From Pseudochrobactrum asaccharolyticum (GTDB lineage Bacteria > Pseudomonadota > Alphaproteobacteria > Rhizobiales > Rhizobiaceae), in NCBI RefSeq assembly GCF_003314995.1, contig NZ_QNRH01000002.1, positions 1 through 64,000 on the forward strand: a stretch of DNA of 64,000 nucleotides, in the 5' to 3' direction. The notes below the pieces were generated by a model. That model was given only the letters and a program-made list of their open reading frames with translations. It made no database searches and was not told where the DNA came from. Shown piece after piece: positions 1-64,000 of the stretch. Position 1 is the stretch's first letter; every line of letters begins with the position of its first letter. The translations under genes and the position numbers were made by a program.

Positions 1-2
1 AT

Positions 3-887
3 GATGTTAACGGCATTACCGGTAATGAGTATAAATACTCCGATCTTATCGCTCAGGAATATGGGACAGAGCACAACCGAATTCATGTGAGCCCAAAAGA
101 AACGCTTTCTGCATTACCAGCAGCCGTTGCGGCAATGTCTGAACCTATGATGAGCCATGACTCTGTTGGCTTTTACTTGCTCTCACAACAAGTTACGAAA
201 ACCGCTAAAGTTGTCCAAAGCGGACAAGGCGCTGATGAGGTTTTCGGAGGATATCATTGGTATCCGAAGCTGGAAAACTCACAAAATCCTCTAGATGATT
301 ATGCGAAGCTTTATTTTGACAGAGATCATGCAGAGATGCAAAAGACGCTCTCCCCACACTATATTGGCGACGACCACAGCAGAATTTTTGTTAAGGAGTA
401 CTTTGAAAAACTAAGTGCATCTTCACCGATCAACAAAGCACTTCAAATTGATACAGACATTATGCTGGTTGATGATCCGGTTAAGCGTGTTGATAATATG
501 ACAATGGCCTTCGGCGTAGAAGCAAGAGTTCCGTTTCTTGACCAAGAGCTCGTAGAGCTCGCTGCACGCATTCCTTCTCAGTTAAAAGTCGGGCATGGCG
601 GGAAATACATTTTGAAAGAAGCTGCCCGAAAGATCTTACCGGCAGAAGTTATAGATCGTCCAAAAGGATATTTTCCCGTACCAGCCTTGAAATATATCCA
701 AGGGGATTATCTAACTTTCATCAAAGAGATTTTAAATCAACCAGCTGCTCGTTCGCGCGGGTTGTTTAATCCGGCTTACATTGATGGATTATTTGCAGCG
801 CCAGACGCAGCTCTAACCCCTAAAGGTCATTCCAAGCTTTGGCAGATCGGTTCTCTTGAACTCTGGCTGCAGTCACATGGAATTTAA
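3..887 (+). CDS. asnO: asparagine synthase-type amidotransferase, C-terminal part (N-acetylglutaminylglutamine amidotransferase)
   Basis: The frame is open to the left window edge, so only the C-terminal synthetase half is present. The ATP-pyrophosphatase-like motif SGQGADEVFGGYHWYP and the later VDNMTMAFGVEARVPFLD block are hallmarks of glutamine-hydrolysing asparagine synthases. The sequence style matches the subgroup that amidates N-acetylglutaminylglutamine to the osmolyte NAGGN. In rhizobia this gene precedes ngg, and a second start codon with a good ribosome site (gggagg) follows 16 bases after the stop. The N-terminal glutaminase domain lies outside the window. The general family is certain; the NAGGN assignment is an inference from sequence style and from the truncated downstream gene. 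Confidence 0.8.
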   Translation, partial: DVNGITGNEYKYSDLIAQEYGTEHNRIHVSPKETLSALPAAVAAMSEPMMSHDSVGFYLLSQQVTKTAKVVQSGQGADEVFGGYHWYPKLENSQNPLDDYAKLYFDRDHAEMQKTLSPHYIGDDHSRIFVKEYFEKLSASSPINKALQIDTDIMLVDDPVKRVDNMTMAFGVEARVPFLDQELVELAARIPSQLKVGHGGKYILKEAARKILPAEVIDRPKGYFPVPALKYIQGDYLTFIKEILNQPAARSRGLFNPAYIDGLFAAPDAALTPKGHSKLWQIGSLELWLQSHGI

Positions 888-903
888 TAAGGGAGGATTA
901 ACA

Positions 904-943
904 ATGTCACTGACCGACCTGCACCGATTGAACGGTTTTGAAG
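904..943 (+). pseudogene. 5' stub of the gene after asnO (probable ngg), cut by IS6
   Basis: An ATG with the ribosome site gggagg starts a frame reading MSLTDLHRLNGFE and runs straight into the inverted repeat of the IS6 element at 944. After that the frame only encodes IS DNA. By position it should be ngg, the GNAT/ATP-grasp N-acetylglutaminylglutamine synthetase. About 13 codons remain, too few to prove identity. No remainder of such a gene is visible on the other side of the IS, so the rest was deleted or moved. Confidence 0.45.
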
Positions 944-1760
944 GGTTGTGTCGCAAATTTTGCAGTAAGTTAAGTGCGGCCTTATCTGTGGGCACAATTA
1001 TGCTGCGAGCTCCGCGAACACTACGAATGGCGATTGATTGTCGTTGGCGAATTGATTCTTGCGGATCATGTGAGCCACTTCGATCCCTGCAATGGTGGCT
1101 GAAGCGGAATGGAATGCTTTGAAGCCCATCATCGGCCGGGTGACCCGCTTGATGAAACGATGATCCTGTTCAAGAATGTTGTTCAGGTATTTGACCTGAA
1201 GAATCTCAATCAGCTTGTCCGTATCGGTGATCTTAAGGATATTATTTATAGCCTGCGCACCAGCCAAATTAGCTCCGCTTTTATCAATAACAATCTTGTT
1301 CGGAACACTATTGCTTGCGATAGCCTTTTTAAGGAAACGCCGCGCAGCGCTGAGGTTGCGGCGCTCAGAGAGCATGAAATCAAGGGTTTGGCCGTCACGA
1401 TCAACGGCCCGATATAGATAGGTCCATTTCCCTTTGACCTTTATATAGGTCTCGTCAACACGCCATGAGCCTAGTGTTGCGCGTTTACGCTTCTGAGCAT
1501 GAGTTGCAATCTGCGGCGAGTATTTAACAACCCATCGGTTCAGTGTTGCATGGTCAATCTCTACGCCTCGTTCGGCCATTATTTCCTGAAGATCACGATA
1601 CGAAACTGAATAACGAACATAGAAGAAAACGGCATACAGGATGACACTTTTGGGGAAATGCGTTCCCTTGAAGTCGACCATGTTCAATGCCTCTCATCAA
1701 TCTGTAACCGACGCCACTCATCGCATATATGGTCCGACATAAAAAGTTTGCGACAAAACC
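944..1760 (-). mobile_element. IS6-family insertion sequence
   Basis: The 817-bp element is bounded by imperfect inverted repeats: ggttgtgtcgcaaatttt at the left end and, read on the minus strand, ggttttgtcgcaaacttt at the right end. It holds one DDE transposase gene. Length and ends fit the IS6/IS26 family (about 0.8 kb). The 8 bases flanking each side (ttttgaag and ggcacgat) do not match, so there is no target duplication. That fits an element left at a deletion or cointegrate boundary. Confidence 0.88.
998..1681 (-). CDS. IS6-family DDE transposase
   Basis: The 227-residue protein has an N-terminal helix-turn-helix part (SYRDLQEIMAERGVEIDHAT, then LNRWVVKYSP) followed by an RNase H-like DDE core. 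The first Asp is in SWRVDETYIKVKGKW, the second in NKIVIDKSGAN and the Glu in LEQDHRFIKR. It mediates replicative, cointegrate-forming transposition of the surrounding element. The ATG at 1681 is preferred over the upstream TTG because a purine-rich gagagg precedes it. Length is close to the family norm of about 230-240 residues, and the gene looks intact. Confidence 0.9.
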   Translation of the reverse strand: MVDFKGTHFPKSVILYAVFFYVRYSVSYRDLQEIMAERGVEIDHATLNRWVVKYSPQIATHAQKRKRATLGSWRVDETYIKVKGKWTYLYRAVDRDGQTLDFMLSERRNLSAARRFLKKAIASNSVPNKIVIDKSGANLAGAQAINNILKITDTDKLIEILQVKYLNNILEQDHRFIKRVTRPMMGFKAFHSASATIAGIEVAHMIRKNQFANDNQSPFVVFAELAA

Positions 1761-1830
1761 GGCACGATTGGGTTGGTGGCGTATGTATCTCAATCTGCTC
1801 AATATCAAGACCAGAGAAGGGTGTAAGGCG

Positions 1831-2079
1831 ATGGACATCGTAAAAATACTCTATCCAGATACCGCTCATCTGTCCGACACTGAAATAACCGTCGAAGCAT
1901 GGGATCTGAAATTCGAGCTTCAGTACGGCGTCCTGCGACGCTTATGCTGGCTCGGCCTGCTTTTTGAGGCAAGAGAAGGGCTCAACTTGCTTGACGACGG
2001 AACCTTCCACAAAACACCGCTCTGGGCAGCTTGCCTGCAATTGGAATCGGATACGCAAAGCGATATCGGCGTCCATTGA
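1831..2079 (+). CDS. hypothetical protein, possible C-terminal fragment
   Basis: This is an 82-residue frame from an ATG preceded by agagaaggg. The open frame continues upstream into the IS6 end, so the true gene may have been longer and lost its 5' part to the IS. The protein is acidic and leucine-rich (MDIVKILYPDTAHLSDTE at the start). I recognise no family. It sits between two transposase genes and stops 7 bases before the stop codon of the convergent ISNCY transposase. Confidence 0.4.
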   Translation: MDIVKILYPDTAHLSDTEITVEAWDLKFELQYGVLRRLCWLGLLFEAREGLNLLDDGTFHKTPLWAACLQLESDTQSDIGVH

Positions 2080-2085
2080 CGCCCG

Positions 2086-3507
2086 TTATTCCGGCGCCGG
2101 CTGCCTCAATAAAGCTTGCTCTCGCCGGGCAATGACGGCGGGGTCGTTCATGTAAGCTGTGCGCGATTTACGCTCTCGCTTCTGATAGCCGTTGGCGGTA
2201 CTGCCGTCGCGAACACCAAACATATGGTTGGTCTGACCGGTACGGCGCGGACCGCTTTTGCTGCGTTGCTGTTCCCGTCCCGCCTGCATCTCAGCGACGA
2301 TCGACAGCATGTCATCCAGCCTTTTGTTCTCGACAACAGGCGAACGATGGATGGAGCGAAGCTTGTCGAATGTTGTATAGGGCAAGATGTCTGTGCCATG
2401 CAGGATCTCCAGACGTCCGTCGGGGTAGTCACAGACAATGACCTTCTGCCGCGCAAGCCGCTTTGCAACCTCGGTCGGTTCCAGGATGAACAGCACCTTA
2501 TCATAGCGTAGTGTAAGTGTTTGTGACAGCGTTCGCACTTCCTTCCGGCACAGCGCGCCATCGATGTTCTCATACAGCTCCAGTGGCCGATGCATGTCTT
2601 TGGGATTGCGTGGCTCCTTGCCAAACCGCGCATTGAAATCTGCAATATATTCAGTCGCATACGCATTGGCAGCCTCGATCGTATCGATGCCCCGCAGCCG
2701 TAACTCCTTGACCAGACGATCCTGCAACGTCCTGTTTGCCCGCTCGACACGGCCTTTAGCCTGCGGAGTATTGGCACAGATAATGTCAATGTTGAGCTCG
2801 TAAAGAGCGCGACCAAACTGCGTCAAACCGCTCGTACGATCGAGCTCCGAGGCGTGGGTCGTGCGAAACACACCATGCTTGTCACTGTAAAATGCCAGTG
2901 GCTTGCCCCATTCCTTCAGATACGCCTTCGTCGCCTGAAAATAATCAAACGTGTTCTCTGAGCGGGCAAAACGCAAATGCAGGAGCTTGCCGGTGGCATC
3001 GTCGATATAAACGAGGAGGGCGCATTTGGGACCCCGATCCTCAAACCACCAGTGATGTGAACCGTCGATTTGCACCAGTTCACCAAGGCAATCCCGCCGG
3101 CCGCGCGGCTGATGCAGTTGCCGCTTGCGTTCGCGACGTGACGTCCACAAGCCAGCCGCCGTCATCCATTGTCGCAGCGTCTCCTTGCTGACCGAAATTT
3201 GATGGCGTTTAACCAGCTTCTCACAGGCCAGTGTCGGCCCGAAGTCCCGATAATACGTCCGTAAAAGATCCAGAACATCATTCCGGAAATCTTCGCTATA
3301 ACGACGATTGCTCGGGTGGCCGCGCTTACCCGAAACAAGGCCCGCTCCACCGAACCGATCAAAGGCCTTTAAAAGCCGATGAACCTGGCTGCGACTGAGA
3401 TCAAGCAGCGCCGCTGCCTCCACCACGCGAAGGTGATTATCTCTGATTTGCTGAACGGTCTTCAGCCGGTTGAGTTCTTTCTGCGACATAGTGATCAGAC
3501 AAGACAT
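2086..3507 (-). CDS. ISNCY (IS1202 group) transposase
   Basis: The protein has about 473 residues. An N-terminal helix-turn-helix (VEAAALLDLSRSQVHRLLKA) is followed by an integrase-like catalytic core with Asp in LVQIDGSHHWW, Asp in AFYSDKHGVF and Glu in KGRVERANR, and a basic C-terminus. This layout and the near-470-residue size are typical of IS1202-group transposases. ATG 3507 is preferred because GGGAG lies 5 bases upstream. Further in-frame starts exist at 3519 and 3489. The frame is intact, so the element may be active, although its exact ends were not resolved. Confidence 0.85.
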   Translation of the reverse strand: MSCLITMSQKELNRLKTVQQIRDNHLRVVEAAALLDLSRSQVHRLLKAFDRFGGAGLVSGKRGHPSNRRYSEDFRNDVLDLLRTYYRDFGPTLACEKLVKRHQISVSKETLRQWMTAAGLWTSRRERKRQLHQPRGRRDCLGELVQIDGSHHWWFEDRGPKCALLVYIDDATGKLLHLRFARSENTFDYFQATKAYLKEWGKPLAFYSDKHGVFRTTHASELDRTSGLTQFGRALYELNIDIICANTPQAKGRVERANRTLQDRLVKELRLRGIDTIEAANAYATEYIADFNARFGKEPRNPKDMHRPLELYENIDGALCRKEVRTLSQTLTLRYDKVLFILEPTEVAKRLARQKVIVCDYPDGRLEILHGTDILPYTTFDKLRSIHRSPVVENKRLDDMLSIVAEMQAGREQQRSKSGPRRTGQTNHMFGVRDGSTANGYQKRERKSRTAYMNDPAVIARREQALLRQPAPE

Positions 3508-3590
3508 GACGGCTCCCATCCGCTGTTTGCAGCTAAAAACCCAGTCTTCCTTTCCGCCTTCGATTTGAAAAGGGCAAGAGCTGCAAAAAT

Positions 3591-3624
3591 TGTCGCATCT
3601 CTAAATTGCCCAACTGTCGCATCT
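3591..3624. repeat. tandem tgtcgcatct repeats at transposase-proximal IS end
   Basis: The decamer tgtcgcatct occurs twice, at 3591-3600 and 3615-3624, 24 bases apart, upstream of the ISNCY transposase. Repeated short motifs next to a transposase gene often are terminal transposase binding sites. I could not find a convincing inverted partner at the other side near 2080, so the element limits remain open. Confidence 0.45.
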
Positions 3625-3652
3625 GCATATTGCTGTTATAAGAATTGAGTTG

Positions 3653-3666
3653 ATAATATATATTAT
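3653..3666. promoter_or_regulatory. AT-rich perfect palindrome upstream of the TA pair
   Basis: A 14-bp perfect palindrome (ataatatatattat) lies about 100 bases before the antitoxin start. Toxin-antitoxin operons are usually autorepressed through such palindromes. This could instead be a promoter -10 region that is palindromic by AT richness. Confidence 0.3.
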
Positions 3667-3764
3667 GGAACTAATAAAGAGTTTTACATACAAGTATCTT
3701 GCAATTATTAATTGATTGCGCAATGATGTTTTATAGATCCCACGGCAAAAGGAGTTCACCAGTA

Positions 3765-4232
3765 ATGGCTGCAGAAATCATTGATCACAATACGCTGTCA
3801 CGCCTTGTTGAAGCCGGTGCTGTGCGTGGTGCCCATGTTATCGGTCAACCCGGCGGATGGTCGCTGATGGTCAAATATGGGATGGCCGAACGGGCTCTTG
3901 CCGCGCAACGTAGCCGTCAAGTGCGTGTATTCCGGCGTATGGAAACGCTTGTTACCTATCTCAAAGACATGGGAATTCAGCACTTCGATGTTGATGCTGC
4001 TGATTATGAGAACGACGGTGGAAAATCCTATACGCGCCCAGACCGCAGTGCTGCTTTACGCCAGACTCACGAAGCTGCAACCCATAATAAATGGTTCCTA
4101 GAACAGGTTGAAACAGCCCTACATGAGGCCGAAAATCCTAATACAGAGTGGGTTTCTCATGAAACTGTTAAAGAGGACATGGCACGCCAACGCATAGAAT
4201 TATTGGCGCGTATCAAAGGCGAAACTGAATGA
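3765..4232 (+). CDS. ParC-like partition-associated protein with antitoxin tail
   Basis: The 155-residue protein starts at an ATG behind aaaaggagttc. Residues 1 to about 85 (EIIDHNTLSRLVEAGAVRGA and FRRMETLVTYLKDMGI) resemble ParC-type partition-associated proteins found beside plasmid par or TA loci. The C-terminal part (EQVETALHEAENPN, then VKEDMARQRIELLARIKGE) resembles the ParE-binding tail of ParD-like stability determinants. The stop overlaps the toxin start by 4 bases (ATGA), indicating translational coupling. The likely role is to neutralise the downstream ParE toxin and to autoregulate. The two-part nature is inferred from sequence style and not proven. Confidence 0.65.
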   Translation: MAAEIIDHNTLSRLVEAGAVRGAHVIGQPGGWSLMVKYGMAERALAAQRSRQVRVFRRMETLVTYLKDMGIQHFDVDAADYENDGGKSYTRPDRSAALRQTHEAATHNKWFLEQVETALHEAENPNTEWVSHETVKEDMARQRIELLARIKGETE

Positions 4233-4516
4233 AAATTGTCTGGCTCCCACAAGCACAGGCTAATCGCATGGATCTCATTACCTATATAGGTCAGGAAAAC
4301 CCACGTGCCGCTCTTAATCAACTCGACGAGATTGAGCAACAAATAGATAGGCTGATCGATTACCCTGAAATGGGACGTGTCGGACGAAAGCGTGGCACCC
4401 GAGAATTGGTTCTCAACCGAACGTCGTTTGTTCTTGTTTATCGCATTCAATTAAAGTTACAGAGTATAGAAATTTTGCGTCTGCTGCATGGTGCGCAAAA
4501 ATGGCCGCCGACCTGA
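4229..4516 (+). CDS. parE: RelE/ParE-family toxin
   Basis: The protein has 95 residues, the family's usual size. Typical features are the N-terminal WLPQAQANRMDLITYI helix, the RLIDYPEMGRVGRKRGTREL segment and the final beta strand plus LLHGAQKWP, as in ParE toxins that poison gyrase or RelE-like ribonucleases. The start overlaps the stop of the ParC-like gene, the standard antitoxin-toxin arrangement. It probably acts in plasmid or island maintenance. Confidence 0.85.
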   Translation: MKIVWLPQAQANRMDLITYIGQENPRAALNQLDEIEQQIDRLIDYPEMGRVGRKRGTRELVLNRTSFVLVYRIQLKLQSIEILRLLHGAQKWPPT

Positions 4517-4598
4517 GGTATTTTGTTAAAGGTGGGTAATAACAGTTCTTCTTAAATCGAAAACAGATCATCCGAATAAGATTGACAAGGAATAACAC

Positions 4599-4622
4599 AT
4601 GACAAAACTACCCTTTTACCAT
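4599..4622. repeat. 24-nt hairpin-like repeat, copy 1
   Basis: The 24-mer starting atgacaaaactaccc and ending ttttaccat matches the segment at 31300-31323 at 20 of 24 positions. The copy here has lost two pairs of the hairpin stem. It lies in a gene-poor stretch (4517-5216) that otherwise holds only IS3 debris. Confidence 0.4.
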
Positions 4623-4725
4623 AAGTTGCTTCACAACGATTTTGCTAACTGATTGAGTTGTTATTTCGCCCGTTTACGCTTGGCGCACATCCTTTTGGTC
4701 GGCTGCCGGTTTTTTGGACGCGAGG

Positions 4726-5126
4726 TTAAGCTAATCCCACCTTGGTTTCAAAGTCATTGGAGCTAAGATGCCCAGTGTCGAGTGGCGCCGCTTAACTGTT
4801 ACGCCCATCAAGCGACATATGCGTGAATATGAAATGTAACCACGATAATTACTAATAACCTGAAATTTCACGGCTTTTGAGCCGCGAAGAATATTGCAGC
4901 TTTTTTAATATTTCTCTCTCCTCGCGAAGTATGCGTTTTTTACGCAAACACTCATTCTCACGCAGAAGATCAGCACCGTGTGCCGGAACCTGTTCTCATC
5001 GGTATCACTCACATTCCATTTTCCATGTGTCAAAAGTCCAAAGCTTAAATCCGATGTAACTTGATACCCTGTTAAGCCACTGGTGAGCGCAATGCGAACT
5101 GCGTCACGTTTGTGCTTTGCTGACAT
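4726..5126 (-). pseudogene. decayed IS3-family element (orfA and orfB ends)
   Basis: On the minus strand 5126-4868 encodes an IS3 OrfA (MSAKHKRDAVRIALTSGLTG at the start, then a leucine-zipper-like LRENECLRKKRILREEREIL). The frame breaks at least twice, including a run of six A where the ending KKAAIFFAAQKP needs seven. Just downstream, 4792-4726 keeps the last codons of OrfB (RRHSTLG, a frame break, then NDFETKVGLA and stop). Almost all of OrfB between them is missing. This is a dead internally deleted remnant. Confidence 0.75.
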
Positions 5127-5216
5127 ATATGGATTCCTTGATGATAAATGTTGCTCTCAAAAAGACCGCAAGGAAGCCAATCCAAATCCACTTTCTTTAA
5201 ATCCACTGATCCGACC

Positions 5217-5265
5217 TTGACAGGTACGAATTTGCTCCATACCAATACACCTGTATACAGGTATA
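5217..5265 (+). promoter_or_regulatory. promoter with palindromic operator before the binding-protein gene
   Basis: A perfect -35 box ttgaca at 5217-5222 is followed at suitable spacing by a weak -10 candidate near 5240-5251. Overlapping the -10 is a 20-bp palindrome at 5246-5265 with the core cctgtatacagg and one mismatched pair. Its position blocks transcription if bound. The GntR-type regulator encoded at 6981-7610 in the same operon is the natural candidate binder. Confidence 0.5.
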
Positions 5266-5291
5266 GCACACAGCCAAAAAGGGGGAACGTC

Positions 5292-6335
5292 ATGCTTAGG
5301 TCTTGTCTTATGGGGGCGCTTGTCAGCCTCGCATCTGTTACGGGGAGTTCTTTTGCTCACGCAGGTCCGGTTTTCGATGAAGTGGTTTCAACTGGTAAAC
5401 TTGTCTGTCTGGTGAGCCCAAGCGCTCCGGGTTTCTCGGTGCCAGACAGCTCCGGCGTGTTCCAAGGTTTTAATGCCGACTTTTGCCGTATGGCCGCAGC
5501 AGCAATTCTTGGTGATGCCAATAAAGCTGACATTCGTGGCGTTGGCTTTTCAGATTCTTTGAAAAATCTGGTATCGCGCCAAGCTCATATGGCATCGCGT
5601 TCAATAACGGAAACAGGCACACGTTCCGCTGATCCCGGCCTCTCCTTCGTCGCAACGACATTCTATGATGGTCAGGGCTTTATGGTGCCTAAAGCGCTTG
5701 GCGTGAAGTCTGCTAAGGAACTGAAAGGCGCAACGATCTGTGCGGAAGACGGCTCTACGACACTGCTCAATATTGCCGACTGGTTCGCCTCTGAAGGCAT
5801 TGAATACAAGATCGAGAATATTGCAGACAAGACAGCACGATTGCAGGCTTTTTATGCCGGAAAGTGCGACGCTTATGCTTCGGACATGACCGCTCTTGCC
5901 GCCGACCGCCAACTCGCTAAAAACCCTAACGACTACGAGCTCTTGCCAGAGGTTATTTCCGCGGAGCCATTGACCTTGGTAACACAGCCGGACGAAACCC
6001 TTGGCAAGGCAGTTCGCTGGGCGTTTGAAGTCATGCTCAATGCAGACGAGTTAGGTGTTAACTCAACAAATATTGATGCGACAATTGCCGATCTGGACAA
6101 GCAGCCAAAGGCTGTTCAGCGCTTATTCGCGAAGGATGGTGCGACCGCCGATATGGCCGCCAAGATGAAATTACCGACTGACTGGGCTTATCAAGTGATT
6201 AAACAGGTCGGCTCCTATGGTGAAGTATTCGATCGTCATCTCGGACCATCGACACCATTTGGTCTCACACGTGATGGCAGTCAAAACGCTTCAGTTAAAA
6301 ATGGCGGCCTGATGTATGCCTATCCGATACGGTAA
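5292..6335 (+). CDS. amino acid ABC transporter periplasmic binding protein (AapJ-like)
   Basis: The 347-residue protein has a Sec signal peptide (MLRSCLMGALVSLASVTGSS, cleavage near AHA). It then shows the type-3 periplasmic amino-acid-binding fold with GFNADFCRMAAAAI, the general L-amino acid receptor signature. It delivers amino acids to an inner-membrane ABC permease. ATG 5292 follows aaaggggga and is placed before the signal peptide; the upstream frame is not coding. Compared with AapJ/BztA proteins, conserved positions such as the metal-like SRTIT loop read SRSITET here, so binding preference may differ. Two phosphatase genes and a GntR gene separate it from its permease, which is truncated. 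Confidence 0.85.
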   Translation: MLRSCLMGALVSLASVTGSSFAHAGPVFDEVVSTGKLVCLVSPSAPGFSVPDSSGVFQGFNADFCRMAAAAILGDANKADIRGVGFSDSLKNLVSRQAHMASRSITETGTRSADPGLSFVATTFYDGQGFMVPKALGVKSAKELKGATICAEDGSTTLLNIADWFASEGIEYKIENIADKTARLQAFYAGKCDAYASDMTALAADRQLAKNPNDYELLPEVISAEPLTLVTQPDETLGKAVRWAFEVMLNADELGVNSTNIDATIADLDKQPKAVQRLFAKDGATADMAAKMKLPTDWAYQVIKQVGSYGEVFDRHLGPSTPFGLTRDGSQNASVKNGGLMYAYPIR

Positions 6336-6382
6336 GATGATAAACCTATGAATTGCGGGTTTTGAAAAACGGGAAGCAACGG

Positions 6383-6946
6383 ATGATCGACAACCAACTG
6401 GATCGTGATAATGATGATTTTATATCTATCCGGGCCATAGTCGATTGTCCTGGTGGCGGGCGTCTTGTGACGCTCGGTGCCCCCGGCTTGATGATTAATC
6501 ACCGTGGTGAAAGCTGGATCAATCCGGAGGGGATTGACAGGACATTGGAAGCCCTGACCCACCGACGGGTCGCCCTGCTTTTTCTTTTGGCGGGGGATGA
6601 TGACTGTACGCTTGGGTTCCGGCATATGCTTCGAGAACGTGTCAGGCGGGCAGGCATTGCTTTTATTACCCTCCCAATTGTCGATTTTGCAACACCGAAC
6701 AGATCTTGGATGCGAGCTTGGCAACGCCTGAGCGTGCCGATTTCGAAATATCTGGAGAACAATCAGTCGATTGCCTTGTGCTGTACCTACGGCGCTGGCC
6801 GCAGCGGTATGATTGCAGCCTATCTGCTGAACCGGTTAGGCCGACCTCTGGAGGAAGCTCTCTCTGAACTGCGTCAGCAGTTTCCAGAATCGGTTGAAAG
6901 TCCACTTCAAGAGGCTTGGCTATATGAACAATCCTCGGCCCGTTAA
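6383..6946 (+). CDS. Cys-based protein tyrosine/dual-specificity phosphatase-like protein
   Basis: The 187-residue protein carries the phosphatase P-loop CTYGAGRSG, with nucleophile Cys134 and Arg140, and an upstream Asp101 (IVDFATP) in the place of the general acid. There is no signal peptide, so it is cytoplasmic. ATG 6383 is chosen because gggaag lies 9 bases upstream; the frame also has an earlier TTG. It lies between an amino acid binding protein and a GntR gene, and another phosphatase follows. The P-loop has Cys-Cys where most family members have His-Cys. The substrate is unknown and may be a phospholipid, sugar phosphate or protein. Confidence 0.7.
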   Translation: MIDNQLDRDNDDFISIRAIVDCPGGGRLVTLGAPGLMINHRGESWINPEGIDRTLEALTHRRVALLFLLAGDDDCTLGFRHMLRERVRRAGIAFITLPIVDFATPNRSWMRAWQRLSVPISKYLENNQSIALCCTYGAGRSGMIAAYLLNRLGRPLEEALSELRQQFPESVESPLQEAWLYEQSSAR

Positions 6947-6980
6947 CACTCACGGTAAGACTTTAAGGAAAGACAACAGC

Positions 6981-7610
6981 ATGGCGTTGCAACAAACATT
7001 GAAATCCGGCCCATATCGCTCGGAAGAAATGTTACAGGAACTACGTTTTCGCATCTGCACGACGCATCCCGATACGCCGATGCTGCTGCACGAAGGCAAA
7101 CTAGCGCAGGAATTCGGTGTGAGCCGCACGCCCATAAGACAGGTTTTACAACGGCTTTCGTTTGAGCATATGCTTGAAACACGTTCCGGCGTAGGCACAA
7201 TGGTGAGAACACTTGACCCAATGCAGCGCGGGTTACATTTTTCCATGCTGTCGGATATCCTCCACCTGTGCACACGCTGTTGCGCGCAAAACTATACCAC
7301 TCAATCACGTATTCATATTGCCACGATCACGGAATTGTCGGCCAATCCGGACAACGAACCGATTGCACGTTACTTCACCCTTCGTGCGCAATTTCTTGAG
7401 CTGATTTCCAGTCTTGTACAAGATCAGATCCTAGCTGAAGCGCATGCCGCGTTACACTGGCGGGCAATCCGCTGGCGTATGCAGGCTGCTAATAATGATG
7501 TCGATAGTGCCTTTGCGGCATTGCGCAATACAATAACAAAAGTCACTGCAGCAGACACTCCCGCAGCACTTTTCGAATGCCTTGCAGCGGAACCGGAGGA
7601 AGTGGCATGA
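6981..7610 (+). CDS. GntR-family transcriptional regulator
   Basis: The 209-residue protein has an N-terminal winged helix-turn-helix (HEGKLAQEFGVSRTPIRQVL, then GVGTMVR wing) and a helical effector domain of the FadR/FCD kind. ATG 6981 has aaggaaag upstream; an earlier ATG at 6924 would overlap the phosphatase gene. The stop overlaps the next phosphatase start (ATGA at 7607). It probably controls its own operon through the palindrome at 5246-5265, responding to the imported ligand. Confidence 0.8.
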   Translation: MALQQTLKSGPYRSEEMLQELRFRICTTHPDTPMLLHEGKLAQEFGVSRTPIRQVLQRLSFEHMLETRSGVGTMVRTLDPMQRGLHFSMLSDILHLCTRCCAQNYTTQSRIHIATITELSANPDNEPIARYFTLRAQFLELISSLVQDQILAEAHAALHWRAIRWRMQAANNDVDSAFAALRNTITKVTAADTPAALFECLAAEPEEVA

Positions 7611-8140
7611 CCTTACAAAATACGAGTTTCATGCGCCCCGTTCATTTGCCGGACGGCGTATCAGGTGAACTCTGGCTCGGACCGATGCTCGGTCGGCTAA
7701 GAGGCTTTACCGAGGATATGAATGAGCTGCATGAGCACAAAATCACTCTGATCCTTAACCTCACACCAACCTGTGAAATTGAGGAGAAAGCGCCCGCTTA
7801 TGCGCAGGCGCTGACTGATGATATGAATATCGCTATCCGGCGGTTGCCAATCACCGACTTTGGCGTGCCGGATGATGATACAGAATTTTTCGACTTGAGC
7901 ATTCACGCAGCAAAAGTCTTACGCAGCGGTGGCAGAATATTTATTCACTGCGCCGCCGGTATAGGTCGGACAGGCACTATGGCAACTTGCGTTTTGCTGG
8001 CTCTCGGGATGACTGTTACGCAAGCTGTTTCCCGCATTAGTGATGCCGGATCAGGTCCCGAAACCAATACTCAAAAAGATTTGGTAACGCGTATCGCTAC
8101 CCGTATGCAGCACCGCGAACCGGTTGAAACGAGCCAGTAA
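7607..8140 (+). CDS. protein tyrosine phosphatase-like protein (second copy)
   Basis: The 177-residue protein has the full signature HCAAGIGRTG, with Cys115 and Arg121, and Asp84 in ITDFGVPD as likely general acid. This is the dual-specificity/tyrosine phosphatase arrangement. It starts inside the GntR stop codon, so it is translationally coupled. It shares architecture with the protein at 6383-6946 but the two are clearly diverged, so they are ancient paralogues or separate recruits. No signal peptide is visible. A role in dephosphorylating an imported or regulatory compound is a guess from context only. Confidence 0.8.
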   Translation: MTLQNTSFMRPVHLPDGVSGELWLGPMLGRLRGFTEDMNELHEHKITLILNLTPTCEIEEKAPAYAQALTDDMNIAIRRLPITDFGVPDDDTEFFDLSIHAAKVLRSGGRIFIHCAAGIGRTGTMATCVLLALGMTVTQAVSRISDAGSGPETNTQKDLVTRIATRMQHREPVETSQ

Positions 8141-8144
8141 ATCC

Positions 8145-9224
8145 ATGGATCAGAAACCGCAACATCTCACATCATCGTCTGTCGAGAAACCGCCAAAAGG
8201 CTCTGCTATTTCCTGGATGGATATTGGCGTCGCATTTACCATCCTCGCAATCTTTGCTCTTATCGTATTTAACATTAATTCCAACATGATTGCGGCTGGG
8301 ATTCAACCGGGTTTTTCATTTTTAACAAAGCAGGCAGGCTTTGATCTTGCTGAAAGTCTCATTTCCTATAATGCGAATGACAGCTATCTGCGCGCGATCT
8401 TTGCAGGTCTTGTCAATACGATTGTTGTAGCAGCAGTAAGCCTTATCATCGCTTGTTTGGTTGGTTTGGTCATTGGCCTGTTAAGCGTTAGCAATACGCG
8501 GATTACGCGACTGTTTGCGCTGGCTTATGTTGAATTATTCCGCAATATGCCTAAGCTGCTTGTGCTCCTAACAGGCAGCGCTGAGTTTTCGCTCCAAAGT
8601 GGTGAGTGGGAAACCAAAGGCAAATATTGCGAACCTAGCACTTTGCCAAAAGCAGACCAAGAGCGTACCGAGGCGCCAATCTATGCTCGCAGTTCTTTGG
8701 GCGAAACAGCCAGAGAAATAGAAGCTAATGAAACTACGCAAGCAGCTGAAAGCGCTCGTGTTCTACAAATGCTTGATGATTTGGGCAAAAGTCCCCACAT
8801 AGAAAATCAGGACATGCAAGAACCAACTGCCCAGCAATCCACACCACCACAATCGCACCCTTCTACGCAGGCCATCCAAGCGGATGCCGCCTCTCCAAGC
8901 TCAAACTCACATATGCCTCTACGCGGGAAATCTATTGCATTAAGCAGCACAGATGAAGCTGTCATACGCGAGGCTGTTAGCTTAAATCTTGCTGATGAGA
9001 CCTCAGCCCGGTTCCGCAATATTGCTGCCGTTGACATGGAGGATGGCACTTATATTGTGTGTGGTTTTGTGAACGGTAAGAACCAATTTGGTGCATATAC
9101 CGGCTATCAGATATTTTACGGAGTATATCGGCCCGTGGATCCAATTTTCGTAACAAAATACATAATAAAACCCTCTTTTGGCTTGAGTTTATGTGTAGCT
9201 TCAGGGGGTGAATTCAAACACTAA
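8145..9224 (+). CDS. chimeric ORF: truncated amino acid ABC permease fused to foreign hypothetical tail
   Basis: Residues 1 to about 142 match an AapQ/BztB-type permease: cytoplasmic start, one transmembrane helix near 30-50, the periplasmic segment with ANDSYLRAIFAGLVNT, two more helices and VELFRNMPKLLVLL. The EAA loop and the remaining helices are missing. From about base 8570 the frame continues into an unrelated hydrophilic, Gln/Pro/Ser-rich stretch and a C-terminal domain with DGTYIVCGFVNGKNQFGAY. The junction probably is the left border of the foreign element that follows. The permease part cannot form a working channel. Whether the tail is translated separately (for example from an internal ATG near 8769) is unknown. 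Confidence 0.6.
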   Translation: MDQKPQHLTSSSVEKPPKGSAISWMDIGVAFTILAIFALIVFNINSNMIAAGIQPGFSFLTKQAGFDLAESLISYNANDSYLRAIFAGLVNTIVVAAVSLIIACLVGLVIGLLSVSNTRITRLFALAYVELFRNMPKLLVLLTGSAEFSLQSGEWETKGKYCEPSTLPKADQERTEAPIYARSSLGETAREIEANETTQAAESARVLQMLDDLGKSPHIENQDMQEPTAQQSTPPQSHPSTQAIQADAASPSSNSHMPLRGKSIALSSTDEAVIREAVSLNLADETSARFRNIAAVDMEDGTYIVCGFVNGKNQFGAYTGYQIFYGVYRPVDPIFVTKYIIKPSFGLSLCVASGGEFKH

Positions 9225-9327
9225 AATATCTTAAGCCATTGTAATTACTTCTATATTTCTAACATCAATTTGACATTCAACATAATTTCTGTTTTGATAT
9301 ATCAATAATTTCAACGCAGAGGTCGCT

Positions 9328-9906
9328 ATGTCACAACTACGACAAGCTCGCACAATCACTACAGCTCAATTTCATCAAGCGCTCAACACCGCTGTAAACC
9401 TGAGACACCCCCATCGCAATAAAGCCACTCTATTGTTGAGTTTCAAAGCAGGCTTGCGCGCTGGAGAAATTGCCCAGCTCGATTGGCGGATGCTGCTTGA
9501 TGCGAATGGAAAACTTGGAACGACACTCAATCTGCCTGGAATTATTACCAAGTCTGGTCGGGCAAGGCGAATTCCAATTCATCCTGATTTACGCAAAGCA
9601 TTGCTAAAACTATATCGAATAACGGGGCCTTTAGGCCCCGTTATTCTGAGTGAGCGCGGCAAGGCAATGTCAGCGAAATCTGTCGTTAATTGGTTTAAAA
9701 ATATCTATGACAATACAGGCTTAGAAGGTTGCTCATCTCATTCAGGTCGCCGCACTTTCGTGACCAATGCTGCCCGGCTTATCCATAAAGCAGGCGGATC
9801 CCTGCGTGACGTTCAGCTTCTCGCAGGCCACCAATCTATCATTACAACACAGCGCTATATTGATGGTGATAGTGACGCTCAGCGTAAGCTTGTTAGCTTA
9901 ATCTAA
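9328..9906 (+). CDS. compact tyrosine recombinase/integrase
   Basis: The 192-residue protein is nearly all catalytic domain: Arg44 (AGLRAGEIAQLDW), Lys75, His138 and Arg141 (HSGRRTF), His168 (LLAGHQS) and Tyr177 (QRYIDG). These form the complete R-K-H-R-H-Y set of phage-type recombinases. The N-terminal arm-binding and most of the core-binding domain are absent, unlike typical 350-400-residue integrases. It probably integrates or excises the surrounding element, or resolves multimers. Confidence 0.8.
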   Translation: MSQLRQARTITTAQFHQALNTAVNLRHPHRNKATLLLSFKAGLRAGEIAQLDWRMLLDANGKLGTTLNLPGIITKSGRARRIPIHPDLRKALLKLYRITGPLGPVILSERGKAMSAKSVVNWFKNIYDNTGLEGCSSHSGRRTFVTNAARLIHKAGGSLRDVQLLAGHQSIITTQRYIDGDSDAQRKLVSLI

Positions 9907-9969
9907 CCTACCCCCCACCCTACCCAAAAATCAACAATAGGACCTCATGCATCATAGAGGAGAAGAAAC

Positions 9970-10332
9970 ATGCGCCCCAAAATAGAACGAATCAAGAACT
10001 TAAATTCCAAACCCATTAATGCCATCGCCATCCATAATGACCAACTCCGCAAACACCATATTGGTGGGCGAATAATGATGAGTAAGGGCATTTCAAATCT
10101 AGACGCTGCTCGTATCCATATGATCATGAAACAGATTGCGGATTTCAGTAACTTCAACAGTAGCAACGATCCGTATGAGGAACGTGATTGTGCCATCCTC
10201 GAAATCGACAATCTAAGCATCATGTGGAAAATCGATTATTACGATGAAACACTTGATGGCCATTCGCCCGATCCATCCAACCCAGATGTTACAGTACGAA
10301 TAATGACAGTCATGCTTGCTGAGGAGTATTAA
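9970..10332 (+). CDS. hypothetical 120-residue protein paired with peptidase gene
   Basis: The start ATG follows gaggagaagaaac, a strong ribosome site. The protein is mixed alpha/beta in appearance, with a Met-rich N-terminal half and an acidic C-terminal half (DDPYEERD-like and HSPDPSNPDVT segments). No signal peptide, membrane helix or known motif is visible. The following gene begins 2 bases after its stop, so the two are co-transcribed and probably function together. I do not recognise the family. Confidence 0.6.
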   Translation: MRPKIERIKNLNSKPINAIAIHNDQLRKHHIGGRIMMSKGISNLDAARIHMIMKQIADFSNFNSSNDPYEERDCAILEIDNLSIMWKIDYYDETLDGHSPDPSNPDVTVRIMTVMLAEEY

Positions 10333-10334
10333 CC

Positions 10335-10958
10335 TTGGCAGAAAAACCAATTCTCCCCTCAGATAGTAAGCTTAGCCCTTATCTACAGGGCAACTTAGAT
10401 TCACTCTGTAGCGTTTATGCCGTCATTAATGCATTGCGATGGACCCTAGCTGACCACCCACTATCTGCCAAAGGCGAACACTGGCGCATTCTTTTCGCTG
10501 AATTGAATGATTATGCCGTCAAAGAACTAGGGCTGCTCAGTCTATCATCACAGGGAATGGGTCTTAATGGAATGATTTGGCTCCTACGTACCGCTCAGCA
10601 ACATATGGCAGAAGCCCACGCTATAACCTTCAAAACCTACCGTCCCTTTGCATTACGTCGACCAGAGTCCAGCACCTGCGTTATCGGCGAAATCAAGGAG
10701 CACTTGCACTCACCTGGCACAGCAGTAATTACTGCGGTCTACGGCAAGCTGAACCATTGGTGCGTTATTAAAGGCATAAACGAGAAACATGCAATTTTAT
10801 TTGATAGCGACAGACTCTACCAGACTCCTCTCACTATATTCCAACTCACCGCTCATTCAAATTCAGCTTCACATTCTAGCCGAGCTCAAACTGGAAGTAT
10901 TCTGCTGCTTTCAATGGATAAAACAACCGCTTGTAAAAATATTATGCAGCATAGTTGA
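10335..10958 (+). CDS. papain-like cysteine peptidase-fold protein
   Basis: It starts at TTG 10335 behind gaggagtattaacc. The 207 residues show a papain/C39-like catalytic order: Cys25 in NLDSLCSVYAVINAL (with Gln18 nearby as a possible oxyanion residue), His141 in LNHWCVIKGI and Asp157 in AILFDSDR. The helix after the Cys and the beta strand around the His are as expected. No signal peptide is seen, so it acts inside the cell. Substrate is unknown; it could process a phage, host or element protein, or be a toxin or immunity-type effector. The small upstream gene may encode a partner or inhibitor. Confidence 0.6.
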   Translation: MAEKPILPSDSKLSPYLQGNLDSLCSVYAVINALRWTLADHPLSAKGEHWRILFAELNDYAVKELGLLSLSSQGMGLNGMIWLLRTAQQHMAEAHAITFKTYRPFALRRPESSTCVIGEIKEHLHSPGTAVITAVYGKLNHWCVIKGINEKHAILFDSDRLYQTPLTIFQLTAHSNSASHSSRAQTGSILLLSMDKTTACKNIMQHS

Positions 10959-10999
10959 CATATTTGATAATTAGATATTAATTCAAATAATGAGCCGGG

Positions 11000-11239
11000 C
11001 AAATTGTCCGCGATTTTAGTTCTAGCGAACTAAGACAGCTCGTACTTATGGCCTCCTAAATGAGGCAAGGTTTCAGAAATGAAGCTGTAAGTACGTCACT
11101 TAACTTGAAAAAGTTGAGTCCGCTCCGAAACTGACAACAATTCCAACATGCGTTGGGTTGAGGTTTCGGTGTGACGTCTTAGTGATTTTGTCCGCCTGCA
11201 ACTTCATCCCTTCGCCACAGAAGGTGATATTATGAAGTT
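11000..11239 (+). ncRNA. strongly structured leader or origin region (novel RNA candidate)
   Basis: This gene-free stretch packs many complementary segments. There is a hairpin at 11016-11033 (ttagttc/gaactaa). A small hairpin at 11051-11066 (gcctc/gaggc) lies inside the long-range pair 11041-11048 with 11088-11095 (cgtactta/taagtacg). A 9-bp stem with a GAAA tetraloop and one G-T pair spans 11098-11119. A long nested hairpin spans 11125-11169 (ccgaaac, caac and ccaac with gttgg, gttg and gtttcgg). The pair 11200-11207 with 11232-11239 covers the next start codon. The GNRA loop and wobble pair favour an RNA; a Rep origin is the main alternative. It resembles no riboswitch or ncRNA class I can name. 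Confidence 0.5.
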
Positions 11240-11603
11240 ACGTAAAACCGGCCGACGATCAGAACCGACAATCCAAGATACTTACTTAAAGTTTACAGAG
11301 CTTCTTGTTCGAGAGCATGGATTATCCCTAAATTTCCTGAACTCTGCGTCTACCAATAAAGTACGCACAAGAAAGCACCCAACATCAACATATGAACTGA
11401 CTGACCTCTTAAACGCTCAGCAGGCAGCGAGTGTCTTGGGCCTAAGTTTCAAGACCCTCGCGAATTGGCGCGTGTCCGGCAACCACTCTCTTAAATATAT
11501 AAAGATCGGTGGAGCCATTCGCTATCAATATAGCGACTTAATTGCGTTTTCTGACATTAACAAACGCTCAAACACCTCTCAAAAACAATCAAAACGCGGG
11601 TGA
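11232..11603 (+). CDS. helix-turn-helix (AlpA/excisionase-like) DNA-binding protein
   Basis: The 123-residue protein has a basic N-terminus and, from about residue 58, a MerR/AlpA-type HTH (LLNAQQAASVLGLSFKTLAN, then YIKIGGAIRYQYSDLIAF). This is the arrangement of excisionases and plasmid or phage regulators. The start codon and its ribosome site (gaagg at 11220) both lie in predicted hairpins of the upstream structured region, so translation may be controlled. The stop is followed 5 bases later by the Rep-like gene start, indicating one operon. It could be excisionase, Rep cofactor or regulator. Confidence 0.65.
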   Translation: MKLRKTGRRSEPTIQDTYLKFTELLVREHGLSLNFLNSASTNKVRTRKHPTSTYELTDLLNAQQAASVLGLSFKTLANWRVSGNHSLKYIKIGGAIRYQYSDLIAFSDINKRSNTSQKQSKRG

Positions 11604-11608
11604 GGAAC

Positions 11609-12445
11609 ATGTTGAAACACGACTACTTACCTGAAGCTTTCGAAACGTTTGGATCTACCAAAGAACGGCGCAAAAAAATTAGAAAGGCAGTACTTGCTTT
11701 AGACAACAAAGTAAAAATGGAAAAAAAGTGTTCTATTGATAATAGGTGTCATTCAGGGTTTTGCCCAACATGTCTACGTTTACTTAGAAAGAAGTTCCTC
11801 CGTTTTGTGCAACGAGAGGAATTAGCAAAACGTGAGTGGTATATGGTAACAGTCTTTGTTGAGGGGTGGACTAAACCTGCCGGCGATTTCGAACCATTTG
11901 GCGAACTCAAGAACAATCCAATCATTAAGAAGTTTCTAAAACAATTACGAAAAGTTGGGCAGCCAGATATGTTGCTTTTTGGATCAATTGAGACTGTTTT
12001 CAAGGTCCGAGACAATAAGCCAATTGGCAAACCATTTCACCTTCATATGTTAATCTCAGGGGCAAGTAAGGAACAGATCCGAGTTTCAGTTAGAAAAACT
12101 ATCCCACGCCCAACTATAGGCGTCCCTCTTCGCATTGATCATGTCCAGCAAACCGCTAAAGACTTAGTTCGGAGTTCATCTTACATACTCAAACAAACTT
12201 TTTGGTTACGCTCCGAAAGCAAAAAGGGGTTCAAGAAACTGGAAAGTCCAAAGCCTCAACAGCTCGCGGAACTGCTATCCAATCTGGGCACACATCAATG
12301 GGGTGATCGATTTTTTTATATAGGCATACGTTTTTGCTATGGAAAATTTAGCATTACACCCAATGTGAAATCGATGTTTACTAAAAAAACGAATAACAAA
12401 TCTCATAAATCACACACCCCCCTACCTAAAACACCTAAGAAATAG
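11609..12445 (+). CDS. Rep-like protein with zinc-ribbon and HUH-like motif
   Basis: The 278-residue basic protein starts at an ATG behind gtgagg. An N-terminal Cys cluster (Cys41, Cys47, Cys52, Cys55) resembles the zinc motif of rolling-circle Rep and plasmid transposase-like proteins. The segment KPFHLHMLISG fits the metal-binding His-x-His of HUH endonucleases, and SSYILKQTFW offers a catalytic Tyr followed by Lys. The C-terminus is Lys/Ser/Pro-rich and probably disordered. The likely role is nicking an origin to start rolling-circle replication of the element. The motif fit is by eye and other residues of the fold are not verified. Confidence 0.5.
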   Translation: MLKHDYLPEAFETFGSTKERRKKIRKAVLALDNKVKMEKKCSIDNRCHSGFCPTCLRLLRKKFLRFVQREELAKREWYMVTVFVEGWTKPAGDFEPFGELKNNPIIKKFLKQLRKVGQPDMLLFGSIETVFKVRDNKPIGKPFHLHMLISGASKEQIRVSVRKTIPRPTIGVPLRIDHVQQTAKDLVRSSSYILKQTFWLRSESKKGFKKLESPKPQQLAELLSNLGTHQWGDRFFYIGIRFCYGKFSITPNVKSMFTKKTNNKSHKSHTPLPKTPKK

Positions 12446-13049
12446 CGGGGTATGAGGTGGTTATATTGGTAACACTATGTAGCCACCTCAATCTTGCATA
12501 CGTTGATATATGGAAGAAACTGCCAGCATCCCTATTTTACCGCCTGCATCCCCAAAAATCATTCCTCTTTAAACAAAATTTCACGCTATCTGATAAAACC
12601 TCATGGCTTTTGAGGACATCAAATGATTTTGTAAAAGCTCTCAACTGTAGTTTATAGCTATTATATCCCTATTCATCCCTCACATCCCCCCAATAGATTT
12701 CTTCATCCTCATAAATCGCCCTAAATCATTAATGTCATCGCACGAGTTGAATAAGGAATAGCGAGGAGGTTCGGTTTATTTGAACAGTTTTCGGCGTTTC
12801 GCTAAATGGATTTTCACCTTGATTATGATGCCACCATCATCAGCGCCAGTGCGTCAAAATAAGCCTGATCGGATGTCTTCCGGTCAAGAGATGAAACTTG
12901 ACATCGAGTATTATAAAAACTTTGATATCGACCTATGCCAGCGCGGACCTTGGATACGGTTTTGTAGACATATCTACATAACCAGCTATAAATGGTCAGA
13001 TTTAACGTGAGCAGGTCAAGAGCATATAAATATTCCGAGCATCAACAGC
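12446..13049. other. gene-free stretch between the mobile element and the hydantoin operon
   Basis: About 600 AT-rich bases. Two frames (12457-12657 and 12780-13010) have no ribosome site worth noting, odd composition and no recognisable motif. A small hairpin (cctca/tgagg) occurs near 12598-12616. I see no att duplicate, promoter or RNA gene that I can support. Confidence 0.5.
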
Positions 13050-13084
13050 TTAGCCCGCAGTCTTTACTGACAACTGCGGGCTAA
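13050..13084 (-). terminator. terminator-like hairpin after the permease operon
   Basis: A perfect 12-bp stem (ttagcccgcagt with actgcgggctaa) with an 11-base loop starts 5 bases past the permease stop codon on the minus strand. There is no T-run, so it may act as a processing or stabilising 3' end, or terminate with help from Rho. Confidence 0.7.
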
Positions 13085-13088
13085 AGAT

Positions 13089-14597
13089 CTACATATCTTC
13101 GCGCGAGGTCGACATACCGCCCATATCCGCCTGCGAAACGCGGGCAAAGCGTCCCTCGCCTTGATACATCCAGCTAAAAGATTTGGACGTTGCGAGATAA
13201 TCATCAGAATAATTGCTAGTGATTTCTTTTTGCGGGAAACGCGGCAGCACTAGCACTTTCATCAGGATGACATAGAAGATCAGCCCAAGCGGAAAACCGA
13301 TCAGGAAAGCGTAGGCTGAATAATAGGCGGCAATACCACCCGATGCGAGCCATGCAATCATCCCCGCCCAGTTGATACCGTTGGAATAGCGATATTGACC
13401 GGTAGTGCTGAACAGTTCCGGCACATTCACCCGACGATGGCGAATGATATAATAATCCGCAATCATGATCCCGCCGATGGATGCAAGAAATGCGCCGTAA
13501 TAATTTAAAAATACGAACAGATTATCGAGGATCAGCCACGGAAAACACAAAGTGCCGATAATTCCGGCCAGTGCAACGCTAAGCTTGTAATTGATATAGC
13601 GCGGCGACAGATTAACCAGTGTCAGTGCTGAGGGCACCAGATTGGCGGCAGTATTGGTTGACCATTGCGCCAGAACTACCAAGGCCAGAAGAGCGATCAG
13701 AGCAAAACCCTGACTTTCGGCCTGGATGACTTCAATCGGGTTCCAGTTGCCGGTCGCAATATAAGAAATACCGCCAATACCGGCGATAAAGGCCTGTGTC
13801 AGCGGCAAAGCGATCAATTGTGCACCAAACAGACTTTTGTTGCGGCGTGTGAAACTCTTGGTACCGGGTTGCGTTTTGATAAAACGGGTCAGGTTGGGAA
13901 TATCAATCGCCATCGTCGACCAAAAGGCAAGATTGACAACAAACAGTGCCAGCAGTGACATGCTTTTGCCTTCATTGACAAAGGTCCAGATATTGATCCC
14001 TTTGACATCGGCAATGCCTTCTAAAGTCAGATACATCCAGATCGAAATCGCAATGATGCATGGCGCTGCAAGCGCTGCAAGTTTCTCAATCGCCTTGATC
14101 CCCAATGCGGTATTGATCACCTGCACCACGCCAAAAGCCACATACCAGAGAAACCAATTATCAATGCCGAGAAAATGCGAACCGATACCATTGAGCGCTA
14201 ATGCGCCAAGGTAGGTTTGAATACCGAACCACATCGCGGCAACCACGCCGCGCGAAACGGCCGGTAAATGCGTGCCATATATCCCGAAAGGCGCACGCAA
14301 ATAGACCGCAAAGGTCAGGCCGTGTTCTGTGCCGATATCGGCAGTGAGCAGCATGAACAGGCCGATAAACAGATTGGCCAGAAAGATCGTGATAATGACA
14401 GTGCCCAGTGATACGCCATTTTCCACGCCGGATGCACCGAGTGAATAGGTGGCAATGATCACGGCAATGCCGATCCAGATCCACGCATAGCTATAGGCCG
14501 AGATCGGACGTTGATTGAGGCTGGTGGGCAGGATCGCCTCCTCAATCAACGCCTCACTCACCGGGCGTGCTGCGGGATTATCCAGTGCAATTGACAT
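13089..14597 (-). CDS. NCS1-family nucleobase/hydantoin:cation symporter
   Basis: The 502-residue protein has about twelve transmembrane segments and NCS1 signatures: NQRPISAYSYAWIWIGIAVI at the first helix, FLANLFIGLFMLLTADIGTEH and the pore-lining ISYIATGNWNPIE region. NCS1 carriers import cytosine, allantoin, hydantoins or related ring compounds with Na+ or H+. ATG 14597 follows agggagaataaa; the longer frame would begin inside the terminator upstream. It lies just downstream of hyuAB, so N-methylhydantoin or creatinine is the likely cargo. The minus-strand terminator before it implies reduced or independent expression. Confidence 0.85.
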   Translation of the reverse strand: MSIALDNPAARPVSEALIEEAILPTSLNQRPISAYSYAWIWIGIAVIIATYSLGASGVENGVSLGTVIITIFLANLFIGLFMLLTADIGTEHGLTFAVYLRAPFGIYGTHLPAVSRGVVAAMWFGIQTYLGALALNGIGSHFLGIDNWFLWYVAFGVVQVINTALGIKAIEKLAALAAPCIIAISIWMYLTLEGIADVKGINIWTFVNEGKSMSLLALFVVNLAFWSTMAIDIPNLTRFIKTQPGTKSFTRRNKSLFGAQLIALPLTQAFIAGIGGISYIATGNWNPIEVIQAESQGFALIALLALVVLAQWSTNTAANLVPSALTLVNLSPRYINYKLSVALAGIIGTLCFPWLILDNLFVFLNYYGAFLASIGGIMIADYYIIRHRRVNVPELFSTTGQYRYSNGINWAGMIAWLASGGIAAYYSAYAFLIGFPLGLIFYVILMKVLVLPRFPQKEITSNYSDDYLATSKSFSWMYQGEGRFARVSQADMGGMSTSREDM

Positions 14598-14663
14598 TTT
14601 ATTCTCCCTTTTTTCTGCGGGCGACATTCGCAAGTTATTTTTCTGATGCGTTATGCTGCCCAT

Positions 14664-14704
14664 AAAAAATCGCAGCCAAATGTTTCGCCACTTGACTGCG
14701 ATTT
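14664..14704 (-). terminator. intrinsic terminator between hyuB and the permease gene
   Basis: On the minus strand aaatcgcag pairs with ctgcgattt, followed directly by a run of six T. Loop length is 20. It lies 82 bases past the hyuB stop and about 65 bases before the permease start, so it should end most hyuAB transcripts. Confidence 0.75.
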
Positions 14705-14786
14705 GATTGAAGTTCCCGTTTAGTGCATTGTTTTCATTCTATAGATCAGGCCATAGCGATCCTTTATCTTGTGATCCGTTTTAGAG

Positions 14787-16601
14787 TTATTGTTTGGACA
14801 AGGTGGTGCGCAGCTTCGCCGTTGCCTCAACATCCACCGTTTCGTCTTCCAGATTAACGATCACCCCATAGATATCTCTGGCATGATCAGCGCTATAAAA
14901 TCCGTCCAGCACATCCTCCAGCACCTGCTGCGGCTTGCGATTTAACGGAGAGCCATAGCCGCCGCCATTCGGCCCGTAATAGGCCATCACATCATTGGCC
15001 TTCACCGCCTCACCGGAGAATTTGGAATACATGTCCCGAACAGTTTCCGGCGTATCGCTATTGTAAATCAGGCAGCGGCCGGTAGCGCCTTCTGTCCCGC
15101 CAAAAACGCCCCAAGGCGCATCAGTATGGCGCTCGGATTCATGGGTGATAAAGCCGGGCGTCAGAACACGCTGCGCCTTGACCACTCCCAAACCGCCGCG
15201 ATATTCACCGGCACCGGGAGGGGCATCATCGCGCAATTCATAACGGTCACAGATCATCGGAATGTGCATTGCCAGATCTTCAAGCGGATTGTTGCGGGTA
15301 TTGGCCATCAGATTGTCGATGCAGTCCGGCCCGTCCGAACGCGGACGGCCACCATAAGCGCCTTCATTCACCTCAAGAAACACCCAATAATCACCGCTGG
15401 GCCGCACACCGGAATAGGCAGCAAAAGAGATCGACGCTGAACTGCCGGCAATCACCTTGTCCGGCATCACCGGTGCCAGTGCCCGCAAAATCAGATCGAT
15501 CATACGGTTGCACTGGGTAAAGCGTGCTTCCGCAGAAGCCGGTGATTTCGGATTATAAATCGAGCCAAGCGGCGCAATCACATTGATCGGCCGGAATGAC
15601 CCTTCATTGGAAGGCACGCGCACATCGCTGGTGCAGGCATCCAGCAAAAGTTTACGGAAGGCCGCATAGGCTGCAACTTTGGTGGAGCCTTCAAAAGGCA
15701 CATTATAGGCGGTTGGTGTCTGGTCAGCCGAACCGGTCATGTCCACATCCAGCTCATCACCACGCACCCGCACCGTCACCTTGGCTTTGAGCTGCTGACC
15801 ACGGTTACGGCCATCATCATCAAACCAACCTTCTGCACTATATTCACCATCCGGAATTTCCGAAATCCGCTGACGCATCATTCTTTCCGCATATTCCATC
15901 AGTTGCTTTGCCGCCTGAAACACGGTGTCTTCGCCGTATTTCTCCAAGAGCTCCACGAAACGTCTGGCACCAAGGCGGGCAGAGGCAACCTGCGCTTCAA
16001 TATCGCTGACAATCTGCTGGGCGGCGCGGCTGTTATTGCGGATAAAATTCCACATCGCATTGTTTGGTACACCTTTGCGATAAAGCTTGGTACCGGCAAA
16101 CAACATACCTTCTGCGTAAACATCCGGCACATCGATGATCAGGCCGGGCGTTGCCGCACCGATATCCACATGATGCGCGGTATTTCCGGCAAAACCGACT
16201 AGGCGCCCCTGATAAAAGACCGGCATGACAATCGCCAGATCCGGTGTATGGCTGGAGCCATGATAAGGATGGTTATGTACCACCACATCACCCTCATACC
16301 ATTCACCGTCCTCCAGCGTGTCACGGATGCCGCGCAAATAAGCAGGGATTGAACCGATATGCATCGGTGTGGATTCCGATTCACACAGCGTGTTGAAATC
16401 CCTGTCAAAGAGACCGGCACCAAGATCTTCCGATTCACGGATAATCGAGGAAAAAGACATCCGGTACAGCACATGTGCCATTTCTTCGGCAATCGTCTCA
16501 AGCGATCCACGCATCACCTGCAGTGTCACCGGATCGATCTCTGCCACTTTGACCGGATGGAGGGCATTGGGGTGGGTATTGATTGGGGCTGCAATATTCA
16601 T
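14787..16601 (-). CDS. hyuB: hydantoinase B subunit (N-methylhydantoinase/5-oxoprolinase type)
   Basis: The 604-residue protein shows HyuB features: DPVTLQVMRGSLETIAEEMA near the N-terminus, ESEDLGAGLFDRD, the GDVVVHNHPYHGSSHTPDL block, HHVDIGAATPG, and the C-terminal APPGAGEYRGGLGVVKAQR and YGPNGGGYGSPL. With HyuA it forms the ATP-dependent amidohydrolase that opens N-methylhydantoin, hydantoin or 5-oxoproline rings. ATG 16601 follows cgggagaatagtca, 22 bases after hyuA. The length is usual and no damage is visible. With the carbamoylsarcosine amidase encoded upstream, N-methylhydantoin is the best substrate guess. Confidence 0.88.
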   Translation of the reverse strand: MNIAAPINTHPNALHPVKVAEIDPVTLQVMRGSLETIAEEMAHVLYRMSFSSIIRESEDLGAGLFDRDFNTLCESESTPMHIGSIPAYLRGIRDTLEDGEWYEGDVVVHNHPYHGSSHTPDLAIVMPVFYQGRLVGFAGNTAHHVDIGAATPGLIIDVPDVYAEGMLFAGTKLYRKGVPNNAMWNFIRNNSRAAQQIVSDIEAQVASARLGARRFVELLEKYGEDTVFQAAKQLMEYAERMMRQRISEIPDGEYSAEGWFDDDGRNRGQQLKAKVTVRVRGDELDVDMTGSADQTPTAYNVPFEGSTKVAAYAAFRKLLLDACTSDVRVPSNEGSFRPINVIAPLGSIYNPKSPASAEARFTQCNRMIDLILRALAPVMPDKVIAGSSASISFAAYSGVRPSGDYWVFLEVNEGAYGGRPRSDGPDCIDNLMANTRNNPLEDLAMHIPMICDRYELRDDAPPGAGEYRGGLGVVKAQRVLTPGFITHESERHTDAPWGVFGGTEGATGRCLIYNSDTPETVRDMYSKFSGEAVKANDVMAYYGPNGGGYGSPLNRKPQQVLEDVLDGFYSADHARDIYGVIVNLEDETVDVEATAKLRTTLSKQ

Positions 16602-16623
16602 TGACTATTCTCCCGGATAAGTG

Positions 16624-18717
16624 TCAGACGACGCTGTTGAAGCGGCCGTTGTGACAAATGCGTGTGTTGCCGTAATCAAGCATTTCAGCCACATAATCGG
16701 GCGGCACCAGCGTGGTCGAATCCTGCTGAATGAGAATGGCCGGACCATGCACAACATCGCCGGCAAAAAGCTTTTTACGATTATAGCGTGGTGTCTCAAG
16801 CGTTCTGCCGCAATCAAATGTGGTGGTGCGTACAAACATCAGTGCACGGTCGATGCTGGAGTGATCAGTATCGGCGATTTTCGGGATATCAATCCGTTCC
16901 ACGCTCGCCCGGCCGATCGCCCGCAATGTAATCAACTCAACTTCCGCATTGCGATAACTGTAGCCATAATCAATGTGATGCTGATCATGGAAACTGGTGA
17001 TGATCTGCGTGATGTTTTCTCTTGTTACCGCACCATCCGGCATGGTTGCACGCAGCTCAAAACCCTGCCCCTGATAGCGGCATTCAGCAACAATCTCGAT
17101 GCTCTGATCTGCAGGTGGTATGCCGTCTGCATCCAGTTCTGCCTTGATCATCGTGCGCAATTCATCGCTTGCTTTGTTGATACGCGCGATCTGGTCATCA
17201 TTGGCCTTGGTCAGTTCTGTAATAACCGCTGCGGTATGATCATATTGCAGATCAGTCTTAAGCAGGCCGACAGCGGCTGTGATGCCCGGCGCAACCGGCA
17301 CGATCACATCGCGGGCTGCAACGGCTTCGGCCAGAGCTACGCCATGCAACGGGCCTGCACCACCAAACGGCATGATCGAAAATTCACGCGGATCGACACC
17401 ACGCGCCACCGAAGAAGAGCGGATTGCTAACGCCATATTCGAATTGATAATTTTGAGAATACCGAGGGCTGCTTCTGTCACACTCATATTCAGCGGCTTG
17501 GCAATTTTCTCCTCAATCGCCTTAAAGGACAGCTCCGGATCGAGCTTGAGACTGCCGCCCAGCGCATGGTCAGGATCAAGTCGTCCCAGCACTATCTGCG
17601 CATCGGTGACAGTTGGTTCGGTACCGCCGCGACCATAGCACGCCGGGCCCGGCTCTGAACCGGCAGACCGCGGGCCGACATGAAAACCGCCCGCCTCATC
17701 AATATAAGCGACCGATCCGCCACCCGCACCAATGGTGATCAGATCAATCATGGGTGTGAGAACCGGATGCCCGGACACATAGGTGTCACGCGGGTTCATG
17801 ATCTTGATTTTTCCATCAGGAATAGTGCTGATATCGGCAGAAGTACCACCAATATCAACGGTGATGATATTGGCTGTGCCGGCCATTGTCGCTTCGGATG
17901 CACCGCCGATAACCCCGCCGGCAGGCCCTGACATCAGAATGCGCACAGGACGGGTGGCGCAGGTATCAACAGTGGAAATACCGCCATTCGACTGGATAAT
18001 CCGCAGTTTTGATTCAACACCTGCCGAGCGCAACCGCTGTTCGAGATCGCGTAAGTAGAAGGCGGTTTTCGGCCCGACAAAACAATTCATCGCCGCTGTC
18101 GAGAAGCGCTCATATTCACGCATCACATTGGCAACTTCGCTCGATAAAGTCACATAGGCGTCGGGCATTTCCTGCAAGACGATTTCTTTGGCGCGGCGCT
18201 CATGGCTGTTGTTGAGAAAGGAAAACATAAAGCCGACAACCACCGAATTGATGCCGCGCTTCTTGAACAGCTTGCAGGCATCACGGATTTCATCTTCATT
18301 CAGGACAGTTTCAACATCGCCATGCGGCGGCATAATGCGCTCGGAAATGGCGATGCGGTTACGTCGTTTAACCAGCGGTTTATCCTGCCACGGCACGGTA
18401 AAATGCAACGAGAAATTATAGGGGCGCTTATGTCTGCCGATATGCAGAATATCGCGAAAACCGCGTGTGGTTAGCATACCGGTCTCGGCACCATTATGCT
18501 CAATCGTAATATTGGTCGCAGTGGTTGTGCCATGCACAATCAGATCAACTTCTGCAGTTTCAATCTCTGCCAAGCGACAAATCTCTTTGACACCGTCAAC
18601 AACGCCAATCGATTGATTTTTAAGCGTGGTCGGTACCTTGTGATAGAATACGCCCTTGGTACATTCCAGCACCAGATCCGTATTGGTTCCTCCGACATCG
18701 ACACCAATTCTGGCCAT
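16624..18717 (-). CDS. hyuA: hydantoinase A subunit (ATP-dependent N-methylhydantoinase type)
   Basis: The 697-residue protein starts with the ASKHA-fold phosphate motif IGVDVGGTNTDLV, followed by VHGTTTATNITIEHNGAETG, then a second nucleotide-binding part ITVDIGGTSADIS and EPGPACYGRGGTEPTVTDA, all typical of HyuA/OplA N-terminal halves. It binds ATP and phosphorylates the ring amide during hydrolysis together with HyuB. ATG 18717 follows gggacgagg. Two-subunit arrangement with separate A and B genes is usual in bacteria. Confidence 0.9.
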   Translation of the reverse strand: MARIGVDVGGTNTDLVLECTKGVFYHKVPTTLKNQSIGVVDGVKEICRLAEIETAEVDLIVHGTTTATNITIEHNGAETGMLTTRGFRDILHIGRHKRPYNFSLHFTVPWQDKPLVKRRNRIAISERIMPPHGDVETVLNEDEIRDACKLFKKRGINSVVVGFMFSFLNNSHERRAKEIVLQEMPDAYVTLSSEVANVMREYERFSTAAMNCFVGPKTAFYLRDLEQRLRSAGVESKLRIIQSNGGISTVDTCATRPVRILMSGPAGGVIGGASEATMAGTANIITVDIGGTSADISTIPDGKIKIMNPRDTYVSGHPVLTPMIDLITIGAGGGSVAYIDEAGGFHVGPRSAGSEPGPACYGRGGTEPTVTDAQIVLGRLDPDHALGGSLKLDPELSFKAIEEKIAKPLNMSVTEAALGILKIINSNMALAIRSSSVARGVDPREFSIMPFGGAGPLHGVALAEAVAARDVIVPVAPGITAAVGLLKTDLQYDHTAAVITELTKANDDQIARINKASDELRTMIKAELDADGIPPADQSIEIVAECRYQGQGFELRATMPDGAVTRENITQIITSFHDQHHIDYGYSYRNAEVELITLRAIGRASVERIDIPKIADTDHSSIDRALMFVRTTTFDCGRTLETPRYNRKKLFAGDVVHGPAILIQQDSTTLVPPDYVAEMLDYGNTRICHNGRFNSVV

Positions 18718-18807
18718 ATTCCTCGTCCCTTTTATTGTTTTATATATTTTGAGAAGATTGTTCTGTTCCGACCCGCTAAAGCGGTTCAGTTGATTGATTT
18801 TTTGATT

Positions 18808-19914
18808 TTAATGCGCTCCAGCCACCAACACCGCAGCGTCCTCGCCCCACGACAGGGCAATGTCCTGACCGGCCTTCAGGATTTGCGGGCCACCGGCCGC
18901 GGGCGCAGGACGACGCGCTGTCATCTGCACACCGGAATGCGTTTTGATCCGGTAATCGATCATCAAGCCGCGATAGACTGCCTGTTCGATTGTCCCGTTC
19001 AATCTGTCCGGCTGATGGTTGGCTGCGTTACCCCCTGCAACTTGCAATATCTCAATCCGCTCCGGGCGCAGTGCTAAAACAAGATCTTCATTCATATTGT
19101 GAACACTGCCTGTATCGCGCGCCGATTGCGGGCTGATAGGCACTACATCGCCACCCTTAAGGCGAAAGCGGTTAGCCGCCTCCATTTTGCCTGACAACAG
19201 GTTTGTAACACCCATAAACTCAGCAACAAAACGCGAGCGCGGTGTATCAAACACCTCTGTCGGTGTACCAACCTGCTCGACAATCCCCTGCCGCATCACC
19301 ACCACCTTGTCGGAAATGCTCAGCGCTTCATCCTGATCATGGGTCACGAATATCGTGGTGATGCCGAGAGAATTCTGGATGCTGCGGATTTCTTCTTTCA
19401 TCTCATGGCGCAAATTCGCATCAAGATTGGAAAGCGGTTCATCCAGCAACAGCACATCCGGCTCAATCACCAAGGCACGGGCAAGTGCCACACGCTGCTG
19501 CTGACCACCGGACATTTGCTTTGGAAGACGTTCCGCAAACGGACGCAGACGCACCCGATCCAGTGCTTTATTCACCCGTGTCTGAATGTCCGCTTTTGAA
19601 ACGCCGCGCATTTCCAGACCAAACGCCACGTTAGCCGCCACACTCATATGCGGAAACAAAGCGTAATTCTGGAAGCCGAACCCCATGTTGCGCTTATGCG
19701 GTGGCAGATGCGTGATATCACGCCCGCCCACAGTGATCCGCCCGCTTGTCACATCAACAAACCCGCCGATCATCCGCAAAGTTGTAGTCTTGCCGCAACC
19801 TGACGGCCCGAGAAAAGCGACCAGTTCGCCCTGCTTGATGATCATAGAGACATCATTGACGGCGGTTACCGCGCCGTATTTTTTGGTAATGCACTGTAAA
19901 ACAACATCAGACAT
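18808..19914 (-). CDS. spermidine/putrescine-type ABC transporter ATP-binding protein
   Basis: The protein is about 368 residues. Walker A GPSGCGKTT, signature [15 protein letters not shown], Walker B LLLDEPLSNLDA and the H-loop VTHDQDEALS are intact. A C-terminal TOBE-like regulatory domain (about residues 275-365) is present, as in PotA/FbpC proteins. It energises uptake by the two permeases and the binding protein encoded just upstream on the same strand. The start could be 19914 or 4 codons earlier at 19926; GGAA before 19914 favours it. Confidence 0.9.
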   Translation of the reverse strand: MSDVVLQCITKKYGAVTAVNDVSMIIKQGELVAFLGPSGCGKTTTLRMIGGFVDVTSGRITVGGRDITHLPPHKRNMGFGFQNYALFPHMSVAANVAFGLEMRGVSKADIQTRVNKALDRVRLRPFAERLPKQMSGGQQQRVALARALVIEPDVLLLDEPLSNLDANLRHEMKEEIRSIQNSLGITTIFVTHDQDEALSISDKVVVMRQGIVEQVGTPTEVFDTPRSRFVAEFMGVTNLLSGKMEAANRFRLKGGDVVPISPQSARDTGSVHNMNEDLVLALRPERIEILQVAGGNAANHQPDRLNGTIEQAVYRGLMIDYRIKTHSGVQMTARRPAPAAGGPQILKAGQDIALSWGEDAAVLVAGAH

Positions 19915-19941
19915 GGGAATTTCCATTCTTGGTGATGACGG

Positions 19942-20748
19942 TCAAAATACACGGCTCAGCTTGGCGTAGCGGTCACTGATAACGAGCAGAACGCAGATGA
20001 TCAGGATCTGCACACTGGCAACCGCGGCAACGGTCGGATCGAGGTTCCACTCCATATAATTAACCAGCGCGATCTGCAGGGTTGTGCGGCCGGGGCCGAC
20101 AAGAAACAGTGACTTTTCCAGATCAATGAATGAGATTACAAAAGAAAATAGCGCTGCTGCGATCAAACCTGAGCGGATGGCTGGCAAAGTAATCCGGCGA
20201 AACACGGTGAAAGGCGCAGCGCCCAAACTTGCCGCAGCTTCTTCAATGGTGCGGTTTGTCCCGGTCAGTGAGGCAGTGACCAGACGTACTGTCCACGGAA
20301 AAGCGATCAAGGCATGGGCTGTGAGAAGTCCTCCCAATGTGCCAGCAACCTGCACATCAAACAGGATCTCCAGTTCAATAAAGGCAATATACAGTGCGGC
20401 GCCACCGACTATCCCCGGTACAATCATCGGCGATAATAACAGGCTCTGAATGGCGTCACGTCCGGGAAACGGATAGCGCACCAGCGCCAGACTTGCAGGC
20501 ACACCGAGCAGCAGACTGATACCGGTTGCGATTACCGCGGTCTGGATACTGACCAGAAAGCCCTCACGAAACACATCCATCGACCAGGCGCGGATATACC
20601 AGTCAAATGTATAGCCGGTTGGCGGAAAAGTGAGGATTTTATTGGCGAAGAAGCTTGCCCACACGATGATGCCTAAGGGCAGGACGATGAACGCCAATAC
20701 CAATCCTGACAACAGGGCATAGATGCGGTTTAAAGCAGCGTTCGACAT
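19942..20748 (-). CDS. ABC transporter permease (PotC-like)
   Basis: The 268-residue membrane protein has six predicted transmembrane helices and the EAA loop EEAAASLGAAPFTVFRRITL, followed by PAIRSGLIAAALFSF, as in type I importers of the polyamine/opine/iron class. ATG 20748 follows gggaggatcac. It pairs with the permease at 20806-21744 to form the channel. The substrate is probably a nitrogenous compound fed to the hydantoinase pathway. Confidence 0.9.
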   Translation of the reverse strand: MSNAALNRIYALLSGLVLAFIVLPLGIIVWASFFANKILTFPPTGYTFDWYIRAWSMDVFREGFLVSIQTAVIATGISLLLGVPASLALVRYPFPGRDAIQSLLLSPMIVPGIVGGAALYIAFIELEILFDVQVAGTLGGLLTAHALIAFPWTVRLVTASLTGTNRTIEEAAASLGAAPFTVFRRITLPAIRSGLIAAALFSFVISFIDLEKSLFLVGPGRTTLQIALVNYMEWNLDPTVAAVASVQILIICVLLVISDRYAKLSRVF

Positions 20749-20805
20749 GTGATCCTCCCAAATCAGGCCGAAAGAGTTCTCGTATTTTAGACAGAAAAAG
20801 GGGTC

Positions 20806-21744
20806 TCATTCACTCCATTTGCGGTAGCGGCGCTGGACGATCACGTTGGAAACGGTGGTCAGGATCAGCGTGACGCCCATCAGAATAAAGGCCAGCGCTG
20901 CGCCAAAAGGCCAGTTCATCGCTTTGGTGATCTGCTGATAAACCTCTGGTGCCATCATATGAAACTGCGGGCCACCGATCAGAACCGGTGTGGCATAGGC
21001 ATTCATCGACAGGATAAAACAGAGCATGGTGCCAGCGAGAAGTCCCGGCAGCGCAAGCGGCAGAACAATCCGACGCAGCACCGTCAGATGACCAGCACCA
21101 AGGCTTGCTGCCGCATCTTCCAGATTACTTTCAAGCCCCTGCATCACGCTTTGCAGGGTGATAATCATGAACGGCAACAACACTGACACCAGCCCGATAA
21201 TCACGGCTGTCGGTGTATACATCAGTTTGACCGGATCAAGCCCCAGCATGGTCATGCTGGAAGTGAGAAGTCCTTTATCGCCGAGAATGACCATCCATGC
21301 GGCGGTGCGCACCGCATTGCCCATCAAAAGCGGCAAGATAATCAGAATAAAGAACAACGAGCGCATTTTCGGCGTGGCCAGCCGCACCATAAAATAGGCA
21401 ACCGGAAAGCCTGCAATCAGACAGATCACTGTGGCCAGTGCCGAAATTGCTAATGTCGTCATCAACACGCTCTGATAAAAGCTGTCCTGCACAAACTTGG
21501 CATAATTTTCAAAGGTGAAGGCAGAAATCATCAACTCTGCCGGATCATACTGATTGAAGCTGTAACGAAGCATCAATGCCAGAGGCGCCAACAGGCCAAG
21601 CAGTACAAAAATTGTGGCAGGTGTGATCAATCCAACAGCAGGCGGCACCTTTTTAGGCCGTTGCGGTGCGCCTTCCAGCTTGTTCCAGCCGGAGCCGGAG
21701 ATAACAGGCGCTGGCGTCTTGATCAGAGCTTCTGTTGGTAGCAT
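20806..21744 (-). CDS. ABC transporter permease (PotB-like)
   Basis: The 312-residue protein has a roughly 35-residue cytoplasmic N-terminus, then six helices. The EAA motif reads EDAAASLGAGHLTVLRRIVL followed by PLALPGLLAGT. It forms the other half of the channel. The ribosome site agggaag precedes ATG 21744. It lies between the binding protein gene and the second permease, the usual PotDBCA-type order. Confidence 0.9.
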   Translation of the reverse strand: MLPTEALIKTPAPVISGSGWNKLEGAPQRPKKVPPAVGLITPATIFVLLGLLAPLALMLRYSFNQYDPAELMISAFTFENYAKFVQDSFYQSVLMTTLAISALATVICLIAGFPVAYFMVRLATPKMRSLFFILIILPLLMGNAVRTAAWMVILGDKGLLTSSMTMLGLDPVKLMYTPTAVIIGLVSVLLPFMIITLQSVMQGLESNLEDAAASLGAGHLTVLRRIVLPLALPGLLAGTMLCFILSMNAYATPVLIGGPQFHMMAPEVYQQITKAMNWPFGAALAFILMGVTLILTTVSNVIVQRRYRKWSE

Positions 21745-21827
21745 TGATTTTGACTTCCCTGATTATGTGGCACGACGTGTTAATCACGCCACTGGCTTGT
21801 TGCTTTTACCGGTGATGATCACCCCGA

Positions 21828-22907
21828 TTAAACGGCAATGTTTTTACTCCACCATTCCAGCCATTCCGCTGTATTATGCGCAACATAGTCATAGTCCGGA
21901 AATTTCAGAGCCGTTTGTTCATCCGCAGAAAAATCAATCTTCTGGCGCAAATCATCCGGCAGATGCGAGGCACTGTTGGCAGGCGCGTAGAAACTTGCTT
22001 CTGCCAGCTCGGCCATCGCCTTACGGTCAAGCATCGCCTCAAAATATTGATAGGCCTGCTCAGGATTGGGGGCGCGTTTTGGTAGGCATGTACCAAACAT
22101 CACGGCAATTGCCCCTTCGCGCGGATATTGAATGGCCAACGGTGCCCCGTCATGGATCCATTGCAGACCACGAGCTTTATAATTGACCGCAACATCAATC
22201 TCACCGGCAAGAAGGGCTGCCTGCAAATGCTGATGCGTTGCATAAATACGCGGCGCAGTCTTTTGTTTAAGTTCCAGCAGCCGCTCTTTGCCCGCATCAA
22301 CATTGGTCATATGCCCGTCATTGATCAGGCCGGCCATCATCATATAATTAAAAAACAGCTGATTGGTGAGACCGATTTTACCTGCCCATTTTGCATCCCA
22401 CAGATCGGCATAGGATTGCGGCGGTTGGGCGATTTTGTCCTTATTATAAATTAGCACCACACCACTATAAAGCCATGGCACAAAATAAGGACTGGCTTTC
22501 AATGCGTCCGGCACATCGCTGAAATTAGCAATTTTGCTTTGATCAATATCGGCCAGAATATCCTGTTTAAACATATCATAGGCATCGGCCTGATTGAGAT
22601 GCAGCACATCCACAGAGCCGCGGCGCAGACGCCGTTCCGCCAACATTTTCGCTTTGCGTTCGGCTTCCATTCCCAGATCGCGGGTAATCCGCACGCCCTG
22701 ACTTTCCAGCAACGGCGCTTCAACAAAACGCACGGTGCGGTCGTTCCAGTCACCGCCCCAATTGGAAACAACCAGATTGCCGCCAGCCGCTTGCGCCGGC
22801 TTCAATCCGCCAAGTGAAAGTCCGGTCAGTCCTGCCAGTGCGCTTAAACCAAGCAGCGTCTGACGGCGTGAAACCGGATGCTGTAATGCTTTTGAAGTGT
22901 CATGCAT
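21828..22907 (-). CDS. ABC transporter substrate-binding protein, Tat-exported (PotD-like)
   Basis: The 359-residue protein starts at ATG 22907 behind gggagggaagagc. The N-terminus has a twin-arginine signal (SRRQTLLGLSALAGLTG) with probable cleavage after AQA. The mature part (NLVVSNWGGDWNDRTV) is typical of extracellular solute-binding family 1/PotD-like receptors. Export by Tat suggests folding before export. The gene is second in the operon after the carbamoylsarcosine amidase gene. The ligand may be N-methylhydantoin, creatinine or carbamoylsarcosine; sequence alone cannot decide. Confidence 0.88.
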   Translation of the reverse strand: MHDTSKALQHPVSRRQTLLGLSALAGLTGLSLGGLKPAQAAGGNLVVSNWGGDWNDRTVRFVEAPLLESQGVRITRDLGMEAERKAKMLAERRLRRGSVDVLHLNQADAYDMFKQDILADIDQSKIANFSDVPDALKASPYFVPWLYSGVVLIYNKDKIAQPPQSYADLWDAKWAGKIGLTNQLFFNYMMMAGLINDGHMTNVDAGKERLLELKQKTAPRIYATHQHLQAALLAGEIDVAVNYKARGLQWIHDGAPLAIQYPREGAIAVMFGTCLPKRAPNPEQAYQYFEAMLDRKAMAELAEASFYAPANSASHLPDDLRQKIDFSADEQTALKFPDYDYVAHNTAEWLEWWSKNIAV

Positions 22908-22966
22908 GCTCTTCCCTCCCGATGAAGAAATGCGCCCTTTCATCAGGGCGCATTCAGTGCAATGAC

Positions 22967-23689
22967 TTATTCTGCAGCTTCCCGCATACCATTGACGGTA
23001 TTCAGATAGCTGACGCATTCGTCGACGCTGTGCACATCGGCAAATTTGGCGTCAATATCATAAAGATTCCAGGCAACAGCACCCGGCACCCGATCACCGA
23101 TACATTCACGCACAGCGATCGTGCGGAAGCCGTCAGCCAGGCCATCACAGATTGTTGTGCGAACACAAGCTGTTGCAGTCACACCGGTAACCAGAATTGT
23201 ATCAACGCCGGCAGCACGCAGAATGCCTGCAAGTTCGGTGCCATGGAAGGAACTGGCACGTTTTTTCAGCAATGTATATTCACCTTCAACCGGAGCAATG
23301 CGGCTGTCGATGGCCCAGAGATCCTTGTTTTCAATATTCATGACATCAACAGGGATCTTGTCATGCCACAGGCCCATATCGGTAAACTGGGCATCACGGT
23401 CAGTGATTTCATAAGCGGTGGTCACATGAATAACCGGATGGCCATTGGCGCGGCAGGCTGCCAACAGACGCTGCATGCCCGGAATGATTTCATTGTCCAT
23501 GGCATCCTGATCGCAGGTAAAAGGATTGCCCGGACGGGTCCATGCATTGGCCAGGTCCACGCTGATCAGAGCCGGACGTTTTCCAAAGCCGACGCGACGC
23601 TGAAAACCGCGCTCCTGATAGATTTTGCTGGAAGCGTCAAAAGCCTGCTTCAGCATACGGTCCAGTTCTTTATTATCAACTTCGCTCAT
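22967..23689 (-). CDS. N-carbamoylsarcosine amidohydrolase-like (isochorismatase fold)
   Basis: The 240-residue protein has the cysteine hydrolase triad: Asp45 (ALISVDLANAW), Lys142 or Lys143 (TLLKKRASSF) and Cys175 (TGVTATACVRTT). N-carbamoylsarcosine amidase cleaves carbamoylsarcosine to sarcosine, CO2 and ammonia. The genes for ATP-dependent hydantoinase lie in the same operon and would make exactly this substrate from N-methylhydantoin. ATG 23689 follows agaggg; the longer frame adds 12 unlikely residues. A different N-carbamoyl or ureido acid remains possible. Confidence 0.8.
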   Translation of the reverse strand: MSEVDNKELDRMLKQAFDASSKIYQERGFQRRVGFGKRPALISVDLANAWTRPGNPFTCDQDAMDNEIIPGMQRLLAACRANGHPVIHVTTAYEITDRDAQFTDMGLWHDKIPVDVMNIENKDLWAIDSRIAPVEGEYTLLKKRASSFHGTELAGILRAAGVDTILVTGVTATACVRTTICDGLADGFRTIAVRECIGDRVPGAVAWNLYDIDAKFADVHSVDECVSYLNTVNGMREAAE

Positions 23690-23803
23690 AACTAACCCTC
23701 TTGCCGAGCCGTTTTTCCGGCTCAAATTGCGATGAACGATGATCGGCAGAAATGCTTCCGGCGATTATCTGAACCCAGATTGGCAAATGCTGAAACTGAA
23801 ATG

Positions 23804-23822
23804 AATTGGTATTTTGCCAATT
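23804..23822. promoter_or_regulatory. inverted repeat in the divergent amidase/LysR promoter region
   Basis: The arms aattgg and ccaatt, separated by 7 bases, lie between the operon start (23689, minus) and the LysR start (23956, plus). The spacing fits the T-N11-A pattern of LysR regulators. A further ttggca occurs at 23780-23785. Confidence 0.45.
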
Positions 23823-23955
23823 ATTATTGCGTCTGGTGCATAAATGATTTTCTATGCTGTCTGGCTCGGGAGAAGCCCTGTCTTTGCAATTGGCCGCGGC
23901 TGTTGGTTTGCGTCACGGATCAGAGCAGACAGAAAAAATGTTCAGGGGGAACATC

Positions 23956-24852
23956 TTGATTGCAAATCTCGAATTTGAACTGACCCAATCCTTTTTGGTG
24001 GTGGCAGAAGAACTGAATTTTCGCCGCAGTGCCGAGCGGCTGAATATTGATCAATCCGCACTGACGCGCCGCATCCAAAAGCTGGAAAATTATCTTGGTT
24101 TCCCGTTATTTGAACGCACAACACGCGAAGTTTCTGTGACCCCTGCCGGGCGGATTTTCTATGAAGAAAATGCCCGGCTGGTGCAAAATTATGACCGTTC
24201 CGTTCAGGCAGCAAGACTGGTTGCCGATGGCAAAACCGGCAGCCTGCGGGTGGCCTATATGGCTTTTGCGGCAACCGAACTCATGCCGCGTGCCGTATCG
24301 CGCTATCGCCGGCTATATCCGCATATTAATGTCGGCTTACGCTATGTCCGATCACAAGGGCAAAAGCTGGAGCTGATGCATGATCAGATTGATGTCGGCT
24401 ATATGATCGGACCGTTTGAACATTCGGAGTTCAGTTGCCTGACCCTAGCTGATGACCCGCTTTATGTGGTGACACCCCGCAATCATCCTTTGACACGTAA
24501 GCATAATATCGTGCCGGAAGATGTGCTTGATTATGATCTGATCCTCGGAGATATGGCAGAATGGGAGGCATTCCGCTGGCGTCTTAATGATATGTTTGCC
24601 GGTGCCGGTGTGCCGCTCGATGTCAAGCTTGAGGCATCCAATACGCTGGCATTAATCGGGCTGGTGGCAGCAGGGCTGGGAATTACGATTTATCCTGAAA
24701 GCCTGATCAATTATCTTGGCCACAGTGTTGAGGTTCGGCCGCTGGTGCATCCTGATTTTCGGGTGCAGACAATTCTGGTATGGAAGCGTTCAAACCGCAC
24801 CAAAGCGGTGCGGCAGTTTGTGGATATTGCAAAGAACCTGTCAATTCGTTGA
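23956..24852 (+). CDS. LysR-family transcriptional regulator
   Basis: The protein is 298 residues. The N-terminal winged HTH reads FLVVAEELNFRRSAERLNID and SALTRRIQKLENYLGFPLFE; the C-terminal half is the usual periplasmic-binding-like effector domain. TTG 23956 is chosen because caggggg lies 7 bases upstream and the length then matches the family; ATG 23938 is a weaker option. It is divergent from the hydantoin/carbamoylsarcosine operon and probably activates it in response to a pathway intermediate. Confidence 0.85.
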   Translation: MIANLEFELTQSFLVVAEELNFRRSAERLNIDQSALTRRIQKLENYLGFPLFERTTREVSVTPAGRIFYEENARLVQNYDRSVQAARLVADGKTGSLRVAYMAFAATELMPRAVSRYRRLYPHINVGLRYVRSQGQKLELMHDQIDVGYMIGPFEHSEFSCLTLADDPLYVVTPRNHPLTRKHNIVPEDVLDYDLILGDMAEWEAFRWRLNDMFAGAGVPLDVKLEASNTLALIGLVAAGLGITIYPESLINYLGHSVEVRPLVHPDFRVQTILVWKRSNRTKAVRQFVDIAKNLSIR

Positions 24853-25137
24853 GGACTTTTTTGCGACATGCACTCCCAGTTGCAACGACTACCATAGTGC
24901 AGTCCCTCCCCTACAGTGCTGCATATCACCGTTCAAAGGGGAAAAGCCAAAATTTCAACACACGATGACACCGTGAGGCCTCAACGGGCTTAAACGCCAG
25001 GAATGGCGCTCAGGCTGAGTATACACAACCTTAAATCCGTGTCATCCAATGGAGCAGACCACACTATATTTTCGTAGGTTGAAATACAGATAATCATTAC
25101 GAGAAACGCTTATATATTCAATTCATTACTCTTTGGA
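24853..25137. other. intergenic region with no gene
   Basis: This lies between two convergent genes (LysR plus strand, GntR minus strand). A cttttttgcg run follows the LysR stop but no clear stem supports a terminator. I see no ORF with a ribosome site. Confidence 0.5.
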
Positions 25138-25827
25138 TTATGGGGCAAGCCCTGCACAACGAGCCGTGTTGAGAATGTGGTTTTCCATTTCTCTTTGCGC
25201 TAATAAACCATCATGTGCACGCAACGCCGCGATAATCCGCCGATGTTCGGCAATAGAGGCACGCATCCGCGCAGGCTCTGTGATCGGAATAGGATGCCGT
25301 TGAGTTTCCGAAATCTGTTCCCTAACCATCTGATATAGTGATCTCAACATAGCATTACTGCAACTGGAAGCGATAATGGCGTGAAACTCAAGGTCGGCTT
25401 CAACATTGGAAAGCAAATCCTGACGTGCCCAGCATTCTTCCATTTGTTGCGTTAAATTTTCCATCTGATCAAGCTGGCTTGCAGCCAGTCTTCCTGCGGC
25501 CAGACTGGTAATGCGCCCTTCCAGCATAATCCGCGTCTGAAAAACATCAAATGCCGAATAGCTGTCTGAATAACGCCACGATGCCATATGACTGGATGAT
25601 GATGGCTTACCACCCACAACAAAGGTCCCGCGACCTGTTTCGGTTTCAAGCAGGCCAAGTGTCTCCAAAGTCAGCAATGCTTCTCTCAATGATGCACGAC
25701 TGACACCCAGCTGCTGAGAAAACTCCCGCTGCGACGGAATTTTATCACCCGACTGAAACTCCCCCGTCTGTATCATGCCCTGAATTTTACGGGCCACTGA
25801 CTGCGGAACCAGAGTTTTATTTAACAT
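25138..25827 (-). CDS. FadR-subfamily GntR regulator
   Basis: The protein is about 229 residues: N-terminal HTH (IPSQREFSQQLGVSRASLRE, wing ETGRGTFVVGG) and a C-terminal all-helical FCD ligand domain. The start is ambiguous (25827 or 25845). It is divergent from the amino acid importer/hydantoinase operon, whose promoter region carries a classical FadR-type palindrome. It probably represses the operon until an amino acid or carbamoyl amino acid binds. Confidence 0.85.
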   Translation of the reverse strand: MLNKTLVPQSVARKIQGMIQTGEFQSGDKIPSQREFSQQLGVSRASLREALLTLETLGLLETETGRGTFVVGGKPSSSSHMASWRYSDSYSAFDVFQTRIMLEGRITSLAAGRLAASQLDQMENLTQQMEECWARQDLLSNVEADLEFHAIIASSCSNAMLRSLYQMVREQISETQRHPIPITEPARMRASIAEHRRIIAALRAHDGLLAQREMENHILNTARCAGLAP

Positions 25828-26000
25828 TATAAGTCCCGTCATCATTTCACTTAATATGGACTTCGCGTATCAAAACCCATGTAGTCGTTCTGTTTGCAGA
25901 CAACACGCCCAGTTGCCCGAGCGATAGATACATAAATATCAACCTTATTTATCCTTACCCTGCCTTGCAAACAGTAAGTATGTGTGCTTTCTTCCTATCA

Positions 26001-26046
26001 ACTGGTCTGACCAGTCTGACCAGTAAACAAAACTAGATTAACTAGT
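26001..26046. promoter_or_regulatory. FadR/GntR operator cluster
   Basis: 26001-26015 is a perfect odd palindrome, actggtc-t-gaccagt, with the tggt/acca half sites typical of FadR-type regulators. A third half site gaccagt follows at 26018-26024. A separate inverted repeat actag/ctagt with a 5-base spacer lies at 26032-26046. All lie just before the binding protein gene and divergent from the regulator gene. Confidence 0.7.
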
Positions 26047-26067
26047 AAAAAAGAACAAGGGGAACTT

Positions 26068-26871
26068 ATGAAAACGCTTCAGATCATAAAAGCATCTGTC
26101 ATAACAGGCATGCTCACTTGTGCCGGATTGGCTATTCAACCTGCGAATGCAGCTGACCTGACCGTTGGCGCCAATATCGGCAATGTTCCATGGGAATTCC
26201 AAGACGAGACAGGTAAGGACGTTGGCTTCGAAATCGATCTGGTCAATGAAATTGCCAAGCAAATGGGCAAATCAGTCGAGATCGTCAACATCCCGTTTAA
26301 TGGGCTGTTTTCTGCGGTACAATCAGGCCGCATTAATATGGCAGTTTCGTCCATAACCATCACGGATAAACGTTTAGAGTCAGTCACTTTTGCACAACCA
26401 TATTATGACAGCGACCAATCATTGACCGCACTGTCTTCCAGTGGCTTCACCAGCCTGAAAGATATGGAAAACAAAGTCATCGGCGTTGATACCGGTTCTA
26501 CCGGCGATATGTGGGTTACCAACAATAAAGCAGAATATAAGCTTGGAGAAATCCGTAGTTTCGAGGGGCTTTCATCTGCCATGCTTGATCTGGCGGCCGG
26601 ACGCATTGACGGCTACATCAGCGACATTCCTGCCCTGCAATATTACGTCAAAGATAAACCGGAACTGAAAGTTATCGAGCGTATCCCCACCGGCGAGAAA
26701 TATTCGGTGATGTTCAAAAAGAATGATCCGCTGGCAAACGAAGTCAACGATGTGATCTCAAAGCTCAAAGAGCAAGGCTACATCGCCAAGCTCCATGAAA
26801 CATGGTTCGGCGCAAAAGCAGATGAGGGAACCTCAACGGTCAAGATCATGGATATGCCCGCTGCAAAATAA
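26068..26871 (+). CDS. amino acid ABC transporter substrate-binding protein
   Basis: The 267-residue protein has a Sec signal peptide (cleavage near NAA-DLTVGAN). The mature receptor has the polar amino acid motif GKDVGFEIDLVNEIAKQMGK, then SVEIVNIPFNGLFSAVQSGR. ATG 26068 follows caaggggaactt. It feeds the permease and ATPase encoded next. A hairpin follows the stop, common for raising expression of the receptor over the membrane parts. Confidence 0.9.
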   Translation: MKTLQIIKASVITGMLTCAGLAIQPANAADLTVGANIGNVPWEFQDETGKDVGFEIDLVNEIAKQMGKSVEIVNIPFNGLFSAVQSGRINMAVSSITITDKRLESVTFAQPYYDSDQSLTALSSSGFTSLKDMENKVIGVDTGSTGDMWVTNNKAEYKLGEIRSFEGLSSAMLDLAAGRIDGYISDIPALQYYVKDKPELKVIERIPTGEKYSVMFKKNDPLANEVNDVISKLKEQGYIAKLHETWFGAKADEGTSTVKIMDMPAAK

Positions 26872-26900
26872 TGGCAGCGAATAACGCAAATATTCATTCT

Positions 26901-26923
26901 GGACGGCGATATTTTCGCCGTCC
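26901..26923 (+). terminator. intercistronic hairpin (attenuator) after binding-protein gene
   Basis: The perfect 9-bp stem ggacggcga/tcgccgtcc with a 5-base loop sits 29 bases after the stop and 27 before the permease start. No T-run follows, so partial termination or mRNA 3'-end protection is likely. Confidence 0.65.
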
Positions 26924-26950
26924 ACCTGATCAAATAAAGGCCATAGCGCT

Positions 26951-27622
26951 ATGGAAGTCCTCGATACATTTTTCAATATACCCGTCCTGATAAGGACATT
27001 CCCGCTGCTGCTGTCCGGCCTGCTGGTAACCATCAAGATCGGCATTACCAGTATTATTGCCGGCCTTGTCGGCGGGTTAGCTTTGGCATTGATCCGGCTC
27101 TACGCACCCCGCTTTTTGCAAATATCTGCGAAAATTTACATTGATATTTTTCGCTCTATCCCGCTCTTGGTGCTTCTGATTATTGTCTATTACGCACTGC
27201 CTTTCGTCGGAATTCGATTATCCCCGTTTTTCTCTGCAGTAGTCGCCCTGACGTTGGTTTCAGCCGCCTATACAGCAGAAATATTTCGTGCAGGTATTGA
27301 AGCCGTCCCACACGGACAATTCGAAGCCTCGGCCGCGCTTGGCCTCTCCCCGCGACATAGAATGATGGATGTGATCCTGCCACAGGCAGTTAAAATCGTT
27401 ATTCCGCCTTTGACCAACAATTGCATAAACGTACTCAAGGACACAGCACTGGCCTCGGTTGTTGCTATGCCGGATCTTCTTAAACAAGCCACGCAAGCAC
27501 AGGCACTGGCTGCCAATCCTACCCCCCTGATTGGCGCAGCCCTGATCTATCTCGCATTATTATGGCCGCTTGTTGTGATTGTCGCGCATCTCGAAAAACG
27601 CTTTAACCGGGGGGCACGCTAA
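26951..27622 (+). CDS. amino acid ABC transporter permease (HisM/GlnP family)
   Basis: The 223-residue protein has about five transmembrane helices, with the typical IDIFRSIPLLVLLIIVYYAL and the EAA loop FEASAALGLSPRHRMMDVIL. Such proteins act as homodimers when only one permease gene is present, as here. Its stop is immediately followed by the ATPase start. Confidence 0.9.
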   Translation: MEVLDTFFNIPVLIRTFPLLLSGLLVTIKIGITSIIAGLVGGLALALIRLYAPRFLQISAKIYIDIFRSIPLLVLLIIVYYALPFVGIRLSPFFSAVVALTLVSAAYTAEIFRAGIEAVPHGQFEASAALGLSPRHRMMDVILPQAVKIVIPPLTNNCINVLKDTALASVVAMPDLLKQATQAQALAANPTPLIGAALIYLALLWPLVVIVAHLEKRFNRGAR

Positions 27623-28360
27623 ATGAAGCCGCTTATTGAAATTAAGGATTTAAAAAAATCCTACGGCCACCTACAGATTTTGCATGGCATAGATCTCACT
27701 ATTGCTGAGGGCGAAGTTGTCTGCATTATCGGACCATCCGGATCGGGTAAGTCAACTCTGATCCGTTGCATCAACTATCTTGAACCATTTTCCACCGACA
27801 GCAGTATCACTGTAGATGGCATGAAGGTCGGACGCGGAAAAAACCTCGCAAAAGTGCGTGCTGAAGTTGGTATGGTGTTCCAATCCTTCAATCTTTTTCC
27901 CCATTTGACTGTTTTAAAAAACGTCATGCTGGCACCGATGCGTGTTCGAGGCACATCGGCAAATGAAGCAGCCAGAAAGGCACATGAGTTATTGGCGCGT
28001 GTAGGCATTTCTGAGCAGGCCGACAAATATCCCGGCAACCTCTCCGGCGGACAGCAGCAACGTGTCGCCATTGCCAGAGCGCTGGCTATGGAACCTAAAG
28101 CCCTACTGTTTGATGAGCCGACCTCCGCGCTTGATCCGGAGATGGTAGGCGAAGTTCTTGATGTGATGAAAAACCTTGCAGATGCAGGTGTGACGATGAT
28201 TGTTGTCACTCATGAAATGGGCTTTGCGCGGCAGGTCGCTGACCGCGTTGTCCTCATGGATAGTGGCCGCATTATCGAAACCGGAACACCGACGCAAATC
28301 TTCGACAACCCGAAGGAAGAGAGAACCAAGAGTTTTCTGCGCGCCGTCCTTAATCATTAA
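27623..28360 (+). CDS. amino acid ABC transporter ATP-binding protein (GlnQ family)
   Basis: The 245-residue protein has Walker [10 protein letters not shown], signature [15 protein letters not shown], Walker [14 protein letters not shown] and H-loop VTHEMGFA. Its length is usual for polar amino acid importers. It starts directly after the permease stop and drives uptake with the receptor at 26068-26871. Confidence 0.92.
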
Positions 28361-28388
28361 AATTACTATGCCGTCTGGAGGATAAAAT

Positions 28389-29636
28389 ATGCAACAGCCT
28401 CATAAGCTGGATATCGATTATGTACGCAGCCAATTTCCTGGTTTGCAAAGTGAGTGGACATTTTTTGACAATGCCGGTGGCTCACAAATTCTCAAAAAAG
28501 CCGTTGAACGAATGAACAGCTTTCTGTTCAACAAAAATGTACAGATCGGTGGCAGTTACGAAATTTCCCAGCAAGCGTCCCAGGCTTTACAAGATGCCCG
28601 AATTGCGGCGATGCAGCTGGTCAATGCTTCTCGACCTGAAGAGATTGTATTCGGCAGTTCCACCACCGTATTGCTGCAAAACTTAGCACAAGCAATGATA
28701 AGTCAGCTGTCTGCTGGCGACGAGATTATTGTCACCATATCAGACCATGAGTCCAATATCGGCCCGTGGGACAGATTGCGTGCAGCAGGTATTGTCATCA
28801 AGTTCTGGCCCCTGAATAAGCAAACCTATTCACTGGATCTTGCAGATCTCGAACCTATAATGTCTGACAGGACACGACTGGTTTGCGTAACTCATGTTTC
28901 CAATATTCTGGGTACAATCAACCCAATTGAGGAGATTGCAGAGTTTGTACATGCGCGAGGTGCACGAATTTGTGTCGATGCAGTCGCCTATGCACCACAC
29001 CGTGCCGTTGATGTACAGGCATGGAATGTTGATTACTACGTTTTCAGTTTCTACAAAACCTACGGTCCGCATTATGCAATGATGTATGGCAAATTCAGCC
29101 ATTTGCTCGAGCTTGATCCGCTCTATCATTATTTTTACGGCAGAGAGAAAGTTCCGGGAAAGCTGGAGCCGGGCAACCCGAATTATGAACTGGCTTATGC
29201 GACAGTCGGTATCGTTGATTACTTATGCGAGCTGGGAACGCGTGCAGGATCAAACGGTGATACGCGTGAGAAAATCGTCACCGCATATGATGCGATCGCA
29301 CAGCAAGAAGATGCGCTGACCGAGCGCTTGTTGTCCTACCTGCACAGCCGAAATGATTGCCGCATCATCGGTCAATCTGCCAAGCGTGATGGACAGCGTA
29401 TTCCGACAATCAGCTTTGTTCTTGATGGTCACGATTCCGCAGAAATCTGCAAATCGATGGATGCCTATAAAATAGCCATCCGGTTTGGCGATTTTCATGC
29501 CCGCCGACTGATTGAATATCTCGACCTCACACCGAGCAATGGAACTGTGCGTGTTTCAATGGTGCATTACAACACAATCAGCGAGGTTGATGCATTAATC
29601 GCTGCCTTCGATCAGATCCTTGGAAAAACTGTGTAA
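28389..29636 (+). CDS. class V aminotransferase / cysteine desulfurase-like PLP enzyme
   Basis: The protein has 415 residues in the aspartate aminotransferase fold. The FFDNAGGSQILKKAV start, TISDHESNIGPWDRL, CVDAVAYAPHRAVDV and the PLP lysine in VFSFYKTYGPHYA match the cysteine-desulfurase-like subgroup. No persulfide Cys loop of NifS/IscS type is evident, so desulfurase activity is uncertain. It lies 28 bases after the importer ATPase and before a hydantoinase, so it likely processes the imported amino acid derivative (lyase, aminotransferase or desulfurase). The ribosome site is ggaggat before ATG. Confidence 0.75.
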   Translation: MQQPHKLDIDYVRSQFPGLQSEWTFFDNAGGSQILKKAVERMNSFLFNKNVQIGGSYEISQQASQALQDARIAAMQLVNASRPEEIVFGSSTTVLLQNLAQAMISQLSAGDEIIVTISDHESNIGPWDRLRAAGIVIKFWPLNKQTYSLDLADLEPIMSDRTRLVCVTHVSNILGTINPIEEIAEFVHARGARICVDAVAYAPHRAVDVQAWNVDYYVFSFYKTYGPHYAMMYGKFSHLLELDPLYHYFYGREKVPGKLEPGNPNYELAYATVGIVDYLCELGTRAGSNGDTREKIVTAYDAIAQQEDALTERLLSYLHSRNDCRIIGQSAKRDGQRIPTISFVLDGHDSAEICKSMDAYKIAIRFGDFHARRLIEYLDLTPSNGTVRVSMVHYNTISEVDALIAAFDQILGKTV

Positions 29637-29740
29637 CCGTAAATTCCAAAGTTCCTCTGTTCATAAATTCTACCCCCCAATGACATGGAACCATCTGGAA
29701 TTGGTTCCCAATCGGATTTTAAAAGAGAAGGCGAAGGTTG

Positions 29741-31141
29741 ATGCAATTCGACACCATCATCAAGAACGGTACAGTAGTGACCGCAAGCGACACATATCGC
29801 TGTGATGTGGGCATATCCGCTGGAAAGATCGTAGCTCTTGCAGAGAATTTAAACACGGCAAAAGAGATCATCGATGCAACAGGCCTGCTGATTATGCCCG
29901 GCGGTATTGATAGCCATGTGCATATTTCACAATATTCCGGTGATGGTATTGTTATGGCAGATGACTTTGCCAGCGCAACCTTGTCTGCAGCTATGGGTGG
30001 TAACACGACAGTCATGCCTTTTTGCTTACAACAAAAAGGCATGACTTTACGTGAGGCATTAACCGACTACCATGCATTGGCGAAGGACGACTGCCACATC
30101 GATGTTAGTTTTCATATTATCATCTCGGATCCAACCAGTTATGTGTTGGGCCAAGAACTTCCCGCACTGGTGCATGACGGCTATACATCAGTGAAGATCT
30201 TTATGACTTATGACGGCCTGCGGCTGCGTGATGACCAAATTCTTGAAACGTTAGACAGCGCCAGAAAATCCGGCGCTCTGGTGCTTGTTCATTGTGAGAA
30301 TGAAGACGTAATCCGCTTTCTGATTGCACGTCATGAAGACAACAGTGAATTCGCCCCCAGATATCATGCATCCAGCCGTCCTGCTGCCGCTGAACGCGAG
30401 GCAACGCATCGTGCCCTATCACTGGCAGAAGTTGTCGATACGCCTATCGTCATTGTTCATGTCTCCAACAGGCAGGCAATGGAAGAAATTCAACGGGCGC
30501 GTTTGCGCGGCAGCAAAGTGGCTGGTGAGACCTGCCCGCAATATCTGGTTCTCACAGCTGATGATCTGGACACTGCCGAGCTTGAGGGGGCGAAATATGT
30601 TTGCTCGCCGCCGCCCCGTGACCAGGCCAGTCAGGAAGCGTGCTGGGAAGGGATCGAAAACGGGACTTTCGATTTATTCTCCTCAGATCACTGTCCATTT
30701 CGCTATGCTGCACCTGAAGGAAAACTCAACGCCAAGGGTAAGGAAAATTTTCGTTGGATTCCAAACGGAATTCCGGGCGTGGCAACCCGACTTCCTATCC
30801 TGTTTTCCGAAGGTGTTGGCAAAGGCCGGATTGAGCTGAACCGTTTTGTGGCCCTTACTTCAACCAATCATGCAAAACTCTACGGGCTTTATCCGCAAAA
30901 AGGTACGATTGCTATCGGCTCTGATGCAGATCTGGCACTTTGGGACCCCAACAAATCTGTCGTGATTACCAATGATATCTTGCATCATGGCGCCGATTAT
31001 ACGCCTTATGAAGGTATGACAGTACAAGGATGGCCAGTCAGAGTGATGTTACGCGGCAAAACCATCATTTATGATGGTAAACATGTATCAGAAGAGCGCA
31101 ACGGTACATATCTCAAGCGCCAGCGTTCAATGCTTAAATAA
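29741..31141 (+). CDS. D-hydantoinase / dihydropyrimidinase-family amidohydrolase
   Basis: The 466-residue protein is a cyclic amidohydrolase: metal His59 and His61 (GGIDSHVHI), likely carboxylated Lys152 (SVKIFMTYDG), His in LVHCENEDV, His in IVHVSNRQ and Asp in FSSDHCPFRY. It hydrolyses hydantoins, dihydropyrimidines or related cyclic ureides to N-carbamoyl amino acids. ATG 29741 follows gaaggttg. With the amino acid importer and PLP enzyme it forms a catabolic unit under the FadR-type regulator. No carbamoylase is next to it; the M20 hydrolase at 53267 could serve. Confidence 0.85.
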   Translation: MQFDTIIKNGTVVTASDTYRCDVGISAGKIVALAENLNTAKEIIDATGLLIMPGGIDSHVHISQYSGDGIVMADDFASATLSAAMGGNTTVMPFCLQQKGMTLREALTDYHALAKDDCHIDVSFHIIISDPTSYVLGQELPALVHDGYTSVKIFMTYDGLRLRDDQILETLDSARKSGALVLVHCENEDVIRFLIARHEDNSEFAPRYHASSRPAAAEREATHRALSLAEVVDTPIVIVHVSNRQAMEEIQRARLRGSKVAGETCPQYLVLTADDLDTAELEGAKYVCSPPPRDQASQEACWEGIENGTFDLFSSDHCPFRYAAPEGKLNAKGKENFRWIPNGIPGVATRLPILFSEGVGKGRIELNRFVALTSTNHAKLYGLYPQKGTIAIGSDADLALWDPNKSVVITNDILHHGADYTPYEGMTVQGWPVRVMLRGKTIIYDGKHVSEERNGTYLKRQRSMLK

Positions 31142-31418
31142 CAAGCAGTCTCAAAACAGCTTTAATATCAAAATCGCTCCACCTTCCAGTTGAGACCGAG
31201 ACCTTGTGCTGTTACATGTTACAATTCCCGACTATTATGCCTCCTACTTACACCCTAATACCTTCGAAACGGGTGATCGCGTTTAGCGAAATCCAACATA
31301 TGGCAAAACTGCCCTTTTGCCATGAGTAGGTAGTATCTGATTTCAAAAATAGCTACGACAGTAATGGGGCCGGGAGCAGACAGACGGGTTTCGACGTCAA
31401 ATTAAATGAAGCTGACAT
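31142..31418. other. intergenic border region with repeat copy 2 (31300-31323)
   Basis: No gene is visible. It includes a perfect 9-bp hairpin atggcaaaa/ttttgccat (31300-31323) that is related to 4599-4622, and a 7-bp inverted repeat gtctcaa/ttgagac near the start. Base composition changes from about half G+C to clearly G+C-rich to the right, so this may be the left border of the defense island. No tRNA gene is seen here. Confidence 0.45.
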
Positions 31419-32732
31419 TCAAACGTGCATCAAACCTTCACTCGCCTCCCCGATCAACAAGCTCCGAAACCGCGTCAGAATATCGGCGCTGCTGCCAACG
31501 TCGATGCTTGCCGTCTCTAGAATCGTGGCGTGTCCGGTTATGCGGTGGCATGCGTGCACAGCATCTTCGGCACCAAGACCCAGATGGTGGGGATAGAGCA
31601 GCGTCAGGCGCGGCGCGCCATAAAGCTGGGCATAGGCCATCATCTGATAGACATCGGCTTGCGTGACGCCCTGCTTGGGATCATCGATCCGAGCAGATAT
31701 GCGCTTCCACTTGGTGTCGATAACATGGACGACCCTGCCACGCTGGCGTATGAGTATATCGGGTCGGGTCTGGAATAGGGCACCTCCGCTGTCCTGCGCA
31801 CTCAAGCAGAACAGCCGTCCCCCTTGCAATGAAACGGCAAGCCCAGTTCCCGCCAACGCCCGAACAACCAGACGTCCGACGTACTCTTCGAACAGAGCGT
31901 TCATCTCGAACAACATCGCCGTACCCTGACCTGCGCCGCCCGTGGTCGTCTGATAACGGTTCTGCAAGAACAGGCGAGCCATAGCGAAGAGTTCCTGCCA
32001 GGACCGATTGGTGCGATCAATGACAACCTCATCACAGCGCAGTGCTGAAGGCGGGACATCGGCAATGTCGGCATAGATGAATGCCAACTCGCGCAAACGT
32101 TGCTGATTGGTACTACGCCGTGAGACGCGAAGAAGACGTACCACGGCCGCCTTCATGAGCCGGTTGAGCGCGATGTCTTCAGACAGCAGGTCAAACCGGC
32201 AGGCAAGGCGCGAGGAGTTGACCGCATGACGGGTGAACTGACGGGTGATGTCGAGTTGGCCGCGCAAGGTTGGCAAGTCCTCCTCACGTTCGAGATACCG
32301 GCGGGGCATCCCCTTGCGCAGGGCCGTGGTCAGCTTGTCGCAAAAGATGCGAATCAGGATTTCAAGCAGAGTTTCGCGCTGCCAGGCGAGATCGGTGATG
32401 ACACCCAGGTCGATCTTGAGATCGAGCGCGACGGCCAGCATATGGACCAGGCGTTTGCGTATCACCGCGTTCTGGTGATTGGGCGTTTCACCGGGCGCCA
32501 CATCGATCTTGGGCAGTATCTCCAGGCTCGCATCGCCCGCGGCCAGAATCCCGACCACGCCACGGGCGCGCAAGGCATGCCGGCCATGTTCAAGCACCCC
32601 GTCTCCGCCGCGGCCCGCAAAGACCGAGCGCGCCGCGAGAGCTGCCAGCCGGTCGGCATGGTGAGCCGGGATCTGCCCCTCGCCATCGCCATAGGAGAGC
32701 TTGTCCCATTCTCGGACAGTATAGGCCGGCAT
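31419..32732 (-). CDS. mcrC: McrC-like nuclease subunit
   Basis: The 437-residue protein has the McrC layout: an N-terminal beta domain and a C-terminal PD-(D/E)xK nuclease with Asp in FQTRPDILIRQ and the DTKWKRI motif. In McrBC, McrC cuts DNA when the McrB GTPase motor stalls. The start ATG overlaps the mcrB stop (TGATG), so it is translationally coupled. Its length (E. coli McrC is 348) is larger, with a long N-terminal half. It is the last gene of a three-gene operon. Confidence 0.88.
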   Translation of the reverse strand: MPAYTVREWDKLSYGDGEGQIPAHHADRLAALAARSVFAGRGGDGVLEHGRHALRARGVVGILAAGDASLEILPKIDVAPGETPNHQNAVIRKRLVHMLAVALDLKIDLGVITDLAWQRETLLEILIRIFCDKLTTALRKGMPRRYLEREEDLPTLRGQLDITRQFTRHAVNSSRLACRFDLLSEDIALNRLMKAAVVRLLRVSRRSTNQQRLRELAFIYADIADVPPSALRCDEVVIDRTNRSWQELFAMARLFLQNRYQTTTGGAGQGTAMLFEMNALFEEYVGRLVVRALAGTGLAVSLQGGRLFCLSAQDSGGALFQTRPDILIRQRGRVVHVIDTKWKRISARIDDPKQGVTQADVYQMMAYAQLYGAPRLTLLYPHHLGLGAEDAVHACHRITGHATILETASIDVGSSADILTRFRSLLIGEASEGLMHV

Positions 32733-35700
32733 CAGGCTGCAAAGTCCGAGAAATCGAAACTGGCCTTCACACTCCAGCGCCGTTTGTCACCACCCAGCTC
32801 ATCATCGACGAATCCGGCCGGAGCTGGCAGACTCTTTGATTCGAGGAAATGGGCGCCATTGGTGCCGTCGCCGTCGCCGAGCACTGCGGCGACCTTCGAC
32901 CAGTCCTCATAGAAATACTCGGCCAAAAGCGGGATGACCTTATGACGCATGACGTCCTCGACATCGGCGCGAGTGCTGCATCCGGTGAAATAGGCGTGGC
33001 CGATCTGATGCTCGCGATCGAAGAGATATTCAATCCGCTCATTGAGTGTGTGCAGCAGCTTGCACAGATCAATCCCGTCGAGATTTTCGGCATCGAGCTT
33101 CCGAGCATCCAGCGCCCGGCGAAGCTCTGCAACGTCCGGCATCAGCTCGCGGAAGGTGAAGCGGCGACGCAAGGCAGTGTCGAGCAGCGCAATGGAGCGG
33201 TCCGCGGTGTTCATTGTGCCGATAATGTGCAGATTGGCCGGCACGCCGAATTCATCGCCTGAATAGGGAAGATGCACCTTGATGGCGTTGGGCTGTCCCA
33301 GACGCTTGTCCGGCTCCAGGAGGGTGATCAATTCACCGAAGACCTTGGAAATGTTGGCCCGGTTGATTTCGTCGATGATCAGCACGAAAGCCTCGCGCTC
33401 GACGTCGGCATCAGCCTCCTTGATTGCGCTGTTCATGTAACGCTCGAGGGCCGGAATATTAAGACGCTCCTTCCTCAGCCCGTAAAGCGACCGCATCGTA
33501 AAATTACCGTCATAGATCTCAGTGACTGGCACGCCAGCAGCATCGTGCCAAAGCCAGCGCACGGCACGCCTCTGGCCATAGTTCCCCTCCGGCCGCGGAT
33601 GATATTCATAGGGACCCGTCACCTCGCCGATGGCGCGGATCAACCGATTCCCTTTTGACACGACAATGATGTCACCCGGCTTGAGACGATTCCGAAACGT
33701 GTCGGTGATCGACACCTGGCCAGACTGCAATGTGACCGGCCCTTCGATCTTGCCCTGTGCCTGGCATGTTTTCAGGATTTCTTCGGCATCCTCATACTTC
33801 GGGTCGCTCCAGTCTATGTCTTCCCAGCTCAGCAGCGTGTAGCCGCCCTCAATCACTTCCTCGAAGAGTTCCTGATCGCCGGCGTCACGGCTAAAACCGA
33901 CCGACATCTTGTAGATTTGGCGACCATCACTCGTGATCCGATTGCTGATTGCGGTCTTGCCCAATCCGGTTTCGGCCCGCTTCGCAATACGCCGGAAAAT
34001 CCCAGGCACTGTTTCCAGTCGAAAGCCTGCTGAGGATGCACCTTCATCGTCATCCGATCCGGTCATGGGCTGGCGACCCTCGACAAAATCTTCATAGGCC
34101 ATCGACTGGTGAAAGGTGACAAACTCAATCCGGCCTTCACCGGCAAGACGGCGATACTCGGCCATCAGCGCATCACGATCATCACGCATCGCTTCGGTTG
34201 CAGCGTCACCCAGGCAGAGCCGTACCGCTTCCCAGGCTGTGGCGTAGGTCTTGCCGGTGCCCGGCGGGCCGTAAAGGATAAGATTGGTTGCAGCGGGCAA
34301 TGTAGTGATGGGAGCAGGCGTCATGGTTGGGTGCCCTTCTGCCGAGGTGAGCTGATATGTGAAAACTGTCGAACTGCTAGGATTCGGTTCGGTGTGCGTC
34401 GGTGGCGGAACCTGGGCGCCTCGCTGGAAATCTTCGCTCCCAAGCGCGCTGCAGATCGCCGGATTCCGATCGTGCAAGCCCATATCGCGCCCAAGGTCGC
34501 CAGCACGGATCGCAACCTCTGCTGCGCCGTTCTCGCGGGCTTGTTCGACATAGTAGTTGCGGGCGCAGAGCCGGATCCGGTCGGCATCGCCGATTAGATG
34601 CTCGTATCGCTCTGGTGGCGTAACCGGCGCATCATCGCTATCGACGATGATATAGCCGGCATTGTAGAGCTGGGCAGCGGCATCGCCCTTCTGTCCCCAA
34701 CCACCATTGAGCTGCGTCTTGCTGCGCAGGAAGCCGACGAGTGGTTTGGAGGGGTATACTCGATTGGGTCTCTGGCGTGTCGAGCGCACCCAATAGTCGC
34801 GCGGCTCACCAAAGGCATCGAAGATGGAGCTGTGCTCCTGCGACTGGCGATAGCTGTCATAGGCGTCCATCGCCGCCTCGATCGCCCCGCGCGAAAAGGT
34901 TGCCACATCTTCATCCTTGTAATTGTGGACGATCCACAGCGCGCTTTGCACATCGATCATGTCGCGCGGTGCCAGGCCTAGGTCCGAAAATGCGCGGCGA
35001 ACCGCGTGCATGAAGCGCCATTCGTCGCGATAGGTGTCGGCCATCGACGCGTAATCGGGAAAGCGGCTGCCAACGGCTTCCAACCAGAGGTCTTGGCGCA
35101 CGGAATGGCGGATGTAGATGCCTTCGTCGGGCGCGAGATGGAGGAACAGGAATTCACCAATCTGGCGGGCCGGATCGGGTTTGCCGTCCGGGACGGCCGC
35201 GATCCAGGCATTGACGAAGGCTTCCAGTGCAGAGGCGTGACCGTCCGGCGCGCCGAGCGCAGCGTCGATAAGTACGCGCAAGGCTGGCCAGAGCTGATCG
35301 CGGTCGGCGTTGCCCTTGGGCGACATGGGCCAATAGACTCGCCATTGCAGCAAATTGCTCTTGGCCAGCGCGGTGTTGACGACATTAGCCAGATCCTGGT
35401 CGGAACCGCCCCGCGAGATCGCCGCCTTGAGCTCCGCGGCAATCTCCAGTTTGTACGTTCGCTCTGCCTGATCGAAATGCGGATCGGGCGGGTTGAACCG
35501 CTCGAAAGCGGGAAAGAAATGGCGCAGCCGCTCGATCCAGCGTGCGATCGCAGCCGGGTTGAGCGTCAACACGTCGCCGGTCTGCGGCAGCACGGCAATC
35601 AGCCGGCGCAGTGCCTCGGCATTTTCAATCCTCACGACAAAACAGTCAGCATCGCCAAAGGACCAATCGCGGCTAAGAGCGGAATGCCGCGCGCCGTCCT

Positions 35701-35971
35701 TCATACCGCTCTGATAGGGTCGCAGCTCGGTGGGGAAGCCATTCGACTCGACCAGATCTCGCCATTTTGCGTGCAGGAAGACGTTGGCCGGGTTCTGGAT
35801 TTCCCATATCAGCCGCTCGCCAGCACCAAATTCAAACCACGCCATCTTCTTGGTGATGCCATCGCCCGGACGCAGGCCCGCGCGGCGAAACACGTCGAAT
35901 AGCACCCGGCGCAGCGGTATCGGACGATCGCGTTCATTTTCATCGAGGCGCGCCTCGAAAGTCTCCCACAT
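32732..35971 (-). CDS. mcrB: McrB-like AAA+ motor with long N-terminal region and EVE/PUA-like insert
   Basis: The protein has 1079 residues. Residues 1-549 form an unrecognised region. From about 568 the AAA+ domain begins: Walker A GPPGTGKT (568-575), Walker B LIIDEINRANISKVFGEL near 864 and the McrB hallmark GTMNTADRSIALLDTALRRRF-like block (the NTAD GTP-binding motif). Between A and B (about 620-800) lies an inserted domain with LKPGDIIVVSKGNRLIRAIG, then EVTGPYEYHPRPEGNYG, which looks like an EVE/PUA-type fold that could read modified bases. ATG 35971 directly follows the upstream stop, with ttggagaattttga before it. Methionine 550 has agaaggg nine bases upstream and could start a short form. 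Confidence 0.85.
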   Translation of the reverse strand: MWETFEARLDENERDRPIPLRRVLFDVFRRAGLRPGDGITKKMAWFEFGAGERLIWEIQNPANVFLHAKWRDLVESNGFPTELRPYQSGMKDGARHSALSRDWSFGDADCFVVRIENAEALRRLIAVLPQTGDVLTLNPAAIARWIERLRHFFPAFERFNPPDPHFDQAERTYKLEIAAELKAAISRGGSDQDLANVVNTALAKSNLLQWRVYWPMSPKGNADRDQLWPALRVLIDAALGAPDGHASALEAFVNAWIAAVPDGKPDPARQIGEFLFLHLAPDEGIYIRHSVRQDLWLEAVGSRFPDYASMADTYRDEWRFMHAVRRAFSDLGLAPRDMIDVQSALWIVHNYKDEDVATFSRGAIEAAMDAYDSYRQSQEHSSIFDAFGEPRDYWVRSTRQRPNRVYPSKPLVGFLRSKTQLNGGWGQKGDAAAQLYNAGYIIVDSDDAPVTPPERYEHLIGDADRIRLCARNYYVEQARENGAAEVAIRAGDLGRDMGLHDRNPAICSALGSEDFQRGAQVPPPTHTEPNPSSSTVFTYQLTSAEGHPTMTPAPITTLPAATNLILYGPPGTGKTYATAWEAVRLCLGDAATEAMRDDRDALMAEYRRLAGEGRIEFVTFHQSMAYEDFVEGRQPMTGSDDDEGASSAGFRLETVPGIFRRIAKRAETGLGKTAISNRITSDGRQIYKMSVGFSRDAGDQELFEEVIEGGYTLLSWEDIDWSDPKYEDAEEILKTCQAQGKIEGPVTLQSGQVSITDTFRNRLKPGDIIVVSKGNRLIRAIGEVTGPYEYHPRPEGNYGQRRAVRWLWHDAAGVPVTEIYDGNFTMRSLYGLRKERLNIPALERYMNSAIKEADADVEREAFVLIIDEINRANISKVFGELITLLEPDKRLGQPNAIKVHLPYSGDEFGVPANLHIIGTMNTADRSIALLDTALRRRFTFRELMPDVAELRRALDARKLDAENLDGIDLCKLLHTLNERIEYLFDREHQIGHAYFTGCSTRADVEDVMRHKVIPLLAEYFYEDWSKVAAVLGDGDGTNGAHFLESKSLPAPAGFVDDELGGDKRRWSVKASFDFSDFAA

Positions 35972-38900
35972 TCAAAATTCTCCAAATTCAGGCAGTGCGC
36001 ATAGCGTATTGACGAGGCGCATCTGTTCGACGGTGTTGCATTTGGCTTCGCGCAGCCGCGGCGCGCCGAAGACGAGCGCCAGGCCTTTGGCGCGCGATAC
36101 GGCGACATTGATGCGGTTGAGCGAGAACAGGAAATCCATGCCGCGCGGCGTTTCCTCGACCGAGGAGGCGGTCATGGAAACCAGGCAGACAGGCGCTTCC
36201 TGCCCCTGAAACTTGTCCACCGTGCCGACACGGATGGCGGCAGGCAAAGCATCCTGCAGGGCGTTGACCTGTGCATTGTAAGGCGCGACGACGATGATGT
36301 CGGCGGGACAGACAGGGCGCGTTGTCCCATACTTGTCAGTCCAGGTTCCCGTCAGGAGATCCGTGATCGTCGCCAGAATGGCGGCGACTTCCTCGGTCGC
36401 GATCTGGGCATTGCCCTCATGCACGACCGGCACCCAGAATGCGCCAGCTTCGGGGCAGCCCGTCCCGCGTATGGCCTGGACAGTAGTATCGGGAGCACTG
36501 GCAAGCCTGCCTTCATAGACCTGCTGCGATATGAACGCACAGACTTCAGGGTGCATCCGGTGTGAAACCGGCAGGAAGATGCCGCGATCGGGGGGGATGG
36601 TGGCGTGATCGCCCAGCATCCATTCCAAGCAGGACAAGTGTGCCGGGTCGGGATGCGCGCCCTGGATGACCTGCGGCAATTGACGCGGATCGCCGACCAA
36701 GACGATGTTGCGTGCGCAGCGGCCCATAGCGACCATATTGGCCAGCCCCACTTGCCCCGCTTCATCGACGAAGAGCCAGTCGAGCGCCTGCTCCTGTTCG
36801 GGTCGGGCAAAAAAGAAGGCCGTCCCGCCCACCACATGGGCCCGACTCCATAAAGAATCGTCATTGGCTGTCGAGCGGATGACGCCGGTACAGTTGTCCG
36901 GATAGCCGTCCTCGCCGCTACTCACCTTGTGGCCGATGCACAAGCCCGGGACAGGATTGCCATCATCTTGCGCGGAAAGACAGCCCATGAGCACATTGCG
37001 AATGGCCTCGTGGCTGTTCGAAGTCACGCCGACGCGGTGCCCTTGGCGTACCAGCGAAAGGATCGCACGCGCGGTGACATAGGTTTTACCGGTTCCCGGC
37101 GGCCCCTGAATCGGCAGCACGGTGCCCTCCATCGCAGCGATCGCCGCAATGGTGCCTGTCAAGGGATTGGCGCCATTGAGCATATCGGTACGCGGTCTCG
37201 TCACCAGACGCGGAGCCGCACGCGCAAGCAGATCATCGAGCGCGGTCAGGCGGCGCGCGCCGCATTGATCGTCGATCACATCGCGCAGGGCAGCGGCAAT
37301 GACGTCCGTATTGAGCGGCCAGTCGGGGTGGAGCGTCAGGCGATCGGTCAAAAGATGTGCCTTGGCCGCCCCCGCCTTGATCGCGATAATCCGCTCGCTG
37401 CGGTTGAGCTCTTCGATGCTGACACTGGCTGGCGGCCCATCGATGACCTGCACCGTCGCCTTGCGGCCAGCACGCAGCTTGGTCTCCTGGAGCGGAAAGC
37501 GATAGCGACGCAGCACCGAGCGCTTGACGGGTTCTGCCTGACCAATGGCTTCCAGACCTGCAAGCGCATCGAGATCGTCGATCAGCACGTCCTCGTCTTT
37601 GCCGGCGCTGTCGAAAACCGCCCATTGCGCCGGCTTGGCCTCGCGCTTGTGGAACAGGCCGAGGTTGAACAGCATGTCCTGCCGCTCCGGTGGCAGACTG
37701 GATGAGGCAAGCTTAACGCGCAAGGCCTGCGTATCGGCATCTTCTTCGACCTCCTTGTCGCTGGCATCGGCGGACAGCACCGGCCAGGGCGCTGCGGGCC
37801 GTATGCTCACCAACCAGTCGCGCAGTTCCTCGGTCGAAATGCAGTCGATGCGGTTGTAATCCTCGATCTCAACGAGGATCTGCTGTTCACCTGTTTCGCG
37901 CCAACGTTCATAGGCAACGACCGAGCCGCCAGCGGTTTTGACCTCACCCTCGCGTACACGACCATAGTAGGCTTCCATCGACTTGATCGAGTAATTTTCT
38001 TCCGATCCGATAAGCGCGCCGCGCACCACGGCGAAGAGATCAACAAAGCGCCGCTCGCGTAGCAGGCGGTCAAGGAAGGCCTCACCGATCCCGTATTTGG
38101 CGGTCAGCCGCCGCAAGGCGGTAATCTCGTAGGGCGCATAGTGATAGATGCGGGCTTCGGGATAGGCCGCGAGCCTTTCCCGGAAGAAAGCGAGGAGCTC
38201 GGCTAGGGCCTGCGCTTCGGCACCGTGGTCATGCGCCCAGAAAGCCTTGAACTGGCCATCGAACCAGACGCCGTGAAGATATTCGAGTCCGCCTTCGTAG
38301 TGTGGATCGCCCTCGATATCGTAGAAGAGATCGCTTGGCTGCGGCGCGGGCAAAAGATCGAATCCCTTGCCCGGTTCCGGCTCACGCAACTCGAAGGCCG
38401 GCGCCCCGGTCTTGCGGGCATGCTGCAGACACGCCTGCGTTACCAATCGCTTCTGGGAGGTCTCAGACATGCTGCGGATTGGATGATCAAGCCTGGCGAG
38501 TGCTTCCATGGTGGTAATTCCAGCCGCCTCGAGCTTCTTGACCTGTGTACGGGTAATATTGGCGACGTTGAACAGGCTATCCTCAGCCTGCCACTGGCTT
38601 TCGCAGTGATCGCCCCAGCGGCACAACACACAATCGGCGCAAGGGATGGGTCGTGTCGGCACAGGCTTCTCGATAAAAGCCTCGAGCCGCTGGCGCGTCA
38701 TACGTGAATAAGCCTGATAGTCGGTGAGGCGTAGACGTGCGCGGCTACCATCGCCCAATTCGACATGAGAAAATTGAGGGGCGACACCCTGAATCTGGGT
38801 CAGCAAGTCCGAATAGAGAACCAACTGCAGCACATGTTTGGGATGTGGCCGTCGCTTGAGCTTGGTATCGGTCACTTCATAGCTGAAGTTGCCAAGGTTC

Positions 38901-39265
38901 GAAGAACGCTCGACGCGCTCGAGAAAGTCCGACCAGCCGCCCCAATTGTCGCCGAGAAGCGCTCCTTGAAACAGAATCTGCGGCCCCTTAGCTAATGCTA
39001 TCCGGGTTTCCTGCGAATTTTCGGCCAAATCGGATCGACCGATCTCGATCACCAACGCACCTGACGCCTTGAGTTTCGCCAGATGAGCAGCTTCATGGGC
39101 GTCACCCTGTTTTTGAAGCAACGCTACATCGTCGCTGTCCTCACGGGGCACAGGTCCGTTACCGCGCATATACGCTAAATCGAGTGCGGTCGCGTGATTA
39201 CACCCCATGAACCGCATCAGATCCGATGCGGACAAAAGTATTTTGTTACCCTCAATTGTTCGCAT
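35972..39265 (-). CDS. TM0106/Cas4-like nuclease plus Dna2-like SF1 helicase
   Basis: The protein is 1097 residues. The N-terminal part has a RecB/Cas4-like nuclease with four Cys positions likely holding an iron-sulfur cluster (GCNHAT and CADCVLCRWGDHCE). A middle RNase H-like domain starts at LFYDIEGDPHYEGG (about 310-480). The C-terminal half is an SF1 helicase: GPPGTGKTYVTARAIL, WLFVDEAGQVG, VGDPRQLPQV, VSHRMHPEV, DKFQGQEAPV and NVAVSRAKG. It should unwind and cut DNA. ATG 39265 is preferred (agggg 5 bases upstream) over TTG 39289. It is the first gene of the operon with mcrB and mcrC and divergent from the WYL regulator. Confidence 0.85.
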   Translation of the reverse strand: MRTIEGNKILLSASDLMRFMGCNHATALDLAYMRGNGPVPREDSDDVALLQKQGDAHEAAHLAKLKASGALVIEIGRSDLAENSQETRIALAKGPQILFQGALLGDNWGGWSDFLERVERSSNLGNFSYEVTDTKLKRRPHPKHVLQLVLYSDLLTQIQGVAPQFSHVELGDGSRARLRLTDYQAYSRMTRQRLEAFIEKPVPTRPIPCADCVLCRWGDHCESQWQAEDSLFNVANITRTQVKKLEAAGITTMEALARLDHPIRSMSETSQKRLVTQACLQHARKTGAPAFELREPEPGKGFDLLPAPQPSDLFYDIEGDPHYEGGLEYLHGVWFDGQFKAFWAHDHGAEAQALAELLAFFRERLAAYPEARIYHYAPYEITALRRLTAKYGIGEAFLDRLLRERRFVDLFAVVRGALIGSEENYSIKSMEAYYGRVREGEVKTAGGSVVAYERWRETGEQQILVEIEDYNRIDCISTEELRDWLVSIRPAAPWPVLSADASDKEVEEDADTQALRVKLASSSLPPERQDMLFNLGLFHKREAKPAQWAVFDSAGKDEDVLIDDLDALAGLEAIGQAEPVKRSVLRRYRFPLQETKLRAGRKATVQVIDGPPASVSIEELNRSERIIAIKAGAAKAHLLTDRLTLHPDWPLNTDVIAAALRDVIDDQCGARRLTALDDLLARAAPRLVTRPRTDMLNGANPLTGTIAAIAAMEGTVLPIQGPPGTGKTYVTARAILSLVRQGHRVGVTSNSHEAIRNVLMGCLSAQDDGNPVPGLCIGHKVSSGEDGYPDNCTGVIRSTANDDSLWSRAHVVGGTAFFFARPEQEQALDWLFVDEAGQVGLANMVAMGRCARNIVLVGDPRQLPQVIQGAHPDPAHLSCLEWMLGDHATIPPDRGIFLPVSHRMHPEVCAFISQQVYEGRLASAPDTTVQAIRGTGCPEAGAFWVPVVHEGNAQIATEEVAAILATITDLLTGTWTDKYGTTRPVCPADIIVVAPYNAQVNALQDALPAAIRVGTVDKFQGQEAPVCLVSMTASSVEETPRGMDFLFSLNRINVAVSRAKGLALVFGAPRLREAKCNTVEQMRLVNTLCALPEFGEF

Positions 39266-39287
39266 CTCCACCCCTATGATCGAGCGC

Positions 39288-39326
39288 AATCTGCAACAAG
39301 AATCGTATCTCGACAGATTGCAGATT
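39288..39326. promoter_or_regulatory. 9-bp inverted repeat in the divergent promoter (WYL operator candidate)
   Basis: The perfect arms aatctgcaa (39288-39296) and ttgcagatt (39318-39326) are 21 bases apart, so their centres are 30 bp or about three helical turns apart. They lie between the nuclease-helicase start (39265) and the WYL gene (39385). A dimeric WYL repressor bound here would cover both promoters. Confidence 0.55.
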
Positions 39327-39384
39327 CAGCCGTAACGTATGTGGGTGTCAATATCTGGCATAGTAGTTGGTCTGGAGTTTTATC

Positions 39385-40368
39385 ATGTCGTTCTTAAAGG
39401 CTCAGGATCTGATCAGGTTAGCCCGTCTGGCCGCCACGCGGCGGGTCGGGATCGGCCTCGATGAAATTTGCGAGGAATTCGCCGTCTCGCATCGAACAGC
39501 ACAACGCATGACCGAGGGACTTGAGACCGTGTTCACCAATGTTGAAGCAGTGGATGGCCCAGACCGACGACGGCGCTGGCGTGTCACCGACCCAATGCTC
39601 GCTCGACTGCAGATTCGTCAAGAAACAGCGATCGAGGCTCTGGATATCGCCAGCAGAACAGCCCGTAGCGAAGGACGTCTACGCCACGCTGCCGCCCTGA
39701 ATGATCTGCGCGACGGACTGCTAGCCCGTCTGACGCCGCGAGATGCCCTGCGCACTGAATCTGATGTCGAGGCGGTTCTCCTAGCTATGGGTTCGGTCAC
39801 CCGACCCGGACCACGTGTCAATTTGGCACCGAAAGTGCTGGATGCAATAATTGAAGGGCTACGCGGCCCATTCCGCCTACGGATACACTACAAAACGGAG
39901 GATGCACCCGAACGGATCATTGAGCCACATGGCCTTCTTCTGGGGCATCGCAGTTATCTTGTAGCGCGGCAGCCGACACGTGGCAAAGAGATACTTAACT
40001 TCCGGATGGACCAAATCCTAAACGCGAAAACGTTGGACGAAAGCTTCAGCTTGGCGCCGGGCTTTTCGCTGGAAAATTACGCGGCGCAATCGTTCGGTGT
40101 CTACCAAGACCCAGCCCAATATGACGAGGTGATATGGCGTTTCGCTCCGCACGCCGCCGCAAGGGCGGCGGAATTCTGTTTTCACCCCAAACAGACCGCT
40201 GAAGCGCAAGAGGATGGCAGCCTCATCATACGCTTTCATGCCGCGGGCTGGCTCGAGATGGCGTGGCATCTCTATCAATGGGGCAATGCGGTCGAGGTCG
40301 TCGCCCCCGAGGGGCTACGCAATCTAATTGAATACCACCGCAGAAGCGATTTCGATGCCTTACCATAA
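39385..40368 (+). CDS. WYL-domain transcriptional regulator
   Basis: The 327-residue protein has an N-terminal HTH (LDEICEEFAVSHRTAQRMTE) followed by a linker and a WYL domain (LRIHYKTEDAPERIIEPHGL, LGHRSYLVARQP) and a C-terminal WCX-like part (GWLEMAWHLYQWGNAVEVVAPE). WYL regulators of this layout often control defense loci by sensing nucleic acid or nucleotide signals. ATG 39385 follows tctggag. It is divergent from the nuclease-helicase/McrBC operon. Confidence 0.85.
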   Translation: MSFLKAQDLIRLARLAATRRVGIGLDEICEEFAVSHRTAQRMTEGLETVFTNVEAVDGPDRRRRWRVTDPMLARLQIRQETAIEALDIASRTARSEGRLRHAAALNDLRDGLLARLTPRDALRTESDVEAVLLAMGSVTRPGPRVNLAPKVLDAIIEGLRGPFRLRIHYKTEDAPERIIEPHGLLLGHRSYLVARQPTRGKEILNFRMDQILNAKTLDESFSLAPGFSLENYAAQSFGVYQDPAQYDEVIWRFAPHAAARAAEFCFHPKQTAEAQEDGSLIIRFHAAGWLEMAWHLYQWGNAVEVVAPEGLRNLIEYHRRSDFDALP

Positions 40369-40502
40369 ACTTATTGGAATCCAAGCACGGAAGTGATGAC
40401 ACGTCATGCTCGTACGATTTAGAGGGTGACGACTTCTGACACCCTTGTAAGTTATTGTGGAAATGGTCCGATTTCTCGGGTCGTTCGATAAGGAGCAAGT
40501 AA

Positions 40503-40718
40503 ATGGCAAAGAGCAAAGGAGGCGGAAGTAATTTCCGCAGTGCGATTAATGGTCGGTTTGTTACGGCGAAACATGAACAAGCAAGTCCGCGTACAACGGT
40601 CAAAGAAGCTCGCGATGGCGGGAGCACCCAGAGCACCTATCGAAGTGCGATCTCCGGTCGGTTCGTAACCACTAAGCATGGTAAGGCCAGCCCGCATACA
40701 ACAATAAAAGACAGTTGA
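40503..40718 (+). CDS. small protein made of two tandem repeats
   Basis: The 71-residue protein follows the strong ribosome site ataaggagcaagtaa. It contains two copies of a roughly 28-residue unit, FRSAINGRFVTAKHEQASPR and YRSAISGRFVTTKHGKASPH, each ending in TTxKE/D. It is strongly basic and predicted soluble. The repeats are near identical, indicating recent duplication or strong constraint. A terminator follows, so it is a single-gene unit. I recognise no function; nucleic acid binding is plausible from charge. Confidence 0.7.
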   Translation: MAKSKGGGSNFRSAINGRFVTAKHEQASPRTTVKEARDGGSTQSTYRSAISGRFVTTKHGKASPHTTIKDS

Positions 40719-40729
40719 TCGTAACATGA

Positions 40730-40754
40730 GGGCGCCTTTGTGCGCCCGTTTTTT
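40730..40754 (+). terminator. intrinsic terminator after the repeat protein
   Basis: The stem gggcgc/gcgccc with a 6-base loop is followed one base later by a run of six T at 40749-40754. It is a standard Rho-independent terminator. Confidence 0.85.
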
Positions 40755-40821
40755 GTTTATACGCCAAGAAACACATATTTTGCACTAATTCGTAATAAAT
40801 CCGACAGGAGCTGCACCCACA

Positions 40822-41334
40822 ATGACTATAAAACTTACAGACCTACGAGATGATATCGACGCCGTAGTCATAGATCTTCGTCGTGAACGAAATGATGGCG
40901 AAATTCCACTCGACGAAGCTATCGTTCGTGTTCGATCGAAGTTGGCTGACAGAATCACCCATACAGCAGACCAGTTGATTGATTTGGCGCTTCGAAAGCT
41001 AATCCATGATGTCAGCGGACGGAAGCGACTTAGTCTCGCTTTGGCAGGCCAAACCAATTTGTTCGGCCGCTATTCAGGCGTTCCCGCAATGATTACTACA
41101 GGGAAAGGCAAGAAGCGTGACACAACGAAGGCCACCTTCCAAGAAGCGGATAATTGGTTGTCCGCACGTGAGAATAAGGATATCGACGTACGATCAAAGA
41201 ACGACAAATTCAAACAGATGGTAGAGGAACTGCGTCCATATTTGCGGTCACCAACTGATACTCTCGAGGAAGCTGCACGCCGTAAATTCGAAGCAGAGAG
41301 CCCTCGCCAAGGCGACCTGCTTGTCGTAAAATAA
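40822..41334 (+). CDS. hypothetical charged protein
   Basis: The 170-residue, mostly helical protein starts at an ATG behind gacaggagctg. It is rich in Arg, Asp and Lys (LTDLRDDIDAVVIDLRRERN, LEEAARRKFEAE) with no membrane segment. It lies between the small repeat protein and a convergent dGTPase gene. I do not recognise the family. It may belong to the island's defense content. Confidence 0.6.
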   Translation: MTIKLTDLRDDIDAVVIDLRRERNDGEIPLDEAIVRVRSKLADRITHTADQLIDLALRKLIHDVSGRKRLSLALAGQTNLFGRYSGVPAMITTGKGKKRDTTKATFQEADNWLSARENKDIDVRSKNDKFKQMVEELRPYLRSPTDTLEEAARRKFEAESPRQGDLLVVK

Positions 41335-41418
41335 TATCCAATTATCTGTTCGTTGCCTGAGGCGTTAAATCGATCGTATCCTTACTACATAAGTCAACGA
41401 AAACTTGTCCCTCACCCC

Positions 41419-42762
41419 TCAGGTTCCAGAGAGCATTCTGGATATCCGAAGGGCATATCGATCGGTCATGCCGGAAGTGAAATCCGCCAGTGCATGAAGC
41501 GCCTGTACCGGACTATTGATGTCACGTAGATCCAGATCGAGCGCGCGTGTAAGTTGCTGGCAGTGCTCGCTCAGCTTTGATGCATCCCATTTCACCTGCG
41601 CCAAATTCTCGTAGACAGGGAGGATACCGGACATAACATTACCAATCGTACGTCGCCCAGATACCTCAAGCTCGGTTTTTCTGCGAGCAGTGAAAATCTG
41701 GTCGCGTGACAGCTTCTTGATATCGTTAAACAGTGGCGCGAGTGGACCCGCCTCAGCGAGTGACGCTGAAAACGTTCCCGCCATGATTTCTTCGTAATTT
41801 CTGGTGAAAGCCTCGAAACAGCTATCGATTGCCTTTCCTATGCTGAGCGCTCGTAAAAAGGCTATGTGTTCGGCCTGGCTATATCCGGTGACGTCCCGAT
41901 TAGGTTTGCCAGCTACCTCATGAAGTATTTTTTTTACAGTATCGAAGGGAAGTTCACCTGTAGTGAAAGCGTCCTCAAGATCTACGATATTGTAGCAGAC
42001 ATCGTCTGCTGCTTCGACTATGAAGACCAGCGGGTGCCGGCGCCACCATCTTGCGTCAACATTGGTTTCCTCCGGCAAACCAATAGCCTTCGCTACCTCA
42101 CTAAACAGCTCAAGCTCAGAGCTGAAGAGGCCGAATTTTTTAAGCCCGATATAATCGTTTTGGGACGTAGAATTTAGGTTCTGCAACGTACTTGCGCTTA
42201 CAGGATATTTGGTAAAAGCCCCCAGAGTTGCCTTAGAAAGGCGCATCCCACCAGCATTCCGATACATTTCGAGTCGTGTGATGATACGGAATCCCTGCGC
42301 ATTTCCTTCAAACTTAATAAACTCCGATTGCTGCGCCTTGTCGATGTCCGCCAGAATCCCTGTAGGTGCGGCAAAACGCTCAGCGAACCATCCACCCATC
42401 GCCTCTTCACCGGAGTGGCCAAATGGCGGATTCCCAATATCGTGCGCGACACATGCTGCTTGGACAATATTAGCGATACTACTCACGTCGTTGGCACCAA
42501 TATGCCCGTGCTCTTCCAGCCAGTGACCTATCTTCATCGCAAGCGAACGCCCAACACTACTCACCTCAATAGAGTGAATAAGCCGATGATGCACATGGTC
42601 ATGTTCATAGAGTGGCTGAACCTGCGTCTTGTTGGCTAGACGGCGAAAGGGCGCCGAGAAAACAATTCGGTCGTGATCTTGCACGAAGATGGAGCGACTG
42701 GCTCCCGGTTGATAATTTTTATCACCCAACCGCTCGCTGCACAGCAGTTCAGTCCAATTCAT
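41419..42762 (-). CDS. dgt: dGTPase-family HD-domain dNTP triphosphohydrolase
   Basis: The 447-residue protein shows the HD metal site: His63 (HHRLIHSIEVSSVGRSL), His107-Asp108 (ACVAHDIGNPPFGHSGE), and VVLAADDVCYN-like downstream (FIVEAADDVCYNIVDLED). Dgt enzymes cut dNTPs to nucleoside and triphosphate; several act as phage defense by nucleotide depletion. ATG 42762 follows ggggggc; the longer frame adds an unlikely 18 residues. It is alone on the minus strand within the island. Confidence 0.88.
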   Translation of the reverse strand: MNWTELLCSERLGDKNYQPGASRSIFVQDHDRIVFSAPFRRLANKTQVQPLYEHDHVHHRLIHSIEVSSVGRSLAMKIGHWLEEHGHIGANDVSSIANIVQAACVAHDIGNPPFGHSGEEAMGGWFAERFAAPTGILADIDKAQQSEFIKFEGNAQGFRIITRLEMYRNAGGMRLSKATLGAFTKYPVSASTLQNLNSTSQNDYIGLKKFGLFSSELELFSEVAKAIGLPEETNVDARWWRRHPLVFIVEAADDVCYNIVDLEDAFTTGELPFDTVKKILHEVAGKPNRDVTGYSQAEHIAFLRALSIGKAIDSCFEAFTRNYEEIMAGTFSASLAEAGPLAPLFNDIKKLSRDQIFTARRKTELEVSGRRTIGNVMSGILPVYENLAQVKWDASKLSEHCQQLTRALDLDLRDINSPVQALHALADFTSGMTDRYALRISRMLSGT

Positions 42763-42913
42763 TAAGTGCCCCCCAAATGATGAGACATGCTTACCATGGC
42801 AACGGCGATAGATCAATTTAGCATGCGCTCGCCGAGTAATCGACTTTGGTGCGCCGCACCAGTTACTATGCCTACGTGTCTGACGTCAGCGCCTGTGGGA
42901 CGAATTTGAGCAT

Positions 42914-43530
42914 TTGATTAAGGGAGGATTTCTGGTTCATTTTATCAATTGGGAGATTGAGAGGACACAGAAGGCCGGAACATCAAAAGACGCTGCTGAT
43001 AAGCTGGTCAAAAATATTAGACGCAAGACCCGACAGCACTATTCTGCGGAGGAGAAGATCCGCATTGTTTTGGCGGGGCTACGCGGTGAAGAAAGCATTT
43101 CTGTGCTGTGCCGTCGCGAAGGTATAGCCGAAAGCCTTTATTATAGGTGGTCGAAAGAGTTCCTTGATGCTGGGAAACGTAGATTGTCCGGTGATACAGC
43201 CCGTCAAGCAACCTCGCCTGAGGTAAAGGATCTGCGCTCTGAAGCTTTGGCTTTGAAAGAATAGTTGCTGACCTGACACTCGAAAACCGTCTGCTTAAAA
43301 CATTATGACCGGAACTGGGGTGGTGGGGAATGATATATTGCGCATCTAAGAAGCTGGTGATCATCCGCACTATTGATATGTCACACCTGCCCATCAAACA
43401 AACCCTTGATATGATACCTATCCCACGACTACTTTTTATCGGCGGTATGATCGCTATCTTGAAGGCGGATTAGATGCGTTGACTGATCGCACCCCTCGGC
43501 CGAGATCGATCTGGAATCGTACTCCAGAAC
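42914..43530 (+). pseudogene. decayed IS3-family element (OrfA complete-looking, OrfB broken)
   Basis: 42914-43264 encodes OrfA with the HTH HYSAEEKIRIVLAGLRGEES and ESLYYRWSKEFLDAGKRRL. The ending LTLENRLLK follows a stop at 43264, and OrfB starts with a run of breaks: VIIRTIDMSHLPIKQTLDMI, a frameshift near 43425, then TTFYRRYDRYLEGGLDALTD and RTPRPRSIWNRTPEQ. After that the coding signal fades. The catalytic DDE part is missing, so the copy is dead. Confidence 0.75.
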
Positions 43531-43689
43531 AGAAGTTCTCAGCCGATGTCTGCAATGCATTAAAACAGTCCTGTTGCAACGCTGCATTTAACCTGTCCAG
43601 TACACTAGCCATAAATAACGCAAATCCTCAGCCCCACGTAAAACGCTTTATCCATAAGCGGCAAAGGTAATTGTTATGATTGTAATTAT

Positions 43690-43874
43690 GTTACAGCGGT
43701 CTGATGGTCTGACCCCTGTTACGATTGACCCCGTGTCATTGTGTTGACGTGTCGGCCATTAGATCGCCCTGGCAACGGGCGAGATGTGACTTCATAGGAG
43801 CATGACGGGAGCGCCCCTTCACAGTCCTGTCCTCTCTGATCGATGCCTGGGTATCATCAGCCAGAGGAGGATCT
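43690..43874 (+). ncRNA. IS110 left-end non-coding region, possible bridge RNA
   Basis: IS110-group elements encode a guide-like bridge RNA in the non-coding end upstream of the transposase. This stretch contains direct repeats (ggtctgatggtctga) and the hairpin cgccc/gggcg at about 43765-43781. The exact RNA borders and loops cannot be assigned by eye. Confidence 0.35.
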
Positions 43875-44932
43875 ATGCGTATTATCAATTCCAATAATAT
43901 CATTATCGGTATCGACACTCATAAAGCTACACATGTGGCTGTGGCCATCGATAAAAATGGTGCAAATTAGCCACTTTATCCATACCAGCCAACGCGAAAG
44001 GCTATCTTGAGCTTGAACGATGGGCAACTAGCCTCGGAACCATCATAGCATTTGGCATTGAAGGCACTGGGTCTTACGGTGCAGGGTTGTCTCGATTACT
44101 TCTGGAACATGGTTACACGGTGGTGGAAGTGACGCGTCCTCATCGTCAACTGAGATATAGCCACGGAAAGTCCGACAGCTTGGATGCAGAAGGTGCGGCT
44201 CGCTCTGTTTTAAGCGGTCAGGCGACAGCTAAGCCCAAAACGCACGCCGGGTCTTCAGAGATGATCAGACATCTTAAGATCGCGCGTGATACCGCAGTTA
44301 AATGTAGATCGCAGGCCATGGTGACGCTTAAAACCCTTATCATCAATGCACCGACTGAATTACGGGATAGCCTTGATCAGATCAAAGGTAAGATCATCCT
44401 GATACGACATATCGCAGCCTTTCGGCCAGGTGAGATCACATCGACGCTAGCATCCGCAAAAGTTGCATTACGTGCATTGGCTCGACGATGGTTAGCTCTC
44501 CACGACGAAATCCAGACGCATGACAAAGAGCTGGAGCGCCTCGCTGCGGCGTGTGCACCAGTGTTGATGGCGTCGCACGGCATTTCTACGATGACGGTTG
44601 CGGAAATGCTCATTCTTGTCGGCGATGATCCGACAAGAATCCGGTCCGAATCCGCATTGGCGAAATTGTGCGGCGTTTGTCCGATCCCGGCATCCAGTGG
44701 AAAAACCAATCGCTTTCGGTTGAACCGCGGAGGCAATCGTCAGGCCAACGCAGCCCTCTATCGGGTAGCCATCATAAGAATGCGTAGCCACGAGCCAACG
44801 CTTGCTTACGTCAAAAAACGCACAAACGACGGTAAGAGCAAAAGTGAAATAATCCGATGCCTAAAGCGCTACATTGTTCGGGAAATCTTCAAGCATCTTT
44901 GTACGCCCCAAAATGCTGAAATCGCGACTTGA
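43875..44932 (+). pseudogene. IS110-family transposase, frameshifted
   Basis: The gene starts at ATG 43875 behind gaggaggatct with MRIINSNNIIIGIDTHKATH, the first DEDD Asp region. A one-base loss near 43965 (gcaaattag) brings in a stop after 31 codons. The other frame then carries the rest to 44932: EGTGSYGAGLSRLLLEHGYT, KSDSLDAEGAARSVLSG, and the C-terminal transposase_20 part GVCPIPASSGKTNRFRLNRG. The element is otherwise full length, so inactivation is recent. Programmed frameshifting is not usual for IS110. Confidence 0.82.
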
Positions 44933-45265
44933 CGAATATAGGAGCTTCAATTCATTGATGAAGCCAGTATCTAAACAAGCAAGGCAAAATTAATTTGGCT
45001 TAGGCACTGGCAAACAAGGTTTACTGAGATCGCATTCTTCTAATATATAAATGCACTTCATTATCTACGCCGAAAACATCCCGCGTCTATCTATAATTCC
45101 CTGTAATTTCCTGAGTATGCGCATGAAATACGTATAACACCATAAGAATTAGTACAGTTTTATACTTGTTGAATCAGGCAAAGAAGCATCAAAAGATGTT
45201 TGACTGCGAATTAATAAATGGTAAGTATTTAATAATTTTTCTTGATTTGTTGTCGGAGATATTTG
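44933..45265. other. AT-rich intergenic region before the Qat operon
   Basis: No gene is visible in 333 bases. It includes the IS110 right end and should contain the qat promoter. Possible AT-rich -10 boxes occur but none stands out. Confidence 0.45.
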
Positions 45266-47245
45266 TTGGTAGACGCATCTCGCACCCAGAAACTGGGCTT
45301 TATTAGTGACCATGAAACTAAGATTGATCTTCTCCGTAACAAGGCCATTGCCACTACCATCTTGGATATCATCGCAGGCAGTGGCACTCAGCCTCTGACG
45401 ATTGGTGTCCACGGTTATTGGGGAGCGGGTAAGTCGAGTGTTCTTGAGATGATCGCGGATCATGACTTCGAAGACGAGAAGACACTCGTCATCCGCTTTA
45501 ACGGGTGGCAATTCGAAGGTTTCGAGGACGCAAAGATCGCGTTGATCGAGGGCATTATCGACCAGTTAATCGCCAACAAGACGATTTACAATAAGGCCAA
45601 AGATCAAATTTTAGATGTAGTCAAACGTATAGACTGGCTCAAGGCCGCAAAGAAGGCAGGGGGGCTGGCTTTCACAGTCGCCACTGGTCTGCCCTCCCCT
45701 GACCAAGCTCTAGAACTGACGAAATTCGCGATAGGAAAAGTTGCCGGTGGCGAATGGGCTACGCCAGAGAATATCGCGGCGGCGACAGAAGGCGTAAAAG
45801 GCTACTTGAAAGAAGCCGAGGATAAGCCGACCGTCGCAAAAAACATCCGAGAGTTCAACAGTGCTTTCAAGTTGCTGATCGAAAAAGCCGAGATTGATCG
45901 CCTAATAGTGCTCGTCGACGATCTCGATCGGTGCCTCCCCGAAACCGCGATCGAAACACTCGAAGCGATCCGGCTCTTTGTGCTGCTGCCTCGAACGGCC
46001 TTTGTTATCGGAGCAGACGAGACAATGATCCGATATGCGGTTACAAAGCACTTTCCTGATTTGCCAGCGGGAGCAGCAAACCAAGATTATCCACGGGCCT
46101 ACCTCGAAAAGCTGATCCAGGTGCCATTTCGCATTCCGGCCATGGGGGAGGCAGAAACAAAAACCTACCTTACGCTGCTGGCAGTCGGATCAATAGTTGG
46201 CGAGAATAGCGAAGAGTTTAATAGTCTGTTGGAAAAGGCCGAAGACTACATGTCGACACCATGGCTCCAGAAGTCCATTGGCGACATAGACGTGTCGAAC
46301 TCACTTGGCGCGATGTACACTTCTGAGGTTGTCTCGGCTGTTTCCATGATGGCACAGATATCGGCGGTGCTTGCTTCGGGCACCAAGGGGAATCCACGCA
46401 ACGTCAAGCGCTTCCTCAACTCATTGACCCTTAGGCTTGCCGTGGCGGAGGCAAGAGGTTTCCAGAACGTAATCGAGAGCCAAATTTTAGCCAAGATCAT
46501 GCTGGCGGAACAGTTTTTCCCCGACATATTTGAGGAAATCGCTCGGGAGGTTGGCACGAATCCCGACGGCGTCAGCTCCAGTTTAGAACGTCTCGAAGAG
46601 CGCTGTAGCAAAACAGCTGCACCTAATGAAAATTTGTCGCCGGACGACAGCGAAGTCTCGGACTCGGATAACACCGTGACGACTTCAACCGAACAGATCC
46701 ACGAACCGCGAATTGATGCGTGGATGGTCCAACCGAACATCCTTCCATGGGCGAGGCAAAAACCAAAGATCGGAACAAAAGACCTGAGACCGTATCTGTT
46801 CGTGGTCAATGACGTTAAAAATTTCGCTATTATGACGGCAGCGCTCGATGCACGCCTCCTCACACTCGTCGAAAAACTCTCAAAAGACGATTTGGCGGCC
46901 GCCTCCGTTTTGCCCTCAGTCGCCGCGCTTGTCCCTGAGGACAAAATGTTAGTATTTGAAGAGCTCCGTGCCATTGTCCTCAAGACTACAGATTGGGACC
47001 GAAAGCCTGCGGCGATCACAGGCATGATTTTGTTCCTGACAAAAGTCTCCGAGTTTGAGAGCAGATATCTCGAATTGTTGGAACAACTACCTGCGGAAAA
47101 GCTCGGCTCATGGGCCGCAGCAGGCCATGACCGCGCGGTGAAGACGCCAGATGGTAAGACCCGTCTTAGCAAAATCGTGGAGGGCTGGAAAACAACTGGT
47201 AGCGAGAGCCTCAAATCCATGATTCAGGCAGATGGAGGACGCTGA
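45266..47245 (+). CDS. qatA: QatA-like KAP P-loop NTPase
   Basis: The 659-residue protein has Walker A GVHGYWGAGKSS (residues 47-58) and Walker B DRLIVLVDDLDRCLPETAIE (about 209-228), then NVKRFLNSLTLRLAVAE, the KAP family C-lobe. TTG 45266 is chosen because ggaga lies 6 bases upstream; no ATG is suitably placed. It is the first gene of the four-gene Qat anti-phage operon (ATPase, unknown, QueC-like, TatD-like). The next ATG overlaps its stop (TGATG). Confidence 0.85.
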   Translation: MVDASRTQKLGFISDHETKIDLLRNKAIATTILDIIAGSGTQPLTIGVHGYWGAGKSSVLEMIADHDFEDEKTLVIRFNGWQFEGFEDAKIALIEGIIDQLIANKTIYNKAKDQILDVVKRIDWLKAAKKAGGLAFTVATGLPSPDQALELTKFAIGKVAGGEWATPENIAAATEGVKGYLKEAEDKPTVAKNIREFNSAFKLLIEKAEIDRLIVLVDDLDRCLPETAIETLEAIRLFVLLPRTAFVIGADETMIRYAVTKHFPDLPAGAANQDYPRAYLEKLIQVPFRIPAMGEAETKTYLTLLAVGSIVGENSEEFNSLLEKAEDYMSTPWLQKSIGDIDVSNSLGAMYTSEVVSAVSMMAQISAVLASGTKGNPRNVKRFLNSLTLRLAVAEARGFQNVIESQILAKIMLAEQFFPDIFEEIAREVGTNPDGVSSSLERLEERCSKTAAPNENLSPDDSEVSDSDNTVTTSTEQIHEPRIDAWMVQPNILPWARQKPKIGTKDLRPYLFVVNDVKNFAIMTAALDARLLTLVEKLSKDDLAAASVLPSVAALVPEDKMLVFEELRAIVLKTTDWDRKPAAITGMILFLTKVSEFESRYLELLEQLPAEKLGSWAAAGHDRAVKTPDGKTRLSKIVEGWKTTGSESLKSMIQADGGR

Positions 47246-48150
47246 TGGGAACATCTACTCCTTTTAATGGCGGCAAAAACTCGAACCCATTGCTACCATC
47301 ATGGCTTGACGATCCGTCTGGTGATCCGGGAACATCTCCAGCCGAACCGCCCACTCCATTAATACCACAGTCTCCTGCACAACCAGATAACTTACCACCA
47401 GGAAGCCCGCAAACACCGCAGACCCCCCCTGCAGCCCCTCCACAGCCTCTACCATCAGAACAGAGGTACACACCGGGTCGTAAAGCTTTCAATAAGGGAG
47501 CGCGGACAGGAAACTCGGCCGACCGAGAGCGGTCGTTTAAACAGGCGGCGGCATCATACGTGTCCCGCTCAGGCGGTGGAGGATCTGCTTCAGCGAGGGC
47601 GAGCGCCGACCGTCGAGCGGCGGGACGACTTGTAGATCTACTTGTGCGAGCGGGTGCCGATGGGTCGGATATCCGGCAGGAGTTGCGACGCCTTGATCTG
47701 GCGTCGCTAGCACAGCGTTCAACCGCCGAGATATTCGAGGCGCTGATCGATTATGTCTGCGAGCCAGGCGGTGACCTTGATCAGGCTTTCGTGCGTGACG
47801 CTTATTCCGAAGCATTACACGAAGTGCCTAAAGACATGATCAGTCGGCTTGAACGGCCTGATGGCGCGATGATCAATTTCATACTTGAGCGATTTATTGC
47901 GAACACTATCATGAGTAGGCTGCTCAATGCAGTTGGAAACGGTGCTATTACTCTACCAGAGACGGCAACCTCTGCAATATCGCTAAATGACTCGTTCCGC
48001 GATTGGATTCTTGGCCGCGTCCAAGATGCCATGGAGGCTACTAAGGGTATCTTCCGCGAAGGACAAGTAGCTATGCAGATAGATCATATCTACGAGACGG
48101 CCTACGGCATTCTCGAAAGGACAGGCCAAAACGAGGGAGACAACCAGTGA
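47245..48150 (+). CDS. qatB: QatB-like protein with Pro-rich N-terminus
   Basis: The 301-residue protein has a disordered N-terminal 75 residues full of Pro, Ser and Gln (for example PPSPAEPPTPLIPQSP-like stretches) and a helical C-terminal region (DIRQELRRLDLASLAQRSTA, EIFEALIDYVCEPGGDLDQA). This layout and its place between the KAP ATPase and the QueC-like gene match QatB of the Qat system; function unknown. Start and stop overlap both neighbours, showing tight coupling. Confidence 0.8.
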   Translation: MGTSTPFNGGKNSNPLLPSWLDDPSGDPGTSPAEPPTPLIPQSPAQPDNLPPGSPQTPQTPPAAPPQPLPSEQRYTPGRKAFNKGARTGNSADRERSFKQAAASYVSRSGGGGSASARASADRRAAGRLVDLLVRAGADGSDIRQELRRLDLASLAQRSTAEIFEALIDYVCEPGGDLDQAFVRDAYSEALHEVPKDMISRLERPDGAMINFILERFIANTIMSRLLNAVGNGAITLPETATSAISLNDSFRDWILGRVQDAMEATKGIFREGQVAMQIDHIYETAYGILERTGQNEGDNQ

Positions 48151-49517
48151 CTAGATACGTACTTGCCCCCGTCCTTGGACCTACTGATCTGTTCGACCCG
48201 AAACCTAGAGGTGCTGAAAAAATTTATCGTTTCGATATCCTCGCAGATGGTCAGTTGAGGCTTGGTATAAGCACTGCGCTAAAGCAGCTCAAAGAAGCAG
48301 AAGGAATGCCAACTGGTCACGGCCTCGAACTACTGGTTCTTGCTACGCTCATTTCCATCGCCGACACCCGCATTAATAGATCAAGATCGAGTCAAGATGG
48401 ATGGACCCGCGAGATTGGACTGTATCTCCCTGTTGCGCAACCGGTTTGCTGGTATCCCGCTAAGTCGACATTGGAGAAAATGTTGCGTTTTCTCACGGGT
48501 GATTTGTGGACAGTTGATTTCAGGCCTTGGGTTGGTGTTCTCGGTCGATCTGACCTTCAAGGAGCATTGATGACGCCGAAATTTAATGCAATATCGTTGT
48601 TCTCTGGAGGGTTAGACAGCCTAATCGGCGCGATCGATAAGCTCGAAAATGATAGTGAAAACATCTATTTCGTCAGCCATAAGGCAGACAGTTCTATTAG
48701 CAAACCCCAAAGCGACGTATTTGAACTTGTTACGAGTATATACCACAACAGATCCCCGTCGCGACTGGCTCTCCCACTCGGGAGAATACAAAGTGTCACA
48801 GATATGGGAAGGGAAAATTCGACGCGCGGCCGCTCATTCCTTTTTATTGCACTCGCCGCTTTTGCAGGCTCGGCGCTCGGAAACCCCTTTCCGATCTATG
48901 TACCTGAAAATGGCCTCATTTCACTGAACGTACCTCTTGATGCGACCCGATTAGCGAGTAATAGCACAAGGACTACGCATCCTTACTACTTCCATCGTTG
49001 GAACGATCTGCTGGCGATCCTTGGCATACCAGGCACGGTTCAGAATCCCTATTGGAACAAGACGAAAGGAGAAATGATCGTGGAATGTGCCCGCCCTGAT
49101 ATTCTCAAGGAGACGGCTCCGCTCTCAATATCCTGCGCCAAGCCCGCACACGGACGATGGGAGGGCAGTAGCGAACGACATTGTGGCTATTGTCTTCCGT
49201 GTATCATCCGACGAGCTGCATTCCTTAAGGGAGAGAAGGTTTTGGTCGATACGTCCAGATACCGCATGGAGGAACCTGCTAAAGAGGACCTCGACAGTAC
49301 GAACAAGAAAGGCGAGCAGTTTCGAGGATTCGAATTCGCTATCGAACGTCTACGCCAAGACCCTAGCAGGGCTAGGTCTTTTATATACAAGACAGGCCCC
49401 CTTCTCGAAGATCAAGACAAGATTAAGGACTTGGAAGGCGTCTATTCCAGAGGTATGGAGGAGGTTGCCACGTTTCTTAACGGTATCAAGACTATCTCTT
49501 CAAAGGCCTCATTGTGA
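48147..49517 (+). CDS. qatC: QatC, QueC-like enzyme
   Basis: The 456-residue protein starts at GTG 48147 inside the qatB stop, with gagggagacaacca upstream. The PP-loop ATP-binding motif SLFSGGLDSLIGAIDKLE and the C-terminal zinc Cys set (ISCAKP, then RHCGYCLPCIIRRAAF) match 7-cyano-7-deazaguanine synthase relatives. In Qat-type defense the QueC-like protein probably modifies a protein or nucleotide partner and does not take part in queuosine synthesis. No queuosine pathway genes are adjacent. Confidence 0.85.
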   Translation: MTRYVLAPVLGPTDLFDPKPRGAEKIYRFDILADGQLRLGISTALKQLKEAEGMPTGHGLELLVLATLISIADTRINRSRSSQDGWTREIGLYLPVAQPVCWYPAKSTLEKMLRFLTGDLWTVDFRPWVGVLGRSDLQGALMTPKFNAISLFSGGLDSLIGAIDKLENDSENIYFVSHKADSSISKPQSDVFELVTSIYHNRSPSRLALPLGRIQSVTDMGRENSTRGRSFLFIALAAFAGSALGNPFPIYVPENGLISLNVPLDATRLASNSTRTTHPYYFHRWNDLLAILGIPGTVQNPYWNKTKGEMIVECARPDILKETAPLSISCAKPAHGRWEGSSERHCGYCLPCIIRRAAFLKGEKVLVDTSRYRMEEPAKEDLDSTNKKGEQFRGFEFAIERLRQDPSRARSFIYKTGPLLEDQDKIKDLEGVYSRGMEEVATFLNGIKTISSKASL

Positions 49518-50272
49518 CACCATTTGTCGATTTCCACTGCCACCTCGACCTCTATCCGGATTACGAGGCCTTAGTTGCGGAGTGTGAGCGCCATTCCGTT
49601 TATACGCTCGCAGTAACAACAACGCCGAGAGCTTGGGCGAGAAACAAAACCGTTGCATCCAAGACTAAATACATCCGTGTGGGTCTGGGGCTTCATCCCC
49701 AACTCGTTAGCTCACATGGCAAAGAGATTGATCTCTGGGAGAAGCTTCTTCCAGAAACCAATTATGTGGGTGAGGTCGGGATCGATGCTAGTCCGCAATA
49801 CGCTAATTCGCTTTCGGAGCAAAAGTACGTGTTTGAACGTATCCTCAAGGCCTGCTCGTCTCAAGGAGGTAAGGTTCTGTCAATTCACGCTGTACGATCC
49901 GTGCCGTTAGTTCTAGACATGCTGGAAAAATATCTGGACTTTGCTACGAACGTCCCGGTTTTCCATTGGTTTTCCGGCTCTCCAACCGAGGCAAGGAGAG
50001 CCGCCAAGCTCGGTTGTATGTTTTCAATCAATGATCGAATGTTACATGGTAGTAAGACGCAATCATTGTTAAAGGCTATTCCGCTTCAACTAATGTTGAC
50101 CGAAACGGACGGACCTTTCACAACTACGAATGGTCGCGTAAATAGACCCTTAGATGTTAGTGTCTGCGTAGCTCACCTTGCCAGAGAGATTGGACAAGAC
50201 AAAAATGATGTCCAGTGTTTAATATTTGAAAATCTACGGAGAATTCTTGATCAACGCCATAGGTCTAAATAA
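49514..50272 (+). CDS. qatD: QatD, TatD-like metal-dependent hydrolase
   Basis: The 252-residue protein begins at GTG 49514 overlapping the qatC stop. Metal-binding features are DFHCHLDLYP, GEVGIDASP, the His in LSIHAVRSV, HWFSGS and ETDGPF, typical of TatD DNases. It is slightly shorter than usual TatD (about 260). It is the last gene of the Qat operon and probably its nuclease or hydrolase arm. Confidence 0.87.
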   Translation: MTPFVDFHCHLDLYPDYEALVAECERHSVYTLAVTTTPRAWARNKTVASKTKYIRVGLGLHPQLVSSHGKEIDLWEKLLPETNYVGEVGIDASPQYANSLSEQKYVFERILKACSSQGGKVLSIHAVRSVPLVLDMLEKYLDFATNVPVFHWFSGSPTEARRAAKLGCMFSINDRMLHGSKTQSLLKAIPLQLMLTETDGPFTTTNGRVNRPLDVSVCVAHLAREIGQDKNDVQCLIFENLRRILDQRHRSK

Positions 50273-50432
50273 ATCTGTAGATCAATTTAGACTATATATA
50301 ATAGTTTTATTTTTAATAAGGATGTTATTAAGTATTTCTACCAAGTTATAATTTTAAAAAATATAGAAAATCATTTGTTGAAAATTAATCTAAATGAACG
50401 GCAATAGGGGATTTTGCACCCACTCCTCGAAT

Positions 50433-51647
50433 CTACTTTTCTTTCTCATACCCCATATTCTTGCCAATCATATCAGCAACATTATTTGCAGCTTCGCGCA
50501 AGGGATCCGGCGCTAAATGTGCATAGCGTTGGGTTGTTTGTGCCTGGCTATGGCCCAATAGTTTTCCAACCAAATACAGACTTTGCCCAGATGAAACTGC
50601 TAAGCTTGCAAAGTTATGCCGTAAATCATGAATTCGCAGATCTTCAAGATCTGCATCCGCACGAATTTCATTCCATACTTTAAAAAGACTTATCGGCGTT
50701 TCACCACCAGACGCTGATGAAAATATTAATGGCGAGCCTACCATCCGAGGCAGGGATTTGATGAGTTCAACAGCTGCAGCGCCCAGATGCATTACTTTTT
50801 GGCCGGTCTTACTATCCGGCAGCTTAGCTATACTATGATCAAAATCAATCCATGACCATTGCAGGGTCAGCGCTTCATTCTTACGGCAGCCTGTCATTGC
50901 TATGAAACGAATCGCAGCGACAGCGAATAGACTAGCACCCCTCTCTTCAGCTGCATCTAAAGCACGGCCAAGTCGCTCCAGTTCCTGAGGATTCAGATAT
51001 CGATCATGCTGCTTGAGTTTAAACTGTTTTGTGCCCAATGCTGGATTATCAGTGCGATATTCATGCTCCACTGCAAATGACAACATAGACGACAATAGAC
51101 CCAATGTACGGTTGGCTGAGCCCTTTCCGCCGGTTACCCGCGCTAAACCTCTTGCCTTAGTTTTAACTTTAGCTGCAGTTTTACCGGTTGCCACGTCGTT
51201 TACAAATTTTTGAACATCTGCACGCCGTATCTCTTTAACTTTCATCTTGCCAAATAAGGGCGCGATATGACGTTTCATCAAACCTTTTTCGTTTGTAACT
51301 GTAAGCGGCTTTTTATGCGCGCAGGCAATCTCCCAATAGAGCTCAGCGAATTCATTAATCGTAATATCATGGCGGCGAGATCGTTTCTCCTCATGCGGGT
51401 CATAGCCTGATACAATTTCACCAAGGAGCCGTTTGGCTTCTTCACGTGCAGCATCAGCAGTCCAGGGCGCTCCATAAGTCCCAATCGTAAACCGTTTAAG
51501 ACTACCATTGAGACGCGATTGCAGCACGAATATCTTCTTACCTGCGGCAGTTACTTTCAGCCCCAAGCCTTTTAGTTCATCATCCCAGTGAAAAGCATCC
51601 TTCTCACCCGGAATGATTTTATCGACATTGCGCTTTGTTAATTTCAT
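50433..51647 (-). CDS. P4-like tyrosine integrase (DUF4102-type N-terminus)
   Basis: The 404-residue protein has an N-terminal arm-binding domain (FHWDDELKGLGLKVTAAGKK) and a catalytic domain with Arg in MTGCRKNEALTLQW, HDLRHNFASLAVSSG and LLGHSQAQTTQRYAHL ending in the Tyr. ATG 51647 follows agggtgaaagcg. It lies about 150 bases from a tRNA-Thr 3' half, the target type used by such enzymes. It is presumably responsible for island insertion. Confidence 0.9.
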   Translation of the reverse strand: MKLTKRNVDKIIPGEKDAFHWDDELKGLGLKVTAAGKKIFVLQSRLNGSLKRFTIGTYGAPWTADAAREEAKRLLGEIVSGYDPHEEKRSRRHDITINEFAELYWEIACAHKKPLTVTNEKGLMKRHIAPLFGKMKVKEIRRADVQKFVNDVATGKTAAKVKTKARGLARVTGGKGSANRTLGLLSSMLSFAVEHEYRTDNPALGTKQFKLKQHDRYLNPQELERLGRALDAAEERGASLFAVAAIRFIAMTGCRKNEALTLQWSWIDFDHSIAKLPDSKTGQKVMHLGAAAVELIKSLPRMVGSPLIFSSASGGETPISLFKVWNEIRADADLEDLRIHDLRHNFASLAVSSGQSLYLVGKLLGHSQAQTTQRYAHLAPDPLREAANNVADMIGKNMGYEKEK

Positions 51648-51659
51648 CGCTTTCACCCT

Positions 51660-51673
51660 GATTGCTAGCAATC
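51660..51673. promoter_or_regulatory. perfect palindrome before the integrase gene
   Basis: The 14-bp palindrome gattgctagcaatc lies just before the integrase ribosome site, with an additional half copy (tagcaatcaa) to its right at 51677-51686. It could be an operator for integrase or excisionase, or an arm-type site. Confidence 0.45.
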
Positions 51674-51798
51674 AAATAGCAATCAATTAAACAGGTTTCG
51701 CGAGGTCTTTCAAGGTATGTCCGGGAAATTGTAAATTCATAAAACATTGATATAATTATATTAAATGACTTTCCGTGATTTTACGGGAACAGCCCAGG

Positions 51799-51848
51799 CA
51801 CCATTCGTAATGATGGGGTCACGTGTTCGAGTCACGTAAGCGGCACCA
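51799..51848 (+). other. attachment site: 3' half of tRNA-Thr(CGT)
   Basis: From the anticodon stem on, the sequence fits a tRNA: stem cacca/tgatg with one mismatch, anticodon loop ttcgtaa (anticodon CGT), variable gggtc, T stem acgtg/cacgt around ttcgagt, acceptor 3' strand aagcggc, discriminator a and CCA. No D arm or 5' acceptor strand (gccgctt expected) precedes it. This is the usual duplicated core left on the distal side of a tRNA-integrated island. Confidence 0.75.
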
Positions 51849-51950
51849 TAAAGTTAACCAGCCAGAGCATCTCTGTTTTTAAATTTCAGAGCTATCTAAA
51901 AGCGCCCTTTTATATAAGCGCTTCAAGATACATGGCAGAACACGTTTCAA

Positions 51951-52610
51951 CTATTGACCAACACGGAAATAATTACCGGCTGCGGTACCAAAGCCTCCCG
52001 TTGTAGTTTCATCACAAAAAGGCGTCGGAATATTAAGAATTGCACCCTGCAATTTCAGGGTCAGCGGCCCGCCTTCCCCCTTGAATTTTGCCTCAGTTGC
52101 AGACTTCTGCTCAAGCTCACCTTCAAAGCTGCACACCCAACTCCCGTTTGCCTGATCGGCAACATCAATATTCACGATGAGTTTGCCAGAGGCATTTTTT
52201 TCCGCTTTAACGAGACCCCAGACATTTCTCCAGTTTCCTTCAAGGGAAGTACTGTCTGCAACAGATATCCAGTTGAGAAACTCAGCGCGCATTTCCGTCC
52301 GGTCCAGCAGGCTCTCCTGCCTTACTGCAGCATTCGACAGATGGCTTTCAAAAGCTTGATCGCGCAGTTTAATAAAGTCAGCCTGATCCACCTTAAGCGC
52401 TTGCTTTAAAGCTGCGTCAGCTCTTTTAATAAGTGCTTCATAAGCAAGCGACATGGCACGATCTGCCTCAGCAATTTCAGGCGAAGCACAGATTGCCTTT
52501 TCCGTTTCTGTCGAAGCTTTCGCGCAATCAAAACCCGCTTGCTCTAATGCTTGTGCAGGAGAAAATGCATAAATTCCTAAGGCAGTGCATAAAGCGAGGC
52601 AATATTTCAT
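51951..52610 (-). CDS. LprI/DUF1311-type periplasmic protein
   Basis: The 219-residue protein has a Sec signal peptide (MKYCLALCTALGIYAFSPAQ, cleavage after AQA or near ALE). Next comes the DUF1311 part with FDCAKASTETEKAICASPEI, ADRAMSLAYEALIKRADAAL and the spaced Cys pair of the lysozyme-inhibitor LprI family. A C-terminal beta-rich part has two more Cys. It may protect against lysozyme or have another cell-envelope role. It is the first resident gene right of the island. Confidence 0.7.
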   Translation of the reverse strand: MKYCLALCTALGIYAFSPAQALEQAGFDCAKASTETEKAICASPEIAEADRAMSLAYEALIKRADAALKQALKVDQADFIKLRDQAFESHLSNAAVRQESLLDRTEMRAEFLNWISVADSTSLEGNWRNVWGLVKAEKNASGKLIVNIDVADQANGSWVCSFEGELEQKSATEAKFKGEGGPLTLKLQGAILNIPTPFCDETTTGGFGTAAGNYFRVGQ

Positions 52611-53266
52611 ATGACGCGTTCTTTCTTCTCAACATTTTCCATATAATTTGATTTGCGACGATGAGCACACCATCTAGCCTATGAGTGTAGCGGCTGACCA
52701 TCCCGTATAAATAAAGATTGTTTTCTATATAGAATTATAAGTAATTTCTTGTCGTCTTTATGAGACATAAACTCATCTGCATCGATAGCGGATAATCTGA
52801 CCTTAATGACAGGAAGTTCTGAGACCATCGATTTTGCCACACCGACATATCTGTCGTGGGAATTTGTGAGCTCACAAATGTTCAACTTTACACTTGATGA
52901 ATCCAAAAGTGCTTTTGGCGTTAAATACCAAACTCAGGAAGCGAGCGATCCGTTGAAAGCTCAGGTGTATGAGAAATTGATCTTGTTAAGAGCACCATCA
53001 TCCGTAACACACATATGGTCGGCGAAACAGATAACGGCATATGCAAATCAATTACGGCTGAAGAAAGCGGCTTTGTATAATAAATATACCTTATAAAATC
53101 TGGGCGCTCCGAGCCGGTCTGATTTTATAAGCCAAAGGTCGAATCTCAACCGTGCTTTCCGGCTGAACATTGAAAGCCTTAGTAATGGATTATCAATCCA
53201 CCGCTCTGATCAAAGAACATCACCTCAACACTCCGCCTGCCCTGTATAATTTGCAACAGCCCAATC
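52611..53266. other. region with one doubtful small ORF (52806-53096, plus strand)
   Basis: The 96-residue frame begins MTGSSETIDFATPTYLSWEF and ends QLRLKKAALYNKYTL, with no clear ribosome site. It may be the tail of a lost gene. The rest shows no gene or clear RNA; 53097-53266 precedes the amidohydrolase stop. Confidence 0.35.
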
Positions 53267-54517
53267 TTAATGGGTAAAGCTGATTTCAGTCAGATCGCAC
53301 AGCGTCAGAAACAGCACATCAACACCCTTGGCCAGCTGATCACAATCTGTCCATTCTTCCGGCGCATGGGAGATACCGTGACGGCTCGGTACGAAGACGA
53401 GTCCGGTCGGTGCAAAATCCGCCATCACCATGGCATCATGCCCTGCACCGCTGACCATAGTCCGGCTTTTCAAGCCTAGTTTGTTGGCATGGAATTGCAG
53501 ACGCTCGTGCATTTGCGCGGAGAGCGGCACCGGCGAAATAAAGATTTGCTGCTCCACATCAACCGACAAGTCATTGCCGCCTGCGCGCTCAATTACATCA
53601 TGCGCCTGATCCATCAGCGCACGCACGACATTTTCTTTGGGTGCACGGATATCCGCAGTAAAGACCACGCGGTCAGGAATGACATTGGCACCGCCCGGAT
53701 GAACTTCCATTTTTCCCACTGTCAAAACAGCATCTTCGCCGATTGTCCGCGCCAGATCGGGCAATTGCGCCAGCGCCGTTACAGCACCAACCAACGCATC
53801 CCGACGTGCATTCATCGGCGTTGTACCCGCATGTCCCGCCTGCCCGTGAAATGTTGCTTTAAGCTGACCAAGCCCCACGATCCGGTCAACGATAGCAACA
53901 TCGTCACCGCTCGCCTCCAGCACCGGCCCCTGCTCAATATGCAATTCCAGAAATGCGTGAACAGAACCGGCTTGACGGACAGCTTCATGCGCTTTGGAAG
54001 GTTCAAGACCATAGTCCTGCATAGCATCACGGAACAGGATGCCGTCATCATCGGCATAATCCAGCAGCGCAGCCATATCCACTTTGCCGGTCATAATACG
54101 TGAAGCCAGCAGACCGCCGCCAAAGCGCGTCCCCTCTTCCTCAATCATTGCAATGAACTCAACCGGCCGTTCCGGTGTCAGCCCACGCTCTTTCAGCTGA
54201 AACGCAATTTCGATACCGGCGATCACACCGGCCTGACCGTCAAACTTACCGCCATTCGGCACAGAGTCAAAATGAGAACCGATCAGCACCGGTGCAAGAT
54301 CCGGTTGACGCCCTTCCAGTCGCCCGATCAGATTACCCACCGCATCCTCACGTACAGTCAGCCCTGCCGCTTCCATCTGCCCGCGCAGATAATCACTCGC
54401 CTGCCGGAATTCCGGACTATAGGTCAGACGGGTTGTGCCTTTGTCGGGCGTGGCATTGAACTGGTTCAGCCCGTCAATCAGAACTTGAAGGCGTTGCGGA
54501 TCAGAAAACTGGGTCAT
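53267..54517 (-). CDS. M20-type Zn-dependent amidohydrolase (N-carbamoyl-L-amino acid/allantoate hydrolase family)
   Basis: The 416-residue protein carries family metal and catalytic blocks: IGSHFDSVPNGGKFDGQAGV, IEEEGTRFGGGLLASR, LELHIEQGPVLEASG, GHAGTTPMNARRDAL and SGAGHDAM. Such enzymes release ammonia and CO2 from N-carbamoyl amino acids, ureidoglycolate or allantoate. It could take over the products of the hydantoinases encoded elsewhere in the window. ATG 54517 is preferred over 54550. It is divergent from a GntR gene. Confidence 0.88.
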   Translation of the reverse strand: MTQFSDPQRLQVLIDGLNQFNATPDKGTTRLTYSPEFRQASDYLRGQMEAAGLTVREDAVGNLIGRLEGRQPDLAPVLIGSHFDSVPNGGKFDGQAGVIAGIEIAFQLKERGLTPERPVEFIAMIEEEGTRFGGGLLASRIMTGKVDMAALLDYADDDGILFRDAMQDYGLEPSKAHEAVRQAGSVHAFLELHIEQGPVLEASGDDVAIVDRIVGLGQLKATFHGQAGHAGTTPMNARRDALVGAVTALAQLPDLARTIGEDAVLTVGKMEVHPGGANVIPDRVVFTADIRAPKENVVRALMDQAHDVIERAGGNDLSVDVEQQIFISPVPLSAQMHERLQFHANKLGLKSRTMVSGAGHDAMVMADFAPTGLVFVPSRHGISHAPEEWTDCDQLAKGVDVLFLTLCDLTEISFTH

Positions 54518-54583
54518 GACAATAAACCTGCGGATAATAAGATCAGCCATTTATGGGTCTTATGAAATTTCGGCGCAACACAC

Positions 54584-54627
54584 AAAACCACCACGAACCA
54601 ATTTTATAAATGGTTCGTGGTGGTTTT
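54584..54627. promoter_or_regulatory. 17-bp perfect hairpin in the divergent region
   Basis: The arms at 54584-54600 (aaaaccaccacgaacca) and 54611-54627 are perfect inverted copies around a 10-base AT loop. It lies between two divergent genes and upstream of both, so it could be an operator of the GntR protein or a bidirectional terminator-like insulator. Confidence 0.55.
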
Positions 54628-54777
54628 TAATAAAATTACTTTATTTGCGACATCAACTTCGCTTAAAGCGCATAAATTTTAAATTAATTGACATAAAATG
54701 CACAAAGTCATTCACTTCTCGCAGAATCATGTTACCAATATTGAAAGTGGTTCAAATGATCCGCACTGTTAAATAGA

Positions 54778-55503
54778 ATGAATGACCTCAGCCAGAATTC
54801 TGACTTTGCTTTAGAACAATTACGTACCCTGCTGGCTGATCAAACATCAGATCAGGAGCACCGTCTGCCGTCTGAACGGGAGCTGGCTGCACGCTTCAAT
54901 GTCAGCCGCCGTGCTTTGCGTGCTGCACTCGACATTCTGGAAAATGAAGGGCAGATCTGGCGTCGACAGGGACAAGGCACTTTCAGCGGTGAACGCCGCC
55001 CGACCGGCAATATGCCTGTCAACCAGATTGCTACCTTTACCAATCCGATCGAAGTGATGGATGTGCGTATCGAAATTGAACCGGCACTGGCGCGCATGGC
55101 AGCAGCGCGTGCAACACCGGCTCTGATTGAGCAACTGGAAAAACTGGCACAAAAAGCCGAGCAGGCCGACGATGTTGCATCATGGGAAAAATGGGATTCA
55201 GCATTTCACAGCAAGATCGCCGATGCTTCCGGCAATCAACTTTTCATCGCTATTATGAGCATTATTGATGAAATCCGCCGTAATAATGCATGGCAGCAGT
55301 TTCGTACGCGTGTGCGCTCCACAGGCAGAAACTCGCTCTCAGTCACCCAGCACAATGCCATTCTCGATGCTATCCGACGGTTTCACCCGCTTGATGCAGA
55401 GGAAGCGATGCGAACACACCTGATTTCGTTGCGCGAGGCAGTTATCGAAGAAATCGGCGGCGTTGCAAGGGCGCAGTCACGCCAGACCAGCCAAACAAAT
55501 TAA
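54778..55503 (+). CDS. FadR-subfamily GntR regulator
   Basis: The 241-residue protein has an HTH (LPSERELAARFNVSRRALRA, wing RQGQGTFSGERR) and a C-terminal FCD domain (VRIEIEPALARMAAARATPA, SWEKWDSAFHSKIADASGNQ). ATG 54778 has no strong ribosome site. It precedes the peptide/gamma-glutamyl operon and is divergent from the amidohydrolase gene, so it likely controls both. Confidence 0.88.
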   Translation: MNDLSQNSDFALEQLRTLLADQTSDQEHRLPSERELAARFNVSRRALRAALDILENEGQIWRRQGQGTFSGERRPTGNMPVNQIATFTNPIEVMDVRIEIEPALARMAAARATPALIEQLEKLAQKAEQADDVASWEKWDSAFHSKIADASGNQLFIAIMSIIDEIRRNNAWQQFRTRVRSTGRNSLSVTQHNAILDAIRRFHPLDAEEAMRTHLISLREAVIEEIGGVARAQSRQTSQTN

Positions 55504-55510
55504 CAATTAC

Positions 55511-55534
55511 GATCCGCAGCAGTGCATGCGGATC
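55511..55534 (+). terminator. hairpin after the GntR gene
   Basis: The perfect stem gatccgca/tgcggatc with an 8-base loop begins 7 bases after the stop. No T-run follows. It may separate regulator and transporter expression. Confidence 0.5.
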
Positions 55535-55640
55535 AACAACAGAGCGGATTTTCTGCCGGAGGAGAAAGCCCGTTCTGTCCGAACTTTATGAAAACCAACG
55601 CATTATCTGATTGTTCAGCAGAACAAAATAAGGGGTGGAG

Positions 55641-57158
55641 ATGAAATCAATCTACAAGATTGCGCTGAAAAGCGCGACATTATCAGCCGCAGCAATTGCT
55701 TTGACTGTACCGGCACTGGCCGCCGATCTGCGCATCGGCCTGCAGGATGATCCGGATGTTCTGGATCCGCACCGCGCCCGCACCTTTGTCGGCCGTATTG
55801 TGCTGACATCCATGTGCGACAAGCTGTTTGACATCAATGACAAGCTGGAAATTCAGCCGCAGCTCGCTAAAGAGTGGAAATGGTCAGAAAACGGCAAAAC
55901 CCTTCATGTCAAATTGCGTGAAGACGGCAAATTCCATGACGGCGCAACAATTACTGCTGCCGATGTCAAAGCCAATCTGGAACGTGCCAAAACCCTGCCG
56001 GAATCCCTGCGCAAAAGTGAAATCGCTGCTATCGATAAGATCGAGGTACTTGATGACACCTCTCTTGATATCCACGTGACCAAGCATGACGCCGCACTGC
56101 TCACCCAGTTGTCAGACCGCGCCGGTATGATCCTCTCCCCTAAAGCCTTTACTGACGGTGAATTCACACAAAATCCGGTTTGTTCCGGCCCTTATAAATT
56201 CACAAGCCGTGTTCAGAACGACCGTATCGTTCTGGAAAAATTTGCGGACTACTGGGACGCAGCAAATTATCACTTTGATAAAGTGACCTATCTGCCAATT
56301 CAGGATTCCACTGTCCGTTTCGCCAATCTGCGCTCCGGCGATTTCGACCTGATCGAGCGTCTTGCTTCCTCTGATATTGAAGCCGCAAAAAGCGATAAGA
56401 ACCTGACCTATCTGCCGGTGACCAGTATCGGTTATCAGGCGCTGACTTTCAACCTGACCAAGGGTGACAAAGACAGCTTCCCGATCGGCCATGACAAACG
56501 TATCCGTCAGGCTTTTGAGCTTTCGCTTGACCGCAATGCCATCAATGAAGTTGTTGGTCAGGGCGTATTCCAGCCTGCACACCAGCCTTTCCCGCCATCA
56601 AGCTTTGCTTATAATCCGAAATATGATGCGGTAACGCGTGATGTTGAAAAGGCCAAGCAGCTGATGAAAGAGGCCGGTCATGAGCGTATCAGCTTTGAAC
56701 TGGCCTTCGGCAATTCCACCACTTCCCAGCAGGTCTATGAGCTTATTCAGGCAATGTCTTCCGAAGCCGGTTTCGACATTTCCCTTCGCCCGACCGAATT
56801 TGCGGCATTGCAGAGCACGCTGAAAGAAAAAAGCTACGAAGTCGGTCAGAGCGGCTGGTCAGGTCGTGCCGATCCGGATGGCAACATCCATCAGTTTGAC
56901 ACCTGCAAAGGCAGCCTCAATGATGCCGGTTTCTGCAATGAAAAAATAGATGCATTGCTGGAAGAAGCCCGTGGCCTTCAGGATCAGGCTCAGCGTAAAG
57001 CACTGTATGATCAGGCTCAGGAAATCCTGCAGGATGAACTGCCGATCATCTATCTGTACTACCAACCATGGATCTTTGCGACCCGTGCAAACCTGAAAGG
57101 TTTCTCGGCGCATCCAGATGGTATGATCCGCCTGAAAGGCGTGACTCTGGAACAATAA
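55641..57158 (+). CDS. peptide ABC transporter substrate-binding protein (DppA-like)
   Basis: The 505-residue protein has a Sec signal peptide (MKSIYKIALKSATLSAAAIA, cleavage after ALA). The family-5 receptor has DPDVLDPHRARTFVGRI, WKWSENGKTLHVKLREDGKF and the KTLHVKLREDGKFHDG binding-protein dependent signature. ATG 55641 follows aggggtggag. It should bind peptides, gamma-glutamyl peptides or glutathione. A strong hairpin follows its stop. Confidence 0.9.
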   Translation: MKSIYKIALKSATLSAAAIALTVPALAADLRIGLQDDPDVLDPHRARTFVGRIVLTSMCDKLFDINDKLEIQPQLAKEWKWSENGKTLHVKLREDGKFHDGATITAADVKANLERAKTLPESLRKSEIAAIDKIEVLDDTSLDIHVTKHDAALLTQLSDRAGMILSPKAFTDGEFTQNPVCSGPYKFTSRVQNDRIVLEKFADYWDAANYHFDKVTYLPIQDSTVRFANLRSGDFDLIERLASSDIEAAKSDKNLTYLPVTSIGYQALTFNLTKGDKDSFPIGHDKRIRQAFELSLDRNAINEVVGQGVFQPAHQPFPPSSFAYNPKYDAVTRDVEKAKQLMKEAGHERISFELAFGNSTTSQQVYELIQAMSSEAGFDISLRPTEFAALQSTLKEKSYEVGQSGWSGRADPDGNIHQFDTCKGSLNDAGFCNEKIDALLEEARGLQDQAQRKALYDQAQEILQDELPIIYLYYQPWIFATRANLKGFSAHPDGMIRLKGVTLEQ

Positions 57159-57168
57159 CAGCGCGTTA

Positions 57169-57202
57169 CCCGACGATTATGCCAGCCGGCATAGTCGTCG
57201 GG
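57169..57202 (+). terminator. intercistronic hairpin after the dppA-like gene
   Basis: The stem cccgacga/tcgtcggg is extended inside by tatgcc/ggcata with one mismatched pair and a 4-base loop. There is no T-run. It is probably a partial terminator or 3'-end stabiliser that raises receptor levels over the permeases. Confidence 0.7.
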
Positions 57203-57333
57203 CACCTTGTTGAAACGCAGCCTCAGCCAAATTGAAACTGCCCGAAGGGCCGGCTGGAAAACCCAGACTGCAAAGCTTGCTGCTTGATGTCTGATGCCCG
57301 CTGTTCTGTTTTCAAGATGATGGAACTTAACCT

Positions 57334-58281
57334 ATGTTCGAATTAATTATCCGGCGTTGCCTGGTGGTGATCCCGACCCTGTTTCTGGTCTCGGTCATCG
57401 TTTTTGGCATGCAGAAACTGCTGCCGGGCGATCCGGTTCTGGCGCTGGCCGGTGAAGACCGCGATCCGCAAACCATTGCCTATCTTCAGGAAAAATACCG
57501 GCTCAACGACCCGATTGTTACGCAATATACGAGCTGGCTCGGGCGTATTCTGACCGGTGACTTCGGTGTCTCGATCCGCACCGAAAAGCCGGTACTGGAT
57601 CTGATCGTACAGAAACTGCCGGTTACATTGCAGCTTGCAGCCTTTGCCATGATCGTTGCTCTGCTGATCGGGGTGCCGGCAGGGATCATATCTGCCGTGC
57701 GCAAAGGCACACTGACCGATTATTCGATCAATGTTGCCGCACTCTCCGGCCTGTCTATTCCGAATTTCTGGCTTGGTATTCTGCTTATTCTGGTGGTGTC
57801 CGTTCAATGGCAGTTACTGCCATCATCCGGCTACACATCCCCGCTTGAAGATCTGGGACAGAATATCCGCACCATGATTATGCCGGCCTTTGTGCTGGGT
57901 ACCGGTCTTGCCGGTGTGCTGATGCGCCATACCCGTTCTGCGATGCTTGGCGTACTGCGCTCCGACTATGTACGCACGGCGCGCGCCAAAGGCCTCAATG
58001 AAAAGACGGTTATCCTGCGCCACGCGCTGCGTAACGCCCTCGTTCCGATCATCACACTGACCACTTTGCTGTTTGGTGAATTGCTCGCCGGTGCGGTTCT
58101 GACAGAACAGATTTTCACCATTCCGGGCTTTGGCAAGCTGATCGTTGATGCGGTTTTCACCCGTGACTATGCCGTTGTGCAGGGCGTGGTGTTGTGTACA
58201 GCGGTTGGCTTCATCCTGATGAATCTCCTCGCCGACATTCTCTATATTATCGTCAATCCGAGACTGAGGGATGCAACATGA
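57334..58281 (+). CDS. peptide ABC transporter permease (DppB-like)
   Basis: The 315-residue protein has six transmembrane helices, an N-terminal FELIIRRCLVVIPTLFLVSV, DRDPQTIAYLQEKYRLNDP and the EAA loop RTARAKGLNEKTVILRHALR. These are typical of DppB/GsiC permeases. The next permease overlaps its stop by 4 bases. Confidence 0.92.
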   Translation: MFELIIRRCLVVIPTLFLVSVIVFGMQKLLPGDPVLALAGEDRDPQTIAYLQEKYRLNDPIVTQYTSWLGRILTGDFGVSIRTEKPVLDLIVQKLPVTLQLAAFAMIVALLIGVPAGIISAVRKGTLTDYSINVAALSGLSIPNFWLGILLILVVSVQWQLLPSSGYTSPLEDLGQNIRTMIMPAFVLGTGLAGVLMRHTRSAMLGVLRSDYVRTARAKGLNEKTVILRHALRNALVPIITLTTLLFGELLAGAVLTEQIFTIPGFGKLIVDAVFTRDYAVVQGVVLCTAVGFILMNLLADILYIIVNPRLRDAT

Positions 58282-59138
58282 GTGCGCTCGCAATTCCGGC
58301 TAAAAAACAACCCAACCGCACATTACAAAAGTTCCTCTCGAACAGAGCCGCTGTTCTGGGCGCCATTCTGGTTGGCTTCTTTGCCCTTCTCGCTATTCTG
58401 GCGCCGCTCATTGCCGGTTATGATCCGTTGCAGACCAGCTTTACAGCGATCCGCAAACCGCCTTCAGCTCTGCATTGGTTGGGCACAGATGAGTTGGGAC
58501 GCGACCTGTTCTCCCGCATGGCCTATGGTGCACGCACATCGCTGATGGCGGGTGTTGTCTCCGTCTTCATCGCCATGCTGGTCGGTGTGCCTTTCGGTAT
58601 TATCGCAGGTTATTTCGGTGGCTGGGCAGATAGCATTATCTCCCGTCTGATTGACGCCATGCTTGCAATTCCGTTTCTGATTATGGCAATTGCACTGGCG
58701 GCTTTTCTCGGCGCCAGCCTCACCAATGCGATGATCGCCATCGGCTTGTCTGCCGCACCGGTCTTTGCCCGCCTGACCCGTGGTCAGGTACTCTCCATCC
58801 GTAATGAAGAATATATCGAGGCTGCTCAGGTTCTGGGTCTGCGTCATCCGCGCATTATCCTGCGCTATATTCTGCCAAATGCCATGTCACCGATTATCGT
58901 TCAGGCTACACTGACCATTGCAGCGGCAATTATTGCCGAAGCCAGTCTGTCCTTTCTCGGTCTTGGCCAGCAGCCGCCGAACCCGTCATGGGGTTCCATG
59001 CTGAACACAGCGAAAAACTTCATCTCACAAGCGCCATGGATGTCCGTATGGCCGGGAGCCGCAATCTTCCTCGTGGTTCTGGGTTTCAATCTGCTTGGCG
59101 ATGGTCTGCGCGACGCTATTGATCCGCGCGAATATTAA
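58278..59138 (+). CDS. peptide ABC transporter permease (DppC-like)
   Basis: The 286-residue protein has an N-terminal cytoplasmic part, then helices and the DppC signature LGTDELGRDLFSRMAYGART, with EAA loop EAAQVLGLRHPRIILRYILP. ATG 58278 overlaps the dppB stop (ATGA). It pairs with the DppB-like subunit. Confidence 0.92.
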   Translation: MSALAIPAKKQPNRTLQKFLSNRAAVLGAILVGFFALLAILAPLIAGYDPLQTSFTAIRKPPSALHWLGTDELGRDLFSRMAYGARTSLMAGVVSVFIAMLVGVPFGIIAGYFGGWADSIISRLIDAMLAIPFLIMAIALAAFLGASLTNAMIAIGLSAAPVFARLTRGQVLSIRNEEYIEAAQVLGLRHPRIILRYILPNAMSPIIVQATLTIAAAIIAEASLSFLGLGQQPPNPSWGSMLNTAKNFISQAPWMSVWPGAAIFLVVLGFNLLGDGLRDAIDPREY

Positions 59139-59157
59139 TAATTTTGAGGAAATTCCG

Positions 59158-60960
59158 ATGAGTATGTTTACAACCCGCCCTGAAATTCTCGGCACTTTCG
59201 GTGTCATTACTTCCACCCACTGGCTGGCCTCTTCTGCCGGTATGGCGCTGCTTGAGCGCGGCGGCAATGCCTTTGACGCGGCTGTCGCGGCAGGCTTTGT
59301 GCTGCAGATTGTCGAGCCGCATCTGGTCGGCCCTGCCGGTGAAGTGCCGATTATTTTTCACTCCGCCAAAACCGGCAAAACCGAAGTGGTTTGCGGTCAG
59401 GGCGTAACTCCGGATGCAGCAACAATCGAGCGCTATCGTCAGGAAGGGCTGGATATGGTTCCGGGTTCGGGCCTGCTCGCAACCGTGGTTCCGGGCGCGT
59501 TTGATGCATGGATGCTGATGCTGCGCGATCAGGGCAGCATGAGTTTGCGTGATGCACTCGAACCGGCAATCTATTATGCCCGCACCGGCCATCCGATGCT
59601 GCCGCGCGTTGCCAATACCATCCGCGATCAGGCTGAGTTCTTTAAAAAAGAATGGCCGACATCCTACGCCACATGGGCGCGCAACGGCAACCTGCCGCAG
59701 GCGCATGAATTGTTCGTCAATGAAGCGCTGGCTAATACTTATCAGCGTCTGGTAGATGAAGCTGAAGCCAAAGGCGGCAGCCGTGAAGACATTATCGACC
59801 ATGCACGTGACGGCTTCTACCGTGGTTTTGTAGCACAAGCGATTGAGGATTTCTGCCGGAACACAGAAGCAATGGATACCAGCGGCAAACGCCATAAAGG
59901 TATTCTGACAGCTGATGACATGGCGCGCTGGAGTGCCACTTACGAAGAACCGCTCACCTATGATTATCACGGCTGGACAGTTTCCAAGACCGGCCCGTGG
60001 GGTCAGGGTCCTGCGTTCCTGCAAACCCTCGCCTTACTGAAAAATACTGATATTGCGGCGATGGGGCCGGATAGTGCGGAATTTGTCCACACCACTATTG
60101 AAGCCATGAAACTGGCCTATGCAGATCGTGAAATCTATTATGGCGATCCGAATTTTGTTGAGGTGCCGATGGAGCATCTGCTGTCGGAAGAGTATAATGC
60201 ACAGCGTCGCGACATGATCGGCACCACAGCCTCCCATGAGCTGCGTCCGGGACTTGTTGCCGGTTATGAATCCCAGCATGCCCGTGGTGTCGCCCAGTTC
60301 CGTTATGCTGACACCAACGCAGATCTGGCACCGGGTGCCGGTGAGCCGACCATGGCGCACCTGCGTACAGAAAAGCGTGGCGATACCGTGCATGTCGATG
60401 TGATCGACCGTTGGGGCAATATGGTTTCTGCCACGCCTTCCGGCGGTTGGTTGCAGTCCTCTCCGGTTATTCCGGAACTCGGCTTCCAGCTCAATACCCG
60501 TGCACAGATGTTCTGGCTTGAACCTGATCTGCCAACCAGCCTCGCACCGCGCAAACGTCCGCGCACCACACTTACCCCGTCACTCGCCAGCTATCAGGGC
60601 AAGCCGCGTCTTGTGTTTGGTACGCCGGGCGGTGACCAGCAGGACCAGTGGCAGCTGTTACTCTTCCTGCGTCGTGTCCATCATGGCCTGAACCTGCAGG
60701 AAGGCATTGATCTACCGCTGTTCCACACCATGCATTTCCCGTCATCATTCTATCCGCGTGAAGCGATTCCGGGTCGCCTTGTGATTGAAAAAACCATCGG
60801 CGAAACTGTCATCAATGAGCTGAAAACACGCGGCCATGATGTCGAAATCGTTGATGCATGGACAGTCGGTCGTCTGACCGCAGCAGAGCGCGAAGATAAC
60901 GGATTGCTACGTGCAGCCGCAACGCCGCGTCTGATGCAAGCCTATGCGATCGGTCGCTAA
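59158..60960 (+). CDS. gamma-glutamyltransferase-family protein
   Basis: The 600-residue protein starts at ATG 59158 behind gaggaaattccg. It has NTN-hydrolase features: GGNAFDAAVAAGFVLQIVEP, GPWGQGPAFLQTLALL, and the likely autocleavage site Thr in KRGDTVHVDVIDRWGNMVSA, followed by the GGWLQSSPVIP loop and RPRTTLTPSLA. No signal peptide is visible, so it is probably cytoplasmic, unlike GgtA enzymes. Within a peptide importer operon it probably cleaves imported gamma-glutamyl compounds. Confidence 0.85.
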   Translation: MSMFTTRPEILGTFGVITSTHWLASSAGMALLERGGNAFDAAVAAGFVLQIVEPHLVGPAGEVPIIFHSAKTGKTEVVCGQGVTPDAATIERYRQEGLDMVPGSGLLATVVPGAFDAWMLMLRDQGSMSLRDALEPAIYYARTGHPMLPRVANTIRDQAEFFKKEWPTSYATWARNGNLPQAHELFVNEALANTYQRLVDEAEAKGGSREDIIDHARDGFYRGFVAQAIEDFCRNTEAMDTSGKRHKGILTADDMARWSATYEEPLTYDYHGWTVSKTGPWGQGPAFLQTLALLKNTDIAAMGPDSAEFVHTTIEAMKLAYADREIYYGDPNFVEVPMEHLLSEEYNAQRRDMIGTTASHELRPGLVAGYESQHARGVAQFRYADTNADLAPGAGEPTMAHLRTEKRGDTVHVDVIDRWGNMVSATPSGGWLQSSPVIPELGFQLNTRAQMFWLEPDLPTSLAPRKRPRTTLTPSLASYQGKPRLVFGTPGGDQQDQWQLLLFLRRVHHGLNLQEGIDLPLFHTMHFPSSFYPREAIPGRLVIEKTIGETVINELKTRGHDVEIVDAWTVGRLTAAEREDNGLLRAAATPRLMQAYAIGR

Positions 60961-60977
60961 CTCGGGGAAGCTTCACA

Positions 60978-61832
60978 GTGATAATGGGTATTGAAATACA
61001 GCAGCTGCTTTGGCTTGCTCTGGCGATGCTGGCAGCCGGTGGGATCACCGGCCTGCTCGCAGGCCTGTTTGGCGTCGGCGGCGGCACCGTCGCGGTTCCG
61101 GTGCTCTATGAGCTGTTCCGGATTATGGGCGTTCCTTATGATGTGCTGATGCCGCTGAGCATCGGCACCTCTCTCGCGATCATCATTCCGACCTCGATCC
61201 GCTCTTATAATGCACACCGCGCCCGCGGCATGGTTGATACCAGCCTGTTGAAACTCTGGGCGGTGCCGGTGGTTCTCGGTGTTGTGGCAGGTAGTGTTAT
61301 TGCACGCTTTGCACCGGCAGAAGTGTTCAAGTTCATCTTCATTCTGGTGGCCGGTGTTTCCGCAATTCGCCTGTTGTTTGGTAAAGACAGCTGGAAAATT
61401 GCCGATCAGTTGCCGGGCAAAATGGTCATCCGTTTCATTGGTCTGGTTATTGGCGTCCTGTCATCGCTGATGGGTATCGGCGGCGGACAGCTTTCCAACC
61501 TGTTCATGACCTTCTACAACCGGCCGATCCATCAGGCTGTTGCCACCTCATCGGGCTTGGGCATCCTGATCTCTGTACCGGGTGCGCTGGGCTATATTTA
61601 TGCAGGCTGGCCGCGTGCCGCCGAGTTTCCGGAAATCGCTGCCCTCCAGCCACCGCTGGCGCTCGGCTATGTTTCGCTGCTCGGTTTTCTGCTGGTTATT
61701 CCGACCAGTATTTTCGCCGCCCCGATCGGTGTGAAACTGGCGCACAGCCTGTCCAAGCGCAAGCTTGAAGTCTCTTTCGGTATCTTCCTGCTACTGATTT
61801 GTCTGCGTTTTCTGGTCAGTGTCTTTTATTGA
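60978..61832 (+). CDS. TauE/SafE-family sulfite/anion exporter-like membrane protein
   Basis: The 284-residue protein has about eight hydrophobic helices and the repeated motif GLLAGLFGVGGGTVAVPVLY and GVLSSLMGIGGGQLSNLFMT typical of TauE/SafE. GTG 60978 follows ggggaag; ATG 60984 is an alternative. In a glutathione-like/peptide operon it could export sulfite or a sulfonate produced from sulfur-containing peptides. Confidence 0.85.
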   Translation: MIMGIEIQQLLWLALAMLAAGGITGLLAGLFGVGGGTVAVPVLYELFRIMGVPYDVLMPLSIGTSLAIIIPTSIRSYNAHRARGMVDTSLLKLWAVPVVLGVVAGSVIARFAPAEVFKFIFILVAGVSAIRLLFGKDSWKIADQLPGKMVIRFIGLVIGVLSSLMGIGGGQLSNLFMTFYNRPIHQAVATSSGLGILISVPGALGYIYAGWPRAAEFPEIAALQPPLALGYVSLLGFLLVIPTSIFAAPIGVKLAHSLSKRKLEVSFGIFLLLICLRFLVSVFY

Positions 61833-61847
61833 TAGAAAGGTTTAAAC

Positions 61848-63689
61848 ATGCAAGAAACTCTTCTGTCCGTAAAAGATCTCAAGGTTTCCTTCCGCACCGG
61901 CAATCAGTGGTCGCCGGTTGTTCATGGCATTTCTTTTGACATCAAAGCTGGTGAAACCGTAGCTATTGTCGGGGAATCCGGTTCCGGCAAGAGTGTTACT
62001 GCGCTCTCGCTGATGCGTTTGCTGCCGCCGCTCAACAGCAAAATTGAAGGCAATGCAGTCTTCAACGGCGCATCGCTTACGCAGATTGACGACAGCGCCA
62101 TGCGTCATATCCGTGGCAATGAAATCGCTATGATTTTTCAGGAGCCGATGACCTCGCTCAATCCGAGCCTGACCATTGGTTTCCAGCTTGCGGAAGTGCT
62201 GATGACCCATCGCGGCATGTCCCGCGAGAAAGCCGAGGCCGAAGCGGTTCATCTGATGGAGCGTGTGCGGATTCCGTCTGCCGCAACACGTGTCAAAGAT
62301 TATCCGCACCGGCTGTCCGGCGGGATGCGTCAGCGCGTGATGATTGCCATGGCGCTGGCCTGCAAACCAAAACTGCTGATCGCCGATGAACCGACCACGG
62401 CACTGGATGTGACCATTCAGGCGCAGATTCTTGATCTCATCAAAGAACTGCAAAAAGAAGAAGGCATGGCTGTACTCTTCATCACCCATGATATGGGTGT
62501 GGTGGCAGAAATCGCCGACCGTACCATCGTGATGCTGCACGGTAATATTGTTGAAACCGGTGACACAGCCGACATCTTTGCGGCACCGGAACATCCATAT
62601 ACCCGCGCTTTGTTGTCTGCGGTGCCGAAACTCGGCTCCATGAAAGAGGAAAGCGCTCCGCTGAAATTCCCTGAGATTGACCGCACAACCGGTTTTCCGG
62701 TCGAAGCTACAGAAGAAGATCATTCTTCTGCCAAACAGGAAACCAGTGCAGCAAAACCAAGAACCGTTCTCGAAGTTCGCAATCTGCGTAAATATTTCGA
62801 TCTGCCAAAGAGCCTGTTCAGGCAGCCGGCAGGACGGGTTCATGCCGTTGAGAATGTCTCGTTCTCGATTAAAGCAGGTGAAACCCTGTCGCTCGTCGGA
62901 GAATCCGGTTGTGGTAAATCCACCACCGGCCGCTCGATCATTCGGCTGAATGAACCGACATCCGGTGAGATTCTGCTCAATGGCGAGAATATTCTTGGCA
63001 TCAGCCAGACGCAGTTTCGCGACAAACGCCGTCAGATGCAGCTGATCTTTCAGGATCCTTTTGCCAGCCTCAACCCGCGTATGAAAATCGGTGACGCTGT
63101 TGCCGAGCCGATGATCGTGCATGGTTTGGCCAGTGCTTCACAGGCACGGGAAAGAGCCAGAGAATTGCTGAATCAGGTCGGGCTTAATCCGGCGATGTAT
63201 GACCGCTATCCGCATGAATTCTCCGGCGGGCAGCGTCAGCGTATCTGTATTGCACGCACACTGGCACTTGATCCGCAGATCATTATTGCTGACGAGGCAG
63301 TGTCTGCGCTCGACGTTTCCATCAAGGCACAGGTTGTCAACCTGATGCTGGAACTGCAGGACAAGCTGGATCTGGCCTTCCTCTTCATCTCCCATGATAT
63401 GGCTGTTGTGGAGCGGATCAGCCATCGCGTGGCAGTGATGTATCTGGGTGAAATTGTCGAAATCGGCGCACGGGAAAGCATTTTCAGCAACCCGCAGCAC
63501 CCTTATACCAAGCGCCTGCTGTCAGCAGTGCCCGTGCCTGATCCTGCAACACGTGGCTCCAAGCCGAAGCTCAAAGTCAGTGAGTTGAAAAGCCCTGTCC
63601 GCGCAATGGATTATCAGCCACCTGTCCGTCAAATGCTGGAAGTGGGCGCTGATCACTTTGTCCAGCAATGGGGAGACGAGTGGCGTTAA
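61848..63689 (+). CDS. fused dipeptide ABC ATPase (DppD-DppF type)
   Basis: The 613-residue protein has two complete ATPase domains. Domain 1 (about 1-270): GESGSGKSVTALSLMRLLPP, LSGGMRQRVMIAMAL, DEPTTALDV. Domain 2 (about 305-600): GESGCGKSTTGRSII, FSGGQRQRICIARTL, DEAVSALDV. Each has the C-terminal peptide-importer motif HPYTRALLSAVP or HPYTKRLLSAVP. It energises the DppABC-like transporter. The fused form is common in peptide importers of proteobacteria. Confidence 0.92.
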   Translation: MQETLLSVKDLKVSFRTGNQWSPVVHGISFDIKAGETVAIVGESGSGKSVTALSLMRLLPPLNSKIEGNAVFNGASLTQIDDSAMRHIRGNEIAMIFQEPMTSLNPSLTIGFQLAEVLMTHRGMSREKAEAEAVHLMERVRIPSAATRVKDYPHRLSGGMRQRVMIAMALACKPKLLIADEPTTALDVTIQAQILDLIKELQKEEGMAVLFITHDMGVVAEIADRTIVMLHGNIVETGDTADIFAAPEHPYTRALLSAVPKLGSMKEESAPLKFPEIDRTTGFPVEATEEDHSSAKQETSAAKPRTVLEVRNLRKYFDLPKSLFRQPAGRVHAVENVSFSIKAGETLSLVGESGCGKSTTGRSIIRLNEPTSGEILLNGENILGISQTQFRDKRRQMQLIFQDPFASLNPRMKIGDAVAEPMIVHGLASASQARERARELLNQVGLNPAMYDRYPHEFSGGQRQRICIARTLALDPQIIIADEAVSALDVSIKAQVVNLMLELQDKLDLAFLFISHDMAVVERISHRVAVMYLGEIVEIGARESIFSNPQHPYTKRLLSAVPVPDPATRGSKPKLKVSELKSPVRAMDYQPPVRQMLEVGADHFVQQWGDEWR

Positions 63690-63703
63690 TCCGCCTATAA
63701 ACA

Positions 63704-63729
63704 AGCAACCGGCGCTCAAGCCGGTTGCT
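63704..63729 (+). terminator. terminator-like hairpin after the peptide operon
   Basis: The perfect stem agcaaccgg/ccggttgct with an 8-base loop starts 14 bases after the ATPase stop. It ends the transcript before the next gene. Confidence 0.7.
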
Positions 63730-63818
63730 CTTAAAACACTCTGCAATAATAAATATTTATCCCGCTTCAAAAAACAGCTATCGGTCAAATCAAACAAGCA
63801 TTGAAGGCGGGAGTTGTT

Positions 63819-64000
63819 ATGGCCTATAATATTATTCTTTCACAGGGTCGCATTGCCGATCGCACAGAAGGTGCAATTCCGGGCGCGGCATTGACAGCAA
63901 AACTGGTAGAGAAACTCATCTCTGCCCCTGTGACAACAATCGGCACACCTTCCCCTGTTGTTACTGATGACTGGTCTGTCAGCCTGCCACAGGCGCGTGA
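63819..64000 (+). CDS. start of an arginase/agmatinase-like protein (partial)
   Basis: ATG 63819 follows gaaggcgggag. The first 60 residues (MAYNIILSQGRIADRTEGAI, PGAALTAKLVEKLISAP) resemble the N-terminus of arginase-family hydrolases that begin with a Rossmann-like strand. The gene continues past the window, and the metal-binding motifs are not yet visible, so the family call is tentative. Confidence 0.5.
   Translation, partial: MAYNIILSQGRIADRTEGAIPGAALTAKLVEKLISAPVTTIGTPSPVVTDDWSVSLPQAR

What the first reader, a model, noticed from the sequence alone, without database searches (positions are those of the whole stretch)
11000..11239. Dense, probably novel structured RNA or origin upstream of an HTH/Rep-like gene pair
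Seen: within 240 bases there are at least six complementary segments, including a 9-bp stem capped by a GAAA tetraloop with one G-T wobble pair, and a 45-base nested hairpin with small internal loops. Inferred: wobble pairs and a GNRA loop point to RNA function. The place next to integrase, peptidase and Rep-like genes suggests copy control, a guide-type RNA or a rolling-circle origin. I know no riboswitch or ncRNA class with this layout.
Basis: partly seen in the sequence, partly recalled or inferred. Interest (0 to 1): 0.78.

Follow-up and report, generated by a model that had tools for sequence, protein, structure and literature searches.

The report
Structured leader RNA before Rep operon
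Just upstream of a DNA-binding-protein and replication-protein gene pair in a mobile element lies an unusually strongly folded RNA of a type not found in the reference library; it appears to hide the start site of the first gene, so it probably controls when the element copies itself.

Summary
Among 582 windows of 220 bases (64 kb, both strands) this stretch on the + strand lies furthest below chance (z about -5.5). A second copy lies in the same genome on contig C19, in the same place between peptidase and HTH genes. There the RNA core is 146 of 159 identical, while the HTH and Rep proteins that follow are only 36% and 46% identical. Six of eight changed pairs of the window fold still pair, all by one-sided G-U exchange; two break. 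Conservation runs through the HTH start codon and stops there; in both copies a hairpin pairs that codon and encloses the ribosome-binding site. A third element (C1) has an unalignable, also folded leader with another possible anti-start helix. Best reading: a cis-acting translational control leader of a coupled HTH-Rep operon of an integrative element; its trigger is unknown. No Rfam family matches, and a covariance model found no further copy (0 of 396 order and 0 of 288 class genomes beside its own). With only two homologues found, covariation is thin; a DNA origin or a separate small RNA is not excluded.

The parts
9328..9906 (+). short tyrosine recombinase (integrase), 192 aa
   Evidence: Pfam Phage_integrase 2e-19; 90% and 74% identical to the C19 and C1 copies
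9970..10332 (+). DUF3768 protein
   Evidence: Pfam PF12599 3e-29
10335..10958 (+). papain-fold cysteine peptidase homologue
   Evidence: No Pfam family at E up to 1; AF2 model pLDDT 77; Foldseek best E 2e-3; VIA-align Z up to 11.2 to papain-fold proteins; Cys25, His141, Asp157 invariant in 4 sequences
10955..10981 (+). possible promoter: TTGACA (10955-10960) and TATTAA (10976-10981), 15-nt spacer; TTGAC and ATTAGATATTAATT are kept in C19
   Evidence: by eye; weak, inferred. The consensus scan instead proposed 10964-10991, which by eye is not kept in C19
10996..11010 (+). 5' hairpin CGGGCA-AAT-UGUCCG; C19 has a different hairpin (CGGC-UUGC-GCCG) in the same place. The scan also scores it as terminator-like
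11014..11035 (+). H1 hairpin UUUUAGUUC-UAGC-GAACUAAGA, mutually exclusive with P1
   Evidence: window prefers H1 by 1.6 kcal/mol, C19 prefers P1 by 5.0 kcal/mol
11028..11186 (+). RNA core (model R1): P1 closing a junction of P2 (with P2a, P2b), P3 and P4
   Evidence: 146 of 159 positions identical in C19
11098..11119 (+). P3, 9-bp stem with GNRA loop (GAAA here, GCAA in C19)
11121..11173 (+).
11200..11239 (+). P5, start-site hairpin: AACUUCAU pairs with AUGAAGUU (start codon of the HTH gene), enclosing the ribosome-binding site AGAAGG (11219-11224)
   Evidence: kept in C19; opening cost 15.6 (window) and 13.9 (C19) kcal/mol against a median of 7.1 in 45 control ORF starts
11232..11603 (+). HTH_17 protein (excisionase/AlpA-like class of HTH, class name partly recalled), first gene of the controlled pair
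   Evidence: Pfam HTH_17 6e-06, 26.8 bits against a cut-off of 27; PHROG 66 excisionase and regulator 1e-05
11600..12445 (+). HUH-type Rep-like protein; its frame opens with a GTG at 11600 that overlaps the HTH stop by 4 nt, with an ATG at 11609
   Evidence: HLHM motif and four invariant cysteines; low-confidence model, viral Foldseek hits include named microvirus replication initiators; no Pfam family above cut-off, no PHROG or NCBIfam family

Best explanation
The stretch is the 5' leader of the mRNA for the HTH and Rep genes of an integrative element. Its 3' hairpin P5 pairs the HTH start codon and encloses the ribosome-binding site, so translation is off or low by default (shown as a prediction and as conservation in two copies). 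Because the HTH stop overlaps a possible Rep start codon by four bases in all three elements of this genome, Rep production should follow HTH translation (inferred). The large junction upstream (P1-P4), with two mutually exclusive helices (H1 or P1), is most likely the sensing or refolding part that decides whether P5 opens (inferred). What it responds to (an element protein, an antisense or host RNA, a ligand or the state of transcription) is not known.
For: Fold far beyond chance and stronger on the mRNA strand (255-nt leaders, + / -: window -7.5/-3.6, C19 -5.2/-2.7). Two-sequence consensus fold z -8.4 on + against -3.6 on - versus column shuffles. DNA identity window/C19: 10994-11193 0.865, 11101-11200 0.95, against DUF3768 0.71, peptidase 0.74, HTH 0.50, Rep 0.53 (integrase 0.84). 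Of 22 differences over 214 columns, 9 fall in 142 paired and 13 in 72 unpaired columns of the window-only fold (Fisher p 0.015); 6 of 8 changed pairs still pair; with the C19-only fold 7 of 9. Conservation runs through ATGAAGTTA at the start codon and then falls. Of 45 control starts, 2 cost more to open than the window's. In C1 an unrelated leader holds a 16-nt segment that can pair with an upstream start-like copy (-20.3 kcal/mol) or with the ribosome-binding site and start (-15.5). HTH/Rep overlap GTGA, ATGA, ATGA in the 3 elements. In C19 the HTH ORF has no Pfam hit, yet leader and P5 are kept.
Against: Only two alignable homologues; the kept pair changes are all one-sided, none doubly compensatory, and two pairs break in either fold. 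The favoured form differs (H1 in the window, P1 in C19). Possible partners that would free P5 (P2b or P3 strands) are weaker than P5 itself (-8.3 and -5.6 against -11.6 in the window; -4.1 and -3.9 in C19), so no clear ON state was found. Mean unpaired probability at the HTH start is not low (0.53; control median 0.41), and C1's downstream start costs only 9.7 kcal/mol to open, within the control range (its upstream start 16.0). C1's leader is less striking in parts (z -2.2 and -2.9; 301 nt z -3.4). Of three distant HTH or Rep leaders two fold well (G172 -4.9, G285 -3.8) and one does not and is stronger on the other strand (G276 -1.8/-2.5). No transcript data.
Confidence: 0.6

Rival explanations
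1. It is a DNA element: the double- or single-strand origin (or transfer origin) of the element, where the HUH Rep nicks or priming starts on extruded hairpins.
For: Directly upstream of the HTH gene and an HUH-type Rep; also folds well as single-stranded DNA, z -4.6; origin regions of rolling-circle replicons carry several hairpins (recalled).
Against: The core is 146 of 159 identical between elements whose Reps are 46% identical. The RNA fold is clearly stronger on one strand, the kept pair changes are G-U, and conservation ends at the HTH start hairpin.
Confidence: 0.15
2. It is a separate small RNA (P1-P4) made from the intergenic region and acting in trans, for example on replication or on another copy of the element, and only happens to end near the HTH gene.
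For: The core is the best conserved part and stays intact in C19, where the HTH looks decayed.
Against: No terminator-like site after P1 in the scan; the only + strand one is the 5' hairpin 10996-11010. P5 and the start codon are conserved together with the core.
Confidence: 0.15
3. Antisense-controlled copy-number leader, as in pMV158 or IncFII-type plasmids: the structure is the target of a counter-transcribed RNA.
For: A rep operon leader with an occluded start is the usual place for such control (PMC4485353, abstract; IncFII recalled). A minus-strand terminator-like site lies at 11156-11143.
Against: The one minus-strand promoter-like site in 10850-11350 (10970-10941) points away from the leader; GNRA loops are not typical antisense-recognition loops (recalled).
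Confidence: 0.1

Closest known systems
pMV158 copG-repB control (rolling-circle plasmid; PMC4485353, abstract and outline seen)
   Same: a small regulator (CopG) and an RCR rep gene, with rep expression limited at translation
   Different: there the RNA part is a short antisense RNAII with one hairpin; here a large sense-strand junction covers the start of the first gene, and no antisense promoter was seen
STAXI motif (RF01728; PMC2864571, passages seen)
   Same: structured motif near integrase and DNA-handling genes, with the same RNA-or-ssDNA question and stable tetraloops as the argument for RNA
   Different: STAXI is made mainly of a repeated pseudoknot; no Rfam match here
Bacillus-plasmid (RF01691) and lactis-plasmid (RF01742) motifs (table of PMC2864571 seen; gene context recalled)
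   Same: candidate structured RNAs of plasmids
   Different: no match at gathering level or up to E 5
int-alpA RNA motif (recalled only; the one paper found by name, listing seen, is about vesicle RNAs)
   Same: as recalled, placed between an integrase gene and an AlpA-like HTH gene
   Different: if its model is in the Rfam 15 library it did not match up to E 5; presence of that model was not checked
Integrative and mobilizable elements with RCR-type Rep or relaxase (PMC5704250, passages seen)
   Same: integrase, directionality factor and RCR-type initiator in one element
   Different: here a DUF3768-peptidase pair sits between integrase and HTH, with a long structured leader; mobilization was not examined

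Membership tests
any Rfam 15 family | score at or above the family's gathering threshold | tested here: not met
   0 matches in the window; with E up to 5 on 10940-11260 only DUF2693 RNA at E 1, 15.1 bits against 81.3, mostly on the promoter part
cis-acting translational leader (riboswitch-like) | structure directly upstream of a gene that hides its start site, kept in homologues | tested here: met
   as a prediction, in the two homologues found: P5, and conservation through the start codon; transcription itself not shown
cis-acting translational leader (riboswitch-like) | covariation (changes on both sides of pairs) across homologues | tested here: inconclusive
   2 sequences only; window fold: 6 one-sided changes kept, 2 broken, 0 double
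cis-acting translational leader (riboswitch-like) | direct sensing of a ligand or other signal | not testable with these tools
   no binding data
rolling-circle origin (dso) | Rep nick site in a hairpin within the region | not testable with these tools
   nick needs biochemistry; only indirect arguments
antisense-controlled rep leader | promoter for a counter-transcript over the leader | tested here: inconclusive
   none pointing into it in the consensus scan, which covers only sigma-70-type sites
HUH endonuclease (Rep neighbour) | His-hydrophobic-His motif and HUH fold | tested here: inconclusive
   motif in 3 of 4 aligned Reps, HLY in C1; model pLDDT 50; 25 viral Foldseek hits at E up to 1e-3, mostly unnamed, two of them named microvirus replication initiators; in PDB nothing under 1e-3, top rows are HPPK, AAV origin-binding domain third
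guide RNA of an RNA-guided system or retron | reverse transcriptase or RNA-guided nuclease gene in the element | tested here: not met
   family names of the five element genes scanned show none; the rest of the genome was not scanned for this

The most novel reading that the evidence does not exclude
A new class of bistable leader RNA, carried as a module with an integrase-DUF3768-peptidase cassette, that senses the state of an integrative element and gates translation of a coupled excisionase-like/HUH-Rep operon; elements in one genome carry two unrelated leaders (window/C19 type and C1 type) that can both hide the same gene's start.
Probability: 0.35. Interest if true: 0.68.

Novelty: new variant of a known kind. 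Interest (0 to 1): 0.52.

Why it matters
How integrated elements with HUH-type Reps keep their replication proteins silent and switch them on is little known (PMC5704250 heads its section on upkeep of excised elements 'An Unexplored World'). A large leader RNA that holds the start of the HTH-Rep operon closed would be a direct, testable switch, and the family would be an addition to the catalogue of structured RNAs, which can miss RNAs with very few sequenced copies.

Tried and rejected
Looked for more homologues. Genome contigs with the Rep (none) and the integrase alignment (two loci, one at 58%, L041, in which tblastn saw integrase, DUF3768 and peptidase but no HTH or Rep). Viral contigs with Rep, integrase, peptidase and a 22-base RNA pattern (relatives at 25-39% only, pattern 0). 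Element DNA against plasmids (43 Piscirickettsia records, integrase part only in the 20 rows listed); RNA DNA against phages and plasmids (none; 3 short matches at E 0.2-0.8). Proteins against plasmids and phages (one Azospirillum record at 24%; none; 149 records with an integrase under 60%). Of these, five stretches were looked at, counting the Azospirillum one. DNA of the stretch in 150 relatives (none). R1 in order and class draws (only its own genome; draws may overlap; stricter filters). R1 in 23 of the sources held then (the two copies, plus a minus-strand match of 20 bits at 10986-11101, taken as the mirror of the hairpins), and in 2 and 11 further loci (none). C1 leader in 200 relatives (only two matches of 26 and 34 bases at E about 0.01, taken as chance).

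Leader peptide: an ATG at 10990 opens a 9-codon frame, but C19 lacks the ATG and differs by 2 bases in length, so it was dropped. A mini-frame ATG-AAG-CTG-TAA in P2b (ATG-GAA-CTG-TAA in C19) may simply follow from pairing; not pursued. A GNRA-receptor-like UAUGG/CCUAAA in P2a (motif recalled) is not kept in C19. Recent gene conversion as the cause of the high identity was set aside because identity is lower on both sides (0.67 in 10901-11000 and 11201-11300) and differences favour unpaired positions.

The Rep model is poor, so its fold matches are only supportive. The 45 control starts are mechanical ORF starts of at least 150 aa, not annotated genes. Start positions used for G172, G276 and G285 are also mechanical. 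A Rep of G854 and the Azospirillum one were not examined for a leader. One search aligned a one-base placeholder by mistake and was not used. Column shuffles do not keep dinucleotides.

Full report
What was checked. Folded as RNA, 10990-11235 reaches -88.9 kcal/mol, z -5.76, with 0 of 200 dinucleotide shuffles as low; its complement reaches z -2.72 with 3 of 200; as single-stranded DNA z -4.64. In a scan of the window (580 grid windows of 220 bases on both strands plus 2 added at 11000, 10 shuffles each, pooled spread) the + strand windows at 11001 and 11000 have the two lowest z (-5.5, -5.3); the next is -4.9 (54561 +), which holds a terminator-like 20-nt inverted repeat. So it is the strongest structure signal of the window.

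Surroundings. Reading rightward: short tyrosine recombinase (9328-9906), DUF3768 protein (9970-10332), a papain-fold peptidase homologue (10335-10958), the RNA, an HTH_17 protein (11232-11603) and a Rep-like protein (to 12445). The Rep has the motif HLHM and four invariant cysteines; a low-confidence model (pLDDT 50) matches viral proteins, among them named microvirus replication initiators, but nothing in PDB under E 1e-3, with HPPK on top and the AAV origin-binding domain third. The same genome has two more elements with the same gene order, on contigs C19 (L011) and C1 (L012), both followed by a DUF927 protein. The integrase-DUF3768-peptidase part is also found without this HTH-Rep pair in the stretches taken from G988, G923, G661 and L041 (tblastn); two Paracoccus plasmids have integrase and DUF3768 side by side (annotation only).

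The second copy. C19 carries the RNA in the same place; its own fold has z -3.8 (263 nt) or -5.2 (255 nt). The core 11028-11186 differs at 13 of 159 positions; in the joint fold 10 of these lie in 47 unpaired columns and 3 in 112 paired ones, all three keeping a pair (that fold used both sequences, which favours it). With the structure taken from the window alone, over 214 columns: 22 differences, 9 in 142 paired and 13 in 72 unpaired columns (Fisher p 0.015); eight pairs change, six still pair and two break; all six are one-sided changes to or from G-U. With the C19 fold, nine change, seven still pair, two break (p 0.017). The consensus energy is 8.4 standard deviations below column shuffles on the + strand and 3.6 on the other, 0 of 200 shuffles in both cases. 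P3's loop is GAAA in one copy and GCAA in the other. G-U exchanges and GNRA loops point to RNA.

The conservation pattern. DNA identity between window and C19 is 0.84 for integrase, 0.71 DUF3768, 0.74 peptidase, 0.865 for 10994-11193 (0.95 for 11101-11200), then 0.50 for HTH and 0.53 for Rep. It falls right after ATGAAGTTA, the first codons of the HTH gene, that is after the 3' arm of hairpin P5, whose 5' arm is AACTTCAT at 11200-11207. P5 encloses the ribosome-binding site AGAAGG. Its one change (A-U to G-U at 11201/11238) and the two in its inner stem keep pairing. Opening the start region costs 15.6 kcal/mol (window) and 13.9 (C19), against a median of 7.1 and a 90th percentile of 12.5 in 45 control ORF starts, two of which cost more than the window's and four more than C19's. 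Mean unpaired probability there is not low (0.53), because part of the enclosed loop is open.

A switch? H1 (11014-11022/11027-11035) and P1 (11029-11036/11176-11183) share a strand and cannot coexist; the three strands are identical in both copies but for the H1 tip. The window prefers H1 by 1.6 kcal/mol, C19 prefers P1 by 5.0. This is what a bistable RNA would look like, but no strong partner that would free P5 was found. In C1 the leader cannot be aligned, yet it also folds (340 nt, z -5.1 on +, -2.6 on -; parts of it -2.2 and -2.9; 301 nt -3.4). It contains a segment at -43 that pairs either with a start-like copy at -79 (16 of 16, -20.3 kcal/mol) or with the ribosome-binding site and start (15 of 16, -15.5); its upstream start costs 16.0 kcal/mol to open, its downstream start only 9.7. 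The upstream copy is itself an in-frame start that would add 22 codons. So two unrelated leaders can hide the start of the same gene, which argues that start-site control is the function. The HTH stop overlaps a possible Rep start codon by four bases in all three elements (GTGA, ATGA, ATGA), so Rep may be coupled to HTH translation; in the window an ATG at 11609 is an alternative start. In C19 the HTH ORF gives no Pfam hit and lacks part of the motif, as if it survived as a translated lead-in to Rep; leader and P5 are nevertheless kept.

Other leaders. Upstream 255 bases of the window's integrase, DUF3768 and peptidase genes give z -1.1, -1.1 and -0.2. Distant HTH or Rep leaders give -4.9 (G172), -3.8 (G285) and -1.8 (G276, where the other strand is stronger, -2.5); the G172 fold has a different shape and was not pursued.

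Rarity. Rfam 15 has no match. A covariance model from the two copies (R1) finds only those two in the own genome, nothing in 396 other genomes of the order and nothing in 288 other genomes of the class (draws may overlap). DNA search in 150 relatives also found none. Metagenome contigs were not searched. The titles listed by nine paper searches (lists capped, open-licence library only) showed no description of this element or RNA; of these papers I saw passages of PMC2864571 and PMC5704250 and the abstract of PMC4485353.

Verdict. A real, conserved, strongly folded stretch, most likely the translational control leader RNA of an HTH-Rep operon in an integrative element (0.6). A replication or transfer origin (0.15), a separate small RNA (0.15) and antisense copy control (0.1) remain. 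New as a family, of a known general kind; two sequences are too few to call the structure proven by covariation.

Noticed in passing
L012 (G000:C1) 7063-7420, minus strand: Leader of the third element: two start-like copies and one anti-start segment that can pair with either; the upstream copy is an in-frame start that would add 22 codons to the HTH protein.
   Followed up: partly
L011 (G000:C19) 7390-7734, minus strand: HTH gene that has lost part of the helix-turn-helix (no Pfam hit) but keeps an open frame, the leader and the 4-base overlap with Rep.
   Followed up: partly
window 9328-10958; L041, L054, L055, L056, L058, L059: Integrase-DUF3768-(peptidase) cassette recurs in other genomes and, as integrase-DUF3768, on Paracoccus plasmids; function of DUF3768 and the peptidase unknown.
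   Followed up: partly
window 8124-8676: By eye the 5' part of an ABC amino-acid permease gene (no Pfam hit) whose similarity to other genomes stops at about 8574-8637, where the element seems to begin; best matches outside itself in 7 genus genomes only 35-38%.
   Followed up: partly
window 12745-12900: By eye resembles L041 about 4200-4330; possibly the end of a lost insertion sequence. No DUF927 gene was seen directly after Rep in the window, unlike in C19 and C1.
   Followed up: no
window 30010-30046 and 54584-54627: Strong inverted repeats (15 nt perfect; 20 nt 95%, terminator-like); the windows at 29921 and 54561 rank among the lowest z of the scan (-4.6 and -4.9).
   Followed up: no
window 3699-4516: ParE-type toxin gene (4229-4516) preceded by a 177-aa ORF without Pfam family.
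   Followed up: no
window 5148-8140: Solute-binding protein, GntR regulator and two dual-specificity-phosphatase-like proteins in one cluster.
   Followed up: no
window 31498-40656: A 9-kb block about 83% identical to Rhizobium leguminosarum plasmid DNA; related records name AAA ATPase, restriction endonuclease, RecB-like nuclease and WYL proteins. Looks like a defence island (inference).
   Followed up: no
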